From Fuerstiella sp. (GTDB lineage Bacteria > Planctomycetota > Planctomycetia > Planctomycetales > Planctomycetaceae): 64,000 nt of DNA. Position numbers and translations under genes: made by a program. The stretch is taken from positions 1 through 64,000 of the forward strand of contig JALHMY010000034.1 in NCBI GenBank assembly GCA_022843805.1. The letters run 5' to 3'. Shown piece by piece: positions 1 to 64,000 of this stretch (within the stretch, counting starts at the first letter, position 1; every line of letters starts with the position of its first letter). The notes below the pieces were generated by a model. That model saw only the letters and a list, made by a program, of their open reading frames with translations. It did not search any database and was not told the DNA's origin.

Positions 1-174
1 GGCGCGTGCGGCAGCGAGATCGGGAGGGGGCTGGTGAACAGCGGGACGAGGGTGTTATTGGTGCGGCGTTGAGTGCCACTCGCGGCGAGCCCTCCCCCGG
101 CCTGGCGGCCGACCCCTCCCACTCCGCTTCGCTGCGCGGGAGGGGAGGTGTGCGGGATGGGAGGTTTTTGGGGG
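1..174. repeat. Intergenic GC-rich stretch with inverted repeat
   Basis: No gene is supported at the left edge; the open frames here have no recognisable content. The stretch is G/C-rich. It holds an inverted repeat in which CCCCTCCC at 113-120 pairs with GGGAGGGG at 138-145, around a GC-rich loop. It lies immediately downstream of the minus-strand operon that ends at 175, so it could act as an imperfect transcription end or be one of the dispersed palindromes found elsewhere in the window. Which of these applies cannot be told from the sequence. Confidence 0.4.
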
Positions 175-1311
175 CTATGGGACTTTCAGATCGATGGAGA
201 TCAGCTGCTGGCCGCGGCTGACCGTGACGGAGATTTTCTGTCCCGGTCGTCGGGCAGCCAGATGCTGCTGAAAGTCGGTGACGCTTGTTACGATGTCGTC
301 ATCGATCAGGACAATCAGATCGCCTCGCCGAAGCCCGGCAGCTTCTGCAGGCGACCGACGACTCACAGCGTCGATGTACGCTGGAGTTCGCTCGACCACA
401 TCCGGCAGCATTGTTATGCCAAACCGGACCGTCAGCTGCCGATCGGTGATCCGCGGCCTCTTGTCTTCCCCTGCGGTTTGCGATTCAACTCGCTTTCCTT
501 CCAGCAGCGTTTCAACAACAGGTTTTAACGTCGTCAGAGGCACGGCATAGTTGACCCATGTCTGACTGTCCAGATGCCGAATTTCGCGACCGATGAGTCC
601 AACCGGTCGACCCTGAAGATTGGTCAGCAGCCCACCGGCAGCTCCGGAATTGTTGGTCACCGAATCCACAATCAGAACTTCAGATTTCAGAGGAAACTTC
701 CATCGACCCTGTCCTGCAGACAGCGGCGTCTTTGCCGCTACCGTGCCATGAACCACCGAGACCGGTTCATTTCCGGTTGCCACATGAAACATGTTACTGA
801 ATGCCAGCACCGATGTTCCTGGCTCCGCTTCCTGAATGTCCGCGAGGCTGATGAACGGAAAGACGTCTCCATTGTCATTCTGCAGTTTTAACAGAGCCAC
901 ATCATGGTCTTTGCTGGTTCCCATAACCCTGACGGAATATCGCTTGCCGGATGAAGTCACGGCAGTCAGATAACCGACGTTGATCAGATGGTTCCATACG
1001 GTCAAAACGTGTCCTTCCGAAGACACCAGGACTCCGGATCCATAAGAATCCAGATTTCCAACGCCGGCTCCAAACAGCTTGACAACAACGTCCTGGCCGG
1101 ACGAAACAACCTGCGGTAAAGATGATTCCTGAGCCCTTGCAGCAAATGCATTCGCATGGCCTGCCTGTCCGAGCGGGCTGGTCAGGATGACGATCAGTGC
1201 CGTCATCAGAATTACAGGCCAGCAATTTAAACAGCAGTTTGAGTACACGGCGCGGCCTGTCTGAAGACTGCAGAATTTATCGAACATATTCGAAAAACTG
1301 GTCTGAGTCAT
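175..1311 (-). CDS. HtrA-like protein with PDZ domain, probable pseudoprotease
   Basis: A 378-residue protein of the S1C (HtrA/DegP) family: membrane or signal segment at about 31-50, trypsin-like fold at about 70-265, PDZ domain at about 290-376. The start chosen is the ATG that overlaps the stop of the upstream HtrA gene (TAATG), which indicates translational coupling. The longer frame to 1440 would overlap that gene by 130 bases. The catalytic motifs look broken. Where active relatives have GNSGGPL, this protein has GAAGGLL (223-229), so the nucleophilic Ser is Ala225. The His region reads LTVWNHL, with Asn107 at or next to the usual His position. The Asp region (DHDVALLKL, 135 onward) is kept. 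Family assignment is firm. Loss of activity is inferred from the motif alignment. It may bind substrates or regulate the neighbouring active-looking protease. Confidence 0.8.
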   Translation of the reverse strand: MTQTSFSNMFDKFCSLQTGRAVYSNCCLNCWPVILMTALIVILTSPLGQAGHANAFAARAQESSLPQVVSSGQDVVVKLFGAGVGNLDSYGSGVLVSSEGHVLTVWNHLINVGYLTAVTSSGKRYSVRVMGTSKDHDVALLKLQNDNGDVFPFISLADIQEAEPGTSVLAFSNMFHVATGNEPVSVVHGTVAAKTPLSAGQGRWKFPLKSEVLIVDSVTNNSGAAGGLLTNLQGRPVGLIGREIRHLDSQTWVNYAVPLTTLKPVVETLLEGKRVESQTAGEDKRPRITDRQLTVRFGITMLPDVVERTPAYIDAVSRRSPAEAAGLRRGDLIVLIDDDIVTSVTDFQQHLAARRPGQKISVTVSRGQQLISIDLKVP

Positions 1312-3152
1312 TACTCGGCGTCTCCCGTACCTGTCAGCTCTGCGATGTCTGCGACGGAAATTCGTCCGGAAGTGGGGAGAGATGCCGCGGCTGGTTTGGG
1401 AGCCGCTTTTCGCAGTTGAAACTTTGTTACCGTCAGCCATGTGAGTTCCTCCGTTTGAGGAGAAACGATACCAATCTGAGAGGGACGGAATGTTCCTTCT
1501 TCTGCTACCCAGTCTTTAAACTGAATGCGGACTTCGTCAACCCCCTGAGCATATTCGACATCAACAGCGAACGGCATGGGCTGATCTGCTTTGAAGTACC
1601 AGCGACAGATGCATGGACCCTGCTGCGTCTGAAGAATGCTGCCAGGAAGATTCGACGGGAGATGAGTCAGCTGACCCTGCGCAACGACTTCGTCGAATGC
1701 CGCGATTCTGAGAGTCAGCAGACGATGCCACTGGATCGTTGCGCTCAGCAGACCGGCAAACTGAGATGGTTCGTTGTCAGGCGTTGGATTATCTGACGGC
1801 TGATACCAGTCACGTCCTGCTGACGACAGGCCCGATCCCGCTTCTCCGGCGACCAGTTCCCATGTCGCTGGCTCACCTGCTGCCTGAGCTTTGGGTGTTT
1901 CGGTCATCTGGATGACCCAGGACTGTGATTCGCCTGTCGTGTTGCCGACGGCTGTTCGAAGTCGATCAAGAATTTGCTCCTGACGAATCCGGTTGAAATA
2001 ATAATTCGCAAAACCGTCCCGCTCTTCAAAGAGTGCCTGTAATTCGGCAGGAACGTCAGCAACCTGTGCCTGCTCGTCCGCGGCCGGGTCACCCGGCTGC
2101 GGCTGTTTGCGATCCTGAGGCAGTTCCGGAGCTTTTCGAAAGGCATGCAGCGGACGAAGTCGAATAGTGCCTGAATGCAGTCCTGACTTGTCTCGCCATT
2201 CAAGTGGGACTCGAGTGCCGTCCGGAAAGATGCCCAGGATATTCTGAAAATCATTGGCACTGCTGATTGTCCGTCCTGCAAAAGTCAGCAGTTCCGCCTG
2301 AGGACGAAGGCCGCGTCGCCAGGCTTCGGAAACTTCAGACACCTCATTCACCAGTACTTTGCCGTTACTGGCTGTCTGCACGGTAAAGTCTGCAATTCCA
2401 TGGTCTGCAATCAGACCGCATTTGAGGTGTTCCACAAAAAGCAGAACCTGCCGAACGGAAATGGCATAGGCCGCCCCGGCGTTGACCCGGCCGCGTTTCT
2501 CAAATGACGCTCGCCCATTGATCCCAATCCATCGCCCCTGAATGTCAAACAGCGGGCCGCCCGAATTTCCCGGATTGATTGAGGCATCTATCTGAATGCA
2601 GTCTGTGTATTCGAGAAAGGTACCGGCCGGATACTGATATCGATTCACTCCACTGACAATTCCATACGTGACCGTTGGAGTAAAATCGCTGGCCAGCAAA
2701 AACGGGTTTCCCAGTGCAACCACTTCATCTCCGACCTGAACGGTATCGCTGTTGCCGGGAGTGGCAAACGGGAAATCGGTTCGCCCGAGCATTTTAATCA
2801 GAGCAACGTCACCCGTCGGATCGATGCCCACAATCACCGCGTCGTATAGTCGCCCGTCGTTCAGACCACACTTCAAAAACGCGCCGGATCCGGAGGTCAC
2901 ATGGTAATTGCTGATCGCGTAGCCGTCTGCGGAAATCAATACTCCCGAACCACCACCATTTCCATCAGCCGCCATCACACAGACAACTGACGGGCTAATT
3001 CGGCTCAGCATCTCAATGCGAGCTTCTTCACGCTCCTGCAGATTCGGCGGAATCGTTCCGGCCAGCAGCTGTACAGAGGCTGTCAGGCATAGAATCGCGA
3101 CTGGGATCGCGGTTGTCATCAACTGTCCGGGAACGAGTTTCCATAAATTCAT
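1311..3152 (-). CDS. HtrA-like serine protease with PDZ domain and long C-terminal extension
   Basis: A 613-residue exported S1C-type serine endopeptidase, expected to act on envelope proteins. A signal segment spans about 12-32. The catalytic triad is visible: His84 in SNYHV, Asp115 in GDVALIK, and Ser197 in PGNSGGP. A PDZ-like domain follows at about 255-335, with a proline/glutamine-rich linker after it. The last 230 or so residues match no domain I recognise; the whole protein is well above the roughly 450-500 residues usual for HtrA proteins. The gene is 14 bases downstream of the NPCBM gene and overlaps the dead paralogue downstream, so the two HtrA-like proteins are almost certainly co-translated. 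Protease identity is secure; the role of the C-terminal region is unknown. Confidence 0.85.
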   Translation of the reverse strand: MNLWKLVPGQLMTTAIPVAILCLTASVQLLAGTIPPNLQEREEARIEMLSRISPSVVCVMAADGNGGGSGVLISADGYAISNYHVTSGSGAFLKCGLNDGRLYDAVIVGIDPTGDVALIKMLGRTDFPFATPGNSDTVQVGDEVVALGNPFLLASDFTPTVTYGIVSGVNRYQYPAGTFLEYTDCIQIDASINPGNSGGPLFDIQGRWIGINGRASFEKRGRVNAGAAYAISVRQVLLFVEHLKCGLIADHGIADFTVQTASNGKVLVNEVSEVSEAWRRGLRPQAELLTFAGRTISSANDFQNILGIFPDGTRVPLEWRDKSGLHSGTIRLRPLHAFRKAPELPQDRKQPQPGDPAADEQAQVADVPAELQALFEERDGFANYYFNRIRQEQILDRLRTAVGNTTGESQSWVIQMTETPKAQAAGEPATWELVAGEAGSGLSSAGRDWYQPSDNPTPDNEPSQFAGLLSATIQWHRLLTLRIAAFDEVVAQGQLTHLPSNLPGSILQTQQGPCICRWYFKADQPMPFAVDVEYAQGVDEVRIQFKDWVAEEGTFRPSQIGIVSPQTEELTWLTVTKFQLRKAAPKPAAASLPTSGRISVADIAELTGTGDAE

Positions 3153-3166
3153 GAATAGAATTCCGT

Positions 3167-4429
3167 CTACTTTGATTCCGTTGCCAGAATCAGCTTTGCA
3201 TCGGCCAGATCAAGCCAGTCACAACTGCTGTCATTGTCCGCGTAATCCACCAGGATCGAGAGCGTGGCGATTCCGGTAACATCAATTTTCAGCGGCACCG
3301 GCTCTTCGCTGGTCGTCAGAATCTTCTGAAAGACCGTTTCCCCGTCACCAGTAATTGTGACCGAGACTTTGCTAACCTGATTAAACGCCACTTCATCGTC
3401 CACTCCGACGATGGCTTCCAGCGATGAGTATTTGCGATCCAGTGCCCATGTCAGCTGAGTCCGGGAATGCAGGGACAAGCCTTTGGTAAATCGCTGACCT
3501 CGCAGTCGAATCGGCAGACTGGGGTCAATCGTTGTATCGCGACGGGGACCGTACATCAGTCGGGAAGTCTCCCTGTCAATCAGCCCCGCGAAGAGTGAGC
3601 CTTCCGGATCAATGCCGGAAAACTCTTCCTGTAACGGTTCAAGGTCGGACAGATAGTGGATTCTTCCCAAACTAAAATCCAGTCGCTTCAAAGACAACGC
3701 TGGCAACGAGATTGTCTGCCCCCACGCCGTCTGAACCTGGAACTGATTGCCGTCGAAACCGACGGACCTTCCCGTCAGTTGTTCACCATCAGCGGTCTGC
3801 AGAGCGATTCCTGTCTCCAGCCCGGTGTCTTCAGGTTTGGCGAAGACAACGCCAAAGACGCGTGCTGCCGGTACCGGGATGGTGTCTCCATCGAGCAGAA
3901 ACTCAACTTGTTCGGGGGAGATCGAGCTGACAATGCCAGCAAGAAAATCGAGTCCATCGCTTCCTCGTTTTGGTACAATCAGCAGGTCTTTGTCTCCATC
4001 TCGCTTCAGGAACGTGGCCCACTGTCCCGCATATGTCGGCGTCTCGGCCTGCAGCCTGATCGCCCTGACTGCGGATGTGGGGATTTCCAGACTGGTGCTT
4101 TTATTCCATTGCATGGTGAGCTGCGTGGCAGAGCGAGCGATATCGGTCCCGGTCAGACGAGTTCCATCGTGCAGAATCACAAGCTGAGAACCAGCGTCCG
4201 GGTTTGCCATGGCAGTTTGCTCCGCCGGTTTGTTTTCGGACAGTTCCACAGACATCAACGTGCTCAACGGCACGGTGGACGAGCCATCGGCTCCTGACAA
4301 AACCAGTCCTTCTGCGGAGATACTTACGAGCGATCCCTTTTGAGTTTGTCCGTCCAAAGTCCGCACAGTTACCGGACTGGTATCCAGCAATACAGCCAGC
4401 AATGAGATCAGAAACATTCCTCTGGACAC
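3167..4429 (-). CDS. Secreted NPCBM-domain protein
   Basis: A 420-residue protein with an N-terminal hydrophobic export segment (about 4-20). The C-terminal 110 or so residues resemble the NPCBM/NEW2 carbohydrate-associated beta-sandwich: they contain RFTKGLSLHS, SLEAIVGVDDEV and, near the end, DYADNDSSCDWLDLADAKL. The middle is all-beta and includes short repeats of the kind DGxxLTGxxI, which look like Sm-like or small beta-barrel modules. It is probably a periplasmic or surface glycan-binding protein. The listed start is a GTG that puts an Arg before the hydrophobic stretch; an ATG at 4417 is equally possible and would remove four residues. It is the third gene of a five-gene operon, 65 bases after its predecessor. 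Confidence 0.7.
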   Translation of the reverse strand: MSRGMFLISLLAVLLDTSPVTVRTLDGQTQKGSLVSISAEGLVLSGADGSSTVPLSTLMSVELSENKPAEQTAMANPDAGSQLVILHDGTRLTGTDIARSATQLTMQWNKSTSLEIPTSAVRAIRLQAETPTYAGQWATFLKRDGDKDLLIVPKRGSDGLDFLAGIVSSISPEQVEFLLDGDTIPVPAARVFGVVFAKPEDTGLETGIALQTADGEQLTGRSVGFDGNQFQVQTAWGQTISLPALSLKRLDFSLGRIHYLSDLEPLQEEFSGIDPEGSLFAGLIDRETSRLMYGPRRDTTIDPSLPIRLRGQRFTKGLSLHSRTQLTWALDRKYSSLEAIVGVDDEVAFNQVSKVSVTITGDGETVFQKILTTSEEPVPLKIDVTGIATLSILVDYADNDSSCDWLDLADAKLILATESK

Positions 4430-4494
4430 TCCGTTCAGAATTCAGAATCGACTTGACAGCGAGGATCGACCAGCGGCCTGCAACCTCGGTGCGG

Positions 4495-5580
4495 CTACTT
4501 TTTTCGTTCAGCGATCTTCTTTGTATACTGACTGATGGCATCAAGATAGTTGGCAGGAAACTTCTGACGAATCATCTCACGTGCTTTCACCTCAGCCTGC
4601 TTGTCCGCCATTCCCCATGAACCGCTTTCGCTGAGTTCACGACTATTCGCAGTGCCTTCACCTGCTGATCCCTTAATGCTGCTGTCCGCTGCTCCCTGCT
4701 GCGGCTGACTGTCCGGACTGCCACCGCCACTTCCGCCACTGCCTTCCTGTTGCTGCTGCTTTTGCTTCTCCATTTCCTCCAGTAACTTGTCCAGCAGAGC
4801 AATGACCTGATCTTCCTGCTGCTGAACTTTCTCGCCTGATCGGCCCAGATCCAGTCTGCGCTGGACGTCTGACATAACGCGGGCGATTTCGGGTAGTCCA
4901 GCCGCCTCCTGTTCGGAAATTTCCTGAGACATGATCGCAGCAACCGCACGAAAGCGATCAGGGGCACCAACCGTGCTGTTCTGAAGCAGGCTGAGCGAAT
5001 CGAGCGCTTCCCGATGCTGAAGAAGTCGCTGCTGACAGACCGCGCGATAGAAAAACAGGCTGGCGGGGTCAATGGAATTGTCCGGATTCAAAACCTCCAG
5101 AATTGCGAGTGCTTCATCAAACAGTCGATGTTGCGTCAGCCATCGAGCATAATACAGCTGAACGCAGTGCTGATAAAATGGTTCAGCGCGAATGCCGTCA
5201 AAAACGGGTGGCTGTACTTCTTCCGATTGCTGACAGGACTCAAGAAACCGCATGGTTCCCGGATCGGCCAAAGCAAAAGACTCGATCACTCGATCCAGCT
5301 GTTCGTCTGGTGCCGACTGCTGGATGGCCTCTTTATCGGCCCACAGTGCTGTCACAGCGGAAGCGGTGGCCGCATCCGTTTTTGCCTTTGCCAGCCACTG
5401 CAGCACCTCGGACTGAACAGTTTCCGAAGGCAGCGGAACAAATGCCGTCGCAGCAGTCTGCTGCCCCGACTGGGCTGTCGCCTTCTCCTGCAGCACTGCC
5501 GTCACGCGGTCATCGCTGCTCAGTGCAAAAACCAGCATGGCAGCCGCTGCCAGTTTTGACCCAAAGGAACAGTCCATCAT
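4495..5580 (-). CDS. Secreted protein of unknown function with helical repeats and Q/G/S-rich linker
   Basis: A 361-residue protein with a weak N-terminal signal segment (about 8-22). The first two thirds are helical and have the look of TPR-like repeats, for example FYQHCVQLYYARWL followed by LFDEALAILEVL and FYRAVCQQRLLQHREALDSL. A low-complexity stretch rich in Q, G and S (about 265-315) joins it to a short basic helix at the C-terminus. Its ATG lies one base after the stop of the preceding gene, so the two are translationally linked. I do not recognise a named family; a scaffold role in the envelope is a guess based on repeats and context. Confidence 0.65.
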   Translation of the reverse strand: MMDCSFGSKLAAAAMLVFALSSDDRVTAVLQEKATAQSGQQTAATAFVPLPSETVQSEVLQWLAKAKTDAATASAVTALWADKEAIQQSAPDEQLDRVIESFALADPGTMRFLESCQQSEEVQPPVFDGIRAEPFYQHCVQLYYARWLTQHRLFDEALAILEVLNPDNSIDPASLFFYRAVCQQRLLQHREALDSLSLLQNSTVGAPDRFRAVAAIMSQEISEQEAAGLPEIARVMSDVQRRLDLGRSGEKVQQQEDQVIALLDKLLEEMEKQKQQQQEGSGGSGGGSPDSQPQQGAADSSIKGSAGEGTANSRELSESGSWGMADKQAEVKAREMIRQKFPANYLDAISQYTKKIAERKK

Positions 5581-5581
5581 T

Positions 5582-7510
5582 TTACCTTTTCATCTGCCTG
5601 CCGAGTTCCCCGGCGGACTCTCGGAGTCGCTCCTGACGCTCAGCCAGTTCACCAACCTGCTGCACAAGATCGGCTACTTCTTCCTTAGGAGCCTGCTGAA
5701 TGAGTTCGTCTACCTGTCGAGTTCGTCGGTTAACACGCATTTGAAGAGATCGCAGGACTCGGATTTCTGCCATCAATTCAACCAGTGGTGGTTTTTCCTG
5801 GCTGTCTTGTTCCTTCTGTTCCTGCTGCTGACGCTCTTCCGACTTCATGTCTTCCATTTCCTTCTGAGCTGCTTCGATCAGCTGCTTCAGACTTTCAATG
5901 ATGTCAGTCTGAAGCGACTGCGTCAACGTGCCCACTCGCGACTCACGGAGGTAGCCGGCAACCGACCCCATATCCGTTTCGATATCCTCGATCGCGATCA
6001 GAATAGAAACGGAAGTTCCGTCTTCCCGGAGAAGGCTGGCGGTCTGAGAACATTCGGTGGCCAGTTCAGACTGTTGCTGAGCAAGTTCCCGGCACCGACC
6101 ATAGTACTGGTCGAGCCAGTTTTCCTTTGGAGTTGCCGCCAGCTCCATTGTGCCTTCGTAAATCTGTGTCTGCAGAGACAGCATTCTCTGAAAACGAGCC
6201 TCCAGAGTGGCCAGAAGCATTTCCTTTTCTTCTTCACGCAGCTGGCGAAGCATCTTTTCCAGCTCTGAGGCGGCCTTATGCAATTCCGCAAGAGCCTTGT
6301 CCTGCTTTTGAATGGCCGGATCACGCTGCTGCTTACGCAGCTCGTCAAGCGCATCCTTCATCCACTTCTGAGCCTGCTGCAGTTCCTCACGTCCGGGTGT
6401 CTTTTGCTGGTCCTGCTTTTTCTGGTCGTTCTTAGACTGACTATTTGGATCAGACTGCTGTGGCGAACCTTTTGATTCAGATTCAGGAGACTCAGATTTT
6501 TCAGACTGGGAATCGGACGGAGACGGGGAATCGGAGGGAGGCGTGTTTCCGGGATCCGTTTTACTGCCCTTTCCCTGTTCCTTCGCATCATTGTCGTCAG
6601 GTTTTTTGGGATCCTTTTCAGAACTATCCTTTGATGGCTGCTGATCGTCGTTATCTTTGCTTTTCGGTGGGTCTTCCGGCGACTTGTTTTCCGAATCCGA
6701 GTCTGGCGGCATGGCACCGTCTGTGTCTTTGCCGGATTCCTGTGGCTCGCCCTTACCCTTTTGTCCTTCAGAATTTTTGTCGGCCGGTTTTTTATCGTCC
6801 TTCGGCGGTGCTTTGTCTTCGGCATTTCCCTGAGACTCAGACTGTTCTGCCTGCTTTGCTTCGTCGTTCGTGCGAATCTCATCCAGCATGGACTCTGACT
6901 TGCTGATGGCCTTTTGCTGTTGAGGCGCCGCGTTCGAAGGGGCTGTGGAGTTCTGAGTAGCGGCTCGAGCGGAACGCTGCTCGGCTATCAGATTGCGCAC
7001 GTCCTTCAGCAGCTCGTTAAGACGTTCACGCTCCTTTTCCACACTGCTGCGACGATCCTCGCTCTGCAGCAGCTTCAAAAGCACGATCAGACCATCGGTG
7101 ACCTTTTGCTGTTCTTCAACAACAGTTCCAAACTCCCGGGATTCCATCAGCTGAACGATGTTTTCAATACGATCGCTGACTCTTTGTTCGCGACCTTTGC
7201 TGATCGCTCGTCGCAGCAGGTCGGCTCGTTCCGGGTCTTCTTTTCCCAAAATGTCGGCCATCTGGGACAGCATGCGTTCAAAACGGGAGAAACGACCGCT
7301 GATCGACAGCTGATCGTTTCTGAGTGTTTGTTCGGATGGTGGGGTCTGTGGAGTTGCGGTTGAATCAGGCGGGGCTGACGGGGACTGTGCCTGCCCCTCG
7401 CTGATCAGGGAAAATACCACCCAGATCGCGAACGGTATCATCAAACAGCTTCTGATGATTTTCCGGCGTAAAGTTTTGGCCGATTGAACACCTGATATCA
7501 TGGGAATCAT
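5582..7510 (-). CDS. Large coiled-coil protein with charged low-complexity middle
   Basis: A 642-residue protein, first gene of the five-gene operon. A hydrophobic segment near residues 22-40 (CLMIPFAIWVVFSLI) suggests a signal peptide or membrane anchor. Residues about 60-190 and 370-640 are long amphipathic helices typical of coiled coils. Between them lies a strongly hydrophilic stretch of about 180 residues made mainly of S, D, E, K, P and Q, probably disordered. No catalytic motif was seen and I cannot name a family. The 225 bases upstream, between this gene and argC, hold no other gene and should carry the operon promoter. Confidence 0.7.
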   Translation of the reverse strand: MIPMISGVQSAKTLRRKIIRSCLMIPFAIWVVFSLISEGQAQSPSAPPDSTATPQTPPSEQTLRNDQLSISGRFSRFERMLSQMADILGKEDPERADLLRRAISKGREQRVSDRIENIVQLMESREFGTVVEEQQKVTDGLIVLLKLLQSEDRRSSVEKERERLNELLKDVRNLIAEQRSARAATQNSTAPSNAAPQQQKAISKSESMLDEIRTNDEAKQAEQSESQGNAEDKAPPKDDKKPADKNSEGQKGKGEPQESGKDTDGAMPPDSDSENKSPEDPPKSKDNDDQQPSKDSSEKDPKKPDDNDAKEQGKGSKTDPGNTPPSDSPSPSDSQSEKSESPESESKGSPQQSDPNSQSKNDQKKQDQQKTPGREELQQAQKWMKDALDELRKQQRDPAIQKQDKALAELHKAASELEKMLRQLREEEKEMLLATLEARFQRMLSLQTQIYEGTMELAATPKENWLDQYYGRCRELAQQQSELATECSQTASLLREDGTSVSILIAIEDIETDMGSVAGYLRESRVGTLTQSLQTDIIESLKQLIEAAQKEMEDMKSEERQQQEQKEQDSQEKPPLVELMAEIRVLRSLQMRVNRRTRQVDELIQQAPKEEVADLVQQVGELAERQERLRESAGELGRQMKR

Positions 7511-7735
7511 CCCTGGGCCGGAGTATCGCCTGACTGCATTTTTATCTGATTTTCATCGAATCATATTGTCATATGACTGTGTTGTCGGGTCACTGGTTGT
7601 CACAAGGCCGTCGAGTTTGCGGAATTCGGAGCGAAAAAACTCAGGAATCCCTCAATCATGCATTAGGTTCTACGGTTCGTCTTGTCAGAATGTCAATCTC
7701 GGATTGGAAAATTGCACGTCCGGCACCGAAACTGC

Positions 7736-8752
7736 TCAGCACATCAGCATTCCGGTTCGCTGATCCAGACCCAGCATCAGGTTCATGTTTTGTATGGCCA
7801 CACCGCTGGCACCCTTGATCAGGTTGTCAATTGCCGCAAAGATCACCAGCTGATTGCGGTTCATGCGAACCGTAATGTCGCAGAAATTCGTATGAGCAAC
7901 GTCTTTTGTCGCCGGAATGTGATCCACAATTCTCATGAATGGCTGCCCCGCATAGAAATCGCGGTAAACGGCCAGTAATTCTGAGACGGATTTGTCGGAT
8001 TTCAGACGCGGATAGATGGAACAAAGTATGCCGCGATCCATTGGCATCAGGTGCGGATTAAAGGCGACGCTGATCGGCGATTGAGCCACATCGGACAAAA
8101 CCTGTTCAATTTCAGGCGTGTGTCGGTGATTTCCAATGCTGTAAGCAGTGACCGATTCATTGCACTCAGAAAACAGGTTGGCGAGCTTTGGGGTTCGCCC
8201 TGCTCCGCTGATTCCGCTTTTTGCGTCAATAATAATCCCATCCGGTTCGATCAGTTTTTCGGCCAGCAGGGGCGCCAGTGCCAGAATCGAGGTGCTGGTG
8301 TAGCAGCCTGGATTGGCCACCAGAACAGCGTCGGGGATTTTTGAACCATAGATCTCCGGAAGTCCATATACGGCTGTTACGAGGCGAGTTGGATCGGTGT
8401 GAACATGCCCGTACCAGTGTTCGTAGACTCCGGGATCGGTCAGTCGATAGTCCGCGCTCAGATCGATGACACGGCAACCGGCATCCAGCAGCTGAGGGAC
8501 AGCTTCCATGCTGGCTGTATGCGGCAGTGCACAAAAAACGATGTCCGCTCGCTGCCCAACCTGATCGGCCGTCAGATTCTCGCAACACACGCTGACCAGC
8601 CCCGTCAATGATGGGTGAATGCTGGAAATCGGCGGTTTTCCATCCTGACGAGTTGTCAGGGCCGTGATTTCCGAATCCGGATGACGGGCGAGGATTTTCA
8701 GCAGCTCAAGAGCCGTATAACCCGTAGCACCAAGAATTGCGACGCGTGCCAT
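7736..8752 (-). CDS. argC: N-acetyl-gamma-glutamyl-phosphate reductase
   Basis: A 338-residue cytoplasmic enzyme of arginine biosynthesis. It reduces N-acetyl-glutamyl-5-phosphate to the semialdehyde with NADPH. The N-terminal Rossmann motif is [12 protein letters not shown] (8-19). The catalytic cysteine is Cys150 in NPGCYT. The later motifs [18 protein letters not shown] and HLMPMDRGI are also typical of ArgC. Length is normal for the short bacterial form. No other arginine gene is next to it, so it stands alone here. It faces away from the sugar operon across a 389-base intergenic region. Confidence 0.96.
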
Positions 8753-9141
8753 AGAATTAGTGTTCTTCAGGAGAATCTAAATGAATCGACGAACAGGATA
8801 TGCCAAACGAGTTACAGATCGCACCAGTCAAATTGCATTTAACCGTTGAAGCGATGAGTGTCGCTGGAGCGTCTTCGGAGAGAGTTTAGTCAAAGAAGCT
8901 TTAAAGGCGGTCAGCACATCTTTCCGACCTTCCCGATCTGGTGGTATCAGCAAAGCATTGCATCGTGAGCCCCGGGAGACAAGTGTGGTGCCGCAGCCGC
9001 CGTCAGTTTGAAGCACTTTTCCGGATGCAAAAAAAGGGCACTGACTTTTCAAATCGGCATTTCTGCGTCAATATGCTGCGTCTGTTCACGCTCAGGTGTT
9101 TGTTCATAGTCATCAAATGTTCAGAAACTGGTTCTCGACGA
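8753..9141. other. Divergent intergenic region, argC / cupin operon
   Basis: This stretch separates the argC start from the first ATG judged real for the cupin gene. An open frame runs upstream of that ATG to 8941, but its translation is rich in Arg, Cys and Phe and has no cupin content, so I treat it as non-coding. Promoters for both directions should lie here; I could not identify convincing -35/-10 pairs by eye. Confidence 0.5.
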
Positions 9142-10350
9142 ATGGCCAACGTTGCACAATTGGCGGCCGCCGCACTAACAGCTGGAAACGGGATTCTGCG
9201 CCTTGCCCCGACCTGGGTTCCTCGCTCCTTTCTGCAGCCTGGCCGTCGCCTGAAACTGCATCCGGATGACTATTATGCTCTGGGAATGAATCGGGGGGGA
9301 ATTGACGAACGCTGGTTCGCATCAACGACAGAAGCGGCAAATGACAATCGTAACCATGATGAAGGTTTGTCCTACTGCGTTCATGAAGGTCAGAGATTTC
9401 TGCTGCGGGAGGTTGTCGCCGAACTCAAAGGTGAAGTGATCGGCGAACATATCTGGAATACATATAAGAAGTGGCCTGTCTATTCAAAGTTTTTTGACAA
9501 CATGGGACCGATTCCGCATCACATGCACCAGAATGCGGAACAGGCAGCGAAAGTGGGACAGGAGGGAAAGCCGGAAAGTTACTACTTTCCGCCTCAGATG
9601 AATCAGATTGGGAACAATTTCCCATATACGTTTATGGGACTGGAACCCGGAACGACCAAACAGGATGTCATCGACTGCCTTGATCGCTGGAATAAAGGCG
9701 AAAACGGGCTGCTGGACCTCTCCCGAGCCTACCGGCTGAAGCCCGGAACAGGCTGGCTGATTCCGCCCTGCGTTCTTCATGCCCCCGGTTCTCTGGTGAC
9801 CTATGAACCACAATGGGGCAGCGACGTGTTTGCGATGTTCCAGAATCTGGTCGAAGGACGTGAAGTTCCCCGTACCCTGCTGACCAGGGACTTTCCGAAA
9901 GAATTTCACGACAATAACGAGTATCTCGTCGATGCGCTCGACTGGGAAAAGAACGTCGACCCTTCTTTCAAGGCAAGTAATTATCTTGAGCCTGTCGTCA
10001 GTGAGCAGGGAGGCGGCTGGGTGGACAAGTGGATTGTCTATGGCAAGGTTAACGGAAAGCAGTTGTTCACGGCCAAGGAACTGACGCTGCAGCCCGGGGC
10101 AAAGTGCACTGTCAAAGACGGAGGTGCCTATGGCTGGATTACAGTTCAGGGCGGTGGCAGGGCAGGAAATATGACTCTGCATTCGCCCGTAATGATCCGT
10201 TTCGGAGCGATGACCGAAGACGAAATCTTTGTCACGGCCAAACGGGCCATGGAAGGTGTCACTTACGAAAATACCGGAACTGAACCACTGGTTGGGCTTC
10301 GGTACTTTGGCCCTGATGCTCAGCCCAAAGCTCCGAGTATCGGCGGCTGA
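9142..10350 (+). CDS. Cupin protein related to class I mannose-6-phosphate isomerase
   Basis: A 402-residue soluble protein with two beta-barrel (cupin) halves. The metal-site region is GPIPHHMHQNAEQ, at about 120-132, followed by a second cupin fold with LKPGTGWLIPPCVLHAPG near 205-222. The layout resembles class I phosphomannose isomerases, zinc enzymes that interconvert sugar-phosphate aldoses and ketoses, but the usual full signature is not clear. The exact substrate is unknown. The start is the ATG at 9142, where the sequence becomes protein-like (MANVAQLAAAAL). It begins a three-gene operon with an epimerase-like and an oxidoreductase gene, which supports a role in sugar or polyol catabolism. 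Confidence 0.75.
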   Translation: MANVAQLAAAALTAGNGILRLAPTWVPRSFLQPGRRLKLHPDDYYALGMNRGGIDERWFASTTEAANDNRNHDEGLSYCVHEGQRFLLREVVAELKGEVIGEHIWNTYKKWPVYSKFFDNMGPIPHHMHQNAEQAAKVGQEGKPESYYFPPQMNQIGNNFPYTFMGLEPGTTKQDVIDCLDRWNKGENGLLDLSRAYRLKPGTGWLIPPCVLHAPGSLVTYEPQWGSDVFAMFQNLVEGREVPRTLLTRDFPKEFHDNNEYLVDALDWEKNVDPSFKASNYLEPVVSEQGGGWVDKWIVYGKVNGKQLFTAKELTLQPGAKCTVKDGGAYGWITVQGGGRAGNMTLHSPVMIRFGAMTEDEIFVTAKRAMEGVTYENTGTEPLVGLRYFGPDAQPKAPSIGG

Positions 10351-10528
10351 GCAGACAGTGAAGCAGGCGGTGCGGACGTCCGGTTTCGGTCGTTCCTTCC
10401 CGCTGATCCTCACTCGCTGTGACCTTCCTGAACGCAGACGCCTGTCTGTGCCCCGGGGGAGTCCGGCAACGGTGAATTTAAATGACGGACAAGTCAACTG
10501 AAACTGGTTTTTTGAGGAATCCTGTTTT

Positions 10529-11560
10529 ATGGCGAACTCGCTCCCCAAACTGCACAATGCGATGTGGCCCGGTCTGGTTGGCAAAGGCGACGGACCTGGC
10601 CAGGAACCACCAATCAGTCTGGAAAAGATGCTGCAGCTGACAGCAGCGGCCAATGTTGGCGGGCAGAAGTTCGAAGGGATTGACTACTTCCTGTTTCTTC
10701 CACACACGAATCCGGAAGCCAGCGATGCAGAAATTCTGAAGATCGCAGACCAGATTGCCAGTTACGGTTTCTCGGTTGGCTCACTGGTGGCTCCAGTCTG
10801 GCCGGGAACTGTTGGTGACTCTGCCATGGGTGATGATGCGGCTCGGGATAAATTCCTGAGCGCTGTTAAAATGGCTTGCCGAATTGCGAGGCTGTTCGAA
10901 CAGCACGGCATCCGAAAATACGGTGTGATTCGCATCGACTCCGCCGAGTTTGGTGTTGCGAAGTGGCGAGAGAATCCCAAAGTCAGCACATCAAAAATCG
11001 CAGGCACGTTCCGTGAAGCGGCAAAGATCGCAGCCGACAGCGGGCAGCGGCTGGCGGCCGAAGGCGAGATCTGCTGGGCCGGAATGCACAGCTGGAAGGA
11101 TATGCTGAACCTGCTTGAAGAAGTTGGTATGCCCGAGTCTCTTGGATTCCAGGCAGACCTGGCTCATACGTATCTGTATCTTCTGGGATATAATGCTCCG
11201 GAATGTGCCATGGTAAAGCCCGGATACAGTGACGCTGAATTCTATGAAGCCTATAAAAAGATGACCGACAAACTGCGTCCATGGACCATTGACTTCCATG
11301 TGGCTCAGAATGACGGGCAGGTTCACGGCGCGGGATCGCACGATAAGACCGGCAAGCATTGTCCGGCAGATGATCCAAATGGAAAACTGGATATTGTGAA
11401 GTGTTCCGGTTACTGGTTGCAGGGCGCGGCTGAGCGCGGCATTAAGCATATTTGCTGGGACGGCTGTATGTTTCCCAATGCCATGCTGGAAACCGTCGGA
11501 ACATGGAACACAATTCTGGACACGATGATCAAAGTCCGCAATGCTCACGGATGGTCCTGA
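10529..11560 (+). CDS. Sugar isomerase/epimerase-like TIM-barrel protein
   Basis: A 343-residue cytoplasmic protein of the xylose-isomerase-like TIM-barrel superfamily, which includes sugar epimerases, isomerases and inosose dehydratases. Likely metal-site segments are [36 protein letters not shown] and [10 protein letters not shown]; their Glu, Asp and His residues are in the usual order. A good ribosome-binding site (GAGGA) precedes the ATG by about nine bases. It lies 178 bases after the cupin gene and 88 bases before the oxidoreductase; the gaps hold no other gene. Superfamily assignment is solid; substrate is not determinable. Confidence 0.85.
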
Positions 11561-11648
11561 GACGCACTAAGCACTTCCTGGCTGTAACGCCGGTTTTTGG
11601 ATCTGTTTCACTTTCCGCAGTTAACGTTCGCTACAGGATCAGACTTCT

Positions 11649-12785
11649 ATGAAGCCCCTCAACATCGGATTGATCGGCTACGGCTTTATGGGCCGAACCC
11701 ACAGTAACGGTTACAAGCGTGTGAACGACTTCTTTCCGGAGCTTCAGCACCGTCCGGTGCTGAAGGCGGTTTGCGGTCGAAGCGAAGAGAAGGTCAAAGC
11801 ATTTGCTGAACAGTGGCAGTACGAGTCGACAGAAACAGACTGGCGTGCTCTGATCGCTCGAAAGGATATCGATGCCATTGATATCTGCACGCCGAACAAT
11901 TCACATGCGGAGATTGCAATTGCAGCTGCGGCTGCGGGGAAAATGATCCTGTGTGAAAAACCACTGGCTCTCAACCCCGTGGAAGGCCTGAAAATGGTCG
12001 AAGCGGTTGAGAAGGCGGGGGTGGCAAATACAGTGTGGTACAACTACCGTCGAGTTCCGGCGGTGAGTCTTGCAAAACAACTGATCGACGAAGGTCGGCT
12101 CGGCAAAATTTTCCACTATCGAGCCAACTTTTTGCAGGACTGGACAATCAATGCCGACCTGCCACAGGGCGGTGCTGCCCTCTGGAGACTGGACGTGGAA
12201 GCCGCGGGCTCGGGTGTCACAGGTGACCTGCTGGCTCACTGTATTGATACCGCGATCTGGCTGAACGGTTCGATCAGTACTGTCAGCGCCATGACGGAAA
12301 CGTTCGTGAAGGAACGGATGCATAACCTTACCGGCAAGGTGGAAAAGGTAGGCATTGACGACGCATGTGCATTCATGTGCCGATTCAACAATGGTTCACT
12401 CGGGTTGTTTGAATCCACTCGGTATGCACGCGGTCACAAGGCGCTGTATACCCTGGAAATCAACGGCGAGCATGCATCGATCAAATGGGACCTGCATGAC
12501 CTCCATCATCTTCAGTATTTTGATCATCGGGACAACTCACTGATTCGTGGCTGGCACGATGTGCATGTCACGGATGGCGATATGCCGTATATGAATAAAT
12601 GGTGGGTGCCGGGGCTGCAGATCGGCTATGAGCACACGTTCGTGCATCAGGTGGCCGATTTCATCCGCAGTATTGAAAATGGCACTCCGTGCAGCCCAAC
12701 CTTCCGGGATGCCCTTGAAACTCAGCGAGTTTGCGAAGCTGTTCTGGACAGCGCGAAAACTCTGCAGTGGAAGGAAATTCGGTAG
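11649..12785 (+). CDS. Gfo/Idh/MocA-family NAD(P)-dependent oxidoreductase
   Basis: A 378-residue sugar or polyol dehydrogenase. The N-terminal Rossmann motif is [12 protein letters not shown] (7-18). The family lysine is in CEKPLALNP (about 98-106). The catalytic His/Asp segment is [14 protein letters not shown] (about 192-205). These enzymes oxidise or epimerise sugars and inositols using NAD(P). As last gene of the operon it probably acts on the product of the epimerase-like enzyme upstream. A hairpin about 50 bases after its stop is a likely terminator. Substrate unknown. Confidence 0.9.
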
Positions 12786-12836
12786 CCCTGCGGGACTGAC
12801 GAGATTATACTGGTCGTATGAGTTTTCCAAACAGTC

Positions 12837-12869
12837 GGCGGTTGAAAGGATCGTACCCTTTCAGCCGCC
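12837..12869 (+). terminator. Hairpin after the sugar operon
   Basis: GGCGGTTGAAAGG pairs with CCCTTTCAGCCGCC across a short loop, with a single T opposite G in the stem. It starts 52 bases after the oxidoreductase stop and before greA. There is no long T run, so it is a hairpin with probable, not certain, terminator function. Confidence 0.55.
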
Positions 12870-12973
12870 GTTCCCTTTGGCGATTGCCGGGAATCGGTTC
12901 ATGAGTACGGCAGGTTCTGCCCGAAACTGACTGAGTCTGTCGTGTTTTTTGTGCTTTTGTCGAGGTTCATGCC

Positions 12974-13453
12974 ATGGAACGTCAGCCGATTTCTCGTGAA
13001 GGCTACGATAAGATCCGCGAAGAGATTCGTAATCTTGAAGAAGTCGATATGCCGGCTGTTACGGAACGCATCAAGGTCGCCCGTGAAGAAGGTGACCTCA
13101 AGGAAAATGCGGAATATCATGCAGCCCGTGAACAGCAGGGCTACCTGCAGGCAAAAATCAATCAGCTTAAGTCCAAGCTGGCCGGGTGCTATATCGTCGA
13201 AAAGTCCGATATGCCAAAGGATATCGTGGCGTTCGGTGCGCGCGTGACCGTGAAGGATCTGCGCGATGATATGGAAGAAGCCTATGAACTCGTGGGCCCC
13301 GGCGAAGAAGATTATTCGGGCGATGTAATGAAGATTCTGACATCCAGCCCCATTGCTCAGGCTCTGCTCGGCAAAAAAGTCGGGGAGAAGCTGGAGGTCG
13401 ATATTCCCGCCGGGAAGCTCCGACTGGAGATCATGGCGATCGAAAACACCTGA
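12974..13453 (+). CDS. greA: Transcription elongation factor GreA
   Basis: A 159-residue protein of normal GreA length. It binds the RNA polymerase secondary channel and stimulates cleavage of backtracked RNA. The N-terminal coiled coil carries the acidic tip in [12 protein letters not shown] (about 40-51), and the C-terminal globular domain begins at about residue 80. A GAGG ribosome-binding site sits about eight bases before the ATG. It is monocistronic here and followed by a dense repeat cluster that may end transcription from both sides. Confidence 0.96.
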
Positions 13454-13551
13454 ATTTGGTCGGGCATTTTCCCCGGGGATCGACGTGATTCACGGGCCGG
13501 TGCGATCAAAGCGGGCGGCACTTCAAAGCAGGCTGCAAAATCGTTTTTACC

Positions 13552-13719
13552 GGGAGGGCGAGGCTCCTGCCGAGCTCTTTTAGGGAGGGCGAGGCTCCTG
13601 CCGAGCCGAGCGTTTTCGGCTCAGCAGGAGCTTCGCCCTCCCGTCTGTTTTCCTCGGCTCAGCAGGAGCTTCGCCCTCCCGTGGGCTTTCCTCGGCTCAG
13701 CAGGAGCTTCGCCCTCCCG
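13552..13719. repeat. Cluster of five inverted/direct 22-25-bp repeats
   Basis: Two forward copies of GGGAGGGCGAGGCTCCTG (at 13552 and 13593) are followed by three copies in inverted orientation, running CTCAGCAGGAGCTTCGCCCT, that end at 13642, 13680 and 13718. Forward and inverted copies can form long hairpins; the second forward and first inverted copy are separated by only a few bases. The cluster sits between greA and the convergent TolB-like gene, and the last copy runs up to that gene's stop. Such dispersed palindromes may terminate transcription from both sides. Confidence 0.75.
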
Positions 13720-13734
13720 GGTGCTTTTTTCGGC

Positions 13735-14976
13735 TCAGCGGGCGTCTGAGGTGTTTCGCGCAGGTGATGGCTGCCAGTGTGGCCACATCCCGGCGTAACC
13801 GGTTTTCAGATTCGTAATCTGTGTTTCACGATCCGTTTGCAGGTCGCGGACAAACAGCTGCCGCACGCCTTCTCGCCGGGATCCATAGACCAGTCTGCCG
13901 CCATCCGGGGACAGCTGCGGATGGTAGTGAGTCGTACCCGGCTCACCTGAAGTGAGTTGTCGGGGTGTTCCGGTGAGAGGACACTGAAACAGTTCAATGT
14001 TTTCACCGACGAGACACGTATAAAAGATCGACTGGCTGTCAGCCGCCCAGATGGGGACGTCGCTGCTTCCTCCGTGAAAGTCCGGCACGTCAAGGAATTC
14101 TGTCACCCCCCGATATCCTCCGCGGTCGGCCAGTTTTCGCAGGCCGGTACCATCGCTGCTGACGATAAAAGGGTGGCAGTTGTAATGCTCGCCCGAAACA
14201 AACAACAGCCACTTGCCGTCTGGTGACCAGACAGGTGCGAAATTAAAGGGGTTGCCCGTTTTCAGCTCGGTCACACCGGACCCATCCGCATTGGCCAGAC
14301 AGATCTGGTAATTGCTGTGATAACTGATTCGGCTGCCATCGCGGGAGCTGCTGAAACCGTATGCAAACTGTCCGGACTCCTTTGTCAGGTCCGTTTTATT
14401 GTGACCATCAGTGCTCATACTGAAAGGGTGAGAATTACCTCCAATCAATGCCGTGAAGCCGAGCTTCTTCGGGTTGCCAGGCCAGTAGAAAACACCACTG
14501 TTATAAAAGCTGACACGGTCTACTGCAGTGACGTTGAAAGTCGTTTCCGAGAGGAGGTTTACAAGATGTGTATCATACTGCCAGTCGGATTCCTGAAATC
14601 GAAATGTTTTGTGTTGTTCCTCCCAGTCGGCATTCTCCGGGCTTTGCCAGCCTCGGCCAATGATGGCCGTGTTGCCATCCGGTGACCATCCTGCGAACTG
14701 AGTCCACGAATCGGGGACATCAGCGAGTTCCGGGGCAACAACTTGCCGCCCTGCCCCGGTGCTCGACACAACACAGGCACGCATTGTGCGGATGTTGTAA
14801 TGCCGACCCCCGGTCAGATTGGTTTGAAATTCCGTATAGCCAATTCGCAGTTCGGGAACCGTCGGCTCTGCGGCAGAAAGCGACAAGCTGCTCGGCAGGT
14901 TTACCAGCAGTACTTGTGCAAGCAGTACGTGTGTCAGCAATTTGCGGTCGAAGGTTGCAGAGATGAGAGTTTGCAT
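13735..14976 (-). CDS. Exported TolB-like beta-propeller protein
   Basis: A 413-residue protein with an N-terminal signal segment (about 13-36, ending near SAAEP) followed by WD40-like PD40 repeats. The diagnostic blades read FAGWSPDGNTAIIG, FSSSRDGSRISYHS, APVWSPDGKWLLFVS, WAADSQSIFYT and HPQLSPDGGRLVYGS. Propellers of this kind are found in TolB and in periplasmic domains of oligopeptidases; no catalytic domain accompanies it here. It is probably a periplasmic binding protein. The gene begins 15 bases after the stop of the MntR-like regulator on the same strand, so the two are probably co-transcribed. Confidence 0.8.
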   Translation of the reverse strand: MQTLISATFDRKLLTHVLLAQVLLVNLPSSLSLSAAEPTVPELRIGYTEFQTNLTGGRHYNIRTMRACVVSSTGAGRQVVAPELADVPDSWTQFAGWSPDGNTAIIGRGWQSPENADWEEQHKTFRFQESDWQYDTHLVNLLSETTFNVTAVDRVSFYNSGVFYWPGNPKKLGFTALIGGNSHPFSMSTDGHNKTDLTKESGQFAYGFSSSRDGSRISYHSNYQICLANADGSGVTELKTGNPFNFAPVWSPDGKWLLFVSGEHYNCHPFIVSSDGTGLRKLADRGGYRGVTEFLDVPDFHGGSSDVPIWAADSQSIFYTCLVGENIELFQCPLTGTPRQLTSGEPGTTHYHPQLSPDGGRLVYGSRREGVRQLFVRDLQTDRETQITNLKTGYAGMWPHWQPSPARNTSDAR

Positions 14977-14991
14977 CGATAAATCCCCGAA

Positions 14992-15450
14992 TTAACTGTC
15001 TCCGCGTTTTACTCCGGACTTCGGTTTCTTCGCAGCAGACTGTTTTGCGATGAAGCGTTTCATTTTCTGAAGTGTTTCTTCGCTGCAGTGGTGTTCAATT
15101 CCCTCGGCGTCAATTTCGGCCGTGGGCTTGCTGACGCCAAGAACGCTCAGAAAGCTGAGCACAATTTCGTGGCGATCACGGGCAGCGTGTGCCAGTCGAG
15201 TTCCTTCTTCTGTCAGGACAATGGGGCCGTAGGGCTGAGTTTCTATCAGGCCAGCCCGAACCAGCCTGACACTCGTTCGGCTGACTGTAACGTGGCTCAC
15301 GCCAAAACGGCGAGCAAGGTCCACGACGCGGCATTCACCCTGTCGACTCACGATGTCGTCAATGGCTTCGACGTAATCTTCCGCCATTTCTGATGCATGG
15401 TCACGACGGGTACGGGCGTGGGAACTGGCAGGAGATGCTCGTCGAGGCAT
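14992..15450 (-). CDS. mntR: Manganese-responsive regulator, MntR/DtxR family
   Basis: A 152-residue DNA-binding repressor or activator that senses Mn(II). The winged helix is at about 20-95 with the recognition stretch RRFGVSHVTVSRTSVRL. The metal-binding C-terminal part carries RHEIVLSFLSVLGV and DAEGIEHHCSEETL, which match the Glu/His ligands of enterobacterial MntR. The N-terminal DYVEAI supplies the Asp/Glu pair. A basic tail (KKPKSGVKRG) ends the protein. No Mn transporter gene is next to it in this window, which is unusual; the only operon partner is a propeller protein. Confidence 0.88.
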   Translation of the reverse strand: MPRRASPASSHARTRRDHASEMAEDYVEAIDDIVSRQGECRVVDLARRFGVSHVTVSRTSVRLVRAGLIETQPYGPIVLTEEGTRLAHAARDRHEIVLSFLSVLGVSKPTAEIDAEGIEHHCSEETLQKMKRFIAKQSAAKKPKSGVKRGDS

Positions 15451-15622
15451 AGGGAAAGCACGGGCTTTCTTGTGGGATGACGGAATTCAATACTCAAGGA
15501 TATCGGGCAACTGACCAAATTGAATGCTGAGCACTCCGCTGGATGGGTACAAGTTAGACTTCGGACCGCGGTCTGTCTACTCGTTTAACCGCTCGCTTTG
15601 TGTGAAAGATTCTCCGCTCTCC

Positions 15623-15765
<143 letters not shown>

Positions 15766-15934
15766 AAAATCCGCGTGGATCATTCAACGAAGCCTCACGA
15801 AACCTGAGAGCTCCCTATGAGCTTAGCGAAAGGCGTTGTTGTTCAAGTCTTAGGGCCGCCAAAAAGCGTTTCGGTCATAATTGTCTCTTTCGAGCGCGAT
15901 CACGAGCACCGCGATGCTGAGCACGAGCAGGAGA
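15766..15934 (+). repeat. Repeat element copy 1, body and right arm
   Basis: A body of about 120 bases begins with ATCCGCGTGGATCATTCAAC and continues through GAGAGCTCC to TTGTCTCTTTCGAGC. It is followed by a right arm built from GAGCAC units (about 15890-15934), the reverse complement of the left-arm hexamer. The same body occurs at 17311-17492 with about 85 percent identity by eye. Arms of opposite sense could fold into a long stem that presents the body as a loop. No protein coding is apparent. Confidence 0.8.
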
Positions 15935-16435
15935 AAAAGAGTTTCAGTCCGGTCAGGAATCAGTCCCGTGCAAAGCCTGTTCGGCGACGACATCATTCAG
16001 TGTGGCACTGTTACAGCGAGTTCTGCATCAATGGCAAGCAAAGGTTCCGCCGCTTCAACGCCGGGACACAGGTTGGCAGAAAAATTATTTGGCAGAAAAA
16101 TTGGGGAAGAACGGACAAGGTACCTGGGAGAGCTCCAGCCGGGTACTCCGTCAGGATCAGGAGTTCGGGTTGGAGGTAGTATTTTTTGCTAAAGATCCAC
16201 TGGCTGCAGGACCTTTGGCAAGTTTCACCACACGAAATTCAAAGCGTGACATAGTACGAGTGAGGACTTCTTCAGGAATCACTGAGGGATTCGAAGGTTG
16301 CGGTATGGTGCGAGTCCTCCGGTTTTGTGGCACCGGCCGCCTTGCGCCGTTTCGCGAATTCCTTCTGTGATTTCCCAGCGAGTCCTGACTCACCGGACCG
16401 CTTGCACCGCGCCGATATCATCCAGTTCCAGCACC

Positions 16436-17104
16436 ACATTGGTGCCATCGTAAACGTATCGCCAAATTGCTTTGCGATTTGGCGAGCGGCCGGTGTTAAC
16501 CGGCCGGTACAACCACGCGGCACCGTCATATCCGGCTCATCCACTGATTGTTTGTTTCGACCACCGAAACTCCGGGAATCGCATACCGGGAAGCTGACGC
16601 ATCCCGCTCGCCAAAACCCTTTGCGATTTGGCGAGCGGCCCGGTGTCAACCGGCCGGTACAACTACCCATCAACGTCATATCTCGCTCATCCACTGATCC
16701 GTTTGTCTGAACTCCGAAGGCCCGGGAATCGCATACCGGGAAGCTGACGCATCCCGCTCGCCAAAACCCTTTGCGATTTGGCGAGCGGCCCGGTGTCAAC
16801 CGGCCGGTACAACCACCCATCAACGTCATATCTCGCTCATCCACTGATTCGTTCGTCTGACCATCGAAACCCCGGGGGATCGCATACCGGGAAGCTGACG
16901 CATCCCGCTCGCCAAAACCCTTTGCGATTTGGCGAGCGGCCGGTGTCAACCGGCCGGTACAACTACCCATCAACGTCATATCTCGCTCATCCACTGATGC
17001 GTTTGTCTGAACTCCGAAGGCCCGGGAATCGCATACCGGGAAGCTGACGCATCCCGCTCGCCAAAACCCTTTTGCGATTCGGCGAGCGGCCCGGTGTCAA
17101 CCGG
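16436..17104. repeat. Tandem array of about 4.5 units of ~150 bp
   Basis: The marker TTGCGATTTGGCGAGCGG (or a near variant) recurs at 16472, 16621, 16771, 16922 and 17072, giving periods of 149-151 bases. Each unit has a perfect 12-bp hairpin, CCGCTCGCCAAA with TTTGGCGAGCGG, and a CCGG-rich palindrome around AACCGGCCGGT. The block 15935-16435 before it, between the first repeat element and the array, shows no gene. The minus strand stays open across the array because the period is close to a multiple of three, but I see no sign of real coding. A related array lies at 45676-46050. Confidence 0.92.
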
Positions 17105-17245
17105 AGCTCATTGCAGCTATTCCACCATTGAAAGGAATGATGCAAAGCTCAGCAAACGGCCCGCGCCCTTTCTGCTGAATGGCTGAGGCCGTGCACGGTT
17201 ACGGTTTTTTATCGGGAGCCTGCGAAGTGTCGGATGTCGCTCCCC

Positions 17246-17310
17246 GCTCGTGCCCGTGCCCGTGCCCGTGCCCGTGCCCGTGCCCGTGCCCGTGCCCGTG
17301 CCCGTGCTCG
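17246..17310 (+). repeat. Hexanucleotide repeat, GCTCGT-(GCCCGT)9-GCTCG
   Basis: One GCTCGT unit is followed by nine GCCCGT units (17252-17305) and a terminal GCTCG. It is the left arm of the second copy of the repeat element. Compared with the first copy it is shorter and the repeated unit differs by one base, so the two arms expanded independently. Confidence 0.93.
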
Positions 17311-17492
17311 AAATCCGCGTGGATCATTCAACGAGGCCTCACAAAACCTGAGAGCTCCGTACGAGCTCAGCGAAAGGTGCAATCGTTCATGTCTTCCGGC
17401 CATCAACGAGTGTTTCGGTTGATATTGTCTCTTTCGAGCACGAGCACGAGCACGAGCACCGCGATGCTGAGCACGAGCACGAGCAGGAGCGG
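17311..17492 (+). repeat. Repeat element copy 2, body and right arm
   Basis: The body matches the first copy from AATCCGCGTGGATCATTCAA onward, with scattered substitutions and small indels. The right arm is longer than in copy 1 and consists of GAGCAC repeats interrupted by CGCGATGCT (about 17436-17492). The two element copies bracket the 150-bp tandem array, so the whole 15.6-17.5 kb block may have arisen by nested duplication. Confidence 0.8.
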
Positions 17493-17568
17493 GGGCACAT
17501 TTTGATCGTCGGGCACATCATTCACTTTTGAGCGAAAAAAAAATCGAGCCGATTCAGCTTGACTGAAA

Positions 17569-17609
17569 TGTAGCCTTGGTTACACTCTGCAGAATGTAGC
17601 ATACGCTAC
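17569..17609 (+). promoter_or_regulatory. Two palindromes upstream of a DUF1559 gene, possible operators
   Basis: TGTAGCCTTGGTTACA (17569-17584) is an imperfect palindrome and GTAGCATACGCTAC (17596-17609) a perfect one with five-base arms. Both contain TGTAGC and lie 130-170 bases before the ATG of the DUF1559 gene. Spacing and shared half-sites suggest a regulator-binding pair, but no regulator can be named. Confidence 0.35.
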
Positions 17610-17738
17610 GGTTTATGTGCCGAAATTCTGTCGCTGGCTGTCGTGCGTTTGGGCTGCTGCGGTTGATGCTGTCTAACTCGACTCAGGTTTCGTCACAGCG
17701 CCGGCTGTCTACTCAGACATTTGTTTGGAGGCATTCCA

Positions 17739-18752
17739 ATGGCTAACGGCTGTTCAGTCACTTCTGATGGCAATCGTTTGCAAAGCCGGTTACGCACCGG
17801 ATTTACACTGATTGAGTTGCTGGTTGTGATTTCAATCATCGCCATTCTGGTTTCGTTGCTGTTGCCGGCGGTGCAGCAGGCTCGGGAGGCTGCCCGGCAG
17901 ACTCAGTGCCGCAATAATCTCAAACAGCTGGGGCTGGCATTTCATAATTATCACGATGCTCATCTGGTATTCCCCGCGTCCTATCTGTCGGACGTGCGAC
18001 ATCCGCAGAGAGACCTGCAGACGTGGGATGGACCGGCAGGGTTTGCATGGGGGGCGATGCTGTTACCTTATGTCGAACAGTCAGCGCTCTATCAGTTGCT
18101 CAATCTGAATCGACCATGTTACGATCCCGTCAACGCGGTCGCGGTTCGTACGCGTTTATCCGCCATGATCTGTCCGTCAGCGACCGGCGCGGAAACAAGT
18201 GTTATCGTAAAAAATGCGTCCGGGGATGTTCTGGCCGAATTTGGTCGTTCAACTTACGTGGCCAATGCCGGGCAGGAAGAGCCATGGGGGTTTCAAAAGG
18301 AAGACTATCGTGGAATTGCCGATGGTCCTCTGTATCGAAATTCCCGGGTTCGCATGGCTGATGTGACTGACGGATTGTCCAGTACCGTCTTTCTGGGAGA
18401 ACATGTTCCCATATTGAGCAGCAAAACATGGGTCGGAGTTGTTCCTGGCGCTGTGGTTTGTACCAACAGTCCACAACATTTTCCTCTGACGGAATGCGAT
18501 CTTGCCGCGACTCTTGTCAATGTCCACAGTGGCCCCGCCGCTGACGAAATCGATCCGGATACCGGGTTTGCTCCGATCCATGCTCCGAACAGTCCGCTGT
18601 GTCACGTCTGTCAGATGTATTCTCAGCATACCGCGGGTGCGATGGTGCTGCTGGGAGACGGAAGTGTTCGTTTCGTGTCCCAATACATTCATCAGCCCAC
18701 ATGGGCCGCGCTCAGCAGTATTGGAAAATCCGAAATTGTGGGCGAATATTGA
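17739..18752 (+). CDS. DUF1559 pilin-like secreted protein
   Basis: A 337-residue protein of the planctomycete-expanded DUF1559 family. It has a type IV prepilin-like N-terminus: a short basic leader, then [19 protein letters not shown], which is cleaved and methylated after Gly in pilins. The family motif continues with [20 protein letters not shown] and HNYHDA. The C-terminus has the H-X9-DG-type end ([11 protein letters not shown]). It is probably anchored in the membrane and may form pseudopilus-like assemblies; its function is not established. The ATG at 17739 is chosen because GGAGG lies seven bases before it; an in-frame TTG upstream is ignored. Confidence 0.9.
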
Positions 18753-18853
18753 TCACGGCGGTGGTCTGTCCCGTTACCGCTGAATGGCCGTGGCTTTAGC
18801 CCGGGAATATCGAATTCACAATATCCGGCTGAGACATCAGAGGTATCAGAACG

Positions 18854-19192
18854 ATGGATGACCGTTCAAAGAAGCTCGCCATAGGCGCCGGGGCTGTCCT
18901 GCTTATTGTGCTTCTGATTGTTGTGCTGCAATGGTGGAAGAAACCCCCGGTCGTTGCATTCGACAATCTCAAATATATTCAGTTACTGCGGACAGCCGTT
19001 TCCTCCCGCAGCGACGACTATCTGAACCGAGTACAGGCGACCGTGCAAAAGCGTCGGGAAGCCAGCCAGATAACAGGTACCGAATTCCATCATTTCGAAA
19101 ACATCATCCGACTGGCACGCCAGGGCTCCTGGGACCAGGCCGACCGGATGGCCTTCGATTTTGAAGCCGCACAGCTCAGCCGATCTCGCTAA
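18854..19192 (+). CDS. Small single-pass membrane protein
   Basis: A 112-residue protein with one transmembrane helix at about 10-27 (IGAGAVLLIVLLIVVLQWW) and a helical, polar C-terminal part of about 80 residues. It follows the DUF1559 gene by about 100 bases on the same strand and probably shares its transcript. I do not recognise a family. The in/out orientation predicted from the charges (Lys/Arg before the helix) places the soluble part outside. Confidence 0.6.
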   Translation: MDDRSKKLAIGAGAVLLIVLLIVVLQWWKKPPVVAFDNLKYIQLLRTAVSSRSDDYLNRVQATVQKRREASQITGTEFHHFENIIRLARQGSWDQADRMAFDFEAAQLSRSR

Positions 19193-19495
19193 ACGTGAAA
19201 ACGCTGCATGACCAAAGTAGCCGTCACTCTCCGAGTGACGCTTTGCGATTCCCCGTCACCCCCGGGGCAAATCAATATGGCAGTAGCCGTATTCGTCTAA
19301 AGTCAGTCGAATCGGTTCCTGACACCGTTATGATTACTTCAACGTCCTCCATGCGGGCTTCCAGATCGGTGTTGTCCGGGAAGCGTTTGAGTGTTGGGCG
19401 TTGAGCTTCCGGATGAAGTCAGGCTGCTTTCGTCGTACCGCTTCCGGCACGCGGTCCGGAGTGCTCAGAGCACAGGTCAGACCTGAAAGTACGAA
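19193..19495. other. Intergenic region with a short hairpin
   Basis: No credible gene is present. A hairpin CGTCACT-ctccg-AGTGACG at 19222-19240 lies 30 bases after the small membrane protein gene and may serve as its terminator. The rest, up to the convergent sialidase-like gene, shows nothing I can assign. Confidence 0.5.
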
Positions 19496-20680
19496 TCAGT
19501 GTTTCTTCCAGGAAACTTTGACCACCCAGATGCTGTTGGTGTCCTTTGATCCTTCGGGTATCGCGTTCCAGCTGTGCGGGATGCGGTCGTACATCACGAT
19601 CACAGAGTGACTATCCAGCGGTTCAACCTCGGTATACGAGGTGGTTTGGCCGGAGGCAATCGTCTCGGCGGGATGTTGTGTATTATGATGGGTCTGCAGA
19701 TCCACCTGCAGCCAATCCTGGCCTGTGCCATCACTGTTGATCCAGGCAAAAATGCCTGGACGCCCGCCGGTGAGCACGAGACCGCCGTCTGCCATAACAG
19801 CCACGCTCGGCTGCACGGAGTGGGCGTCCTTCATCGCTGCCGGTACCGTCCATGTTCTGCCGTCATCGTCGCTGAAAGATTGTCCGTAGGGCACGTTGGA
19901 CGCGAGTCGAAAGATATTCATTAGTCGGCTATCCTTCAGACGGACGGTGACTGATTCGCACGGGCCTTCGCTGCCAGTGAGCTTGCAGTCCGCCCCGGCG
20001 ATCAGGGAACGGAATTTCCAGACTATCCCATCCGTGGACTCGACCAGCACGAGGCTGTATCGCGGATCGTCTTTGAAATAACCGTACATTGTGGCGAGGT
20101 ATTCGCCGGTTTTTGCAGAAACGCATTGGCCGTTAAAACCGAATCCTGACAACCCGAGTTTTTCGTTGAAGCTTCGATCGGGCCTTGGAAAACCTGAAAC
20201 GGACAGGGCTTTGTCGGAAAGCGTTACTTGTCTCGCACCACGTTTTCCTGAGACGATCTGGTACGAGCCTCGCATTTTGCCATTGTCCGGATAGAGATTG
20301 AACGGCAGCAGGAGAGCATCACCATTCATCTGATGCAGCATTGTCTCCGCATACAAGTCTCCTTTTGAGTCGATCGAGCCGGGGGTGCTCCATGTTAGCC
20401 CGCCGTCGTCAGACCAGCTCACTGACGACGTCCGGTCGGGGACGACTTCATCGCGGTTGGTGGAGAAGTTCGCGAACAGTTCACCCCCGGAAAGCCGGGT
20501 CATCGTCGGGAACCAGAGATAGCCTGAGCTCCGTGCAACGAGTCGAGGTTTCGAAAGAGTGATCTCCAAAACGCCGTGCCTGATCGTGTCGGATGTTTCC
20601 CAATGTGGAGGATCAGCCGACATAACGACGGAGTATGTCGTCAACATGACCAGCGCAATGAGGGCAACTGTCTGTCTCAT
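19496..20680 (-). CDS. Exported sialidase-like (BNR/Asp-box) protein
   Basis: A 394-residue secreted protein with a signal peptide at about 1-22 (MRQTVALIALVMLTTYSVVM). It has the six-bladed propeller features of the exo-alpha-sialidase superfamily: Asp-box motifs WSDDGGLTW and SDDDGRTW, and an Arg-rich N-terminal strand (SKPRLVARSSGYLWFP). It may hydrolyse or bind glycans; substrate is unknown because the full sialidase active site (Arg triad, Tyr/Glu pair) cannot be confirmed by eye. The start at 20680 is preferred because GAGGG precedes it; 20716 is an alternative adding 12 residues. A decayed DUF1501 gene lies just upstream. Confidence 0.75.
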   Translation of the reverse strand: MRQTVALIALVMLTTYSVVMSADPPHWETSDTIRHGVLEITLSKPRLVARSSGYLWFPTMTRLSGGELFANFSTNRDEVVPDRTSSVSWSDDGGLTWSTPGSIDSKGDLYAETMLHQMNGDALLLPFNLYPDNGKMRGSYQIVSGKRGARQVTLSDKALSVSGFPRPDRSFNEKLGLSGFGFNGQCVSAKTGEYLATMYGYFKDDPRYSLVLVESTDGIVWKFRSLIAGADCKLTGSEGPCESVTVRLKDSRLMNIFRLASNVPYGQSFSDDDGRTWTVPAAMKDAHSVQPSVAVMADGGLVLTGGRPGIFAWINSDGTGQDWLQVDLQTHHNTQHPAETIASGQTTSYTEVEPLDSHSVIVMYDRIPHSWNAIPEGSKDTNSIWVVKVSWKKH

Positions 20681-20739
20681 GCTGTTCCCTCGTCCGATTG
20701 TCCATGCTTTTATCATGCCCGTAAAATCCCCTGCGACCT

Positions 20740-20905
20740 TTGCTCCGGTGACGTCCGGGTCCGTCAGTCACTCTGGTCAGCCGCTGTGAGTAAAAGTGCG
20801 CTTCGTATGCTCGATGCCCACTCGATGCTTAATTGGTCCAAAATCGTGGCGTGCAGGTCGGGGACGCTGACGTATTATAACCAGCCCGGTCGCGGAGCAC
20901 GATAT
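20740..20905 (-). pseudogene. Relic of a DUF1501 protein C-terminus
   Basis: Read on the minus strand, one frame gives VSVPDLHATILDQL, the hallmark near the end of DUF1501 (sulfatase-like) proteins. A neighbouring frame then gives GIEHTKRTFTHSG followed by LTDPDVTG, which matches the usual closing part of the same family. A frameshift and internal stops separate the pieces, and the rest of the gene is missing. The relic lies directly upstream of the sialidase-like gene on the same strand. DUF1501 genes usually pair with DUF1553 genes; no partner remains here. Confidence 0.55.
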
Positions 20906-21189
20906 TTGTCATGAATTTTGATCCAGTTCTCTTTCACCTGATGCTTTACACTCGCACCCGATTTGCGTTTCTTTTTACAGTCGGTCAGAACCTCACTGAG
21001 AAAATTCCCGGTCAGCTTCCGGTCCGGAAAAATTTAAGATGTCGCACGCCGAGAAATTTACCACGGCATGATTCAGGAGCCGTGAATAAAGATCCTTCAA
21101 CTTCGAGTGCATTGTGGGTGGCAAACCTGTAGAGTCTCTCACCGCGATTTTGAGCGGAGACGGCGAAAAGTTTTCAGACGGGAACGACA

Positions 21190-22149
21190 ATGGCCAGCGG
21201 ATTTTTGATGCTATTGGACGATATTGCCACCATTCTGGACGACGTGTCGGTCATGACAAAGGTCGCCGCAAAGAAGACCGCCGGGATTCTCGGCGACGAC
21301 CTGGCCTTAAACGCCGAACAGGTCACTGGCATTCAGGCAAATCGTGAACTGCCCGTTGTCTGGGCTGTGGCCACGGGATCCCTTGTTAATAAAGTGATTC
21401 TGGTCCCGTCCGCTCTTTTGCTCAGTTCACTAGTGCCGTGGCTGATTGAACCACTGATGATTGTTGGAGGCGCGTTTCTGTGTTTTGAAGGCTGCGAGAA
21501 ACTGGCTCATAAGTTTCTGCATCCCAAAGCACAACAGGAACATACAGAGCAACATAAAGCAAATGTCGCCGATGCGCAGGTTGATCTTGTGGCAGCCGAG
21601 AAGTCGAAAGTCAAAGGTGCGATTCGCACTGACTTTATCCTGTCGGCCGAAATCATCGTGATTACTCTGGGAACCGTGGCAACGGCAGCCTTTATTACTC
21701 AACTTGGCGTGTTGGTTGCGATCAGCCTTTTGATGACTGTGGGTGTTTACGGGCTGGTGGCTGGTATTGTCAAGATGGATGACGTTGGACTGCATCTGAT
21801 GAAGTCACCAGCCAAAGCTGAAGACGTACAGCCGACAAAACTGCGATTTCGATTTGGCCGAATGATTGTCGGGGGAACTCCTTACCTGATGAGGTTCTTG
21901 TCCATTGCTGGAACCGCCGCCATGTTTCTGGTCGGCGGCGGAATTCTGGCTCATGGAATTCCGCCCGCCCACCATTTGATCGAAGGCATTCAACAGCGTC
22001 TGCAGCAAATGGGAGGCGTCGGTGGTGTGGTGTCGGTGATCGCAGGAATGGTTGGCCACGCTGTGCTGGGGATCATGATCGGCATCTGTGTGCTTGCCGC
22101 GGTTGAACTGGTGAAGCGATTTCGAGGAACCGCTCCGCAGACGAGTTGA
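21190..22149 (+). CDS. DUF808 (YedI-like) inner membrane protein
   Basis: A 319-residue membrane protein matching the DUF808/YedI family from its first residues (ASGFLMLLDDIATILDDVSVMTKVAAKKTAGILGDD in two blocks). Several hydrophobic helices follow, around 60-85, 150-200 and 235-305, with charged loops (EKLAHKF, HPKAQQEHTEQH) between them. The function is not established in the literature I know; the length is typical. It stands alone and ends 33 bases before the HlyD relic on the opposite strand. Confidence 0.85.
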   Translation: MASGFLMLLDDIATILDDVSVMTKVAAKKTAGILGDDLALNAEQVTGIQANRELPVVWAVATGSLVNKVILVPSALLLSSLVPWLIEPLMIVGGAFLCFEGCEKLAHKFLHPKAQQEHTEQHKANVADAQVDLVAAEKSKVKGAIRTDFILSAEIIVITLGTVATAAFITQLGVLVAISLLMTVGVYGLVAGIVKMDDVGLHLMKSPAKAEDVQPTKLRFRFGRMIVGGTPYLMRFLSIAGTAAMFLVGGGILAHGIPPAHHLIEGIQQRLQQMGGVGGVVSVIAGMVGHAVLGIMIGICVLAAVELVKRFRGTAPQTS

Positions 22150-22181
22150 AGCCTCAGTCTGGCAGGAGAATGCAAATTGGA

Positions 22182-23000
22182 TCACCCTTTTTGGATTAGT
22201 TGTCCATGACGAAGGCCAGTGATCTGAATCACACGACCATTAAATGGAGCAGTGATCCGTTGCTGTTCCTGCCGGTTGGCGAGCTTGTTTTCGAGGTCCG
22301 TTAGTTCCTGTTGAGATTTTGCCAGATCGGATTGTGCTCTTTCCAGTTCGCCGTTGGCCATTTTTGTCTCGCCCACAGCTTTTGCCAACATACCCTTATA
22401 ATGTTCGACATCCGTTTGAGCCTGCAGTCGTTTCGCGTCACCCTCGTTTTGCTTCTCAATAACATCATTAACATCATTCTCAGCGGATTGAATGACGGCC
22501 TCCGCCTCTGACAACTTTACTTGTGCTTCAATCAGCTGTCGTTCGGCCTCAATGAGTCTCTCGCGTGAAGCGTTGCCACTTGCATGGTTTGCTTTGACCA
22601 GGTTAAATGCCCCCGTCTCCGGCGCGAGCAGTGCCTCGTGCGCTATTAATCCTCGTTGCTGGGACTCCAGCCTGTGTTTGGCAGACGCCACACCTGCATC
22701 GCTGGATAACACGATCTTACCAGACACTTGCTCATAAGCCTGCAACTGAGTCTGATACGCCGCTACAACATTTCCACTCGCCTCAACATTTCGCTGCATC
22801 ACTTCGATCTGGCTCTTTGAAGCTTCGACCTGCAACCTGGCAGCAGCAAGCTGGGCTTCCAGACGAAGGTTCGATTTGCCTGCGGCGTAGTCAATTCCAC
22901 CGATGCTGGCGAATACCCCGTGTTTGCAGAAAGTGGTACGACACCATGCAGACCTCGTCTGCACGCTCAGTCTAATCCGAGTGGCGAGCGTTTCTGACAC
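22182..23000 (-). pseudogene. Broken HlyD/membrane-fusion protein fragment
   Basis: A frame of 272 residues contains the long coiled-coil hairpin of a membrane-fusion (HlyD/EmrA-type) adaptor and the start of the second lipoyl half, ITAPFNGRVIQITGLRHGQ. It stops abruptly after LIQKG. Shifting one frame at that point continues the expected family sequence as DPICILLPD, then meets a stop. The N-terminal lipoyl half that should precede DYAAGKSNLRLEAQ is also missing. I therefore read it as a frameshifted and truncated gene. No pump permease is next to it. A sequencing error could explain the frameshift but not the lost N-terminus. Confidence 0.6.
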
Positions 23001-23142
23001 GACGTTGGAAAAAAACGGGTGGCCTGCAGGTTTGTCGATGGCAGGGGATCAAAGAACAAGCCATCGCCAGGTCAAACGTGCGGGCGGAAAACATGGAACA
23101 GGAATTTCGAATATTTTCAAATTCTACCCGAAACAGCTCTTT

Positions 23143-23161
23143 GATACTGAGTCTCAGTATC
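23143..23161 (+). promoter_or_regulatory. 19-bp perfect palindrome, Fur-box-like
   Basis: GATACTGAGTCTCAGTATC is a perfect inverted repeat of nine-base arms around one central base. It has the length and outer bases of the classic Fur box (GATAATGATAATCATTATC, 14 of 19 positions the same). It lies 94 bases before the ATG of the DUF1559 gene at 23255 and could be a metal-regulator operator. Binding by Fur or a relative is not shown by the sequence. Confidence 0.45.
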
Positions 23162-23254
23162 GTAAATTCTTAACAGCCAGCCACTCCGACGATTTCGGGA
23201 CCAGCCAGCCACCCATGCTTCTGAATCCTTCTATCTTTTGACTCAGGTGATTTT

Positions 23255-24238
23255 ATGCTGGTTTCCCGCTCCCCCGTCCGTGTTGCTCGCGGCTTTACTC
23301 TGATTGAGCTGCTCGTTGTCATCGCCATTATCGCCATTCTGATTGCCCTTCTTATGCCTGCTGTGCAGTCGGCTCGGGAGTCGGCCAGAAGGACTCAGTG
23401 CCGTAACAACCTGAAGCAAATTGGGCTCGCACTGCACAATTATGAGTCCACGTTTGGTACCTTTCCGCCCGGGTTTATTTCGCGAGTGACCGGCCCATGG
23501 CCCGGCGGTGCGAACGATCCTGTTCCTGAGGCTGGCCCCGGCTGGAGCGTGTTCGCGATGATTCTGCCGCAACTGGAGCAGTCGCCCTTGCACCAGCGGA
23601 TTGACTTTAACCGCCCCATCGCTGAGCCCGTCAATCAGTTCGCTCGTTCAACGAATGTGCCAGCATACCGTTGTCCGAGTGACACGTGGGCGACTCCGGT
23701 GACGGTTTGGCCTGCGTCAATTGGTGTCAATGACCTTGCAGCGAACAGCTATGTTTGTTCGCTCGGCGGTGCTGATCCTTCCGGCACCGGGCCGACAGGC
23801 AGTTACCTGGCACGATACGAGGAACCCAACTTCAATGGAATGTTCCATCGCAATCATGCTGTCCGTATGCGAGACATCACGGATGGAACCTCGAACACGA
23901 TCGGGATGGGAGAAAGGTCCAGCATGTTCTCGCCCAACGGCTGGGCGGGCGTTATTCCCGGCGGACAAACGGTCTTCTCTCCGATGATTGCCAGCCAGCG
24001 TGGTCAGGCTGTTGGCGACACTGTCCGGCCTGCGATCACCATCACGACTGTTCATGTACGATCCGGGGGCCCGAACGCGCCAACAGGCAGTCCGGGTGGC
24101 TTCTGGGCACCTCATCTGGGAGGCGCTCATTTCCTGCTGATGGATGGTTCCACTCGCACCGTCAGCACCGACGTCGATCTCGGCATCTTCCGAGCTCTCG
24201 CGGGCCGCAATGACGGCGTTGTGATCAGCGAGTTTTAG
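23255..24238 (+). CDS. DUF1559 pilin-like secreted protein
   Basis: A 327-residue DUF1559 protein with prepilin-like N-terminus ([18 protein letters not shown]) and the family blocks [20 protein letters not shown] and LHNYE. The C-terminus includes GGAHFLLMDGSTRTVS, the conserved DG end. An AGGTGA ribosome-binding site lies close before the ATG. A Fur-box-like palindrome sits in its upstream region. No other gene shares its transcript; the frame on the opposite strand just after it belongs to a decayed fragment. Function of the family is not established. Confidence 0.9.
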   Translation: MLVSRSPVRVARGFTLIELLVVIAIIAILIALLMPAVQSARESARRTQCRNNLKQIGLALHNYESTFGTFPPGFISRVTGPWPGGANDPVPEAGPGWSVFAMILPQLEQSPLHQRIDFNRPIAEPVNQFARSTNVPAYRCPSDTWATPVTVWPASIGVNDLAANSYVCSLGGADPSGTGPTGSYLARYEEPNFNGMFHRNHAVRMRDITDGTSNTIGMGERSSMFSPNGWAGVIPGGQTVFSPMIASQRGQAVGDTVRPAITITTVHVRSGGPNAPTGSPGGFWAPHLGGAHFLLMDGSTRTVSTDVDLGIFRALAGRNDGVVISEF

Positions 24239-24477
24239 GAACCGCTGCAGTCGATATAAAGGATGTCGACATTGTCACAATGAAACTTTGGACAGGACCG
24301 TCGATCCACAAGTTCGATCCGCAGATTCAGGATTCGCTGTTGGAACGGCACCAGAAAACTCTTTGTCAGTGCAGCGATGTCCCAGGTGTTCAAATTGTGG
24401 AAGCCGCGTCGCTCCTGAGCTCCGGGGAGTGCTGCATGGAACAGACGCACTTCGTCTTCGCGACCATACTTGTCCGT
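24235..24477 (-). pseudogene. Possible gene remnant, C-terminal end only
   Basis: An open stretch of about 80 codons, bounded upstream by an in-frame TAG at 24478-24480, reads like a real protein end: EDEVRLFHAALPG, then SFLVPFQQRILNLRIELVDR and PKFHCDNVDIL. The last part resembles the closing strand of a carbohydrate-binding beta-sandwich, but I cannot name a family. There is no good start or ribosome-binding site. It may be the remains of a larger gene whose 5' part was lost. Confidence 0.3.
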
Positions 24478-24538
24478 CTAACGAGTAAGGGATGTTGTTT
24501 CAAAATTATCCGTCGATTTCAATTGGGTTTAGACGGGC

Positions 24539-27500
24539 CTACTGAATCAGTGCCAGAAGTTCTTCGGCGGACAGTCGTCCGGTGGAATCCGTGCCTTCCA
24601 GCAGGCTGTCAGCGAGGTCCCGCTTGGTGCTGTGAAGGGCAAGAATTCGGTCTTCGATCGTGCCCCGGGTAATGAAGCGATAAATCGTCACGGGACGCAG
24701 CTGCCCCATTCGATGAGCACGATCAGCCGCCTGATCTTCGACGGCAGGATTCCACCACGGATCCATATGTAGTACGTAATCGGCGGCCGTCAGATTCAAT
24801 CCTGTTCCGCCTGCCTTCAGGCTGATCAGAAACACATCGCCTTCGCCATTTTGAAATGCCTCCACGCTGCGCTGACGTTCTTTTGTTGGAGTGGAACCAT
24901 CCAGATACTGGTATTTGACCTTTTTACGATCCAGTTCGGCTCGCAGAATCGACAGGTGATCAACGAACTGACTAAAGACCAGAGCCTTATGGCGGTTCTC
25001 CAGAAGTTCGTCGATGGTTTCCGAGAAGGCCGTTAGCTTTGCCCCAGGCAGGCCACAATCCGGAAGCAACAGGCTGGGGTGACAGCAGGCTCGACGCAAC
25101 CGCATGATCTCCGCCAGGATTCTGACATGTTGTCCACGAGCATCGCCCGACTTTTTGGTGAGTTCCTTCACGGCTCGCTGCCGAGCGGCCTCATAGAGCA
25201 GCGCTTCATCATCCGGCAATGTGACTGGTACCGTGACTTCCGTACGCGGCGGCAGTTCGCTGAGCACCTGCGTTTTGGTCCTGCGTAAAAGGAACGGCTG
25301 CACCAGCCGCTTAAGCTGCTGTCGGACGTCGCCGTTTTTATCGCGTTCAATCGGTATTGCAAATCGCTCGTGAAACTGTTCGAGGGAACCCAGCAGACCG
25401 GGATTGATGAACTGAAACAGGTTCCAGAGTTCACCCAGATGGTTTTCAATGGGTGTGCCGGTCAGAATCAGGCGGAAGTCCGCATTCAGTGACATCGCAG
25501 CCTGGGAACGTTTCGTCAGCGTATTCTTGATGGCCTGGGCTTCATCCAGAATTGCTGTGTGCCATGGAATTGACTGCAGTCGTTCTGCTTCGTTATTCAG
25601 CAGTCCATAACTGGTGATGACTACGTCGCGAGGTCCGAGCTCACTGAAGAATGCGTCACGGTCGCCTGCTCCAAAGATCCGGGGATTTAGTGTTGGAGCG
25701 AAGCGGTGCAGTTCGGCTTCCCAGTTGAAACACACCGATGTTGGTGCAATGACCAGAGCTGGTCCGGCGGTGGCGCGATGCAGAAGCAGTGCGATGGCCT
25801 GAAGAGTTTTTCCCAAACCCATGTCGTCCGCGAGGCATGCACCGGCGCCCCAGTGAGCCAGTCGGCAGAGCCAGTGGAATCCTTCAATCTGATAGTCTCG
25901 CAGTTCCGTGTTGAGCGTGGACGGAACTTCGGCCACGATATCGCCGGCATCACGAATTCGCTTCAGGCAGGCCTTCCAGTGTTTGTCAGACGTGACAGAA
26001 CACCAGTCGTCGATATCCATGAGCGCGGCAGCTCGGATCTGTGGAATCCGAAGATTGTCATTCCGGCGATCACCATAAGCTGCAATCTGCATCACCCGTT
26101 TGCGCAGCTCTTCCGTGAGTGCCAGGAACCGCCCATCGCTCAGGGGGACAAATCGACTGGGGCTGGCTGAGATGAGGTCCATCAGTTTCATCATGTCCAT
26201 CCGGATCAGGTCATCAACGACCAGTTCTCCGGACGCAGCAAACCAGTCTTTGTCGCGTTCGATGCGAACTCGCAGCTGAGAAGCGTCTGCTGCCCCGGCT
26301 GCACGCAGCGACTCGCCCTGTGGCCATGTGATGAGCAGACTGCCCTTTTCCCGCAGCGGTTCGATCTCCAGCAGCAGGTCGAGCGCATCGTCGGCGGAAG
26401 GGAACTCGGCCGCGAATAACTTTCCATCCACCTCGCGGCTCAGCGACGGGCAGGTCGCGATGATCTCACGAGCCAGTTTAACTTCTTTTTTCAGATCGCG
26501 TTTGGTGGTAACGGATTCTCCCAGTACTTCTTCAAAGACATTCTCACCGCCCTGCCCCGGTGTGAAGAACGGTCCATGCTCTCCAAATGGTCGCACGAAT
26601 AATTCGGCCCGCACGCCCGCCTGAAAAGGAATCAGGTGCAGATGGGGCGTCAACACCGCCGGAACAGTTTTGACTGTACTGTCGGATTCACCATTCCTGA
26701 ATGTTACATCGGACTGGACAGACAACAGCGTGGAAAGTGACTTTGCCGTCGCCAGAACGTCAGCCTCACCGCTCTTTGGTACTTCAAGAACACCATCCAG
26801 AATGCTGGCGAGCGCCAGCTGTTCGCGAGTGAATGTGACGATGACCAGGCGATGAGCTCCATCTTTTCTCAGGACGACGCTGTCATCCTGATTTTCCGGC
26901 TGAGGGTCCAGCTGAAGCTTCAGCCCCGAACCTGTTTTCTGGATGAGCAGCTGAGGTCGCCGAGACGCAATTTCAAGCGTCTGGGTGCGATTTCCAGGTG
27001 TAAAGAGAAGCGGATGTCCGATGAGAACGGGCAGTGCTGCGTCGGAAGCCAGGTCGTAAACGGTTTCGGTATAGCGATAGTATCCCGTGGACGTTTCGGA
27101 CGCCGTAATGCATTTGCAGACAGCGCGATCCTGATCAGTCAGGAAGGCGAATTCCTTTTTCGTATGATTCTGGAACAGTCGCTGCAGCGCGACCGGTCGT
27201 CCTTTGGTCCATGTTCCCCCGGAAAATTTCTGAATAAAGGGATTAATCACGACGCCGAAATGATTCTTGTGCTGATGAATCTGCAATTCCCAGATCATGC
27301 GTTCGTCATAGCCGAGTTCGGCAGGTTTTCCTGCTGAAGTGACAGGTTTTCCATCGGCCATCTGTCGCAGGTTGTCCAGCTTGCGTTTCCAGAGTGCGGT
27401 CTGCTGGATCATTGTCAGCATTGGAAATGTGTTCAGCGATGCGTGACGTCGGCCTGTGCCTGCTTCATTCGCCTCTCCTTTTGTGCAGACCAGTGCAGCG

Positions 27501-28753
27501 TCTTCACACAATGCTGCAATCCATCCAAAGCCCAGTTCTTCGTAAGATTTGGTTGCCTCACTAAGCTCCTTGTCCCATGACAGTTCGAGTTCCGGCAGAT
27601 ACCACTTCGCAATATGCACCAGCAATGCTTTGACAAGAGGCAGCTCATAGTTGGTCTGTTGAGTCATCGCTGACTTAAACGCGGCTTTTACGGATGAATT
27701 GGGAGAGTCGCCATAGTTTACAGCTTTCAGGAGTAGTGCTGGAAGCAGTTGCAATGACTGAGGCCACTGCGTCTGAGCCGCCGTGCAGAGCGCCTTTAAT
27801 TCCGTTCTCGCCTTTGGCTCCGACTTTCGAGCCAGAAGCAGAAGATGCATCAGGCCAGGCAGAGGGGGCAGGATCACACTTCGACTGCCGACTGACTTTC
27901 GCAAACGGGCAGTCAGTTCGTTGAAGGCAGCCAGCGCAACTTCATGTTGTCCCTTCAAAAATGCCAGACAACCGCTGGCAGTGGCTGCGTGAATTTCGTG
28001 TTCAAGCTCCGCAATGGCTTCCAGACCGTTGAAATCACCGGCTGCCGAAAGGCAATTGATCCACAACTCGACCACTTCGTCGGAGAGTTCTTCATGCCAG
28101 TTGACGAACGCATCGAACATTTCCATCAGTTCAGTTGAACCGGAACCCGTCAGAATGCTCTGTGAAACGGGATCGAGAAACACTTCCGACTGCAGTTCCG
28201 CCGGAGTTTTTAAATACAACTCGGTATTGAAGGGATTCAACAGTTTAAGATTACTATATTCCGGTTTCGCATCGGCAAGTTCCTGTCTGGCCGCTGTAAA
28301 CGCCGCGACATCACCGCGATAAAACGCGATCCTTGCCCTGCGACGTGCACTGACGAGAGGCCCACTGGAGACGTGGGCCGCCCGTCCGTGATCTTTTGCC
28401 AGAGTGTCTTCAAGCTTTTCAATCGCGTCGGTGATGATCGCAAAATTTCCCGACTGGACAGACTGCTGGACGGCAAGATCCTGAAAGAGCCTCTCAGTCC
28501 CAACGAAGTCCATTGCCGCATTGCTGGTGTTCAGTAAACCTCGATCCGCCAGCTCCTTCAGTTCGGGTTTTAGCAATGCCTGAGTCAGTACACCGGATCT
28601 GGTCGCTGCTTCAGCCCAGCCACACGACTTAAGGATATTGATCAACGTCGCCAGTGAGACTTTGGAGTCGCAGAGCGCTACGATCTGAAACAGACGCTCT
28701 GACAAAGTGGAAAGTGCGGCCGTCTTCTTTTGTGCAATGGTGGACGTAATCAT
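24539..28753 (-). CDS. Large SNF2-family helicase-like ATPase
   Basis: A 1404-residue protein whose last 450 or so residues form a complete SNF2/Rad54-type motor: motif Q/I LRDYQIEGFHWL and DDMGLGKT, motif II DEAQ in ILDEAQAIKN, motif III LTGTPIENHLGELW, motif V SLKAGGTGLNLT, and motif VI DRAHRMGQLRPV. Such ATPases translocate on duplex DNA and remodel protein-DNA complexes; the RapA/HepA group recycles RNA polymerase. The N-terminal 900 or so residues are mostly helical at first (about 1-350) and contain no domain I recognise. The ATG at 28753 is chosen; the frame extends 79 codons further upstream but that part looks non-coding. No restriction or methylase gene is nearby, so a defence role is not supported. 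Confidence 0.9.
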   Translation of the reverse strand: MITSTIAQKKTAALSTLSERLFQIVALCDSKVSLATLINILKSCGWAEAATRSGVLTQALLKPELKELADRGLLNTSNAAMDFVGTERLFQDLAVQQSVQSGNFAIITDAIEKLEDTLAKDHGRAAHVSSGPLVSARRRARIAFYRGDVAAFTAARQELADAKPEYSNLKLLNPFNTELYLKTPAELQSEVFLDPVSQSILTGSGSTELMEMFDAFVNWHEELSDEVVELWINCLSAAGDFNGLEAIAELEHEIHAATASGCLAFLKGQHEVALAAFNELTARLRKSVGSRSVILPPLPGLMHLLLLARKSEPKARTELKALCTAAQTQWPQSLQLLPALLLKAVNYGDSPNSSVKAAFKSAMTQQTNYELPLVKALLVHIAKWYLPELELSWDKELSEATKSYEELGFGWIAALCEDAALVCTKGEANEAGTGRRHASLNTFPMLTMIQQTALWKRKLDNLRQMADGKPVTSAGKPAELGYDERMIWELQIHQHKNHFGVVINPFIQKFSGGTWTKGRPVALQRLFQNHTKKEFAFLTDQDRAVCKCITASETSTGYYRYTETVYDLASDAALPVLIGHPLLFTPGNRTQTLEIASRRPQLLIQKTGSGLKLQLDPQPENQDDSVVLRKDGAHRLVIVTFTREQLALASILDGVLEVPKSGEADVLATAKSLSTLLSVQSDVTFRNGESDSTVKTVPAVLTPHLHLIPFQAGVRAELFVRPFGEHGPFFTPGQGGENVFEEVLGESVTTKRDLKKEVKLAREIIATCPSLSREVDGKLFAAEFPSADDALDLLLEIEPLREKGSLLITWPQGESLRAAGAADASQLRVRIERDKDWFAASGELVVDDLIRMDMMKLMDLISASPSRFVPLSDGRFLALTEELRKRVMQIAAYGDRRNDNLRIPQIRAAALMDIDDWCSVTSDKHWKACLKRIRDAGDIVAEVPSTLNTELRDYQIEGFHWLCRLAHWGAGACLADDMGLGKTLQAIALLLHRATAGPALVIAPTSVCFNWEAELHRFAPTLNPRIFGAGDRDAFFSELGPRDVVITSYGLLNNEAERLQSIPWHTAILDEAQAIKNTLTKRSQAAMSLNADFRLILTGTPIENHLGELWNLFQFINPGLLGSLEQFHERFAIPIERDKNGDVRQQLKRLVQPFLLRRTKTQVLSELPPRTEVTVPVTLPDDEALLYEAARQRAVKELTKKSGDARGQHVRILAEIMRLRRACCHPSLLLPDCGLPGAKLTAFSETIDELLENRHKALVFSQFVDHLSILRAELDRKKVKYQYLDGSTPTKERQRSVEAFQNGEGDVFLISLKAGGTGLNLTAADYVLHMDPWWNPAVEDQAADRAHRMGQLRPVTIYRFITRGTIEDRILALHSTKRDLADSLLEGTDSTGRLSAEELLALIQ

Positions 28754-29187
28754 CGTTGTCTGGCTGTTCCTGGTTTGATTCCGTTCATTGGGAGCTGCAT
28801 GGTGCAACAGCGGCACAATTCGGCTGGTGCTGGTCTGATAATCAACGAACTCAGGATTGTGGCAGCTTCCTTGGAAGGTCGCCAGCAACCCATCCGATGA
28901 AATGACGTTGCGCTTCAAGACAGGACACATGGAAGATTTTCCAGCAAATTCAGCGGTCTGCGTGCGAGGGATTGGAGCTCGCCTCACCAATTCGAATATC
29001 AGGACAGACGGATCACCTCAATTAATTAACAACACTTCGTTTTGATTAGTTAGTTATTAAAGCTGTGAAATGGGAGATCGTCACCGTTTATCGAATTATT
29101 TCGACTCTGGCTAAGCCGGGATGGGTTTGTAGAAGCGTCTGAATAAGGTGCCGAAGTGCGAATTGCTGTGGCCGATCTTTGGAGAAA
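28754..29187. other. Intergenic region, divergent promoters
   Basis: Separates the SNF2 gene from the sulfatase-modifying-factor-like gene, which is transcribed in the opposite direction. The central part (about 29018-29065) is AT-rich with repeated TTAATTAATTAAC and TTAGTTAGTTATT, unlike the GC-rich surroundings, and is a plausible promoter zone. No gene and no hairpin were seen. Confidence 0.45.
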
Positions 29188-30093
29188 ATGATGTTGGTTG
29201 TTCGTCGATCGTTTCCGATGGCTTTTTTTTCAATACTGGCCACCGTGACGATAGCGGTCGGGTGTGGAGAGTTCACGACTGCAAGCAGTCAGCCGTCGCC
29301 CGAAGTTAGCGCGCCGACTGTGTCCGCTTCGATACCCGACTGGAAGCAGATCTCATTGTCAGACGAACAGAATTCGGCCGGCGCGATCCAGGTAAACAGC
29401 ATTGAGATGGTGTTCGTTCCGATTCCGGCGGGAAAGTTCATTATGGGAAGTCTTCCCACGGATGACTTTCGCCAGGAGGGAGAAATTCCGCATGAGGTGA
29501 CACTAACTCGATCGTTTCATCTTGGGGCTTTTGCGGTGACTCAGGAGCAGTACGAGCGAGTTATGGGAGTTAATCCCAGTGAGAAGAAAGCGCCGCTTCA
29601 TCCGGTTGAGCAGGTGTCGTGGGACGATGCTGTGGAGTTTTGTCGCCGACTATCAGAATTGCCTGCGGAGAAAGAGGCAGGCTGCAGCTATCGGTTGCCA
29701 ACAGAAGCGGAATGGGAATACGCCTGTCGAGCGGGTACGACGACGATTTACAGTTGTGGAAACGATGAGTCGGAGCTTCTTCAGTTTGCCTGGTTTTATA
29801 CAAATGCCAACCGTCAGACTCATCCGATTGGGCAGAAGCGGCCGAATCGATGGGGTCTATATGACATGCATGGCAACGTATTCCAGTGGTGCCAGGACGT
29901 CTGCGCTGAGTATAAGAGCGAGCCAGCAACGGATCCGATTGTCACGGGGGATAGTGATGTTCGCCTTGCACGTGGTGGAAGCTGGTTCTGTCCGAGTGCG
30001 CAGCTGGTTCGTTCTGCCTTTCGTCATGCATTTGAACGCAGCGAAAAATCGGGCTACATCGGATTTCGAGTTGTCCGGGTTTCGGCAACCTGA
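29188..30093 (+). CDS. Formylglycine-generating-enzyme/SUMF1-fold lipoprotein
   Basis: A 301-residue protein with an export segment and probable lipobox (IAVGC, about 26-30 with the Cys as first mature residue). The FGE-sulfatase domain covers about 75-300: FIMGSLP, FHLGAFAVTQEQYERVM, PVEQVSWDDAVEFC, YRLPTEAEWEYACRAG, GLYDMHGNVFQW, and the end RLARGGSWF to YIGFRVVR. In true formylglycine-generating enzymes two cysteines form the copper site near the end; here only one Cys follows GGSWF, so catalysis is doubtful. The domain is also used for non-enzymatic recognition. No sulfatase gene is adjacent. ATG 29188 or 29191 are equally good starts after GGAGA. Confidence 0.8.
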   Translation: MMLVVRRSFPMAFFSILATVTIAVGCGEFTTASSQPSPEVSAPTVSASIPDWKQISLSDEQNSAGAIQVNSIEMVFVPIPAGKFIMGSLPTDDFRQEGEIPHEVTLTRSFHLGAFAVTQEQYERVMGVNPSEKKAPLHPVEQVSWDDAVEFCRRLSELPAEKEAGCSYRLPTEAEWEYACRAGTTTIYSCGNDESELLQFAWFYTNANRQTHPIGQKRPNRWGLYDMHGNVFQWCQDVCAEYKSEPATDPIVTGDSDVRLARGGSWFCPSAQLVRSAFRHAFERSEKSGYIGFRVVRVSAT

Positions 30094-30135
30094 TGCGCAG
30101 GCAGCCGCGTTCAGCCATCTGATTCTGAAATCTGT

Positions 30136-31131
30136 CTACGAACCTTCCGGTTCTTTCCAGTACCCAACAATCTGCTCATGGATGATGGCCAGAGGTCGAT
30201 CATAGATATCGGCGACTGGAATTTCCGCACCGGCAACCTGCATCTGAATTGCTCTGATGTTTCGAATCTGATGACCGGAGACGAATCGCTGTTTTCCAAA
30301 ATGCACATTGCGTAATTCTTCCCATTTGAGAACTCCTTTATGAGTTCCCTGCACCATCGCGATACCGCCTGGACTGATGACGATACCTGATTGCTTCCAG
30401 TTTGGAATTCCGAACGATGCCGAGGAGTTTCTGGCGAAGCATGCCAGAAATCCGATGAACGAAACAATCAGCAGTCCAATTCCGAGCGGAAGCCAGTAGG
30501 TCAGGTCGGGACGACTGCCGCTGTGGATCATCCATGAGATTCCGACGACAACCAGTGCGGCCCACATTATTTTCATTACGCCGCTGACGTCTCGCGGAAC
30601 AATGAATTCGCGGGGGTTGAATGCCCAGACCTGTTCAGACCCAAACATGGCGACCTGTTGCGAGTAAAAGGTTTTCAGAGTGTCACTCTGCGGTGGGCCG
30701 TCGGGCAGATCGATGAGCGACAATAGCTGCGAATATAACGTTTCCGGGTCTGGCTGGATGGATTTGGGAAACACTTCCGATCCATTCTTATGAAAGATTG
30801 TGACAGAGCCGGAACGCAGTTTGCCTGACGGATCCTGACATGCACCAGCGAGCAGGAGTCCCTGAATATCGGAATAAAGAATCGTTCTGTCTGATTCTTC
30901 AAACTCAATACCAGAATCCGTCATTCTGGCATTGAGGTTTGCGGGACGGCTGAAGAGAAGTGCAAAAACGATAACTCCCGGCAACAGTGCACCCCAGGCA
31001 AATTCCGAGTTCTGCAGAACGGCGGATGCAGTGATCAGGCCTAATAGCGCAATCACCATCATGGCGAATACAAACCGACGTCCTGCCGATGCCGGACATC
31101 GAATGACATTCTCGGGTTCTCCCTGAAACAT
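30136..31131 (-). CDS. Membrane protein with two PH-like repeats
   Basis: A 331-residue protein with two hydrophobic hairpins, at about 20-60 and 190-235. Each is followed by a soluble part that resembles the bacterial PH-like fold used in small membrane proteins: DSGIEFEESDRTILYSDIQGL near 70-90 and GGIAMVQGTHKGVLKWEELR near 260-290. The internal similarity suggests duplication. It starts two bases after the stop of the CPBP protease gene, so the two are translationally coupled. No enzyme motif was seen; a partner or regulator of the protease is an inference from coupling. Confidence 0.65.
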   Translation of the reverse strand: MFQGEPENVIRCPASAGRRFVFAMMVIALLGLITASAVLQNSEFAWGALLPGVIVFALLFSRPANLNARMTDSGIEFEESDRTILYSDIQGLLLAGACQDPSGKLRSGSVTIFHKNGSEVFPKSIQPDPETLYSQLLSLIDLPDGPPQSDTLKTFYSQQVAMFGSEQVWAFNPREFIVPRDVSGVMKIMWAALVVVGISWMIHSGSRPDLTYWLPLGIGLLIVSFIGFLACFARNSSASFGIPNWKQSGIVISPGGIAMVQGTHKGVLKWEELRNVHFGKQRFVSGHQIRNIRAIQMQVAGAEIPVADIYDRPLAIIHEQIVGYWKEPEGS

Positions 31132-31133
31132 CG

Positions 31134-32012
31134 CTACAGATTCTCCAGAAGACAGATCACCAGAACCGCAGCATTGTGTGCAGCGTGGAACAACATTGGC
31201 AGAACGAGCGACCCGCTGCCCAGACGCAGTACTGCCAGAATCACACCCAGCAAAATCAAATAGGGAATGCCCAGAGGCTGTCCTATATGAGCCATGCCAA
31301 ACATCAGCGAGGAGATCCAGACTGCGGTGAGTGTGTTAGTTGTATGCTGAAACACACCATCCAGGACAACTCGGCGAAAAAAAATCTCTTCAAACACCGC
31401 GGGAAAGACGGTCATCAGGACGAAGAGCCAGACGATGTGGACTGGTTCAACAAACGGCAGATCGACTACGGGAATTCCCAGCATCTGCCTGACGCCTTCC
31501 ATATATCCGAAGTTAATGACCACAAACAGGGGCAGAAGAACAACGGCAGCAACCCAGGTCCGCAGGATATTTTGCGAAGATGTGCGTATTTCATCGACTC
31601 GGCAGTTTCGCCAGGCCAGGGCGGCGACAACCGAATAGCCGATGACTGCAACCGAATCTGCGATCAGCAGATCCTGTGGATCCTGCAATAAAGACTGCAC
31701 CAGCCCACTGATGACGGAAATCGTCAACATCATTCCAAACGACAGGAAGAGCTGAGGGAAATATCGGGCTTCCGCGTAGCGATCATCTGAAGACTGCCGA
31801 CTAAGAATGACGCTGTTCTGCAGTCTTGCGCTGCAGCGAGGACAATGCTCAATGTCCTCGCCGACATTCATCGTGCACCGCCAGCACACCACGGAGCTTG
31901 TCGTTTCTGTAACAGAATCGCTGGTGCTGGTCGGAACATCTGCCACACCCTGCGATTCAATTTCCAAAAAACGCTCTGCAAGTGCTTCCGGAAAAGATGT
32001 GTGTCGGTTCAT
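31134..32012 (-). CDS. CPBP-family intramembrane metalloprotease with zinc ribbon
   Basis: A 292-residue membrane protein. Residues 43-60 carry a CxxC...CxxC zinc ribbon (VCWRC and HCPRC). About seven hydrophobic helices follow. The CPBP/Abi signature is intact: Glu208-Glu209 and Arg213 in FEEIFFRR, His242 in GMAHIG, and FHAAHN (275-280) near the C-terminus. Such proteases process lipids' or proteins' C-terminal ends, or serve in bacteriocin self-immunity; the target is unknown. The ATG at 32012 is preferred because upstream residues of the open frame are not protein-like. It forms an operon with the PH-like membrane protein. Confidence 0.88.
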   Translation of the reverse strand: MNRHTSFPEALAERFLEIESQGVADVPTSTSDSVTETTSSVVCWRCTMNVGEDIEHCPRCSARLQNSVILSRQSSDDRYAEARYFPQLFLSFGMMLTISVISGLVQSLLQDPQDLLIADSVAVIGYSVVAALAWRNCRVDEIRTSSQNILRTWVAAVVLLPLFVVINFGYMEGVRQMLGIPVVDLPFVEPVHIVWLFVLMTVFPAVFEEIFFRRVVLDGVFQHTTNTLTAVWISSLMFGMAHIGQPLGIPYLILLGVILAVLRLGSGSLVLPMLFHAAHNAAVLVICLLENL

Positions 32013-32228
32013 ATGCCGGAAGCCCGCGTAAGCCTTGGTCAGGAGCAGCAGAATTCTTCGAGAGTCGTGGCTTTGGCAGCGTTTTACCCAGTAACGCACG
32101 TGACCTTCATCCGAAGCCGGAGGCGACAACAGGATGCCAGCGAAATCGATAACCTGACAGCGCGCTGCGGAGTGAAGAACTGACAGCCTTCGAACTAAGG
32201 ACCTGGAAAACAATAAGTTACCGCCATA

Positions 32229-32278
32229 GTCGCCTTTCGCTCCGCGAAAGAGCACTCTTTTGCGGAGCAAAAGGCGAC
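32229..32278. repeat. Nested palindrome of two 17-base hairpins
   Basis: The 50-base element begins GTCGCC and ends GGCGAC. The left arm contains CTTTCGC-TCC-GCGAAAG and the right arm CTTTTGC-GGA-GCAAAAG. Each arm is self-complementary, and the arms also pair with each other apart from two positions. The base differences keep each small hairpin intact, which argues for selection on the hairpins. It lies between the CPBP gene and a small membrane protein gene, and resembles REP/BIME-type elements. Confidence 0.75.
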
Positions 32279-32297
32279 ATTTATTGTCTGACAGCGC

Positions 32298-32819
32298 CTA
32301 AAGGCCTCTGTCAAACGTGTTTCCAGGCAATGATGCAAGTTCCATGTCTCGCTCTTTCTGATAGGCAAAGGCTGCCTGAACGGACTTGACGAGCGTCACT
32401 ATAATAATAATCTTGATGACAGCTCCCCTGGCCAGCGTTTCCGGGCTGATCAGCCCATAAATCGCTGCGGACGCGATATACAGCACAAGACCCGTGATCA
32501 CGATTGGAACGGGGGCTGCGTAGATAAAAATTCCCAGTGCGATGAAAACAGCACCCAGCGCAGTGGCAGATCCGTAAATCAGCCGGACCGTATCCAGAGC
32601 CTGCTGACGCGCCTTCTTCAGTTCATCCTGATCCACAACCATGCCAGGCCCCATCGCAGCAATTTCTGAATTGATGGCTTCGTCGATTTCCTTTTCAGAT
32701 TGAAACAGGAGGAACCCATTCATCAGCAGAGTCAGCAAACCAATGATAATGAATGTGATTCGTGCACCTTTAAGCTGATTCTGTCTGGCCGATTGAGACA
32801 GGCTGCCGAGTTCAGACAT
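32298..32819 (-). CDS. Four-helix membrane protein of unknown function
   Basis: A 173-residue protein with four predicted membrane helices: about 22-40, 82-105, 108-128 and 133-150. A 40-residue polar loop with SEKEIDEAINSEI separates the first and second. The start at 32819 (MSELGSLSQSARQ) is preferred; 32849 would add ten residues. It sits just downstream of the palindrome at 32229 in sequence order but on its own transcript. I do not recognise a family. Confidence 0.6.
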   Translation of the reverse strand: MSELGSLSQSARQNQLKGARITFIIIGLLTLLMNGFLLFQSEKEIDEAINSEIAAMGPGMVVDQDELKKARQQALDTVRLIYGSATALGAVFIALGIFIYAAPVPIVITGLVLYIASAAIYGLISPETLARGAVIKIIIIVTLVKSVQAAFAYQKERDMELASLPGNTFDRGL

Positions 32820-32920
32820 TATGGAGACCTTCGAGAGAGGCAATGCCATATTGAAAACGTCACGGTTGGATAATAATGAAGCTGCAGCAAACGTCCAATC
32901 AGTCTCAGCGCATTAACGAA

Positions 32921-32945
32921 CGGCACTGATTAACAATTAGTGCCG
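32921..32945. terminator. Hairpin in the gap before the PEP-CTERM gene end
   Basis: CGGCACTGATT-aac-AATTAGTGCCG can form an 11-bp stem with one G opposite T and a three-base loop. It lies between the four-helix membrane protein start and the end of the PEP-CTERM gene, both on the minus strand. It could end transcription of the PEP-CTERM gene; no strong T tract follows. Confidence 0.45.
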
Positions 32946-33075
32946 CGGTCGCTGATGAAGTTAACTTGCAACGCTTGCTGCAGGCCATAAATCCGTGTGT
33001 TATCAAAACCGGATGCTGCTTCGCTGCCAATCATCGCAGAAGGAGGGGGCTTACTTAATCAGTCGTCGGTCAGGT

Positions 33076-33657
33076 TTATGATCGCCGGAACCGGGATTTG
33101 CTCATTACCAAAGCAGCAAGCAGAGTCGACATTGCAATCATTGAGGAAGGTTCTGGGACGGCCGTCGCTGTGAAATAGGTTGCCCGAAAGCTGATCGTTG
33201 AAAAATCAATGTCCCGGTCAAAAGGAACAAACAGGAAAAATTGGTCATGCGGATCGAGGGTGCGGCCAGGATCCGGCGGAGTGAACAGAACCGACGTCGC
33301 CGTCGGGGACTGGCTGGTCCAAAGATCACTCACGGTGAAGGGCGACACATTCATAGTTGGATTGCTGATGGGATGGGAAAACTGCGTTCCCGCCGGCAAA
33401 TTGAAAAACTCAACTTGAATCGCGAGAACGGACACGTCGCCCAGATACTCCAAAATTCCCTGGGCTCGCCCGGGAATTCCCCAATTTGCAACGTTCTGAA
33501 ACGCGGTGGCGGAGTTTTGAAAACGCCATGCGTGTCCGAATGGATCCGTCCCTGTCTCTCCTGAACCCGTCCAGACAACGTGTGCGGCTGCCTCATACGA
33601 GTTGCTGACGACAACTAAAATTGCAAACAAGATGCTGGTAAAGCGTACACTCTGCAT
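33076..33657 (-). CDS. PEP-CTERM anchored secreted protein
   Basis: A 193-residue exported protein with an N-terminal signal peptide (about 5-25) and a C-terminal sorting signal: VPEPSS, then a hydrophobic helix MIAMSTLLAALV, then a basic tail KSRFRRS. This tripartite end is recognised by exosortases. The middle is a beta-rich domain without recognisable motifs (for example WTGSGETGTDPFGHAW). Exosortase is not encoded in this window. Likely exposed on the cell surface or in extracellular matrix. Confidence 0.82.
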   Translation of the reverse strand: MQSVRFTSILFAILVVVSNSYEAAAHVVWTGSGETGTDPFGHAWRFQNSATAFQNVANWGIPGRAQGILEYLGDVSVLAIQVEFFNLPAGTQFSHPISNPTMNVSPFTVSDLWTSQSPTATSVLFTPPDPGRTLDPHDQFFLFVPFDRDIDFSTISFRATYFTATAVPEPSSMIAMSTLLAALVMSKSRFRRS

Positions 33658-33980
33658 GGGATGCTGCCTCTCTTAGGGTGGAATGAAGGCAGAAGTTTAA
33701 ATCTGAATTTCAGGAAATGTCAAACGAAATCTGCTGCACTCGGGAAACAGTTCCGATGCAGCAGGCTGGCGTCACCGCTCAGTGAGGAGACGATCTCCAC
33801 TGGTCCCGATCAGCACCCCGGTGTGCGAATTCGCGCGTTTGACTGTGTGCTGTTTGTCGCGCTGGCCGGAAATCTTCAGTCTGGGAACGATGGCACGACA
33901 TCTGCGTTCAGGCGATGTTTGCAGAAGCGGTTGCTGTCCCTTGAACCTGGTTTGATGAGGTCCGCAGAGGTCTGTCACAA
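33658..33980. other. Intergenic region, divergent promoters
   Basis: Separates the PEP-CTERM gene from the redox operon that runs the other way. Frames here have no supportable coding content. No hairpin or operator stood out; promoters for both directions should be inside it. Confidence 0.4.
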
Positions 33981-35663
33981 ATGAGTGGTCCGTTCGACGA
34001 TCTGACTCGACTACCCGTCGCCGGGCGTCAGCACGAAACTGGCCCGGTGCGGTCTCATCGTCCTCAGTATGTCAGCCTTCTCCCTCCCTGTAACAATGCC
34101 TGTCCTGCGGGTGAAAATATTCAGGCATGGCTGGCTCATGTGCAGGCTGGCCGATTTGAGCAGGCGTGGCAGGTCATCATGCAGACCAATCCTCTGCCCG
34201 CTGTTCACGGACGAGTTTGTTATCACCCGTGTGAGAGTCAATGTAACCGCACTCATCTGGACGGTTCAGTCAGCATCCACGCCGTCGAACGTTTTCTCGG
34301 CGATCTGGCGATTCGCAATGACTGGATGCCGGAAATTCCAGACATGACTGGTGGTCGGCGAGTGCTGGTCATTGGAGCGGGCCCCAGCGGGCTTTCTGCT
34401 GCCTATCATCTGAAGCGTCAGGGGCACGAAGTAGAAATTCGGGATGCTGGTCCGGTGGCTGGGGGAATGATGAATTTTGGCATTCCTGCCTACCGGCTGC
34501 CACGCGATATTCTTCGCGCCGAGATTCGGCGGATTGAGCGACTGGGGGTCCGTATCACATTAAACCACAGGGTGTCGGATCTGCAGGCTGAAAAAGTATC
34601 GGGCCAGTTCGATGCCGTCTTTGTGGCTGTTGGCGCCCATTTGTCCCGACGGGTCGGCATCCCGGCCCGTGATGCCGGCCGGATTCTGGATGCGGTCAGT
34701 TTCCTGCGAGATGTTGCTCAGGGTGATCCACCGAAACTGGGACGTCGGGTTGCCATTTACGGCGGCGGAAACACGGCCATGGACGCTGCCCGGGTGGCTC
34801 TGCGGCTGGGCCATGAGCCTCTGATCGTATATCGCCGCGATCGTGCTCACATGCCAGCTCATGATTTTGAAGCTGATGAAGTGCTGGAGGAAGGAATTCA
34901 GATTCACTGGCTGCGTTCGATCAATTCCATCGAAGGCGCCAGCATGAAAATCGAACTGATGGAGCTCGATGCGGACGGTCGTGCTCACGGGACTGGTCGT
35001 TATGAAACTCTGCAGGCTGACGACCTGATCCTCGCTCTGGGGCAGGATTCCGATTCGGCATTTCTGAAGCAGATTGAAGGCATTCAGTTTCAGGAGGATG
35101 GGACCGTGATTGTGTCGGAGCACATGATGACGGGACATGCCGGCATTTTTTCCGGTGGTGATATGGTGCCCTCCGAGCGTACCGTGACCACAGCTGTCGG
35201 ACATGGTCGCAAAGCCGCTCAGAACATTGATGCGTGGCTCCGCGGAACGACTCCTGCATCGCCGAAGAAGCCGCAACTGGCTTCGTTTGAAAAGCTCCGA
35301 CTCTGGTACTTTACCACCGCGGAACAAAGACCTCAGCCACGGCGTGAGACCGGGGAGCGAATTGGCGGCTTTGAGGAAGTCGTGAAAGGCCTGAATGAAT
35401 CGCAGTCACAGTTTGAAGCAAAGCGATGTTTTTCCTGCGGGAACTGTTTTCATTGTGACGGATGTCTGGCTGCCTGTCCTGAAGATGCAATTCTGAGAGA
35501 TCCCGCAGGTTCGGGGTATCAGATTCAGTTTGATCGCTGTACTGGCTGTCGAATCTGCGTTGACCAGTGTCCATGCCATGCGATGGAGATGACAGCGGAG
35601 CCGACATCCGGTCCTGCGGCTCCTGACAGCAGTACTCGTACCGGATCTGAGGGAAGCAGATGA
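33981..35663 (+). CDS. GltD-like FAD/NAD(P)-binding iron-sulfur oxidoreductase
   Basis: A 560-residue flavoprotein resembling the small subunit of glutamate synthase and NfnB. The N-terminal cluster region has Cys37, Cys41, Cys80, Cys84 and Cys88. The FAD motif is GAGPSG (132-137), followed by AGGMMNFGIPAYRLP. The NAD(P) motif is GGGNTA (about 261-266). A C-terminal ferredoxin-like part carries two cluster motifs, C489xxC492xxC495xxxC499P and C520xxC523xxC526xxxC530P. It probably moves electrons between NAD(P)H and ferredoxin-level carriers. Its stop overlaps the start of the pyruvate:ferredoxin oxidoreductase gene (ATGA), so the two enzymes likely work together, perhaps recycling ferredoxin electrons to NADP. 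Confidence 0.88.
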   Translation: MSGPFDDLTRLPVAGRQHETGPVRSHRPQYVSLLPPCNNACPAGENIQAWLAHVQAGRFEQAWQVIMQTNPLPAVHGRVCYHPCESQCNRTHLDGSVSIHAVERFLGDLAIRNDWMPEIPDMTGGRRVLVIGAGPSGLSAAYHLKRQGHEVEIRDAGPVAGGMMNFGIPAYRLPRDILRAEIRRIERLGVRITLNHRVSDLQAEKVSGQFDAVFVAVGAHLSRRVGIPARDAGRILDAVSFLRDVAQGDPPKLGRRVAIYGGGNTAMDAARVALRLGHEPLIVYRRDRAHMPAHDFEADEVLEEGIQIHWLRSINSIEGASMKIELMELDADGRAHGTGRYETLQADDLILALGQDSDSAFLKQIEGIQFQEDGTVIVSEHMMTGHAGIFSGGDMVPSERTVTTAVGHGRKAAQNIDAWLRGTTPASPKKPQLASFEKLRLWYFTTAEQRPQPRRETGERIGGFEEVVKGLNESQSQFEAKRCFSCGNCFHCDGCLAACPEDAILRDPAGSGYQIQFDRCTGCRICVDQCPCHAMEMTAEPTSGPAAPDSSTRTGSEGSR

Positions 35664-38600
35664 CAGATTTGCGACATGCCATCCGGGATGGAAATGAAGC
35701 CTGTGCTGATGTGGCTTATCGGCTGAATGAAGTCTGTGCGATTTACCCTATTACGCCATCATCCGGGATGGCGGAGCTCGCTGATCAGTGGTCCAGTGAG
35801 GGTCGGTGCAACATCTGGGGAGGTGTGCCGGACGTCATTGAAATGCAAAGCGAGGCGGGGGCGGCGGGCACGGTTCACGGTGCACTGCAGGGAGGTGCAC
35901 TGGCCACAACCTTCACAGCCTCGCAGGGCCTGTTGCTGATGATACCGAATATGTACCGAATCGCCGGTGAGCTGACATCGGCCGTCTTTCATGTGGCTGC
36001 CAGGTCGCTGGCCACTCATGCTCTGTCCATCTTTGGTGATCATCAGGATGTGATGGCTGCCCGATCCACTGGCTTTGCCTTTCTGTCATCCGGCTCGGTC
36101 CAGGAAGCGCACGACATGGCGCTGATTGCGCAGTCGGCTACACTGAAGTCGCGGGTTCCCTTTGTGCACTTCTTTGACGGATTCCGCACTTCTCATGAAT
36201 ATAACCGAATTCAGCTGCTGTCCGATGATGACCTGCGGGCTCTGATCGATGACCGGCACATGATTGCTCATCGACAGCGAGCATTGAATCCGGACCGGCC
36301 GTTTGTACGCGGTACTGCTCAAAACCCGGACGTCTGTTTTCAGTCGCGTGAAGCTGTGAATCGCTTCTATGCGGCTGTCCCATCGATTGTTCAAAGCACG
36401 ATGGACCAGTTTGCTGAACTGACGGGACGACATTATCGGCTGTTCGACTATTTTGGTGCTGCCGATGCTGAACGGGTCCTGATTCTGATGGGATCCGGGT
36501 GTGAGGCGGTGCGAGAGACGGTCGAGTATATGGTCCGAAACGGAGAACCGGTTGGGGCGGTACAGGTTCGATTATTTCGACCGTTCTCCGCAGAACATTT
36601 GCTTGCTTCGCTGCCTCCTTCTGTCCGCAGTATCGCTGTGCTCGATCGTACCAAAGAGCCTGGTGCGGGGGGCGAACCGCTTTACAAAGACGTCGTGACG
36701 GCTCTGGCTGAAGCTTCCATGCGCAGCGGCGTGTCCATTCCTGGAGGAGTTGTTTCGCTGCCGCGGGTAACCGGCGGAAGGTACGGACTGTCATCAAAGG
36801 AATTCACACCGGCGATGATCAGGGCCGTGTTTGACGAGCTTCAAAAACCACAGCCGAAGAACTCCTTCACCGTGGGTATTCATGACGACGTGACGCACTC
36901 CAGCCTGCCCGTTAGCCCGGATTTTCAGATCGAATCGGATGACGTATTTCGCGCCGTTTTTTATGGGCTGGGTGCCGACGGAACGGTTGGAGCCAATCGA
37001 AATACGATCAAAATCATTGGCGAAGATGCCGGGCTGCATGCACAGGCCTATTTTGTTTACGACTCAAAAAAATCAGGTTCTCGAACTGTCAGCCATCTTC
37101 GGTTCGGAGAAAAGCCGATTCGTTCCACTTATCTGATTTCATCGGCTCAGTTTGTCGGATGTCATCAGTTTGGCTTTATTGACACGATCGACGTGCTCAG
37201 CATTGCTGCTCAGGGGGCCGTATTCCTGCTGAACAGTCCACACTCAGCTGACCAGGTCTGGGATGAGCTGCCTCTGGAAGTACAGCAGCAGATCATCGAC
37301 AGGCAATTGCAGTTTTATACGATCGATGCCAGTCGAGTTGCCCGGGAAACCGGTTTGACGAACCGCACCAACACGGTCATGCAGACCTGCTTTTTTGCCA
37401 TCTCGGGAGTTCTTCCGCAGGATGAGGCGATCCGCCGAATCAAATATTCGATCCGGCAGACCTATGCGAAGAAGGGCGAACAAACTGTGATGCAGAACTT
37501 CGCCGCCGTGGATGCGACCATTCGAAATCTGCATCGCGTTACAGTTCCCGGAAAGGTCACCGCAACGAAGCGTCGCCGCCCGGTTGTTCCCGCCGAGGCA
37601 CCCGAGTTTGTGCGAAAGGTAACCGGTGCCATGATTGCGGGCACCGGTGATCTCCTGCCGGTGAGCTCGTTTCCGGTGGACGGCACTTTTCCCAGCGGCA
37701 CTTCCCGATGGGAGAAACGCAGCATCTCGGCGTTTGTTCCGCTTTGGGATCCCGAGCTTTGCATTCAGTGCGGAAACTGCGGGTTCATTTGTCCGCACGG
37801 AGTGATTCGTTCTCGGCTGTATCATCAGGAGAAGCTGGATGACGCACCGTCCGGATTTCTTTCAGCCCCTGTCGATGCTCGCGGGTTTCCTGAAACTCGA
37901 TATACGCTTCAGGTGTATGCGGATGACTGCACGGGATGTGCGTTGTGCGAGGAGGTCTGTCCGGTTACGGGTCTGGAGGAGACTCGACGGCGAGCCATCA
38001 ATATGGTGCCGAAGGAGCAGATTCTGGAATCCACTCGTCGCAACACTGAGTTTTTTGAAACGCTGCCGCTGACACCCCGGGGACAGGTGGATTTCTCCAG
38101 CGTCCGGGGCACGCAGTTTCTGGAGCCACTGTTTGAGTTTTCCGGAGCATGTGCGGGATGTGGTGAGACGCCTTATCTGAAGGCGATTTCTCAGTTGTTC
38201 GGTGATCGGCTGATGGTGGCCAATGCGACTGGCTGTTCATCAATCTTTGGTGGAAATCTTCCCACAACGCCATGGAGCGTGAACAGTGAGGGCCGGGGAC
38301 CGGCATGGTCGAATTCGCTGTTCGAGGACAATGCGGAGTTCGGTCTGGGGATGCGAATTGCGGCCGATCGGCACCTTGCAGAAGCTCGGCGACTCGTTCT
38401 TCAGCTGCGTGCTCTGCTGGGTGATGAGCTTGTGGAAGGCCTCGTCAGTGCCGATCAGAGGACTGAAGCCGATATTCGCAGGCAGCGATTGCGAGTCTCC
38501 GAAATGCGACAGCGAATCGCCCGTGAAGATCATCCTGCCGCTCGACTGCTGCTGTCCATCGCCGACCATCTGGTGCGGCGGAGTGTGTGGCTGGTCGGGG

Positions 38601-39220
38601 GCGACGGCTGGGCTTATGACATCGGATCGGCGGGAGTGGATCATGTTCTGGCCAGTGGACGTAACGTCAATTTGCTGGTACTGGATACAGAAGTCTATTC
38701 CAACACAGGAGGTCAGGCATCAAAGGCCACACCTCGGGGAGCCGTTGCCAAATTTGCGGCTGCTGGTAAACAGGCAGAAAAGAAGGACCTGGCACTTCAG
38801 GCTGTCTCTTATGGATCAGTTTACGTTGCGCGGGTTGCGATTGGGGCGAATCCACAGCAGACGCTCGATGCTCTGAGGGAAGCAGAGGCGTATGACGGAC
38901 CATCCCTGGTGATCGCCTATAGTCATTGTATTGCTCATGGGATCAATATGCTGCACGCGCTTGACCAGCAAAGTCGAGCGGTCCACAGTGGGTACTGGCC
39001 GCTGATGCGATTTCATCCCGAAGCAAAAGCTCGCGGTGAGCATCCCTTTATTCTCGATTCCGTGCGTCCCGAACTTGCTCTGGAACAGTTTACTTCTCAG
39101 GAACTGCGTTTCCGGCTGCTGCAGCAGGCAAACCCGGACAATTCGGAGCGGATCATGCAGGAAGCCCAGCAGGCGGTGAGCCGGCGCTGGAAAATGTACG
39201 AAGATCTGGCAGGACTCTGA
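35660..39220 (+). CDS. nifJ: Pyruvate:ferredoxin (flavodoxin) oxidoreductase
   Basis: A 1186-residue homodimer-type enzyme that converts pyruvate and CoA to acetyl-CoA and CO2, reducing ferredoxin or flavodoxin. All domains are in one chain: N-terminal pyrimidine-binding domain with YPITPSSGMAE (about 29-39) and the long central domain. Two [4Fe-4S] motifs follow at Cys701/704/707/711 and Cys757/760/763/767. The TPP-binding domain contains GACAGCGETPYLK, NATGCSSIFGGNLP, and GGDGWAYDIG with YSNTGGQ. Length is typical (about 1170-1200). It is oxygen-sensitive in many relatives, so the organism probably has low-oxygen or fermentative metabolism. Coupled by overlapping start to the GltD-like gene and followed one base later by the DHODH-like gene. 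Confidence 0.95.
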   Translation: MTDLRHAIRDGNEACADVAYRLNEVCAIYPITPSSGMAELADQWSSEGRCNIWGGVPDVIEMQSEAGAAGTVHGALQGGALATTFTASQGLLLMIPNMYRIAGELTSAVFHVAARSLATHALSIFGDHQDVMAARSTGFAFLSSGSVQEAHDMALIAQSATLKSRVPFVHFFDGFRTSHEYNRIQLLSDDDLRALIDDRHMIAHRQRALNPDRPFVRGTAQNPDVCFQSREAVNRFYAAVPSIVQSTMDQFAELTGRHYRLFDYFGAADAERVLILMGSGCEAVRETVEYMVRNGEPVGAVQVRLFRPFSAEHLLASLPPSVRSIAVLDRTKEPGAGGEPLYKDVVTALAEASMRSGVSIPGGVVSLPRVTGGRYGLSSKEFTPAMIRAVFDELQKPQPKNSFTVGIHDDVTHSSLPVSPDFQIESDDVFRAVFYGLGADGTVGANRNTIKIIGEDAGLHAQAYFVYDSKKSGSRTVSHLRFGEKPIRSTYLISSAQFVGCHQFGFIDTIDVLSIAAQGAVFLLNSPHSADQVWDELPLEVQQQIIDRQLQFYTIDASRVARETGLTNRTNTVMQTCFFAISGVLPQDEAIRRIKYSIRQTYAKKGEQTVMQNFAAVDATIRNLHRVTVPGKVTATKRRRPVVPAEAPEFVRKVTGAMIAGTGDLLPVSSFPVDGTFPSGTSRWEKRSISAFVPLWDPELCIQCGNCGFICPHGVIRSRLYHQEKLDDAPSGFLSAPVDARGFPETRYTLQVYADDCTGCALCEEVCPVTGLEETRRRAINMVPKEQILESTRRNTEFFETLPLTPRGQVDFSSVRGTQFLEPLFEFSGACAGCGETPYLKAISQLFGDRLMVANATGCSSIFGGNLPTTPWSVNSEGRGPAWSNSLFEDNAEFGLGMRIAADRHLAEARRLVLQLRALLGDELVEGLVSADQRTEADIRRQRLRVSEMRQRIAREDHPAARLLLSIADHLVRRSVWLVGGDGWAYDIGSAGVDHVLASGRNVNLLVLDTEVYSNTGGQASKATPRGAVAKFAAAGKQAEKKDLALQAVSYGSVYVARVAIGANPQQTLDALREAEAYDGPSLVIAYSHCIAHGINMLHALDQQSRAVHSGYWPLMRFHPEAKARGEHPFILDSVRPELALEQFTSQELRFRLLQQANPDNSERIMQEAQQAVSRRWKMYEDLAGL

Positions 39221-39221
39221 T

Positions 39222-40253
39222 ATGGATCCCAGCATGACCCGGAACATCGGCCCAAACTTAGTCACTCCGTGGCTCGGACTGTCCCTGAAGCATCCGGTGG
39301 TTGCGTCTGCGTCGCCTTTGTGTCAGACAGTGACCGGCGTTGCACAACTGGCAAAGGCCGGCGCGGCAGCCGTTATCCTTCCTTCGCTGTTTGAAGAACA
39401 GCTTCATCATGACGCCGCGGCATTTGAGTTTCTGAGCAGCGCCGGCTGTGATTCTTCGGCTGAATCCTCCAGCTACTTTCCATCATTCCCCGAGTTTGAT
39501 CGTGGCCCGACTGACTACCTGAAACTGATCCGTGATGCTCGAGCTGCCATTGATGTCCCGCTGATTGCCAGTTTGAATGGAACCACAGATTCCGGCTGGA
39601 CTGATTACGCTCGTGAAATTGAAAAGGCTGGTGCGGATGCTCTGGAGCTGAATGTTTACGGGCTTCCCGTTGATGAGGATCAGAACGCGAGAATGGTGGA
39701 GGACCGGTACGTTTCCATTGTGAAGCAGGTCACTCAGAGTATCCGGATTCCTGTGTCCGTAAAAATGAACCCCTACTTCAGTTCGCCCATGGAAATGGCC
39801 GACCGTCTGATTGAGGCGGGAGCTTCCGGGCTGGTTCTGTTCAACCGATTTTATCAGCCGGACTTTGACCTGGAGAAGATGGAGGTGGTGCCGAGCCTTC
39901 AGCTGAGTTCGCCGTCAGAAATTCGGCTGCCGCTGTTGTGGCTGTCCGTACTATTTGGTCGCACATCAGGCTCGCTTGCGGCATCGACCGGTGTTGAAAC
40001 TTCCAGCGAGGTGATCAAATATCTGCTTGCCGGTGCCGATGTTGTTATGACCACATCAGCTCTGTTGCGGCATGGACCGGAGCATCTGCGGACTTTAACG
40101 GATGGCCTGACACAATGGATGACTCAGCGAGGATACGAGTCGGTCGGGCAAATGCGAGGGGCGATGAGTCTTCGCAATGCCAGAAACCCCTCCGCGTTTG
40201 TTCGAGCCAACTATATGAAGACTCTGGCCAGCTATCAGCATCCATTCGTTTGA
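39222..40253 (+). CDS. Dihydroorotate-dehydrogenase-like TIM-barrel flavoprotein
   Basis: A 343-residue protein with the FMN-binding beta/alpha-barrel of the DHODH family: VVASASPLCQTVTGVAQL, SLNGTTDSGWTDYAREIE, AGADALELNVYG, RIPVSVKMNPYFSS and GASGLVLFNRFYQPD. The catalytic loop of true dihydroorotate dehydrogenases (NxSxPN with Cys or Ser) is absent; the equivalent strand reads LNVYGLPVDE. It is therefore probably not a pyrimidine-biosynthesis enzyme. Its start lies one base after the nifJ stop, so it belongs to the redox operon. A role in accepting or donating electrons with the partner enzymes is an inference. Confidence 0.8.
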   Translation: MDPSMTRNIGPNLVTPWLGLSLKHPVVASASPLCQTVTGVAQLAKAGAAAVILPSLFEEQLHHDAAAFEFLSSAGCDSSAESSSYFPSFPEFDRGPTDYLKLIRDARAAIDVPLIASLNGTTDSGWTDYAREIEKAGADALELNVYGLPVDEDQNARMVEDRYVSIVKQVTQSIRIPVSVKMNPYFSSPMEMADRLIEAGASGLVLFNRFYQPDFDLEKMEVVPSLQLSSPSEIRLPLLWLSVLFGRTSGSLAASTGVETSSEVIKYLLAGADVVMTTSALLRHGPEHLRTLTDGLTQWMTQRGYESVGQMRGAMSLRNARNPSAFVRANYMKTLASYQHPFV

Positions 40254-40268
40254 AAAAGGTTTAAAAAA

Positions 40269-40312
40269 GGGGTCAGGTCTCTTTCTCTTGAATACAAAAG
40301 AGACCTGACCCC
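40269..40312. repeat. GGGGTCAGGTC inverted repeat, pair 1
   Basis: GGGGTCAGGTCTCTTT at 40269-40284 pairs with AAAGAGACCTGACCCC at 40297-40312 across a 12-base loop. It starts 16 bases after the DHODH-like stop and could also end transcription of the redox operon. It shares the GGGGTCAGGTC core with two further inverted pairs around the RAYT gene, so it is best seen as one of that gene's recognition elements. Confidence 0.8.
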
Positions 40313-40370
40313 TGTTCGGAGACGCATCACCTGAAAGGTAAGCGTTGGATACTCCTTTGAAGGCCTCGGA

Positions 40371-40425
40371 GGGCTGACGCCACTCCGCTCGCCTTGCGTG
40401 CTGGCGAGCGGTGTGGCGTCAGCCC
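40371..40425. repeat. 23-bp hairpin related to the 150-bp arrays
   Basis: GGGCTGACGCCACTCCGCTC and three further bases pair with their inverse at 40403-40425, with one mismatch and a nine-base loop. The blocks GCTGACGC and CCGCTCGCC are the same, in the same order, as in every unit of the tandem arrays at 16436 and 45676. It is a single, shorter member of that repeat family. Confidence 0.75.
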
Positions 40426-40461
40426 ACCGAGTGCGATTTCTTCCTGATGCTGTTGGTAAAA

Positions 40462-40954
40462 GGGGTCAGGTCCAATAGTGTTCGGCACTGCGATTGCGGT
40501 TGATTGACAGCAGTGTGAGTTATGAGAGGATCGGCAGCATTTGGCAAACCGCTGACAAAGATCCGGCCACATCGGGCAGAGGCGGCTTAAGGCACCGCGC
40601 AGCACCGAACGGCCTGGCGTGCAGAGCGCGCGGGTGACTTACTCTTCAGCAGATCTTATTTTTGTGATGTGCCGTTCCAGCTCTTCGAGCGACGCCCTGG
40701 GCTCACGGCGAGTCTGACCGGGTACGTCATCCGACGGTACCGCATTTGACCCGGATGCTGCTGACGATGCACTGCTGGCAGGTTTGGTATCAGGTTGTTC
40801 CGGGTCCGGGGCCACGAAGTTCGGCTTACAATGTCACTCTGGCAGGTTAGAGATTCACTGTCAGGACGATGCGCAAAAAGCGTGCCAAAACAGATGTGAT
40901 TCCCATGCGTGAGGTGGCGCAAATTTCGTGCCGAACACTATTGGACCTGACCCC
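40462..40954. mobile_element. Small element with 27-bp perfect terminal inverted repeats
   Basis: The left end at 40462-40488 starts GGGGTCAGGTCCAATAGTG and runs to TTCGGCAC. The right end at 40928-40954 is its exact reverse complement. The 439-base interior holds no convincing gene; the longest minus-strand frame (88 codons) has no recognisable content. The GGGGTCAGGTC core matches the ends of the RAYT element 430 bases away, which suggests a non-autonomous passenger moved by a RAYT-type transposase. No target-site duplication could be confirmed. Confidence 0.6.
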
Positions 40955-40972
40955 ATTATGCGTTTGACACCT

Positions 40973-41299
40973 TTATGTGTTCTGTGAAGCATTCCTATTA
41001 AAAAACCGCCACATCCACGCATAAACAAGATAGAGCAGTGACGGAATCAGCGTCCACTGTATTAATCCTGTCAAGTAGATCGGCACTACTATCCATTGCC
41101 GTGGCACGAATTCGCTCAACGGTTCGGTAATGAAGCTAAGGGGGTAGATCATCAGAGCAATAATCATCCACTCCCAGGGCATTTCCCCCAATGTCGATCG
41201 GGTCGACATCCAGAGCGAGTAAAACATGATGCTATATATACAATCCGCTACTGCAGTAATGAAGAACACATATCTCCAGGCACTGAAGGTCTTTTTCAT
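40973..41299 (-). CDS. Small three-helix membrane protein
   Basis: A 108-residue protein with three hydrophobic stretches, at about 9-28, 43-62 and 70-97, and a short charged end (RFFNRNASQNT). Codon use is like other genes here. It lies between two GGGGTCAGGTC elements and may be an ordinary gene caught between them. I do not recognise a family. Confidence 0.5.
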   Translation of the reverse strand: MKKTFSAWRYVFFITAVADCIYSIMFYSLWMSTRSTLGEMPWEWMIIALMIYPLSFITEPLSEFVPRQWIVVPIYLTGLIQWTLIPSLLYLVYAWMWRFFNRNASQNT

Positions 41300-41381
41300 A
41301 CTGAGTTGCTCTTCCTGAAGTTGTCAGCCGTTCGATGACCTTATTCTGTCATCGCATCCGCACGACATGGCGTTTGAAAAA

Positions 41382-42108
41382 GGGGTCAGGTCTCATTCTT
41401 TGGTCTTCCCCTTGGCCGGGTTGTGGATTCAAGCCCAAGACGTACGGCACTGCTCCTGATCCATTGAGCGTCACCAAACGGGAGTCCACGTTTGACGCTG
41501 TTCCGCAACGATTGCAGCTCGGCGTCTGTCTCGACTTTGTTCACCCACGAACGCCAGTTTCGCGGCAGAGGCGGATCGTTGGGAATGGTCAGCCAGGGGG
41601 ACTCTTCGGGCAAGCGACGCCGGCGGTAAGCAGAACTCCACTTCCATTCCTCTGCCAGTTCAGTCAGATTGGCACGCACCGGATTTCGTTCGACGTAACG
41701 CATCACGGTCAGCAGGTGATTGTCGCTTTGAATCGGAAACGATTTGAACCGGCCCTGATACAGATGTCCGGTCCCACCCGTCTTGTAATGAGCGTGCCAC
41801 CGCATGGTGTGCATGACGGTGAGTCGCCGGAAGAACTCGCTGACCTGATCGGCGGTTTCCGGCCGAACCACAAAATGCCAGTGATTCGGCATTGTGACCA
41901 TGGCAAAGATGGGCAGCGGAACGATCTGCCAGGTCTCATCGAGCACGCGCATGAAAGCTTCGTAGTCTTCCGGTTTTTCAAAAATCGTCAGTCGAGCCAC
42001 CGCTCGATTGAGAATGTGGAAGACCTCACCCGCAGGACAAATTCGTTTGGTTCTTGGCATTGAGTGAGTATAACAGCACTCTTCAACAAAACAATGAGAC
42101 CTGACCCC
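41382..42108 (-). mobile_element. RAYT element bounded by 16-bp inverted repeats
   Basis: GGGGTCAGGTCTCATT at 41382-41397 and AATGAGACCTGACCCC at 42093-42108 are exact reverse complements and enclose the RAYT gene. The left repeat overlaps the end of the gene: the last codons (Asn-Glu-Thr-stop) are encoded within it. This fits RAYT genes, which are commonly flanked by the palindromes they act on. Confidence 0.75.
41386..42060 (-). CDS. REP-associated tyrosine transposase (RAYT, IS200-like Y1)
   Basis: A 224-residue single-strand DNA nuclease/transposase of the Y1/HUH superfamily. The HUH motif is NHWHFVVRP, at about 59-67, and the candidate catalytic tyrosine is in MRYVERNPVRAN, at about 108-119. 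Typical features also include the start RTKRICPAGEVFHILNR and the HLYQGRFKSFPIQSD block. The start chosen (ATG 42060) matches the usual family start; 100 more upstream codons of open frame are unrelated. RAYTs act on REP-like palindromes; here the candidate palindromes are the GGGGTCAGGTC pairs. The gene appears intact. Confidence 0.9.
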   Translation of the reverse strand: MPRTKRICPAGEVFHILNRAVARLTIFEKPEDYEAFMRVLDETWQIVPLPIFAMVTMPNHWHFVVRPETADQVSEFFRRLTVMHTMRWHAHYKTGGTGHLYQGRFKSFPIQSDNHLLTVMRYVERNPVRANLTELAEEWKWSSAYRRRRLPEESPWLTIPNDPPLPRNWRSWVNKVETDAELQSLRNSVKRGLPFGDAQWIRSSAVRLGLESTTRPRGRPKNET

Positions 42109-42311
42109 TTTTTGCCCGGGATCATGCGCAGGATCATTTTGCTCCGGTGGTTGTGCGTGTGTTGCAGATCGCTTTGACACTGGCTGTAAATGTGACTGAG
42201 CGGAGTTTTTGGTGAGGGAGACATGCTTTCGATTCCGGACAATGAAGTATACAACAAAGAGAAGAGAAGCATGATCAATGACAATCGGCCATAAATCTGA
42301 AAGGCGCTCGC

Positions 42312-43319
42312 GTGACTGTTCGTCGAATTGCTGCTGTGACTGGACTTTCGTTAGCACTCTGCCTGATAGTGTGCAGCGCCGCAGAAGGAGTTGATCAGGC
42401 TACGCGAGCCCGTTTTATCAATGCGGTAGAGGAGACACGACAACTGTTAGCGTCCTCAGAATTCTCTGCGGAGCTCAACATCCGTCATGTAAAAGACTAT
42501 GAGTCCATTTCTGCAAAAAAGCGTGCTGAGTTGATCGCTGCCGGTCGGAACCCGGACGCTCTGGAGACAGAAGCGTTTCGCTTTATGGTTTCCGGCGGTA
42601 TGTCCCTGGAAACAGGGAGCAAATTGCCCCAAGCGGAATATGTGAATGCACTTAATGACGTGTATGCATTCCGGATTGGACGACCAGCTCAAGACGCCAC
42701 ATACTCCATCGAAGGGTTGGAGCGAAGGGGTGAAAATCTCGACGCAGACCGAAAAATACAGGAAATTGTTAATGACGGCAGGGCACTCGCCGTCGGCAGT
42801 TGGTATATCAATCAGGAACCACTCCATGTAGTCGTCGGTGGTCCACTGTTTCATTTCGTTGATGTCAGGGAGGTCGAATGGAACGGCAGGAATGCCGTCA
42901 GAGTCGATTTCGAACGTCCAGATTCCCAAAATGTAATGCTTGATTTCGGATTAAGTTACTTCATCTGCGATATAGCCCGGAAGTGGGCTATCGTGGAATA
43001 CGAGTTAAAAGTCGGAAAATCCGCCACGCAGCATGTGGACATTACTCTCGGCGAGGTGATTCACGGGTTTCCTGTTCCGTCGCGTATACTGCGACGAATG
43101 ACCGGGGACGACAAAGAGACTGTACGGCGTTTGACTTCGGACGTGACATTGTTGCGAACACCTGTTCCGGATATTGAATTTCAACTAACACACTACGGAC
43201 TGCCTGAGCCAGTTTTTACTCCCCCAGGCAGTTCGCGATGGTTTTGGTTTCTCGGTGTCGGCGCAGCATTCATCGCGATTGGATTTCTTGTGCATAAACG
43301 GCGTAATCTCAGATCGTAA
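42312..43319 (+). CDS. Exported protein with C-terminal membrane helix
   Basis: A 335-residue protein with a signal peptide (about 5-24, ending near CSAAEG) and a C-terminal hydrophobic helix (about 306-325, WFWFLGVGAAFIAIGFLVHK) followed by a basic end. The mature part is outside, anchored at the C-terminus. It begins with a helical segment and continues as beta structure (for example LHVVVGGPLFHFVDVREVEW, a lipoprotein-carrier-like pattern). I do not recognise a named family. It is followed by an Lnt-like gene and a DUF1559 gene on the same strand and may be co-expressed with them. Confidence 0.65.
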   Translation: MTVRRIAAVTGLSLALCLIVCSAAEGVDQATRARFINAVEETRQLLASSEFSAELNIRHVKDYESISAKKRAELIAAGRNPDALETEAFRFMVSGGMSLETGSKLPQAEYVNALNDVYAFRIGRPAQDATYSIEGLERRGENLDADRKIQEIVNDGRALAVGSWYINQEPLHVVVGGPLFHFVDVREVEWNGRNAVRVDFERPDSQNVMLDFGLSYFICDIARKWAIVEYELKVGKSATQHVDITLGEVIHGFPVPSRILRRMTGDDKETVRRLTSDVTLLRTPVPDIEFQLTHYGLPEPVFTPPGSSRWFWFLGVGAAFIAIGFLVHKRRNLRS

Positions 43320-43514
43320 GCCGAGGCTCATGAGTGGTCGCTGGACGGCATCTTATGCAGCACTCAATTCCAGGCGTTCGATGGTGTTTTTTTGCGTGTC
43401 GCTGGACTTCATTGGGTTGTGCAATTGGGTTGACGTTTTCGTGTTGACCACAGTCGTGTTGTTTTTGCTTGTTTGCATCGACGCATTCTGGCCGCCAGCA
43501 CAATCTTGTAGTTC

Positions 43515-44450
43515 ATGGTGTCTTATCCGCCGTTTTCGTGGCCAGCCTGGTGGTTCTGCCTGGCACCAGTGATACCGATGTGGCGCGATCATAAATTGGA
43601 GATGTCCAGCCTTCGGCTCACAACGGAAGCTGTCGCTATCGGATTTGCAATGGAGTGGCTCTCGACGGGATTCGTACGTGCCGGATTACCGGCATGGGGA
43701 TGGCTGGTTCAGGCGTTGGCGTGTCTGGTGTTCAGCCTGCAATTTCTGGCCGTGGCCGTGACAATCCGATCAATGCGGAGACAACCGATGGTGGCAGCAT
43801 CTGCGGCAACGGCTGTGGTGGCTGTCGTTGGCGAACTGCTTGAGGCCTGGTGCGGTGTGTCCTGGTCCGTGTCGAATTTTTCCCTCACTGTGGGAAATAC
43901 GCCGCTGGCGCAATGGTCACGTTGGATTACCCCGTTCGGCGTGGCTGGATTACTGTACCTGGTGAATTTTCTGTTGATCCCGAATCCGTGTGCTGACAGG
44001 AAACGGAGATGGATCGGCCCAGTGATCGGAGCTGGCGTTTTAGGGGTTGCGTGGTGTGGGGGCGGATTGATCGCAGCCCACACGTCCGTTGCTCCGCTCT
44101 CGTTTTCGGTGATGCTCGTGCAACCCCCGTTGGTATTCCACGATCTGAGGGGAAACCAGCATGGAATCGCGGTCTCAGTGTGTTATGAGTCGTTTTTACC
44201 GTGGTTGCCCCAATATCGTCGATCGGCAAATGAAGATGCAATTATCCATCTTGTCTACGACGGTAAAACTGCTGAATATCCAGGCATGATCCAACGACAC
44301 ATTCGGATGTGCCAATTTCGAGCGATTGAGACGCGGAAATGGAATCTCGTTTGTTCGACATGGGCCGGAACTTCGATTATTGATCCGACGGGGAGAATTA
44401 TCAGACAATTGCCACCGGTTGCCGGTGTCTTGAGGACAGACGCATTGTGA
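43515..44450 (+). CDS. Shortened apolipoprotein N-acyltransferase-like protein
   Basis: A 311-residue membrane protein with N-terminal helices of the Lnt type (YPPFSWPAWWFCLAPVIPMW and four or five more to about 195). The second part holds the catalytic-cysteine block of the nitrilase-like domain, AVSVCYESFLPWL, and its continuation FRAIETRKWNLVCSTWAGTS. About 100 residues that normally lie between (with the catalytic Glu and Lys) are missing: the sequence passes directly from SVMLVQPPLVF to HDLRGNQHG. Full-length Lnt is about 500 residues. It is therefore either an inactive relic or a changed protein. The first membrane helix may also be lost, since an in-frame stop lies just before the start. 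Confidence 0.6.
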   Translation: MVSYPPFSWPAWWFCLAPVIPMWRDHKLEMSSLRLTTEAVAIGFAMEWLSTGFVRAGLPAWGWLVQALACLVFSLQFLAVAVTIRSMRRQPMVAASAATAVVAVVGELLEAWCGVSWSVSNFSLTVGNTPLAQWSRWITPFGVAGLLYLVNFLLIPNPCADRKRRWIGPVIGAGVLGVAWCGGGLIAAHTSVAPLSFSVMLVQPPLVFHDLRGNQHGIAVSVCYESFLPWLPQYRRSANEDAIIHLVYDGKTAEYPGMIQRHIRMCQFRAIETRKWNLVCSTWAGTSIIDPTGRIIRQLPPVAGVLRTDAL

Positions 44451-44489
44451 AAGTGCGCTAATGATCGATTTTTCCGGGAGATTTACATC

Positions 44490-45557
44490 ATGATAACAGG
44501 TCAGCGGCGGGCTCGTGGGTTTACACTGATTGAATTGCTGGTCGTGATCTCCGTGCTTGCTTTGCTGGTGGGACTGCTGCTTCCAGCCGTGCAGCAGACG
44601 CGGGAAGCAGCAAGACGCATGCAGTGCCAAAATAGCATGAAACAGATCGGTCTGGCGCTGCACAACTATCACGACGTGTACCGTGTTCTTCCTCCTGCTT
44701 CGATCTGGGCTGGCCCTGGAGAACCGTACGGTGGCGGATTGATGCCGCTTGGGACGTTTGATCGCGTGGCTATGGGATTGTCTCCCGGCACCGAGCCCGA
44801 CCGGCTTCGTTCAAGCTGGGTCATCGCACTTCTGCCCTACCTGGATCAAACAACACTCCATAATGCATTTGACTTGAATCAGCCGGTTGATGCCGAAGCG
44901 AATCGGATTGCCCGCAATTATGTGTTGAGCGTGATGAGATGCCCTACCGATGCCTACAACAGCTCGCCCTATGAGCGCGCTCTTCTGGCGGGGACGAGCG
45001 GACATTCGTACGCGCGCGGAAACTATGGGTTCAACGTCGGCCCAAACCGCGTGTGTTTTCGTTTTCAAGCGGGATGCACTGACGGCTTCGATACTGGAAC
45101 AAACGATCTGATCAATACAAATGCAACAGTCTCGGGGAGTGGGATTGGTGGGATCAATGTTTCATTCGGATTCAACCGTTTCCCGAATGGGCTTTCAAAC
45201 ATTGTGGCGATCGACGAAATCCGGGCGGGGATCGAACCGCTCGACCCGCGCGGAACCTGGGCTTTGGGAATGCCTGCCGCGAATATGACAGCCGTTGGAT
45301 TACCCGGGCCGAATCCTCGAGAACCGGATGGCATCACATCCTGTACGATGTTGACGTTGAAGTATTCAACGGCGGAACTGAAGCGTCTGGGAATGCCGTG
45401 CAGTGATGCTCCGATCTCGGGAAACTTCGCGGCGGCGGCTCGATCCATGCATGTGGGATTGGTGAACACCCTGCGGTTGGACGGCTCGGCGAGCGCAGTG
45501 CAGAATAGCATTGACAGTGATGTCTGGCTGCAATTGCACTCCAAAGATATGAGATGA
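44490..45557 (+). CDS. DUF1559 pilin-like secreted protein
   Basis: A 355-residue DUF1559 protein: prepilin-like N-terminus ([18 protein letters not shown]), family block [20 protein letters not shown], and [15 protein letters not shown]. The C-terminal part ends with [20 protein letters not shown], the H...DG motif. A GGGAG ribosome-binding site precedes the ATG. It is 39 bases after the Lnt-like gene. Function of the family is not established; surface or pseudopilus role likely. Confidence 0.9.
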
Positions 45558-45675
45558 TTGAGCGATGATGCACGAAGAACATGACATGGCTGGCACGATA
45601 TCTGGATCTCAGTGCCAACATTCCATCGCACGATCGATTTAATGCCATCTTCGCCGCCATGAATTCACGTGAGAA

Positions 45676-46050
45676 TCGCGTACCGGGAAGCTGACGCATC
45701 CCGCTCGCCAAATTGCATTGCGATTTGGCGAGCGGCCCGGTGTCAACCGGCCGGTACAAACCCTCGGCACCGTCACATCCGGCTCATCCGCTGATTCGTC
45801 CGTCTGAGCACCGAAACCCGGGGGGAATTGCAAACTCGGGAAGCTGACGCATCCCGCTCGCCAAATTGCATTGCGATTTGGCGAGCGGCCCGGTGTTAAC
45901 CGGCCGGTACAAACCCTCGGCACCGTCCCATCCGGCTCATCCACTGATTCGTTCGTCTGAGCACCGAAACCCGGGGGGAATTGCATACTCGGGAAGCTGA
46001 CGCATCCCGCTCGCCAAATTGCTTTGCGATTCTGCTCATACCGGTTACGA
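45676..46050. repeat. Second tandem array of the 150-bp repeat family (period 153)
   Basis: AAGCTGACGCATCCCGCTCG recurs at 45688, 45841 and 45994, so the period is 153 bases, three more than in the array at 16436. Each unit has the same hairpin (CGCTCGCCAAA with TTTGGCGAGCG) and the CCGGCCGG palindrome. Two full units and a partial third are present. The preceding 45558-45675 and following 46051-46116 hold no gene. The minus-strand frame is again open, and again without recognisable protein content. Confidence 0.9.
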
Positions 46051-46116
46051 CATGCCGGACAAACTGTGATTCGGCCCTCTCTGCCCTGTGTCGGGAGCGA
46101 TACAGCGTCGGACGGC

Positions 46117-46866
46117 TCAGGGTCGTCGTCGCAGAATTTTGGACAGCAGAAATGAGCACAGCAGTATCAGGGACCATGCGCTGGAGGCAACGAAGAACCC
46201 AGTTGCAAATTGCTGTAACTGATAATTCTGAGCTGCGTCGGCTGAAATCACCTGCATGAGAATCAGCGGTTCCGACGAGGAATTCAGTCCGTGCAGCTTC
46301 GATGCCCGATCCGCAAGTAACTGTGATCCGGACAATGAAAAACCTGTTCGCCGTACAAAGACACCTGAACCGGAATTCCAGATATCCGGATGCCATGGAA
46401 GACGACTGCCGGAGTCCAGTGTTTCAGCCACGACCCATGTCTCCACAGGGTTCTGCGGACTCCATGTCCTGCTGACCAGAGGCGCGATGCGTCTCCTTCC
46501 GTAAACTCGGGATGGCCGCCCTGCCCGCATGGTCTCTTCATGAGAATACTCGGTGGCAATTTTCCACTCGGAAGTCACATGACCTGCGATCCAGTGACTA
46601 CCCGGTATTTTTCCGGTCTGATCCAGAGGTTCGACAGTACCTGTGACTGGGATCTCTGATTTCAGGCCTGGCCACAAGGTCACGACAGAGAACAGTCCGA
46701 TCGCAGGAAATATGAGTCCAGGCCTGCCGCGTGCAACAAAGAGACCGAGCGGTACTCCAGAAAGGAATACGGCCATCAAAGCGACAGGATGGATATAACA
46801 GACGGCAATCGCACCGAACGCGATCTGCAGGGCAATTGCCGCATATCCCAAAGTCAGAGTTCTCAT
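46117..46866 (-). CDS. Membrane protein of unknown function
   Basis: A 249-residue protein with two or three N-terminal membrane helices (about 5-65), a soluble stretch of about 150 residues, and a C-terminal helix (about 222-243, ATGFFVASSAWSLILLCSF). The soluble part contains short beta-rich pieces such as PVETWVVAETLDSGSRLPW. Topology suggests the soluble part is in one compartment with both ends in the membrane. No family recognised. It follows the PEP-CTERM gene on the same strand by about 50 bases. Confidence 0.6.
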   Translation of the reverse strand: MRTLTLGYAAIALQIAFGAIAVCYIHPVALMAVFLSGVPLGLFVARGRPGLIFPAIGLFSVVTLWPGLKSEIPVTGTVEPLDQTGKIPGSHWIAGHVTSEWKIATEYSHEETMRAGRPSRVYGRRRIAPLVSRTWSPQNPVETWVVAETLDSGSRLPWHPDIWNSGSGVFVRRTGFSLSGSQLLADRASKLHGLNSSSEPLILMQVISADAAQNYQLQQFATGFFVASSAWSLILLCSFLLSKILRRRP

Positions 46867-46920
46867 TGCGGTGACATTTTGGCGTTCAAAAACGACCGCA
46901 GCGGCATGGAATAAGGTGCT

Positions 46921-47682
46921 TCAAATACGGCTGTCGGATTCTGGATTTACAGCTGCGCCAGAGGATCGGAATCGCTTCGATTTCCAAAGCAGGGCCACAA
47001 CAGAACCGACAGTCAGAAAGGCAACGGTGGATGGCTCAGGAACTGAAACGCCGGCGACACCCATGGAGTAGTCGTTGTTAAAAGCATTCGCGAAGTTATA
47101 ACTTAGAAAGCCTGCGTTAATGAAGCTGTTGCTGTTGTTTCCACTCGGGAGCCCGATTGCATTGGCCTTACGAGTCGTTGAAACATACGACTTGAAAACC
47201 GATGCATTGTCAATTCCAACCAGTGGAGAAACTGACAGCCAGTAGGTACCCGCCGCGAGGCTGACATCGAGCCCGGTCACTTCAATCCTGTACTCCGGGA
47301 AGCCTGGCGACGGATTCGTGCGGCCATTGCTCGTTTGAGTGGCAGCACTGATCCCTGAGGCAATCACGGTTCCGCTGTTACCAGCTGACATACCCGAACG
47401 AATAGACCATGATGCCTGCGTGACTCCCGTTATCTGCATGGAGTTATTCGACCATACTCGCTGGACCTTCCAGCCTGCCGGGTTCGTAACAACAAAATCA
47501 TCATAAACGTTCATCGAACCGCGGTTCGATGTTTCCTGGTTGACTGTTCCCCCTCCGCTTGACCCAATTTGTCCGATAGAGACGTCACCATTGTACCAAA
47601 GAATTGTGTCTGCACAGGCCGATCCGGAAACCGGTACGAAGCAGCAAATGACGATTAGAATAGACCGAACTGATGAGTGCAT
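46921..47682 (-). CDS. PEP-CTERM anchored secreted protein
   Basis: A 253-residue exported protein. Signal peptide about 1-24 (ILIVICCFVPVSGSACAD). The body is a beta-sandwich-like secreted domain (WSIRSGMSAGNSGTVIASG, and FPEYRIEVTGLDVSLAAGTY). The sorting signal at the C-terminus reads SVPEPSTVAFLTVGSVVALL and ends with KSKRFRSS and a further polar tail. The start at 47682 is chosen because it places the signal peptide at the N-terminus; 48 more open codons upstream look non-coding. Confidence 0.82.
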   Translation of the reverse strand: MHSSVRSILIVICCFVPVSGSACADTILWYNGDVSIGQIGSSGGGTVNQETSNRGSMNVYDDFVVTNPAGWKVQRVWSNNSMQITGVTQASWSIRSGMSAGNSGTVIASGISAATQTSNGRTNPSPGFPEYRIEVTGLDVSLAAGTYWLSVSPLVGIDNASVFKSYVSTTRKANAIGLPSGNNSNSFINAGFLSYNFANAFNNDYSMGVAGVSVPEPSTVAFLTVGSVVALLWKSKRFRSSGAAVNPESDSRI

Positions 47683-47885
47683 GGTGGAGTCCTGACTCGA
47701 AAGTGTTTGTCTGTGCATCATTATGATGGTATTATGTCCAAAACCCGGGTGCAACAATTTGATTTTCAATTTTTCGGGAACTGCGAATTTCTCGCCTGGA
47801 ACCCTTCTGCGAATCACACCGAGCACCTGTCTCTGTCAAAAAATGCTGAGGGAATTCTGCCGACAAATTGAACGGAGCAGATGGC

Positions 47886-48848
47886 ATGAAATGTACTCTG
47901 GTTTTTCGGCCGAATCGTTCTGCAGGCCCCGTCATGCGAATGACTGGCTATGATGCGGTTATCAGTGTGCTGATTACGTTCATCATGGCGATGTTGCTGA
48001 CGATTGGTGCACAATTATTTTATTGGCGAACTGAGTCTTCTGAGCGGAACGGATCGGCTGGAGCGAATATCGGGCATCATGTTGTGTTTGGAGGGATGGC
48101 CAGCAGTTCGCCGGAACTCGGGAATACATCGTTAATGTCCTTAATAATGACTCCCGAGAACAGGGGTGAAGGCGAATTGGAGGATCCTCACACCGGACAG
48201 GTGATGGAGCCGTCTGATTTGTCGCAAATTCAGGTGGAGTTGCACTCGGATCAATCGGTTGCGGCGAATGCAGTGCCGGAAATTTTTGATGCGGGTGATT
48301 CCGCATCACGTCCGGGCGCCGCTGGAGTTTCGGGGCTTCAGGCCGGAGCAGTCATGGGTGGGCGTGGTCGACTGCTTTCTGATGTCGCTCGGTCAGAGCG
48401 GGCGCAGAGTCGACAGCATCGCTGGGTTATTGAGTTTCCCGGAAGTTCTGTTGGAACTTACTCGCGTTTGCTGGATCATTTTGGAATCGCGATCGCCGTA
48501 TCATATGCGGGGACCGACCGTGTCATGGTTCTGGGTCCGATAAGTGGTGCGACTCCTGTCGCGATGGAGCTGTCGGATATCTCGAAGACGTTTGATACTG
48601 AGATGTCGGTAAGCTGGGGCAGCGAGTATCGTGAGGAAATGGATCGGGCATTGGTCCGGAGTGCCGGGTTATCGGTCGATGGGGCGTCGATTACGTTGTT
48701 GTATCCAACGAAACTGGTGGAGCAGATGGAAAAGCTGGAGGCTGAATTCTCGGGCCGATCTGTCTCATCGATCCGGGCGACGTATTTTGCCTTCGAGGTG
48801 GCAGAGCCTGGGTTTAGGCTGGTGGTTCGAAGACAGACTACAAAGTAG
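47886..48848 (+). CDS. Single-pass envelope protein A, candidate transducer
   Basis: A 320-residue protein with a cytoplasmic N-terminus, one membrane helix at about 24-46 beginning GYDAVISVLITFI, a linker of about 130 residues rich in Gly/Ser/acidic residues, and a C-terminal globular domain (about 178-320). This domain is shared with the next gene: RWVIEF, YSRLLDHFGIAIA, EEMDRALVRSAGLS, LLYPTKLVEQMEKLE, IRATYFAFEV and FRLVVRRQ. The architecture resembles TonB/TolA (N-terminal anchor, long linker, C-terminal domain), and it precedes ExbB and ExbD genes. The TonB SxxxH motif is not seen in the helix. The ATG at 47886 follows GGAG at nine bases. No named family. Confidence 0.7.
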   Translation: MKCTLVFRPNRSAGPVMRMTGYDAVISVLITFIMAMLLTIGAQLFYWRTESSERNGSAGANIGHHVVFGGMASSSPELGNTSLMSLIMTPENRGEGELEDPHTGQVMEPSDLSQIQVELHSDQSVAANAVPEIFDAGDSASRPGAAGVSGLQAGAVMGGRGRLLSDVARSERAQSRQHRWVIEFPGSSVGTYSRLLDHFGIAIAVSYAGTDRVMVLGPISGATPVAMELSDISKTFDTEMSVSWGSEYREEMDRALVRSAGLSVDGASITLLYPTKLVEQMEKLEAEFSGRSVSSIRATYFAFEVAEPGFRLVVRRQTTK

Positions 48849-49034
48849 CCAGTCCGCCCGTTTTTCCAGATCGAAGCCGTTTTTGACTCGTCGGGCGGTA
48901 GAATGCCGGGTCTGGCGACCAAACAGTGCTTCAGTTCGTTGACATGTCTGTCGACGAATGACTAGCATCATCCGCTGCCTGTCTGTTTCCGCACATGTCT
49001 GGGGGCTGGAAAGTCTCCACTGTCGAGATCCGAT

Positions 49035-49961
49035 ATGTCTTCGGCCGCTTCAAAACCGCCGTCATCCCGGCGTCAAACCGGCACTGAGCCAGTGCGAACT
49101 CCGCACATTAAGCTGACACGTTACGACATTATGTCGTCGGCATTGATTTCGGCTGTCGGGATGCTCGGCCTGACTTTGATAGTCCTGATAGCGATCTGGG
49201 TGGCCAATATGCTGCCGACTCAGGTGTTGCTTGCCCCGATTATGACGGCTGGTGACGGAGGCTGGGAAGACGGGGTCGAAGGAGCAACTCCGGATGTGGA
49301 ATCTCCGGAAGATCCGACGGATGATCCGTCCGTTGCGGAAGATATGTCGGACGTGACGGAACTGATGGAAATCACTGATCCGGTTGTTGAAGTGTCTGAT
49401 ACGGCAGCGCAACTTGTCGAGCCTACGGAATACTCGGGCGAGAAGAATACTGGAAATCCCGGCAGTGCGGAGGGGACCGGCGGACGTCCTTTGGGAAGTG
49501 GCGGGCCGGGTCGTGGGGGCGCGAAGCGGGATCAGCGATGGTTTGTGCAGTTTGCCGAAAAGGGAAACCTCAAAAGTTACGCTCAGCAGCTCGACTTTTT
49601 TGGAATTGAACTGGGTGCTTTGTTTTTAAGTGAGGGCCGTCTGGTGTACCTGAAGAATGTCAGTCAGGATCAACCGGTGACCCGGGAAGTCACGACGGGT
49701 GACGCGGAAAAGCGACTGTTTATGAACTGGGAGGACGGGGATCGCAAAGAGGCGGACGCCGAGTTGTTTCAGAAGGCGGGTGTTGATGCGAGGCAGGCGG
49801 CGATTCTGCATTTCTATCCGGACGCGCTGGAGCAGCAAATGGCAAGGCTGGAGCTGTCATATGCGAATCGTCCATCCGCCCAGATTCTCAGGACATATTT
49901 TGAGATTCGACGAAGCGATGACGGTTTTGAGTTTGTCGTAACCAGTCAGAAGCTCAAATAG
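49035..49961 (+). CDS. Single-pass envelope protein B, paralogue of A
   Basis: A 308-residue protein of the same design: basic N-terminus, membrane helix at about 34-58 beginning RYDIMSSALISAVGM, an acidic linker (many Asp/Glu/Pro) to about 165, and a C-terminal domain (about 167-308). The shared blocks are RWFVQF, YAQQLDFFGIELG, KEADAELFQKAGVD, ILHFYPDALEQQMARLE, ILRTYFEIRR and FEFVVTSQ. Both proteins share the motif YDxxxSxLI at the membrane entry, a possible ExbD/ExbB contact. The tandem pair implies duplication with specialisation, as in systems with two transducers. The 186 bases before it hold no other gene. Confidence 0.7.
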   Translation: MSSAASKPPSSRRQTGTEPVRTPHIKLTRYDIMSSALISAVGMLGLTLIVLIAIWVANMLPTQVLLAPIMTAGDGGWEDGVEGATPDVESPEDPTDDPSVAEDMSDVTELMEITDPVVEVSDTAAQLVEPTEYSGEKNTGNPGSAEGTGGRPLGSGGPGRGGAKRDQRWFVQFAEKGNLKSYAQQLDFFGIELGALFLSEGRLVYLKNVSQDQPVTREVTTGDAEKRLFMNWEDGDRKEADAELFQKAGVDARQAAILHFYPDALEQQMARLELSYANRPSAQILRTYFEIRRSDDGFEFVVTSQKLK

Positions 49962-50018
49962 TTTCGTGTTGGTCGCCCGGATTTGTCAGGCTTCATGGAA
50001 TCAAAGATTGTTTAAAAT

Positions 50019-50750
50019 ATGGACCAGGTTGCAGGATTATCGATGGTAATCAATTCTTTTTTGAGTCCCGGGATGCAGAGTCTTGCGCAGATGAATGTCA
50101 CTGCGATACTGACATTCGCGGACTCGGCAATTTGGGTTGCCATTGCACTGGCAGCGGCAGTTGGGTTTTACTGCATTGTTCTGCTGACTCGCCGCGTGAA
50201 GCAGAAAGGTTTCCCGGGACAGGCTGCGGAACAGGCTTTTGTTGATGATGTAACAGAAAGACTTGCGAAGAATGATTTTGACGGTGTGGTGCAGCTTTGT
50301 GACACGCCTGAACTATGGTCGCGAGCTGTTCCGCAGCTGGTTCAGATTGGCATGCAGAATCGCGAGCTTCCTGTGAAAAAGATCAAGCAGCTTCTGGGGC
50401 AGCGTTTCGAGCGTGATATTCTTGCGAATCTGGAGAATACGGCTTCCTGGGTGGCAACCATGATCAAGATCGCTCCGATGCTCGGGCTGCTGGGTACGGT
50501 GGTTGGGATGATCAATGCGTTCAAGAAAATTGCTGGTGCTGCCGATTCGGGAATTGATCCGGCGGCGCTGGCGGGCGACATTAGTTTTGCGTTATGGACT
50601 ACGGCCGCGGGTCTGGCAATTGCTATTCCTCTGCTGACCATGGGAGCCTCGGCGTCAGTGAAAATGGGTAAACTTCAGGAGTCTGTTCGCGAGAGTCTGA
50701 GTACCATTCTGGATGAGCTTGAAGCGGCAAAGGTGCGAGTGGGACGGTAG
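50019..50750 (+). CDS. ExbB/TolQ/MotA-family proton-channel protein
   Basis: A 243-residue inner membrane protein of the ExbB/TolQ/MotA superfamily. The first helix is at about 32-55 ([21 protein letters not shown]), then a cytoplasmic region, then the two characteristic helices: [20 protein letters not shown] (about 152-171) and [20 protein letters not shown] (about 187-206). This pair, with conserved Gly/Thr, forms the proton path with ExbD. It is not of the flagellar type by size and context. ATG 50019 is the longest start; ATG 50043 has a better ribosome-binding site (AGGA) and would give 235 residues. Confidence 0.92.
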
Positions 50751-50876
50751 GTGGAATCAAGTATTGTACATTGTCAGGAAATGATCGCGGGCGGAAGAAT
50801 GACGATGAGATTGTCGGTTCTGCATTCAGATGTTCCGGTGTGAATCTGACACGAGAAATTGGCAGGAGCAGAGTCT

Positions 50877-51311
50877 GTGTTCGACGATGATGGTGGTGGC
50901 AGTAAAAAAAAGGGGGGCATTGGAGAGGCCGATCTGGATATTACTCCAATGATCGATGTGACTTTTCTGCTGCTGATTTTTTTCATGGTGACGTCGACCA
51001 TGCAGGGAACTCCTGACCGCGATATTCCTGTGGCGAAATCCGGAAATGCGAAGAGTCCGTCGGGTATGCTGGAGCTGATTGTTGCGGCCCCTGTTACTGA
51101 GGGAGGAACGGCTGAGCTGATACTTGACGGAAAGCCGACGACGATGGATGAAGCGAAAGCCCAGATCGCATCGGAAGCGTCAACGGGCGACCTGGAGATT
51201 ATGATTCTGGCGGAGCGGCGAGTTCCCAGTGGGTTCATTGGCGATGTGGAGGCGATGCTGGCGGAAGTGGAAAATGTGACGTACCACTTTGGTGTTCAGG
51301 AAAAGCATTAA
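50877..51311 (+). CDS. ExbD/TolR-family protein
   Basis: A 144-residue protein with the typical layout: short cytoplasmic N-terminus, one helix containing the proton-carrying aspartate (Asp27 in LDITPMIDVTFLLLIFFMV), then a periplasmic domain of about 95 residues ending at NVTYHFGVQEKH. The start is a GTG at 50877 that follows AGGAG by eight bases; a TTG six codons upstream is possible. Its Asp, with those of the kinase-fused ExbD, would couple proton flow to conformational change. Confidence 0.92.
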   Translation: MFDDDGGGSKKKGGIGEADLDITPMIDVTFLLLIFFMVTSTMQGTPDRDIPVAKSGNAKSPSGMLELIVAAPVTEGGTAELILDGKPTTMDEAKAQIASEASTGDLEIMILAERRVPSGFIGDVEAMLAEVENVTYHFGVQEKH

Positions 51312-51348
51312 CGGAGTGTTTCCGGACAACTTACGTGCTGGACAAGTT

Positions 51349-52920
51349 ATGAGTGATCTGACAAACAGGACGCTGGGCGAATTTCGGCTGTTAAAGCACC
51401 TCGGAAGTGGTGGAATGGCCGATGTTTATCTGGCGGAACAGACCACACTGCAGCGGCAGGTCGCTGTCAAGGTGATGAAGCCAGCCATGATGGCCCTGTC
51501 CGGGGAAGTCATGCTGGCTCGATTTAAGCAGGAAGCGATGATGGCGGCGGGCCTGAATCATCGCAACATTGTTCAGGTCTACACCATTGGACAGGAAGGG
51601 GACCTGCACTATATCGCTCAGGAGTTTGTTCAGGGGAAGGATCTTGCCAGTATTCTGAAATCCCGCGGCGCGCCAGACCTGGCGTCTGCTCTGCACGTCA
51701 TGGGACAGGCGGCGGCGGCGCTGAAGGCTTCGGGTGAGGCGGGCATTGTCCATCGCGATATTAAGCCGGAAAATATTCTGGTCACAAAAAAGGGAGAGGT
51801 AAAAGTTGCTGACTTTGGGTTGGCGCAGCTGCATGAAGGTCCTGATGAGGGAAATCTGACGCGCGAGGGGACCACCATGGGGACTCCGCTTTACATGAGT
51901 CCCGAACAGGTAAGCGGCCGCGAGCTCGATCCTCGGTCAGACATTTATTCTCTGGGAGTGACCTTTTACCAGCTGCTGTGTGGACAGACGCCGTTTACCG
52001 GAAAGACGGCGATGGCAATTGCCGTTCAGCATCTGAACAGTCCGCCCCCGCCCCTTAAGGAAAAGAACCCTGCTCTGCCTGCGGTGCTATGTCGGCTGGT
52101 GCATCGCATGATGGCTAAACGCCGTTCGTTGCGTTACCAGACAGCGGATGAAGTGCTCACCGATCTGAAGAAACTGATCACAGCTCAGAAGCAGGGCCGT
52201 TCGCTGGACCTTGTCCGTCTGCCTCGGCTGGAAGAACTGGACCGGCTTGCCGAAGAGGAAAAGTCCAAAGACATGACGGTTGTTCCTCCAAAGGGGACAG
52301 GTCTGGCTGGGAAATCGGCGACCGGCCTGGCGGCTCGTTCGAGTATTGCGGACAGTTATCCTGAGATACAGGAACTGGAAGTTGTTGAGGAGTTTGATGC
52401 TGAGGCGGAGTTTGACGGCGGGGATACATCCGGTGGTGTCCGTCCAAAGAAGGTGATACAGCACCTGCCGTCATGGGACGATGATGACGATGAAGAGCCG
52501 CCACGCAGACGGCCGGTTGAATCCGATGAAATGGACCTGACACCCATGGTGGACGTCACATTTCTGCTGCTGATTTTCTTCATGATTACAGCATCCTTTA
52601 CGATGCAAAAGTGCTTTGATGTGCCGCCTGGAAACACAAAGGACGGGGTCGCTCAGGCAACAATCGAGCCTCCGGAAACAGGGGCGGTGCGTGTGGAGGT
52701 TGACAAGGACAACGTCATGTATGTCGAGGGGAAAAAAGCGAATACATATGACGAGGTTTTGTCTCTGCTGAAGGAACAGAAGAATTCAGCCAGCGGTATT
52801 ACGGATCTTGATTTGACGGTCGACCCCGAGTCGATCCATGAGATGCGTCTTATGGTGATTGACGCGGCGACACAGGCGGGTTTTCAGAAAGTTTCCAACA
52901 AGATTCGCCCTGTTCTTTAG
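51349..52920 (+). CDS. Ser/Thr protein kinase fused to an ExbD/TolR domain
   Basis: A 523-residue protein joining two families. Residues 10-285 form a complete Hanks-type kinase: Gly-loop GSGGMADVY (19-27), Lys41 in VAVKV, catalytic HRDIKPEN with Asp137 (135-142), DFG (155-157), SPEQ (184-187) and the DIYSLGV helix. A linker of about 110 residues, rich in Asp and Glu, leads to an ExbD domain: MDLTPMVDVTFLLLIFF with the proton-carrying Asp402, then a periplasmic part (about 420-523). Topology of ExbD puts the N-terminus in the cytoplasm, so the kinase would hang from the inner face of the proton channel. Neither half shows loss of key residues. It lies 37 bases after the simple ExbD gene. Confidence 0.93.
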   Translation: MSDLTNRTLGEFRLLKHLGSGGMADVYLAEQTTLQRQVAVKVMKPAMMALSGEVMLARFKQEAMMAAGLNHRNIVQVYTIGQEGDLHYIAQEFVQGKDLASILKSRGAPDLASALHVMGQAAAALKASGEAGIVHRDIKPENILVTKKGEVKVADFGLAQLHEGPDEGNLTREGTTMGTPLYMSPEQVSGRELDPRSDIYSLGVTFYQLLCGQTPFTGKTAMAIAVQHLNSPPPPLKEKNPALPAVLCRLVHRMMAKRRSLRYQTADEVLTDLKKLITAQKQGRSLDLVRLPRLEELDRLAEEEKSKDMTVVPPKGTGLAGKSATGLAARSSIADSYPEIQELEVVEEFDAEAEFDGGDTSGGVRPKKVIQHLPSWDDDDDEEPPRRRPVESDEMDLTPMVDVTFLLLIFFMITASFTMQKCFDVPPGNTKDGVAQATIEPPETGAVRVEVDKDNVMYVEGKKANTYDEVLSLLKEQKNSASGITDLDLTVDPESIHEMRLMVIDAATQAGFQKVSNKIRPVL

Positions 52921-52986
52921 TCGACTGTTTTCAAAATGCTTTTATTCTGGTGACGAGACGAGCCAGAAACAGTCATTGTGAAATGA

Positions 52987-55900
52987 ATGGAAATCAACGT
53001 GGCAGTGCGAGAATACGACGACGAACAGGATGATGACGACTCACAAAGCGAGCGAGTGCGTGAACAGGGCCGACGTCAGTTGTCTCGTGGCCGTCTGGCT
53101 GTTCTCAGTGATCGCATTGCCGGTGGCGCAGCCCGACCGGGCGAGCAGCAGATTATTCGTTCGCCATTTGTTCTGATGCTGATCGGAGCATCTGTCGGCC
53201 TGGCGATCCTGGCCATGATTTTCTACTACATTATTAACCGGGAAGCGGAAAGTCGTCGGCTGAAGGAAGCTCTGACATCGCTGGAGCAGCGAAAGTATGC
53301 GGAAGCCGAACGACTGTTTATCAAGTATCTGGAAGTCTATCCAAAGACTCCGTCTTCAGATACCGCTCGCCTGAATCTGCACAAGTCCAGAGTTGAAAAG
53401 CACATCATGACGACCACGCCTGATGTGGTGAAGGGGAAACAGGAACTGGACGACATGCTGCGTGTCGGTGCAGAGCTGGAGGGTTTTGAGGGCGAACGGG
53501 AAACGATTCGTCGATATGCCGACCGCCTGACCTTTGCCGGTGCCCGAGTGGCTGAAGTTGTGCAGCAGAAGGAACCATTGACCGTCAGTCAGGAGTCAAT
53601 GGAGGTCTTAAGGAGGTTTTCACCGGAAACGGGTATTCCAAAAGATCGGGAAGAGATCCTGATCCGACATCAGAGAATTGCGGAAGCGGCGATCGCCAAG
53701 CGTGAAGCCTTTGATGATGCGGTTCGACAGGTCAGAGCGTTTCTGGAAGCCGGCCGAACGTCTGATGCCCTGATGGCCCGTCAGGCGTTGCTGGATCGCT
53801 ATGCCGTATTGAATGGCGACAAGGATGTGGTCGCCCTGCTGAGCGAAATTCTGAAGAAAGAGCAGGAGCTGACAGTTCGTTCCGATCTTGGCATTGATGC
53901 AAAACCTGCAGAGGCGGCACCGGGTTTGCCATCAGTTTCGCTGACTCTCAGAACTCAGGCGGCCAACGATCAGTTAAGTCAGGGAAGAACCGTGTTTTCG
54001 GTTGGGCTGGATACGATTTTTGCAGTGGATTCGGACACCGGTGAACCTCGATGGAAACGGGTGATCGGCTCCGAATCGGCCTTTGCTCCACAAATGCTGA
54101 ATGGAGCCGAGCCGGAGCTTTTGGTGCACAACAGCCGAACAAATGAGCTGATGATGCTGAGGCAGTCTGGCGGCGAGGTATTGTGGCGACAATCGGTCGA
54201 AGGAAGTCCCTCAGGCAGTCCGCTGATCCAGCAGCCTCAGATCTATGTTACAACTGATCAGGGAGAACTTTGGCAGATTTCGGCGGCCAACGGGCGGGCG
54301 ACAGCAAAGGTCCGGTTCCCGCAGAAGGTGATAGGCCCTCCGGTGCTGACTCGTGATGGGAAATCACTGCTGATCACGGGTGATCAGATGATGGTCTATA
54401 CGTTAAGCGTCAGTTCTCTGGCGTGCACGGCAGTTTCGTATATCGATCATCGTCCGGGTTCCGTTGAAGTGCCGTTGCTGGCTGCTGGCGATCTGTACCT
54501 TTTGTGTGACAACGACACATCTGACAAGTGTCGCCTTCGGATGCTGGCGATGGATGCCTCTGGTCAGCTTACGGTGAAGAGTACGGATTTTGTTGACGGG
54601 CATGTTCGTGATCCCGCCCTTCTTTATGGCACGAATCTGTTTGTTCCTTCTTCGCCGCAGCGAGTAACCGCGTTTCGGGTCTCCCCGGACCCAGCTCAGC
54701 CGCCTCTGTCGCTTGTCGGAGCGAATCAGCTGGAGGATGGTGAGCAGACCGGAATGTTTCTGCTTGCCGGGCCAGGCAATCAGTTATGGCTGGGAGGACG
54801 CGACCTCAGAAAATTTCGTGTCACGACCAATTCGGTGTTGCTGGAACCCGGGTTAACGGGAGAGGGCATTCATACTCAGCCGGTTCAGTTTTTGGATGAG
54901 GGAGTGTTCCTGACGAGTCGCCAGAAGACGTTGTCTTCAGTGTTCTTCACCAGAGCTGATCGGGAGCAGATGAAGGGGCTGTGGCGAACAGTCGTTGGGA
55001 CGAATGTTGTTGCGCTGGGACCATCCACAGGCAATCAGTCGCTGCTGGCCGTGAGTGATTTTGGAGAAGTCTTTCGCGTGCCCGTGTCGATGCTCACAAG
55101 TGGCGGGTTTCTGCTTGAATCGGTCAGTAGTTTTCGTCTGCCGGACAAGCTGGCCTCATCCGTTGGTGGATTGACTCTGGCCGACGGTCGCCTCGCGGCG
55201 TGGTGTGGAGCGCCGGAGCCGGCCGTTTGGACGTTTAGTGTCACGGGACAGCTGGAACGCAAATGGACGATGCCTGATGCACCTCAGCTTCCGCCTGTTG
55301 CGATTGCTGCCGGAGCGGTTTTTGCGATGCCGGGACGACTGCACCTGACGGCAACAGCTGGAAATACTGTTGCGGAAGATTATCGGGCGTCCCAGGGCGC
55401 AGAACAGCAGGCCACATGGAAATGTCTGACAGCGCTGAGCGATACTCAGGTGCTGGCGATCAATTCGGAAAATAAGCTCGTTCGAGTCGAATATCGGGGC
55501 AGCCCCCGGCCTCAGCTGGCCGAGCTGAGTGTGACTCAGATGGAGCGGCCGGTTGAGGTGAGTCCGGCTGCATCGATGGGGCTGCTGTGTGTGGCGACGG
55601 CCGACGGACGGCTGATCATGATGCAGTCTTCAACTCTGGAGGTTCTGGCGGATATCGATTTGGGTGGTGTTCCCAGCAAGTCTCCGGTGATTGCCGGAAA
55701 TCGAGTGTTTGTGGAAATCGCCGGCCAGACACTCCGATGCTTTACATTTGATAACACTCTTCAGCCGACCGGGCTGGTTCAGCTGGACGGATACACTCTG
55801 GCGGGCGCCCCGGTTCCTCTGACGAATGGATTCCTTATTGCTCGTTCGGATGGACTGGTCATGCGACTAACCAGTGAGGGGCTGCCTTCCGACCGCCAGC

Positions 55901-56010
55901 TGCACCTTGGGCAGACACTGAGCCGGGGACCGGTGCAGATTGCAGATCAGTTTGTGGCTGTTGCGGTCGATGGAAGTCTTTACCCGCTTCCAATGGAGTT
56001 GACTCAGTGA
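52987..56010 (+). CDS. Membrane-anchored protein with helical repeats and PQQ-like propeller
   Basis: A 1007-residue protein. An acidic cytoplasmic N-terminus (about 1-58) is followed by one membrane helix at 60-83 and a helical stretch with TPR-like features (RKYAEAERLFIKYLEVYP). From about 330 to the end the sequence is a beta-propeller of the PQQ/BamB type; blades read TIFAVDSDTGEPRWKRVIG, GGEVLWRQSVEGSPSGSPL and later copies such as SSTLEVLADIDLGGVPSKSP. In this topology the propeller is periplasmic. Residue patterns do not predict PQQ binding, so a protein- or ligand-binding role is likelier. Its stop overlaps the next gene's GTG start. Confidence 0.75.
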   Translation: MEINVAVREYDDEQDDDDSQSERVREQGRRQLSRGRLAVLSDRIAGGAARPGEQQIIRSPFVLMLIGASVGLAILAMIFYYIINREAESRRLKEALTSLEQRKYAEAERLFIKYLEVYPKTPSSDTARLNLHKSRVEKHIMTTTPDVVKGKQELDDMLRVGAELEGFEGERETIRRYADRLTFAGARVAEVVQQKEPLTVSQESMEVLRRFSPETGIPKDREEILIRHQRIAEAAIAKREAFDDAVRQVRAFLEAGRTSDALMARQALLDRYAVLNGDKDVVALLSEILKKEQELTVRSDLGIDAKPAEAAPGLPSVSLTLRTQAANDQLSQGRTVFSVGLDTIFAVDSDTGEPRWKRVIGSESAFAPQMLNGAEPELLVHNSRTNELMMLRQSGGEVLWRQSVEGSPSGSPLIQQPQIYVTTDQGELWQISAANGRATAKVRFPQKVIGPPVLTRDGKSLLITGDQMMVYTLSVSSLACTAVSYIDHRPGSVEVPLLAAGDLYLLCDNDTSDKCRLRMLAMDASGQLTVKSTDFVDGHVRDPALLYGTNLFVPSSPQRVTAFRVSPDPAQPPLSLVGANQLEDGEQTGMFLLAGPGNQLWLGGRDLRKFRVTTNSVLLEPGLTGEGIHTQPVQFLDEGVFLTSRQKTLSSVFFTRADREQMKGLWRTVVGTNVVALGPSTGNQSLLAVSDFGEVFRVPVSMLTSGGFLLESVSSFRLPDKLASSVGGLTLADGRLAAWCGAPEPAVWTFSVTGQLERKWTMPDAPQLPPVAIAAGAVFAMPGRLHLTATAGNTVAEDYRASQGAEQQATWKCLTALSDTQVLAINSENKLVRVEYRGSPRPQLAELSVTQMERPVEVSPAASMGLLCVATADGRLIMMQSSTLEVLADIDLGGVPSKSPVIAGNRVFVEIAGQTLRCFTFDNTLQPTGLVQLDGYTLAGAPVPLTNGFLIARSDGLVMRLTSEGLPSDRQLHLGQTLSRGPVQIADQFVAVAVDGSLYPLPMELTQ

Positions 56011-58619
56011 TCAGGACTTGCAGAGTTTTTTCACCGTTTATCGCGATGGCCCTGTTTGCTGCAGTCGCACGTCCGGCAGTGATCCGGGCTCAGGACGAGC
56101 GACCGGATGTCAGCGCGCTCCCGCGACTGGAATCCCTGGCAGTGCCTTCTCTTGTTGCGATTAAGGAAGCCGACGCCAAAGACAAGGCGTTTGACTGGAT
56201 CGTTCTGAAAACGGACAATGCCGTGATTGTCTGTAATCCTCTGTATCCGCGTCCTGACACGCTGAAGAAGATTGAGGAAGAGCGAAAACAGCTGGAGGCG
56301 CTCAAGCCGAACAGCGCTGAGGAACGTGAAAAAAGGTCTGCAAGGCTTGAGGAGCTGAAGCGAGTCACTCTGACATTGCCGGGTGATACGGCCGAATACA
56401 AAATTCCCCCTTCGCAGATTGATCAGATCATCCTGTTTGAGGATCTGGTGCTGCAGCGAGTGGATCAGCTGCTGGACGCGGGCGAGATTCGCTCGGCCTA
56501 TGATCTGATTCTTATGGTGGAACGGGAGATCCCGAACTGGGAGAAGACTCGTCCCAGGTTTGAGCGATTACTGCTGACGGAGTCAAAGATCAGGGGGGAC
56601 GCCGGTGACATTTATGCGTCACTGGCGCTGCTGGATGAGCTTGCCGCACTGAATATTAACAACCCTGATCTGCAGCCACGGTTTGGTGAGATTGTGGGAC
56701 AAATGATTGCTGAAGCTGCAAAGGACGGTGATTATCGTAAAGCTCGTTTTCTGATGGGGCGGATTGAGCGTCATTTTCCTCAGCACCCTGAATCGACTGC
56801 ATGGAGAGAAAAACTCAGTCAGCAGTCGGCAGCCAAACTGGGTGAAGCGGTACAGGCAGCTCAGGAAAAGAATTTTGCTCAGGCGTCCCTGCTGGCTCAG
56901 GAAGCCGATCGAATCTGGCCAACAACAGGGAATGCTCGGGCGACGTTTGCACAGCTGACTGCGCGTTACCAGGTGCTGCGAGTGGCTGTGGAATCGTTCA
57001 GCGGGGAAAAGAAGATTTTCCCTGTAATAAATGAGGCAGTGGTGCGGCATCAGGAACTGGTTTCGGTTCCAATGTTTGAAGCATCGGCGGTGGATGAACT
57101 CACTTACTATCGTTCCAGTTTTTTTGAACGATGGGATCCGTCCGATCTGGGCCGTGAAGTGACACTGACGCTGCGGGATACCCGGCCGCACTGGCAGTCA
57201 CAACCGGTTCTGACGGCCAATCAGATTGCCGATGCTCTGGGATTACAGCTGAATCCCGAAAGTCCGCTGTTTAATGCTCGCCTCGCATCATTTGTCCGCG
57301 AGTTTTCCGTTCGGTCGCCTACGGAAATCAAGCTGAGCTTTATGCGAGTGCCATTGACCATGGAGGCATTATTTCGATTCCCGGTGATCACGCAGGCCGG
57401 TTCAGGAGTTGTTGAGTCTGCTGAACAGGCGACAGATGGATCGACTGTCGGAGAATCGACGAGCGCCGGAGCGCCGGATTCAACTGCTGAAAATTCAGTC
57501 GGTGCGGGTGATCCCGTCGTACTCTCCACCCGTTTCCAACTTGTTAAGGAAGATGCCACTCAGCGAATCTATCGGCGCTTTATTCCTGAACCGAATGGGC
57601 TGGACAACGCACAATATCATGTTGCCGAGGTGGTGGAACGACGTTATCCGGACCGACATCAGGCGATTCAGGCGATGAATCGTGGCGAGGCTGAGTTTCT
57701 GACAAGCGTCCTGCCGTGGGAAATTGATGGTTTTCGTGCGTCTGAAACCCTGACGGCCGTGAAGAAGGCTATACCGTCGACGCATGTGATTATATTCAAT
57801 CCGCTTTCAAAGAATGTGGGCGGGGCTCAGGTGCGAAGAGCGCTATCGATGGCAATCGACCGGGAGTCGATTCTGAAGAGCGTGGTGTTACGGGATCCGC
57901 AGATGAAGCACGGGCGTCCCACAAGTTCCGTATGGAGGCAGGCCAGTTATGCGACAAATCCGATCGAACAAACGCCTCCCTACGATATTCGACTGGCTTA
58001 TGCACTGCGATTTGCTGCCGAGCGACAGTTGCAGATTGCTGAACTGCAGAGACTTGAGCCTGCAGCTCGAGAGAAGGCAAAGGCAGCAGGTGAAGAATTT
58101 AAGAGCGAACTGTTCCGCGCTTCAACCAATGTCGACTACATCAAACTTCCATCGCTGCGGATGATTGTAGCGCCTGATCCGGTGTCGAAGGCTGCTGCCG
58201 AACGTATTAACGTTTACTGGGAAAAGATCGGCTTGCAGGTTCAGCTGATCGATGGAAGCCAGTCTGGTGAACCGGCGCCGGATTCGGACTGGGACATGAT
58301 GTATCGGCAGGTCAGCATGGAAGAGCCGCTGCTTGACTTATGGCCCCTGCTGACAAACGATCCTCAGATGGATGTTTTGCGACTGGAATCGTTCCCTGAC
58401 TGGATGCGGCAGGAACTTATCAATCTGGATTATGCGGGCAGCTTTATCGATGCTCAGAGAAGGCTTAATGATATTCATCGACACATTGCCGCACAGGCCT
58501 TTGTGATACCGCTGTGGGAAGTTGACGACTACCTGGTGTTTCAGAAAACAGTTTCAGGTTATTCAGCAGCCCCGCTATCCACTTATCAGAATGTAGAACG
58601 ATGGACGGTGCGGCCATGA
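56007..58619 (+). CDS. Exported TPR plus family-5 solute-binding-protein fusion
   Basis: An 870-residue exported protein starting at a GTG that overlaps the preceding stop. Signal segment about 10-28. Residues about 130-340 are helical TPR-like repeats (IRSAYDLILMVEREIPNW; DYRKARFLMGRIERHFP). Residues about 350-870 resemble the family-5 (peptide/nickel-type) extracellular binding proteins: VLTANQIADALG, VRRALSMAIDRESI, MKHGRPTSSVW, and the end SDWDMMYRQVSMEEPLLDL. No permease or ATPase genes lie nearby, so it is probably not part of an ABC importer and may sense a ligand for the motor. A Ser/Thr/Glu/Ala-rich insert near 460-500 is unusual for the family. Confidence 0.75.
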   Translation: MIRTCRVFSPFIAMALFAAVARPAVIRAQDERPDVSALPRLESLAVPSLVAIKEADAKDKAFDWIVLKTDNAVIVCNPLYPRPDTLKKIEEERKQLEALKPNSAEEREKRSARLEELKRVTLTLPGDTAEYKIPPSQIDQIILFEDLVLQRVDQLLDAGEIRSAYDLILMVEREIPNWEKTRPRFERLLLTESKIRGDAGDIYASLALLDELAALNINNPDLQPRFGEIVGQMIAEAAKDGDYRKARFLMGRIERHFPQHPESTAWREKLSQQSAAKLGEAVQAAQEKNFAQASLLAQEADRIWPTTGNARATFAQLTARYQVLRVAVESFSGEKKIFPVINEAVVRHQELVSVPMFEASAVDELTYYRSSFFERWDPSDLGREVTLTLRDTRPHWQSQPVLTANQIADALGLQLNPESPLFNARLASFVREFSVRSPTEIKLSFMRVPLTMEALFRFPVITQAGSGVVESAEQATDGSTVGESTSAGAPDSTAENSVGAGDPVVLSTRFQLVKEDATQRIYRRFIPEPNGLDNAQYHVAEVVERRYPDRHQAIQAMNRGEAEFLTSVLPWEIDGFRASETLTAVKKAIPSTHVIIFNPLSKNVGGAQVRRALSMAIDRESILKSVVLRDPQMKHGRPTSSVWRQASYATNPIEQTPPYDIRLAYALRFAAERQLQIAELQRLEPAAREKAKAAGEEFKSELFRASTNVDYIKLPSLRMIVAPDPVSKAAAERINVYWEKIGLQVQLIDGSQSGEPAPDSDWDMMYRQVSMEEPLLDLWPLLTNDPQMDVLRLESFPDWMRQELINLDYAGSFIDAQRRLNDIHRHIAAQAFVIPLWEVDDYLVFQKTVSGYSAAPLSTYQNVERWTVRP

Positions 58620-58708
58620 TGCCCGGATTTTGTCGAGTTGCGACCTGGTATAACAATCCTGGCGGGAACATGGGATTTCGTCGAGGTCATTCGACCCTGC
58701 ACGGGATA

Positions 58709-60379
58709 ATGAAACGAACTCCGCTGTTCGCGATCTGTCTTGCACTCGTGCTGATGAAGACCGAAGGTGCATGGTGTCAGGAGCAGGCAGGAACGACTTC
58801 CGCTGAAACACGTGCTGCAGCTTCAGTGCCGAATTCGGCTGAGGCAGGTGCAGCGACCTCGGAATCCACTGCTCCGGCAGTTGCAGTCCCGCTTCCACTG
58901 CCACTTCAGCCTTATCTGGTCACAGTGGAGATCGCTGTGAGTACGCCGGGGGCATCGCAGCTGGACCACGATGTGCTCTTGCGGGATGTTAACACTGCAC
59001 TGGAACGGATGTATGGCCAAATGTGGTCCCGTGATGTTCGAATCTCCGACTGGCTGTTGCCAGGCAGTGAATCGCAGATTGAGCGGATTCCCGCGGAGGA
59101 ACTGGGTAAGCGTTATTCGCTGAAAGATGCTCAGAAAGTGATGCTGGTGGCAGTGGAGGCGGCTGACGGTGGCTGGAAAGTTTGTTGTCGTGAATATGAT
59201 CGTCGAATCGAGGAACTGACGCCAGTTCTGGCGGAAGTGACTTACGACCGCCGTTCAATTGCCGACGTCGCCGTCAGGCTTATGAAGAATTGTTTTCGGC
59301 CTGTCCTGCTTCTGACGGGAGCCGCAAAAGGCACTGATGAGCTGGAATTTTATTTGCAGGCTGGTCAGCTGGTCCCGCCGGATCCCAGTGCTCAGCAAAT
59401 TGCAGAAGGGGATGTGCTTCGGCCGTTCTTGAGGCACCTGGATCGCCGGGATCCTCAAAAACTCAAACAGCTGCAGAAGCTGGATCTGACCTACATCCGG
59501 GTGACCGAATTTAACCGCGAACTGACCCGAACGGGACTTTCGCCCGAAGATGCGGAAGTGACGGTCGAAGGAGCATCCCCGGATGAGACGACTGTGTTTC
59601 AGGACAGGAGTCATGTGAAGGGAGTACTCATATCGCACGGTCTGGCGCCTTTTGGAGGACGCGGTCGCAATGTCGAGCAGCTGGCACTGCGGCAGCGGCC
59701 CATGGCGACATCCAGTCGCGTTCGGCTGGTATTGAACCTTCGACCGGACAGGCCTTTGGTTTCTCATCGTGTTGATCGCGTATCCAAGCTGCGATATAAG
59801 GATGAGAACAGCGATGTTCCCGTAAGGATGCTGAGTGATCGTAATGGCGAAGTTGAGATGGTGGTCGATCCAAAGAATCCCACATTCTGGCTTTATGTTT
59901 ACAGTGGCAGTCTTCTGCTCGCTCGAGTTCCCTATGCTCCTGGGCTGCTTGCAACAGATACAATAAAGCTGCCGGACGACAGTATTCGACTTGGGGTAGA
60001 AGGTGAACTCTACCTGTTTCGGGATCAGCTTATTGATGTGGTTGCTCAGCGGGCCGTCTTTAAGGGAATGGCCAAACAGGCTGCCGCCGCTGGTGACACT
60101 GCGAAACTCGAAGAGGCAGTAAAGGGTCTGATTGCACTTCCGGGCAGGAAAGAATTTGAGCTGCGTCTGAATGCGATTCAGGTGCCGGCCGTTAAACGAG
60201 CCGAAGAGCTTCGAAATGGCAGTGCAAAGAGAACAGTCAATAAGCTGTGTGCCGCAATGGCAAAATCTCTTGGTGACTTCTTCAGCGCGGAGAAACAGGT
60301 AAAGGAACTGGAAGAGGTTGAGCGGCTGCGCAATCTTGCAGAGCAGCGGACAGGGGCGCCTGCCGCCAGTCAGAACTAG
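58709..60379 (+). CDS. Secreted protein of unknown function, last gene of the Exb cluster
   Basis: A 556-residue protein. The ATG at 58709 gives a clear signal peptide (MKRTPLFAICLALVLM, cleavage near 24); a frame open from 58601 would overlap the upstream gene and start without one. A Ser/Thr/Ala/Glu-rich linker (about 30-65) follows. The rest has mixed structure with beta-sandwich-like parts (about 290-420, for example VRLVLNLRPDRPLVSH) and a helical C-terminus ending VERLRNLAEQRTG. I recognise no family. Its 3' end, including the last 20 codons, has been copied twice downstream in tandem. Confidence 0.65.
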   Translation: MKRTPLFAICLALVLMKTEGAWCQEQAGTTSAETRAAASVPNSAEAGAATSESTAPAVAVPLPLPLQPYLVTVEIAVSTPGASQLDHDVLLRDVNTALERMYGQMWSRDVRISDWLLPGSESQIERIPAEELGKRYSLKDAQKVMLVAVEAADGGWKVCCREYDRRIEELTPVLAEVTYDRRSIADVAVRLMKNCFRPVLLLTGAAKGTDELEFYLQAGQLVPPDPSAQQIAEGDVLRPFLRHLDRRDPQKLKQLQKLDLTYIRVTEFNRELTRTGLSPEDAEVTVEGASPDETTVFQDRSHVKGVLISHGLAPFGGRGRNVEQLALRQRPMATSSRVRLVLNLRPDRPLVSHRVDRVSKLRYKDENSDVPVRMLSDRNGEVEMVVDPKNPTFWLYVYSGSLLLARVPYAPGLLATDTIKLPDDSIRLGVEGELYLFRDQLIDVVAQRAVFKGMAKQAAAAGDTAKLEEAVKGLIALPGRKEFELRLNAIQVPAVKRAEELRNGSAKRTVNKLCAAMAKSLGDFFSAEKQVKELEEVERLRNLAEQRTGAPAASQN

Positions 60380-60890
60380 AGGCGACACGCAGGCGAGTCT
60401 CTCCGAGACTCGCGCATCCAACGCCCTGGGCTTGAAATCAACGCCCAGGGCAATCTGCCGCCTTTTCCAGCGTCTCGGAGAGACGCTTCTACGTGGGGCC
60501 AGGCAAGTTGTTGAGCGGTTGCGCAATGTGGTGGAGCAGCGAACAGGTGTGTCTGCCGCGGGTCAGAACTGGAGGCAACACGTAGGCGAGTCTCTCCGAG
60601 ACTCGCGCATCACCGCCCTGGCTTGAAAACAACGCCCAGGGTAATCTGCCGCCTTTTCCAGCGTCTCGGAGAGACGCTTCTACGTGGGGCCAGGCAAGTT
60701 GTTGAGCGGTTGCGCAATGTGGTGGAGCAGCGAACAGGAGAGTTTGCCGCGGGTCAGAACCAGAGGCGACACGCAGGCGAGTCTCTCCGAGACTCGCGCA
60801 TCACCGCCCTGGCGTGAAATCACACCCCAGGGTAATCTGCCGCCTTTTTCAGCGTCTCGGAGAGACGCTTCTACGTGGGGCCAGGCAAAA
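60318..60890 (+). repeat. Tandem repeat that duplicates the preceding gene's 3' end
   Basis: TTGAGCGG(C/T)TGCGCAAT recurs at 60318 (inside the gene), 60511 and 60702, giving periods of 193 and 191 bases. A fourth, partial unit ends near 60890. Each unit contains the last 20 or so codons of the gene, then two inverted blocks, CGAGTCTCTCCGAGACTCG and AGCGTCTCGGAGAGACGCT, both self-complementary. The gene's TAG stop (60377-60379) is TGG in the second unit and CAG in the third, so only the first copy stops there. 60891-61142, before proB, shows no gene. Confidence 0.88.
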
Positions 60891-61142
60891 GAGCCTGATT
60901 GGCATCTCGAGTATGCGTCTGGCATCCACCATGTGAGTGAGCGGCGACAATCGTGCAGTTCCGCTCCCGTAGAATCTCCAAATCTGCTATGCTGACATGT
61001 TTTCATGCGGCCGTAGTGCGGAAATTTCTGAAGGCAACGGCTTGAAATGAGAATTACAGCAGCGTCCGCAGGCTGCCGCTGAGGTTTCGTTCATTCCTGT
61101 TTCGTTCGTTTCATTTGGTACAGGTGATTTCGAGAGATTTGT

Positions 61143-62279
61143 ATGCAAGACCTGGTCAGACAGGAAGTATTTCAGGCGTGTCGGACTGTGATCGTCAAGA
61201 TCGGCACGAATGTGCTTACAACGGAGGATGACCGGCTTGACAGCGACCGGATTCAGTGCATCTCCGCTCAGATCAATCGCATTATTCAGACAGGCCGGCG
61301 AGTTGTCCTGGTTTCCAGCGGCGCTGTGGGTGCGGGTATTGGCATTCTTGGACTGCATCGTCGTCCGGAATCCCTTCCTGAACTCCAGGCTGCGGCAGCG
61401 ATCGGACAACCTCATCTGATGCGGACATGGGACGATGCTCTTCAGCGCAACGGATATCGAACTGCGCAGGTCCTGCTGACCGGCAATGATTTTCGTAATC
61501 GTCAGCGTTATCTGAATGTCCGAAACACCATCCGTACGCTGTTTGATTTCGGTGTTGTTCCAATTGTAAATGAAAACGACACGGTCAGCATTAAAGAGAT
61601 CGCGGTGGGCGACAACGACCAGCTGGCCTCCATGCTGGCTACTCTTTTGCCCAATCCGTTGCTTGTTATTCTTTCAGGCATCGCAGGACTTTACGATGGT
61701 CCTCCTTCGAATCCGGCCAGCAAGGTCATTCCACTGGTACCGCGTCCGGATGAATCACTTTTGCAGCTGGCCGCGTCGGAACAGAGTACGCGAGGCCGCG
61801 GCGGGATGCCGAGTAAACTTCGGGCGATTCTGTCGGCGACCAGTATGGGAGAGGCTGTCATCCTCGCCAGTGGTCGCAGCGATACGGTGTTGGATGACGT
61901 ACGCACAGGAAATGTCACCGGTACATTATTTCTTGCCGCAGGTGGTTCCGTTCCGGCGTGGAAACGCTGGATAGGATTTACAGCGGCTCCTGCCGGAGTA
62001 CTGGTGCTGGATGACGGAGCTTGTCGAGCTGTTCGGGACGGCGGTCGATCGTTGCTGGCCGTGGGAATTACCGAGGTTCAGGGCGACTTTGAACAGGGTG
62101 GTCTGGTTGGCCTTAGAACGAAGGAAGGCATCGAATTCGCTCGAGGGCTGGCCAACTATTCTTCTGAAGAAATTCGAAGTATTTATGGCCGACGATCGGA
62201 TCAGATGGCGGCCAGTCTGGGGCATGTCCCTTACAGCGAAGTGATTCACCGTGATAACCTCGCACTCACGGGGAAGTAA
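61143..62279 (+). CDS. proB: Glutamate 5-kinase with PUA domain
   Basis: A 378-residue cytoplasmic enzyme of proline biosynthesis that phosphorylates glutamate to gamma-glutamyl phosphate. The kinase domain (amino-acid kinase fold) shows VIVKIGTNVL (about 15-24), VLVSSGAVGAG (about 54-64), NENDTVS (about 142-148) and DNDQLASMLA, plus GRGGMPSKL near 219-227. The C-terminal PUA domain, about 280-370, includes GACRAVRDGGRSLLAVGI. Length matches PUA-containing ProB. proA is not adjacent in this window. Confidence 0.96.
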   Translation: MQDLVRQEVFQACRTVIVKIGTNVLTTEDDRLDSDRIQCISAQINRIIQTGRRVVLVSSGAVGAGIGILGLHRRPESLPELQAAAAIGQPHLMRTWDDALQRNGYRTAQVLLTGNDFRNRQRYLNVRNTIRTLFDFGVVPIVNENDTVSIKEIAVGDNDQLASMLATLLPNPLLVILSGIAGLYDGPPSNPASKVIPLVPRPDESLLQLAASEQSTRGRGGMPSKLRAILSATSMGEAVILASGRSDTVLDDVRTGNVTGTLFLAAGGSVPAWKRWIGFTAAPAGVLVLDDGACRAVRDGGRSLLAVGITEVQGDFEQGGLVGLRTKEGIEFARGLANYSSEEIRSIYGRRSDQMAASLGHVPYSEVIHRDNLALTGK

Positions 62280-62401
62280 TGGATTGGGCGAAAATTCCTG
62301 GAATCGTTCCCATAAACGGGGAAGTCACGCATCCGTGATCGTCAGAATCGTTGCAGTCGGCCAGAACCGCCCAGACGCGGCAACAGAATTTCCAGATAGA
62401 A

Positions 62402-62431
62402 AAGCCTGGTAGGCATTTACATACCAGGCTT
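62402..62431 (+). terminator. Hairpin after proB
   Basis: AAGCCTGGTA (62402-62411) pairs with TACCAGGCTT (62422-62431) around a ten-base loop, 122 bases after the proB stop. It could be a late terminator; it lacks a clear T run. The rest of the 62280-62610 gap shows no gene. Confidence 0.5.
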
Positions 62432-62610
62432 ATGGAAACGGGCCGCTCTGAGTTTCACAACGATGAATCAAAGTTTCTCATTCCGGCAGCGACAGGTGTC
62501 GGAATGGGCCGTGTGCTTTCCTGTCGTCGATTAATAGTCGCCACATTTCAGGCAGATCACATCGCTGTTTACAGAGCCCATTTCCTCCCGTCAGAAATCA
62601 GGTGAATCCC

Positions 62611-62766
62611 ATGTTAGTAGACATTATGTCGTCCGTTACGATGTGGTTTTCCCAGGTTGGGAATATTATTGGTCGGGAGCTCTCTCATATGAGTCCCCGT
62701 GAGTACTCCATCGGACTGGTGCTTTGCATTTGCGTCGGATTCGTTCTGCTTCGTGGTCGAAACTGA
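62611..62766 (+). CDS. 51-residue single-pass membrane peptide
   Basis: A short open frame with a well placed ribosome-binding site (AGGTGA about eight bases before ATG). It encodes 51 residues with a polar N-terminal half (FSQVGNIIGRELSHMSPREY) and one membrane helix, SIGLVLCICVGFVLLRG, ending in RGRN. Length and character fit a small membrane peptide; function unknown. Its existence rests on start signals and hydrophobicity, not on similarity. The following 62767-62881 is non-coding. Confidence 0.55.
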   Translation: MLVDIMSSVTMWFSQVGNIIGRELSHMSPREYSIGLVLCICVGFVLLRGRN

Positions 62767-62881
62767 TTCGACCACGGGGAATATCCCTGTTGACGCTGCG
62801 ATTCTGCCTCGCTCAGTGACGGTTCCGGAACTGAGGAACAAAACAACGACCGTGTCCCGGCATCCTGCCGAGCATCCGCAG

Positions 62882-64000
62882 TCACTCCTGTTGCGATGCC
62901 AGTTTCGTCATTGCGGTACGCTCTGCTTCTGTCAAAACTGGCTGACCCACGTTAATGAATCGCATCGAATCCATTAGCGTGATCGGCCCCACGGGCTCCT
63001 CAAGAAACCAGATTCCTTCATGACGCAGAGCGAGGCTGATTGCAGCCTGTTTGTCGTGTGCAGGACCGTAGATGACGATGGGTGTTCTGCGTGTTCGTGC
63101 GTCTGCTCTCAGATTGGCGACAGTGACTGACAAATCCCAGTAAATGCAGTTGCTTTCCACAAGAATCAGTTCGCAGTTCAGCTGGGAAGCCGCAACGGTG
63201 AATCCCTGTGCGCCTGTTCGCACTGCCTTTGCTGCGTAACCGGCATCCTGCAGAGTCACTGCAAGTTCCGTTGCGAGATGCTCCTCAGCGTGAATTACGA
63301 CCGCTTCCGGTTTGGTACTGCCTGCCCTGACAGACGCCAGAATGCGAGCGACAGCGGGAGCATCAGTGGTTGCTTCGGAAGAGCGAGCGAGGCTGGCGGC
63401 TGCGAGCCTGACCCGGGCATCCGGGAACGCCAGAGCAGCCCGCATCAGAGTATCCGGAATGACCAGCCGGTCGTCGGCGGGACCTGATGCACTCTCAGAA
63501 TTTACCTGCTGTCGAAGCCTGAGCAGCAATGCGGTTGCGGACGCAGGATTCTCGACTTCAATCGCCTGTTTCAGGGCTGATACCATGATTTCATGAGGTA
63601 TCTCAGAACCTGAATCGTTCGCTTCCGCCAGAAGCTCAGGCTGAGACTCCGATAGCTGACAGACAACCAGAAGAGCCTGCATTGTTGGGTCGTCCGGAGC
63701 GATTGATGTAGCATCCTTCGCCAGTGTCAGGGCTCGAGCACTGGCCGCTGATCGTTCGAGGTCTGTCACCGGGATGGTGACGGTTCCAGGAATGATTTGC
63801 TGAGTAAACCGTTTTCCGGAAAACCGAAGTTCGTGATGTGCCTCAGTGAACAGGTAGCTGGCCGCCTCTTCAGCAGATTGCGGAACGCTGTCGTCTCCGG
63901 TCAGTTTTCGAATTGCCTTTTCAGCGGCCTGTCGAGTGGCAGGTTCAGCGTCCGGTGCAAACAGCCAGCGATACAGCTCGGGTGCCAGTTTGGGATCTGC
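62882..64000 (-). CDS. HEAT-like repeat protein with C-terminal receiver-like domain, partial
   Basis: The gene enters from beyond the right edge; 372 codons are in the window and the frame stays open to 64000, so the true start is outside (the GTG at 63769 is not needed). The N-terminal part visible has helical repeat character (ELYRWLFAPDAEPATRQAAE; ALAFPDARVRLAAASLARS). The last 115 or so residues look like a response-regulator receiver fold: AVVIHAEEHLATELAVTLQDAGY, CELILVESNC, TRRTPIVIYGPAHD and GIWFLEEPVG. The phosphoacceptor position, normally Asp in DLxLLDxxM, reads Glu-Ser (LVES), so it is probably a pseudo-receiver. Left end is the natural C-terminus. Confidence 0.6.
   Translation of the reverse strand, partial: ADPKLAPELYRWLFAPDAEPATRQAAEKAIRKLTGDDSVPQSAEEAASYLFTEAHHELRFSGKRFTQQIIPGTVTIPVTDLERSAASARALTLAKDATSIAPDDPTMQALLVVCQLSESQPELLAEANDSGSEIPHEIMVSALKQAIEVENPASATALLLRLRQQVNSESASGPADDRLVIPDTLMRAALAFPDARVRLAAASLARSSEATTDAPAVARILASVRAGSTKPEAVVIHAEEHLATELAVTLQDAGYAAKAVRTGAQGFTVAASQLNCELILVESNCIYWDLSVTVANLRADARTRRTPIVIYGPAHDKQAAISLALRHEGIWFLEEPVGPITLMDSMRFINVGQPVLTEAERTAMTKLASQQE

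Follow-up and report, generated by a model that had tools for sequence, protein, structure and literature searches.

A cluster of eight genes in a planctomycete genome contains a unit of seven genes, encoding a TolA-shaped protein, ExbB, ExbD, a second ExbD-type subunit (ExbD2), a beta-propeller, a TPR/family-5 solute-binding (SBP_5) protein and a secreted protein, which by gene content and order is an old one. Judged from its sequences, this unit probably encodes a Tol-like envelope machine that is driven by protons and confined to a single planctomycete class. In the genome analyzed here ExbD2 carries a Ser/Thr kinase, and the presence of a kinase on a motor subunit suggests a physical link between envelope work and internal signalling.

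An eight-gene cluster combines motor subunits, a kinase and envelope proteins

The window, a stretch of 64,000 nucleotides from Fuerstiella sp., has eight consecutive open reading frames at 47886-60379, all on the + strand, as a preliminary description had noted; Pfam confirmed the domains. The first gene, g1 (47886..48848), is a diverged tandem paralogue of g2 (49035..49961), with a transmembrane (TM) helix, linker and C-terminal domain, and appears to be accessory. The product of g2 is TolA-shaped, with one TM helix, an acidic Gly-rich linker and a conserved C-terminal domain. An ExbB/TolQ-type ring subunit is encoded by g3 (50019..50750; MotA_ExbB, 84 bits) and an ExbD/TolR-type subunit, with TM residue Asp33, by g4 (50859..51311; ExbD, 53.8 bits). 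In g5 (51349..52920) a Ser/Thr kinase domain with intact HRDIKPEN and DFG motifs (51385..52140; Pkinase, 163 bits) is fused in one reading frame to the second ExbD domain (52522..52896; 62.5 bits), with TM residue Asp402. The MotA_ExbB and ExbD domains of g3, g4 and g5 all score above the Pfam gathering thresholds.

Downstream, g6 (52987..56010) encodes a membrane-anchored PQQ-type beta-propeller with a short N-terminus (PQQ_2, 54.5 bits), and g7 (56007..58619) a predicted secreted protein with a helical, TPR-like half and a family-5 solute-binding domain at about 57126-58310 (SBP_bac_5, 66.4 bits). The open reading frame of g8 spans 58601-60379, with a likelier start at the ATG at 58709, immediately before the signal peptide (58709..60379); its predicted secreted product has a TolB-N/FlgT-like domain (about 58904-59308), a beta-sandwich and a helical bundle. 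Neither g1 nor g2 had any Pfam or NCBIfam match, and the sole Pfam row for g8 was sub-threshold (Neurokinin_B, E 0.061). The intergenic gaps from g1 to g6 are, in order, 186, 57, 108, 37 and 66 bp; g6 and g7 overlap by 4 bp, and g7 and g8 overlap by 19 bp or, with the g8 start at 58709, lie 89 bp apart. A promoter and terminator scan of the cluster performed no better than on shuffles.

Seven genes are collinear across families of one class

The proposal that these genes form one system passed a co-occurrence test. The SBP_5 gene, g7, is present in 163 of 170 genomes of the window's family, the TolA-shaped gene, g2, in 251 of 297 genomes of the class, and the core genes are collinear in 56 of the 58 loci showing all seven, with the same collinearity seen in other families (L108, L110, L112 and L116). 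The proposed eight-gene unit holds for these seven; g1 was seen in few relatives. Elsewhere in the phylum g2 gave a single, marginal match in 273 genomes. On these profile matches g2 is a marker of the class, probably Planctomycetia, to which the cluster appears restricted.

Some families keep their ExbB/ExbD genes apart from the remaining cluster. The fetched stretch had no ExbB/ExbD in L109, L111, L113, L115, L117 and L127, and that of L114 had no propeller, SBP_5 or g8. Weak g2 matches in two families (f94 and f97, 8 loci) had no full operon nearby. Five genomes with a split operon (G428, G414, G439, G386 and G393) have g2, an ExbB of the same type and g7.

Since other genera and families show the same gene order, we take the cluster to be more than a chance arrangement. 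The kinase fusion and the cluster might still be accidental neighbours with no common function: planctomycete kinases are numerous, the 109 kinase matches in the window's genome making fused or neighbouring kinases less surprising here than elsewhere, and kinase fusions are described as common (PMC11032199). However, the order is kept in nearly all full loci and the split-operon genomes retain g2, ExbB and g7; because synteny of g2-g8 is kept, we set this explanation aside as highly improbable.

The proton-path residues of the putative motor are largely kept

The preliminary description had called the motor Exb-type, and the alignments agree. The pore Thr residues of ExbB, equivalent to T148 and T181, are invariant in 14 rows, and the equivalent of Glu176 is not kept, being Phe in g3. 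The TM Asp of ExbD is invariant in both alignments, A4 and A5, and by a strict motif is found in 67 of 71 A4-type and 72 of 73 A5-type sequences. Solved ExbB and ExbD chains were nearest by sequence to the cluster's motor subunits. At the level of aligned residues, the proton path of an Exb/Tol-type motor is largely kept.

This conservation argues against a receptor-kinase complex without motor output, in which SBP_5, the propeller and g8 would act as sensors of a ligand or of stress in the envelope, with ExbB/ExbD as a signal-passing scaffold. Such a complex would fit the sensor-like periplasmic domains, the lack of an outer-membrane partner in the operon and the best NCBIfam match of the g5 kinase, the PASTA-kinase model NF033483 (329 bits, below its 450 cut-off). 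The whole set is nonetheless kept without a fused kinase in most lineages, and we consider a motorless receptor unlikely.

The TolA-shaped proteins resemble TolA and TonB in shape only

The proteins g1 and g2 share 26% identity, and the g2 profile matches g1 at 4.6e-27. A second g2-like gene adjoining g2 was seen elsewhere only in L013 (duplicate L094) and L049. By these comparisons g1 is a diverged g2 copy outside the core, and it may be dispensable. The two had been described as TonB/TolA-shaped paralogues; the paralogy stands, but the likeness is one of shape only. The SHLS motif is a feature of TonB and TolA, and in g2 relatives SH occupies its position in 1 of 60 readable rows and any His in 8 of 60. 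In the window, g1 and g2 have no His within the TM helix, g2 having one just before it. Pfam found neither a TonB_C nor a vWA match in g1 or g2. A fold search with the g2 C-terminal domain returned nothing clear (best E 0.1, best Z 3.2), an outcome that neither indicates a new fold nor excludes those of TolA and TonB.

Compared with TonB-ExbB-ExbD, the cluster has the same kind of proton-motor subunits, but its operon encodes neither a TonB C-terminal domain nor an SHLS motif, and no receptor. These differences bear on a TonB-like uptake system, in which the motor would open an unlinked outer-membrane transporter, g7 would take the substrate and the kinase would report uptake. The SBP_5 domain of g7, weakly similar to peptide/opine binding proteins of the AccA type, is what one would expect of such a system; g1 and g2 without TonB_C, and a set of eight proteins in which Pfam finds neither an outer-membrane receptor nor an ABC permease, are not, and uptake seems to us decidedly unlikely.

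The cluster resembles Tol-Pal but has neither TolB nor Pal

The Tol-Pal system consists of TolQRA, TolB, Pal and CpoB. The cluster shares with it a TolQ/TolR-type motor, a TolA-shaped protein, propeller and TPR-like parts and, in g8, a TolB-N-like domain, and the best NCBIfam rows of its motor proteins are tolQ and tolR, far below cut-off. Unlike Tol-Pal, the operon includes no TolB or Pal, its propeller and TolB-N-like domain being separate proteins; it has two different ExbDs, an SBP_5 protein and kinase or FHA-fold modules, and its g2 has no SHLS. The g8 domain resembles the TolB-N/FlgT fold (TM-scores 0.15-0.24, Z 7.5-8.4), a modest likeness given that unrelated structures reach a best Z of 7-8 and that the fold is common.

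The TolB_N family was found in 0 of 24 class genomes searched, a total covering two sets, with 0 of 10 genomes in one and 0 of the 21 class genomes of a 294-genome draw in the other. Pfam gave no Pal or OmpA domain among the eight proteins, and OmpA-domain proteins were located elsewhere than the cluster in 10 of 10 genomes. With TonB_C, SHLS, TolB_N and Pal missing, we rejected plain TonB or Tol-Pal identity, in line with the preliminary description. Planctomycetes possess an outer membrane, according to a study of P. limnophila (PMC10632474). Our search found TolB in none of the class genomes covered, and the operon, class-restricted and nearly universal in its family, is a candidate for the work of constricting and maintaining this membrane.

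The kinase fusion is a derived state

The catalytic Lys, HRD and DFG motifs are invariant in the 14 rows of A5, and among 23 fused loci a VAVK-type motif is present in 19, HRDIKPEN in 20 and DFG in all 23. By these motifs g5 carries a Hanks-type Ser/Thr kinase. PASTA kinases are a family of envelope-sensing kinases, and g5 shares with the PASTA-type receptor kinases PknB/Stk1 a kinase domain with HRDIKPEN and DFG, but its membrane part is an ExbD motor subunit rather than PASTA or another extracellular sensor. To our knowledge, no other ExbD/TolR motor subunit carries a kinase, and a word search of open PubMed Central papers found none describing an ExbD-kinase link.

The kinase had been proposed as a defining part of the system. 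We reject this, because in most relatives ExbD2 is free of a kinase and it is the propeller that has an FHA-fold or kinase-related domain; ExbD2 is kinase-free in L028-L047 (the L042 sequence ends short of the gene). As L008-L022 were retrieved with the kinase fusion as query, and are biased towards it, we took the frequency of fusion from the SBP_5-based survey, in which kinase-fused ExbD2 occurs in 6 of 52 sampled genera. A zinc-ribbon pattern is present in 48 of 49 kinase-free and 0 of 23 kinase-fused ExbD2 proteins. The fusion requires one change on the operon tree, where it is a derived state. In the kinase tree the position of L082 is ambiguous, and the ExbD2-fused kinases therefore require two changes.

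Kinase modules are linked to the operon in other ways

Outside the kinase-fused clade the propeller often has an N-terminal FHA-fold, kinase or kinase-associated domain. An FHA-fold domain is found on the propeller in 36 of 52 genera, with sub-threshold YscD_cpl matches in L028, L029, L043 and L127; a kinase is fused to it in L108 and, in degenerate form, in L118; and in 8 loci it carries a domain of a type also found at kinase N-termini. In 5 loci, from four other families, g8 is directly followed by an orthologous kinase gene. We had supposed that the FHA domains read phosphothreonine, an expectation weakened by the canonical Arg being mostly missing: Asn is kept in 45 of 47 and His in 36 of 47, but only 10 of the 41 readable rows have Arg after IG. 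Phospho-binding by these domains is doubtful.

Most likely the operon acquired links to Ser/Thr kinase modules on more than one occasion, and the further links come from at least one other kinase lineage. With the same operon tied otherwise to kinase modules in other lineages, a need to couple it to Ser/Thr phosphorylation seems to have recurred.

A model for the machine and its relation to known systems

In the Tol-like machine that we favour, g3 would form the ExbB-type ring, and g4 and g5 would supply two different ExbD-type pore helices as a heterodimer, in a presumed 5:2 ExbB:ExbD assembly. The g2 protein would carry force outward, and g6, g7 and g8 would make up a periplasmic part that works on the outer membrane or the wall. 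The Hanks-type kinase of the window's clade would lie at the cytoplasmic end of ExbD2, where kinase-free relatives have the zinc-ribbon pattern, and would thus sit on the motor axis. Motor action, cargo and phosphorylation are inferred from the protein sequences.

As for the direction of signalling, we favour a kinase whose action on the machine, or on its partners, would depend on whether the motor is engaged. More tentatively, and at odds we regard as well below even, engagement or stalling of the ExbB-ExbD motor may alter kinase activity, with lineages coupling the two differently, so that the machine would be a TolB-less Tol-Pal stand-in under kinase control. If the kinase-bearing pore subunit worked in this way, envelope mechanics would be read out as phosphorylation, and similar coupling might be reached by different routes, with the kinase on ExbD2, on the propeller or in an adjacent gene, or by an FHA-fold domain. 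The repeated joining of kinase modules to one machine offers a natural experiment on phosphorylation control of envelope mechanics, and the ExbD Asp and the kinase Lys and Asp are defined residues to mutate.

Two described systems have a similar layout. In the vWA force-transducer clusters of the PVC group a tolQ-like gene is accompanied by two dissimilar tolR-like genes, by a TPR gene and by a transducer made of TM helix, linker and domain, the layout seen here; however, that transducer has a vWA domain and SHLS, whereas g2 has neither a vWA match nor SHLS, and the section describing these clusters mentions no kinase, unlike in the window cluster (PMC12204202). Myxococcus AglRQS-Glt combines a single TolQ-like protein with two TolR-like ones, TPR proteins and the inner-membrane GltG with a cytosolic FHA domain, but GltG ends in a TonB domain and the relatives' FHA protein in a propeller, and the passages considered describe no SBP_5 or kinase fusion of the kind in the window (PMC3169522). 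The shared motor composition and the inner-membrane FHA protein of the relatives would suit a machine for gliding, secretion or surface transport like AglRQS-Glt (PMC3169522), yet no Glt family protein was identified, and presence in nearly the whole family is easier to reconcile with a housekeeping role than with motility; we judge such a function very unlikely.

Planctopirus limnophila, a family member amenable to laboratory work that probably has the operon, has a published transposon map (PMC10632474); the main text of that paper mentions neither Exb nor Tol-Pal, and a Verrucomicrobium paper (PMC12283558) mentions neither Exb nor Tol. In Rhodopirellula, exbB and exbD genes, which may or may not belong to an operon of the window type, are reported to be induced by salt (PMC2754498).

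Eight genes in the window encode a putative motor with two ExbDs

ORF calling in the window recovered eight + strand genes (g1 to g8) where the preliminary description had placed them, and its observation as a whole stands. Pfam assigned g3 to MotA_ExbB, g4 to ExbD (ExbD1), the propeller protein g6 to PQQ_2, and the TPR protein g7 to SBP_bac_5, and found Pkinase plus a second ExbD (ExbD2) within the single ORF of g5. The TolA-shaped g1 and g2 and the predicted secreted g8 had no accepted family in Pfam or NCBIfam. The gaps from g1 to g6 are, in order, 186, 57, 108, 37, and 66 bp; g6 and g7 overlap by 4 bp, and the g7 and g8 ORFs by 19 bp. The start of g8 is probably the ATG at 58709, directly ahead of its signal peptide, in which case the g7-g8 gap would be 89 bp. 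Directly after the operon, ORF and domain searches placed a proB-like gene (61143-62279); in the kinase-fused clade, six other loci share this arrangement. Repeated stretches lie within spurious ORF translations of the flanking intergenic DNA (45639-45986 and 60318-60995). An ORF just upstream on the opposite strand, at 46921-47826 (-), has a signal peptide, and its C-terminal end resembles a PEP-CTERM sorting signal.

T148, T181, and E176 are functional residues of E. coli ExbB. The two threonines align with T160 and T195 of g3, invariant in 14 rows, and the E176 position is Phe, likewise invariant in 14 rows. Every row of the g4 (16 rows) and g5 (14 rows) alignments has the ExbD Asp; a strict-motif count found it in 67 of 71 ExbD1 rows and 72 of 73 ExbD2 rows. 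Because the operon carries two different ExbDs, we suggest that these form a heterodimer. The g2 protein consists of one TM segment and an acidic, Gly-rich linker ahead of a C-terminal domain, for which structure prediction was of fair confidence and a fold search gave no clear match. The SHLS motif of TonB/TolA is missing, with SH present in 1 and any His in 8 of the 60 readable rows (of 66). The whole genome contains 7 ExbD and 8 MotA_ExbB matches; therefore, further such motors exist there.

Seven of the eight genes travel together

Using the kinase-ExbD protein as query, we found 20 loci in named genomes. Fifteen (L008-L022) are from planctomycete MAGs, with neighbors whose order is conserved up to the contig ends; the other five (L023-L027) have the kinase alone. 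To avoid selection by this query, we ran a second survey with the SBP_5 protein. In the window's family, 163 of 170 genomes (129 of 130 near-complete ones) and 56 of 58 genera have it. Together, the 80 stretches fetched, the named loci, and the window amounted to 88 distinct loci once 8 duplicates were dropped. All seven core genes (g2 to g8) were visible in 58 loci, 4 of them outside the family, and were collinear in 56; in the other two (L050, L051) the ExbB-ExbD-ExbD2 block is inverted.

Of the eight genes proposed to co-occur, seven did so, and g1 had counterparts in few loci. A second g2-like gene was seen next to g2 only in L049 and L013 (duplicate: L094), so we regard g1 as accessory. 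At 26% identity, g1 is a diverged tandem copy of g2. Family genomes G303, G304, G309, G342, and G411 have two g2 matches each, and part of these matches may be fragmentary or located elsewhere.

Among 20 further stretches from other families, the core seven are collinear in L108, L110, L112, and L116. Six (L109, L111, L113, L115, L117, L127) had no ExbB or ExbD within the fetched stretch, L114 has g2-ExbB-ExbD-ExbD2 without the remaining core genes, and L118 has core genes in a spread-out arrangement. In the eight stretches from families f94 and f97 (L119-L126; L125 covers only 5.4 kb), g2 was weak and the operon absent. In one of these, from f94, ExbB-ExbD-ExbD2 (L122:4542-6614 (-)) adjoins a diverged g2 on the opposite strand; neither a propeller nor an SBP_5 protein was detected in the vicinity.

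A gene of ~540-635 aa, with HEAT repeats and sub-threshold prenyltransferase/squalene-cyclase toroid matches, lies directly before g2 in several loci (L047:15185-16966 (-), L046:2421-4049 (+), L029:1343-3121 (+)). Homologs occur in 29 fetched stretches from several families, with none in the window at 44001-64000; possibly, this gene is an eighth member that was lost.

The TolA-shaped g2 matched 251 of 297 genomes of the window's class, including 225 of 261 near-complete ones. In a phylum-wide draw of 294 genomes, all 21 listed class members matched, as did 1 of 273 others, marginally; the non-matches, ordered by kinship, start with other classes. From named relatives, we infer that the class is Planctomycetia. 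In five family genomes (G428, G414, G439, G386, G393), SBP_5 and g8 stand apart from the motor genes, and g2 and ExbB of the operon's type lie elsewhere in the genome (ExbB E 1e-43 to 1e-82).

The operon resembles Tol-like systems

In its predicted model, residues ~102-236 of g8 form a domain that, in fold searches, resembles TolB-N, FlgT, CsgG, and LpoB, followed by a beta-sandwich (368-460) and a helical bundle. Foldseek ranked TolB best (E 1.5e-4), yet with TM-scores of just 0.15-0.24. VIA aligned the domain to TolB (7mx5; Z 8.4, 3.0 A over 110 residues) and FlgT (Z 9.0, 4.2 A over 131 residues), although unrelated models also reach Z of 7-8. The likeness to TolB-N is at the level of fold, in a partial model of mean pLDDT 63. 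In g7, a helical half accompanies a family-5 binding domain, and a signal peptide is recognizable by eye. TolB_N itself was found in none of 10 chosen genomes; of the 294 genomes drawn from the phylum, 9 had it (8 above cut-off), none of them from the class. Together these searches covered 24 class genomes. OmpA-domain proteins occur in all 10 chosen genomes, with none among the operon's eight proteins.

The nearest described arrangement is the PVC vWA-transducer cluster (PMC12204202), in which a tolQ-like gene is accompanied by a TPR gene and by two tolR-like genes that differ from each other; g2 matches neither vWA nor SHLS. The Myxococcus AglRQS-Glt machinery, as described in PMC3169522, likewise combines one TolQ with two TolRs, as in our operon, plus an inner-membrane FHA protein. 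Our best reading is that the operon encodes a putative class-specific, Tol-like motor machine, with a kinase on the second ExbD in the window's clade. Its physical job and the direction of any signaling are testable.

The kinase is a late addition to ExbD2

A term search of the main text of a planctomycete kinase survey (PMC11032199) found no ExbD, and a word search of open PubMed Central papers turned up none that describes an ExbD-kinase fusion. The second ExbD lacks a kinase in L028-L047 (the gene is out of reach in L042). An N-terminal CxxC-CxxC is present in 48 of 49 kinase-free ExbD2 rows and in none of 23 fused ones. In family loci with kinase-free ExbD2, the propeller protein is ~200 residues longer and begins with an FHA-fold domain. 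Pfam FHA was above cut-off in L028, L029, and L127 and below it in L043; elsewhere the label comes from a custom profile of ten such domains. Across 70 loci showing both proteins, 21 have a fused kinase without FHA (L022 assigned by hand), 38 FHA without a fused kinase, 11 neither, and none both. The 52 family genera sampled divide into 36 with FHA, 6 with the kinase, 6 with neither, and 4 out of view.

On an 85-row FastTree, the fusion is one change (support 99), and the fused clade adjoins FHA-bearing lineages (fork support 81). The fusion is a late addition. Because it arose once or nearly so, the absence of loci with both is weak evidence that kinase and FHA are exchangeable. The kinase tree does not firmly group L082 with the other ExbD2-fused kinases.

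The 23 fused kinases retain a VAVK-type motif (19), HRDIKPEN (20), and DFG (all 23). The FHA domains retain Asn in 45 and His in 36 of 47 rows, and Arg follows IG in only 10 of the 41 rows that could be read. Below threshold, they also match the cytoplasmic YscD family of the T3SS and, for this reason, may be assembly domains. Two kinases ~57% identical to the fused kinase (L023:9710-11503, L024:9854-11524) end in a TM segment and a non-ExbD part, with no ExbB or ExbD near; such kinases are a possible source of the fusion.

Other kinases are linked to the operon

The propeller of L108 (family f103) carries a complete fused kinase; that of L118 (f98) carries a kinase-like domain, by eye without the usual Lys. 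A ~65-residue domain forms the propeller N-terminus in 8 loci from six other families (L044-L047, L109, L110, L112, L116). Profile-profile comparison matched it to the N-terminal domains of 8 operon-linked kinases (hhalign probability 98.6, E 8e-16); at E <0.01, the hits of its profile beyond its own propellers comprised kinases, among them the one fused in L108, and a single propeller-like ORF, in L117.

In L046, L047, L108, L109, and L112, a gap of 3-48 bp separates g8 from a kinase gene behind it on the opposite strand; these are 5 of 13 loci outside the family with g8 and some downstream sequence visible (L045, where the contig ends, is excluded; L111 offers only 1.2 kb). These five kinases form one clade (support 99), separate from the ExbD2-fused kinases, and the L108 propeller-fused kinase falls outside both, on an open fork. 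This separation, on a quick tree with a background of 31 domains from 30 of the genome's 109 kinase matches, argues for recruitment of kinases from at least two lineages and probably from three. Behind g8 in L034, too, lies a kinase, from a different lineage. In L114 (family f95), g2-ExbB-ExbD-ExbD2 is immediately preceded by a kinase gene (15605-16654 (-)), and no propeller was detected in the vicinity.
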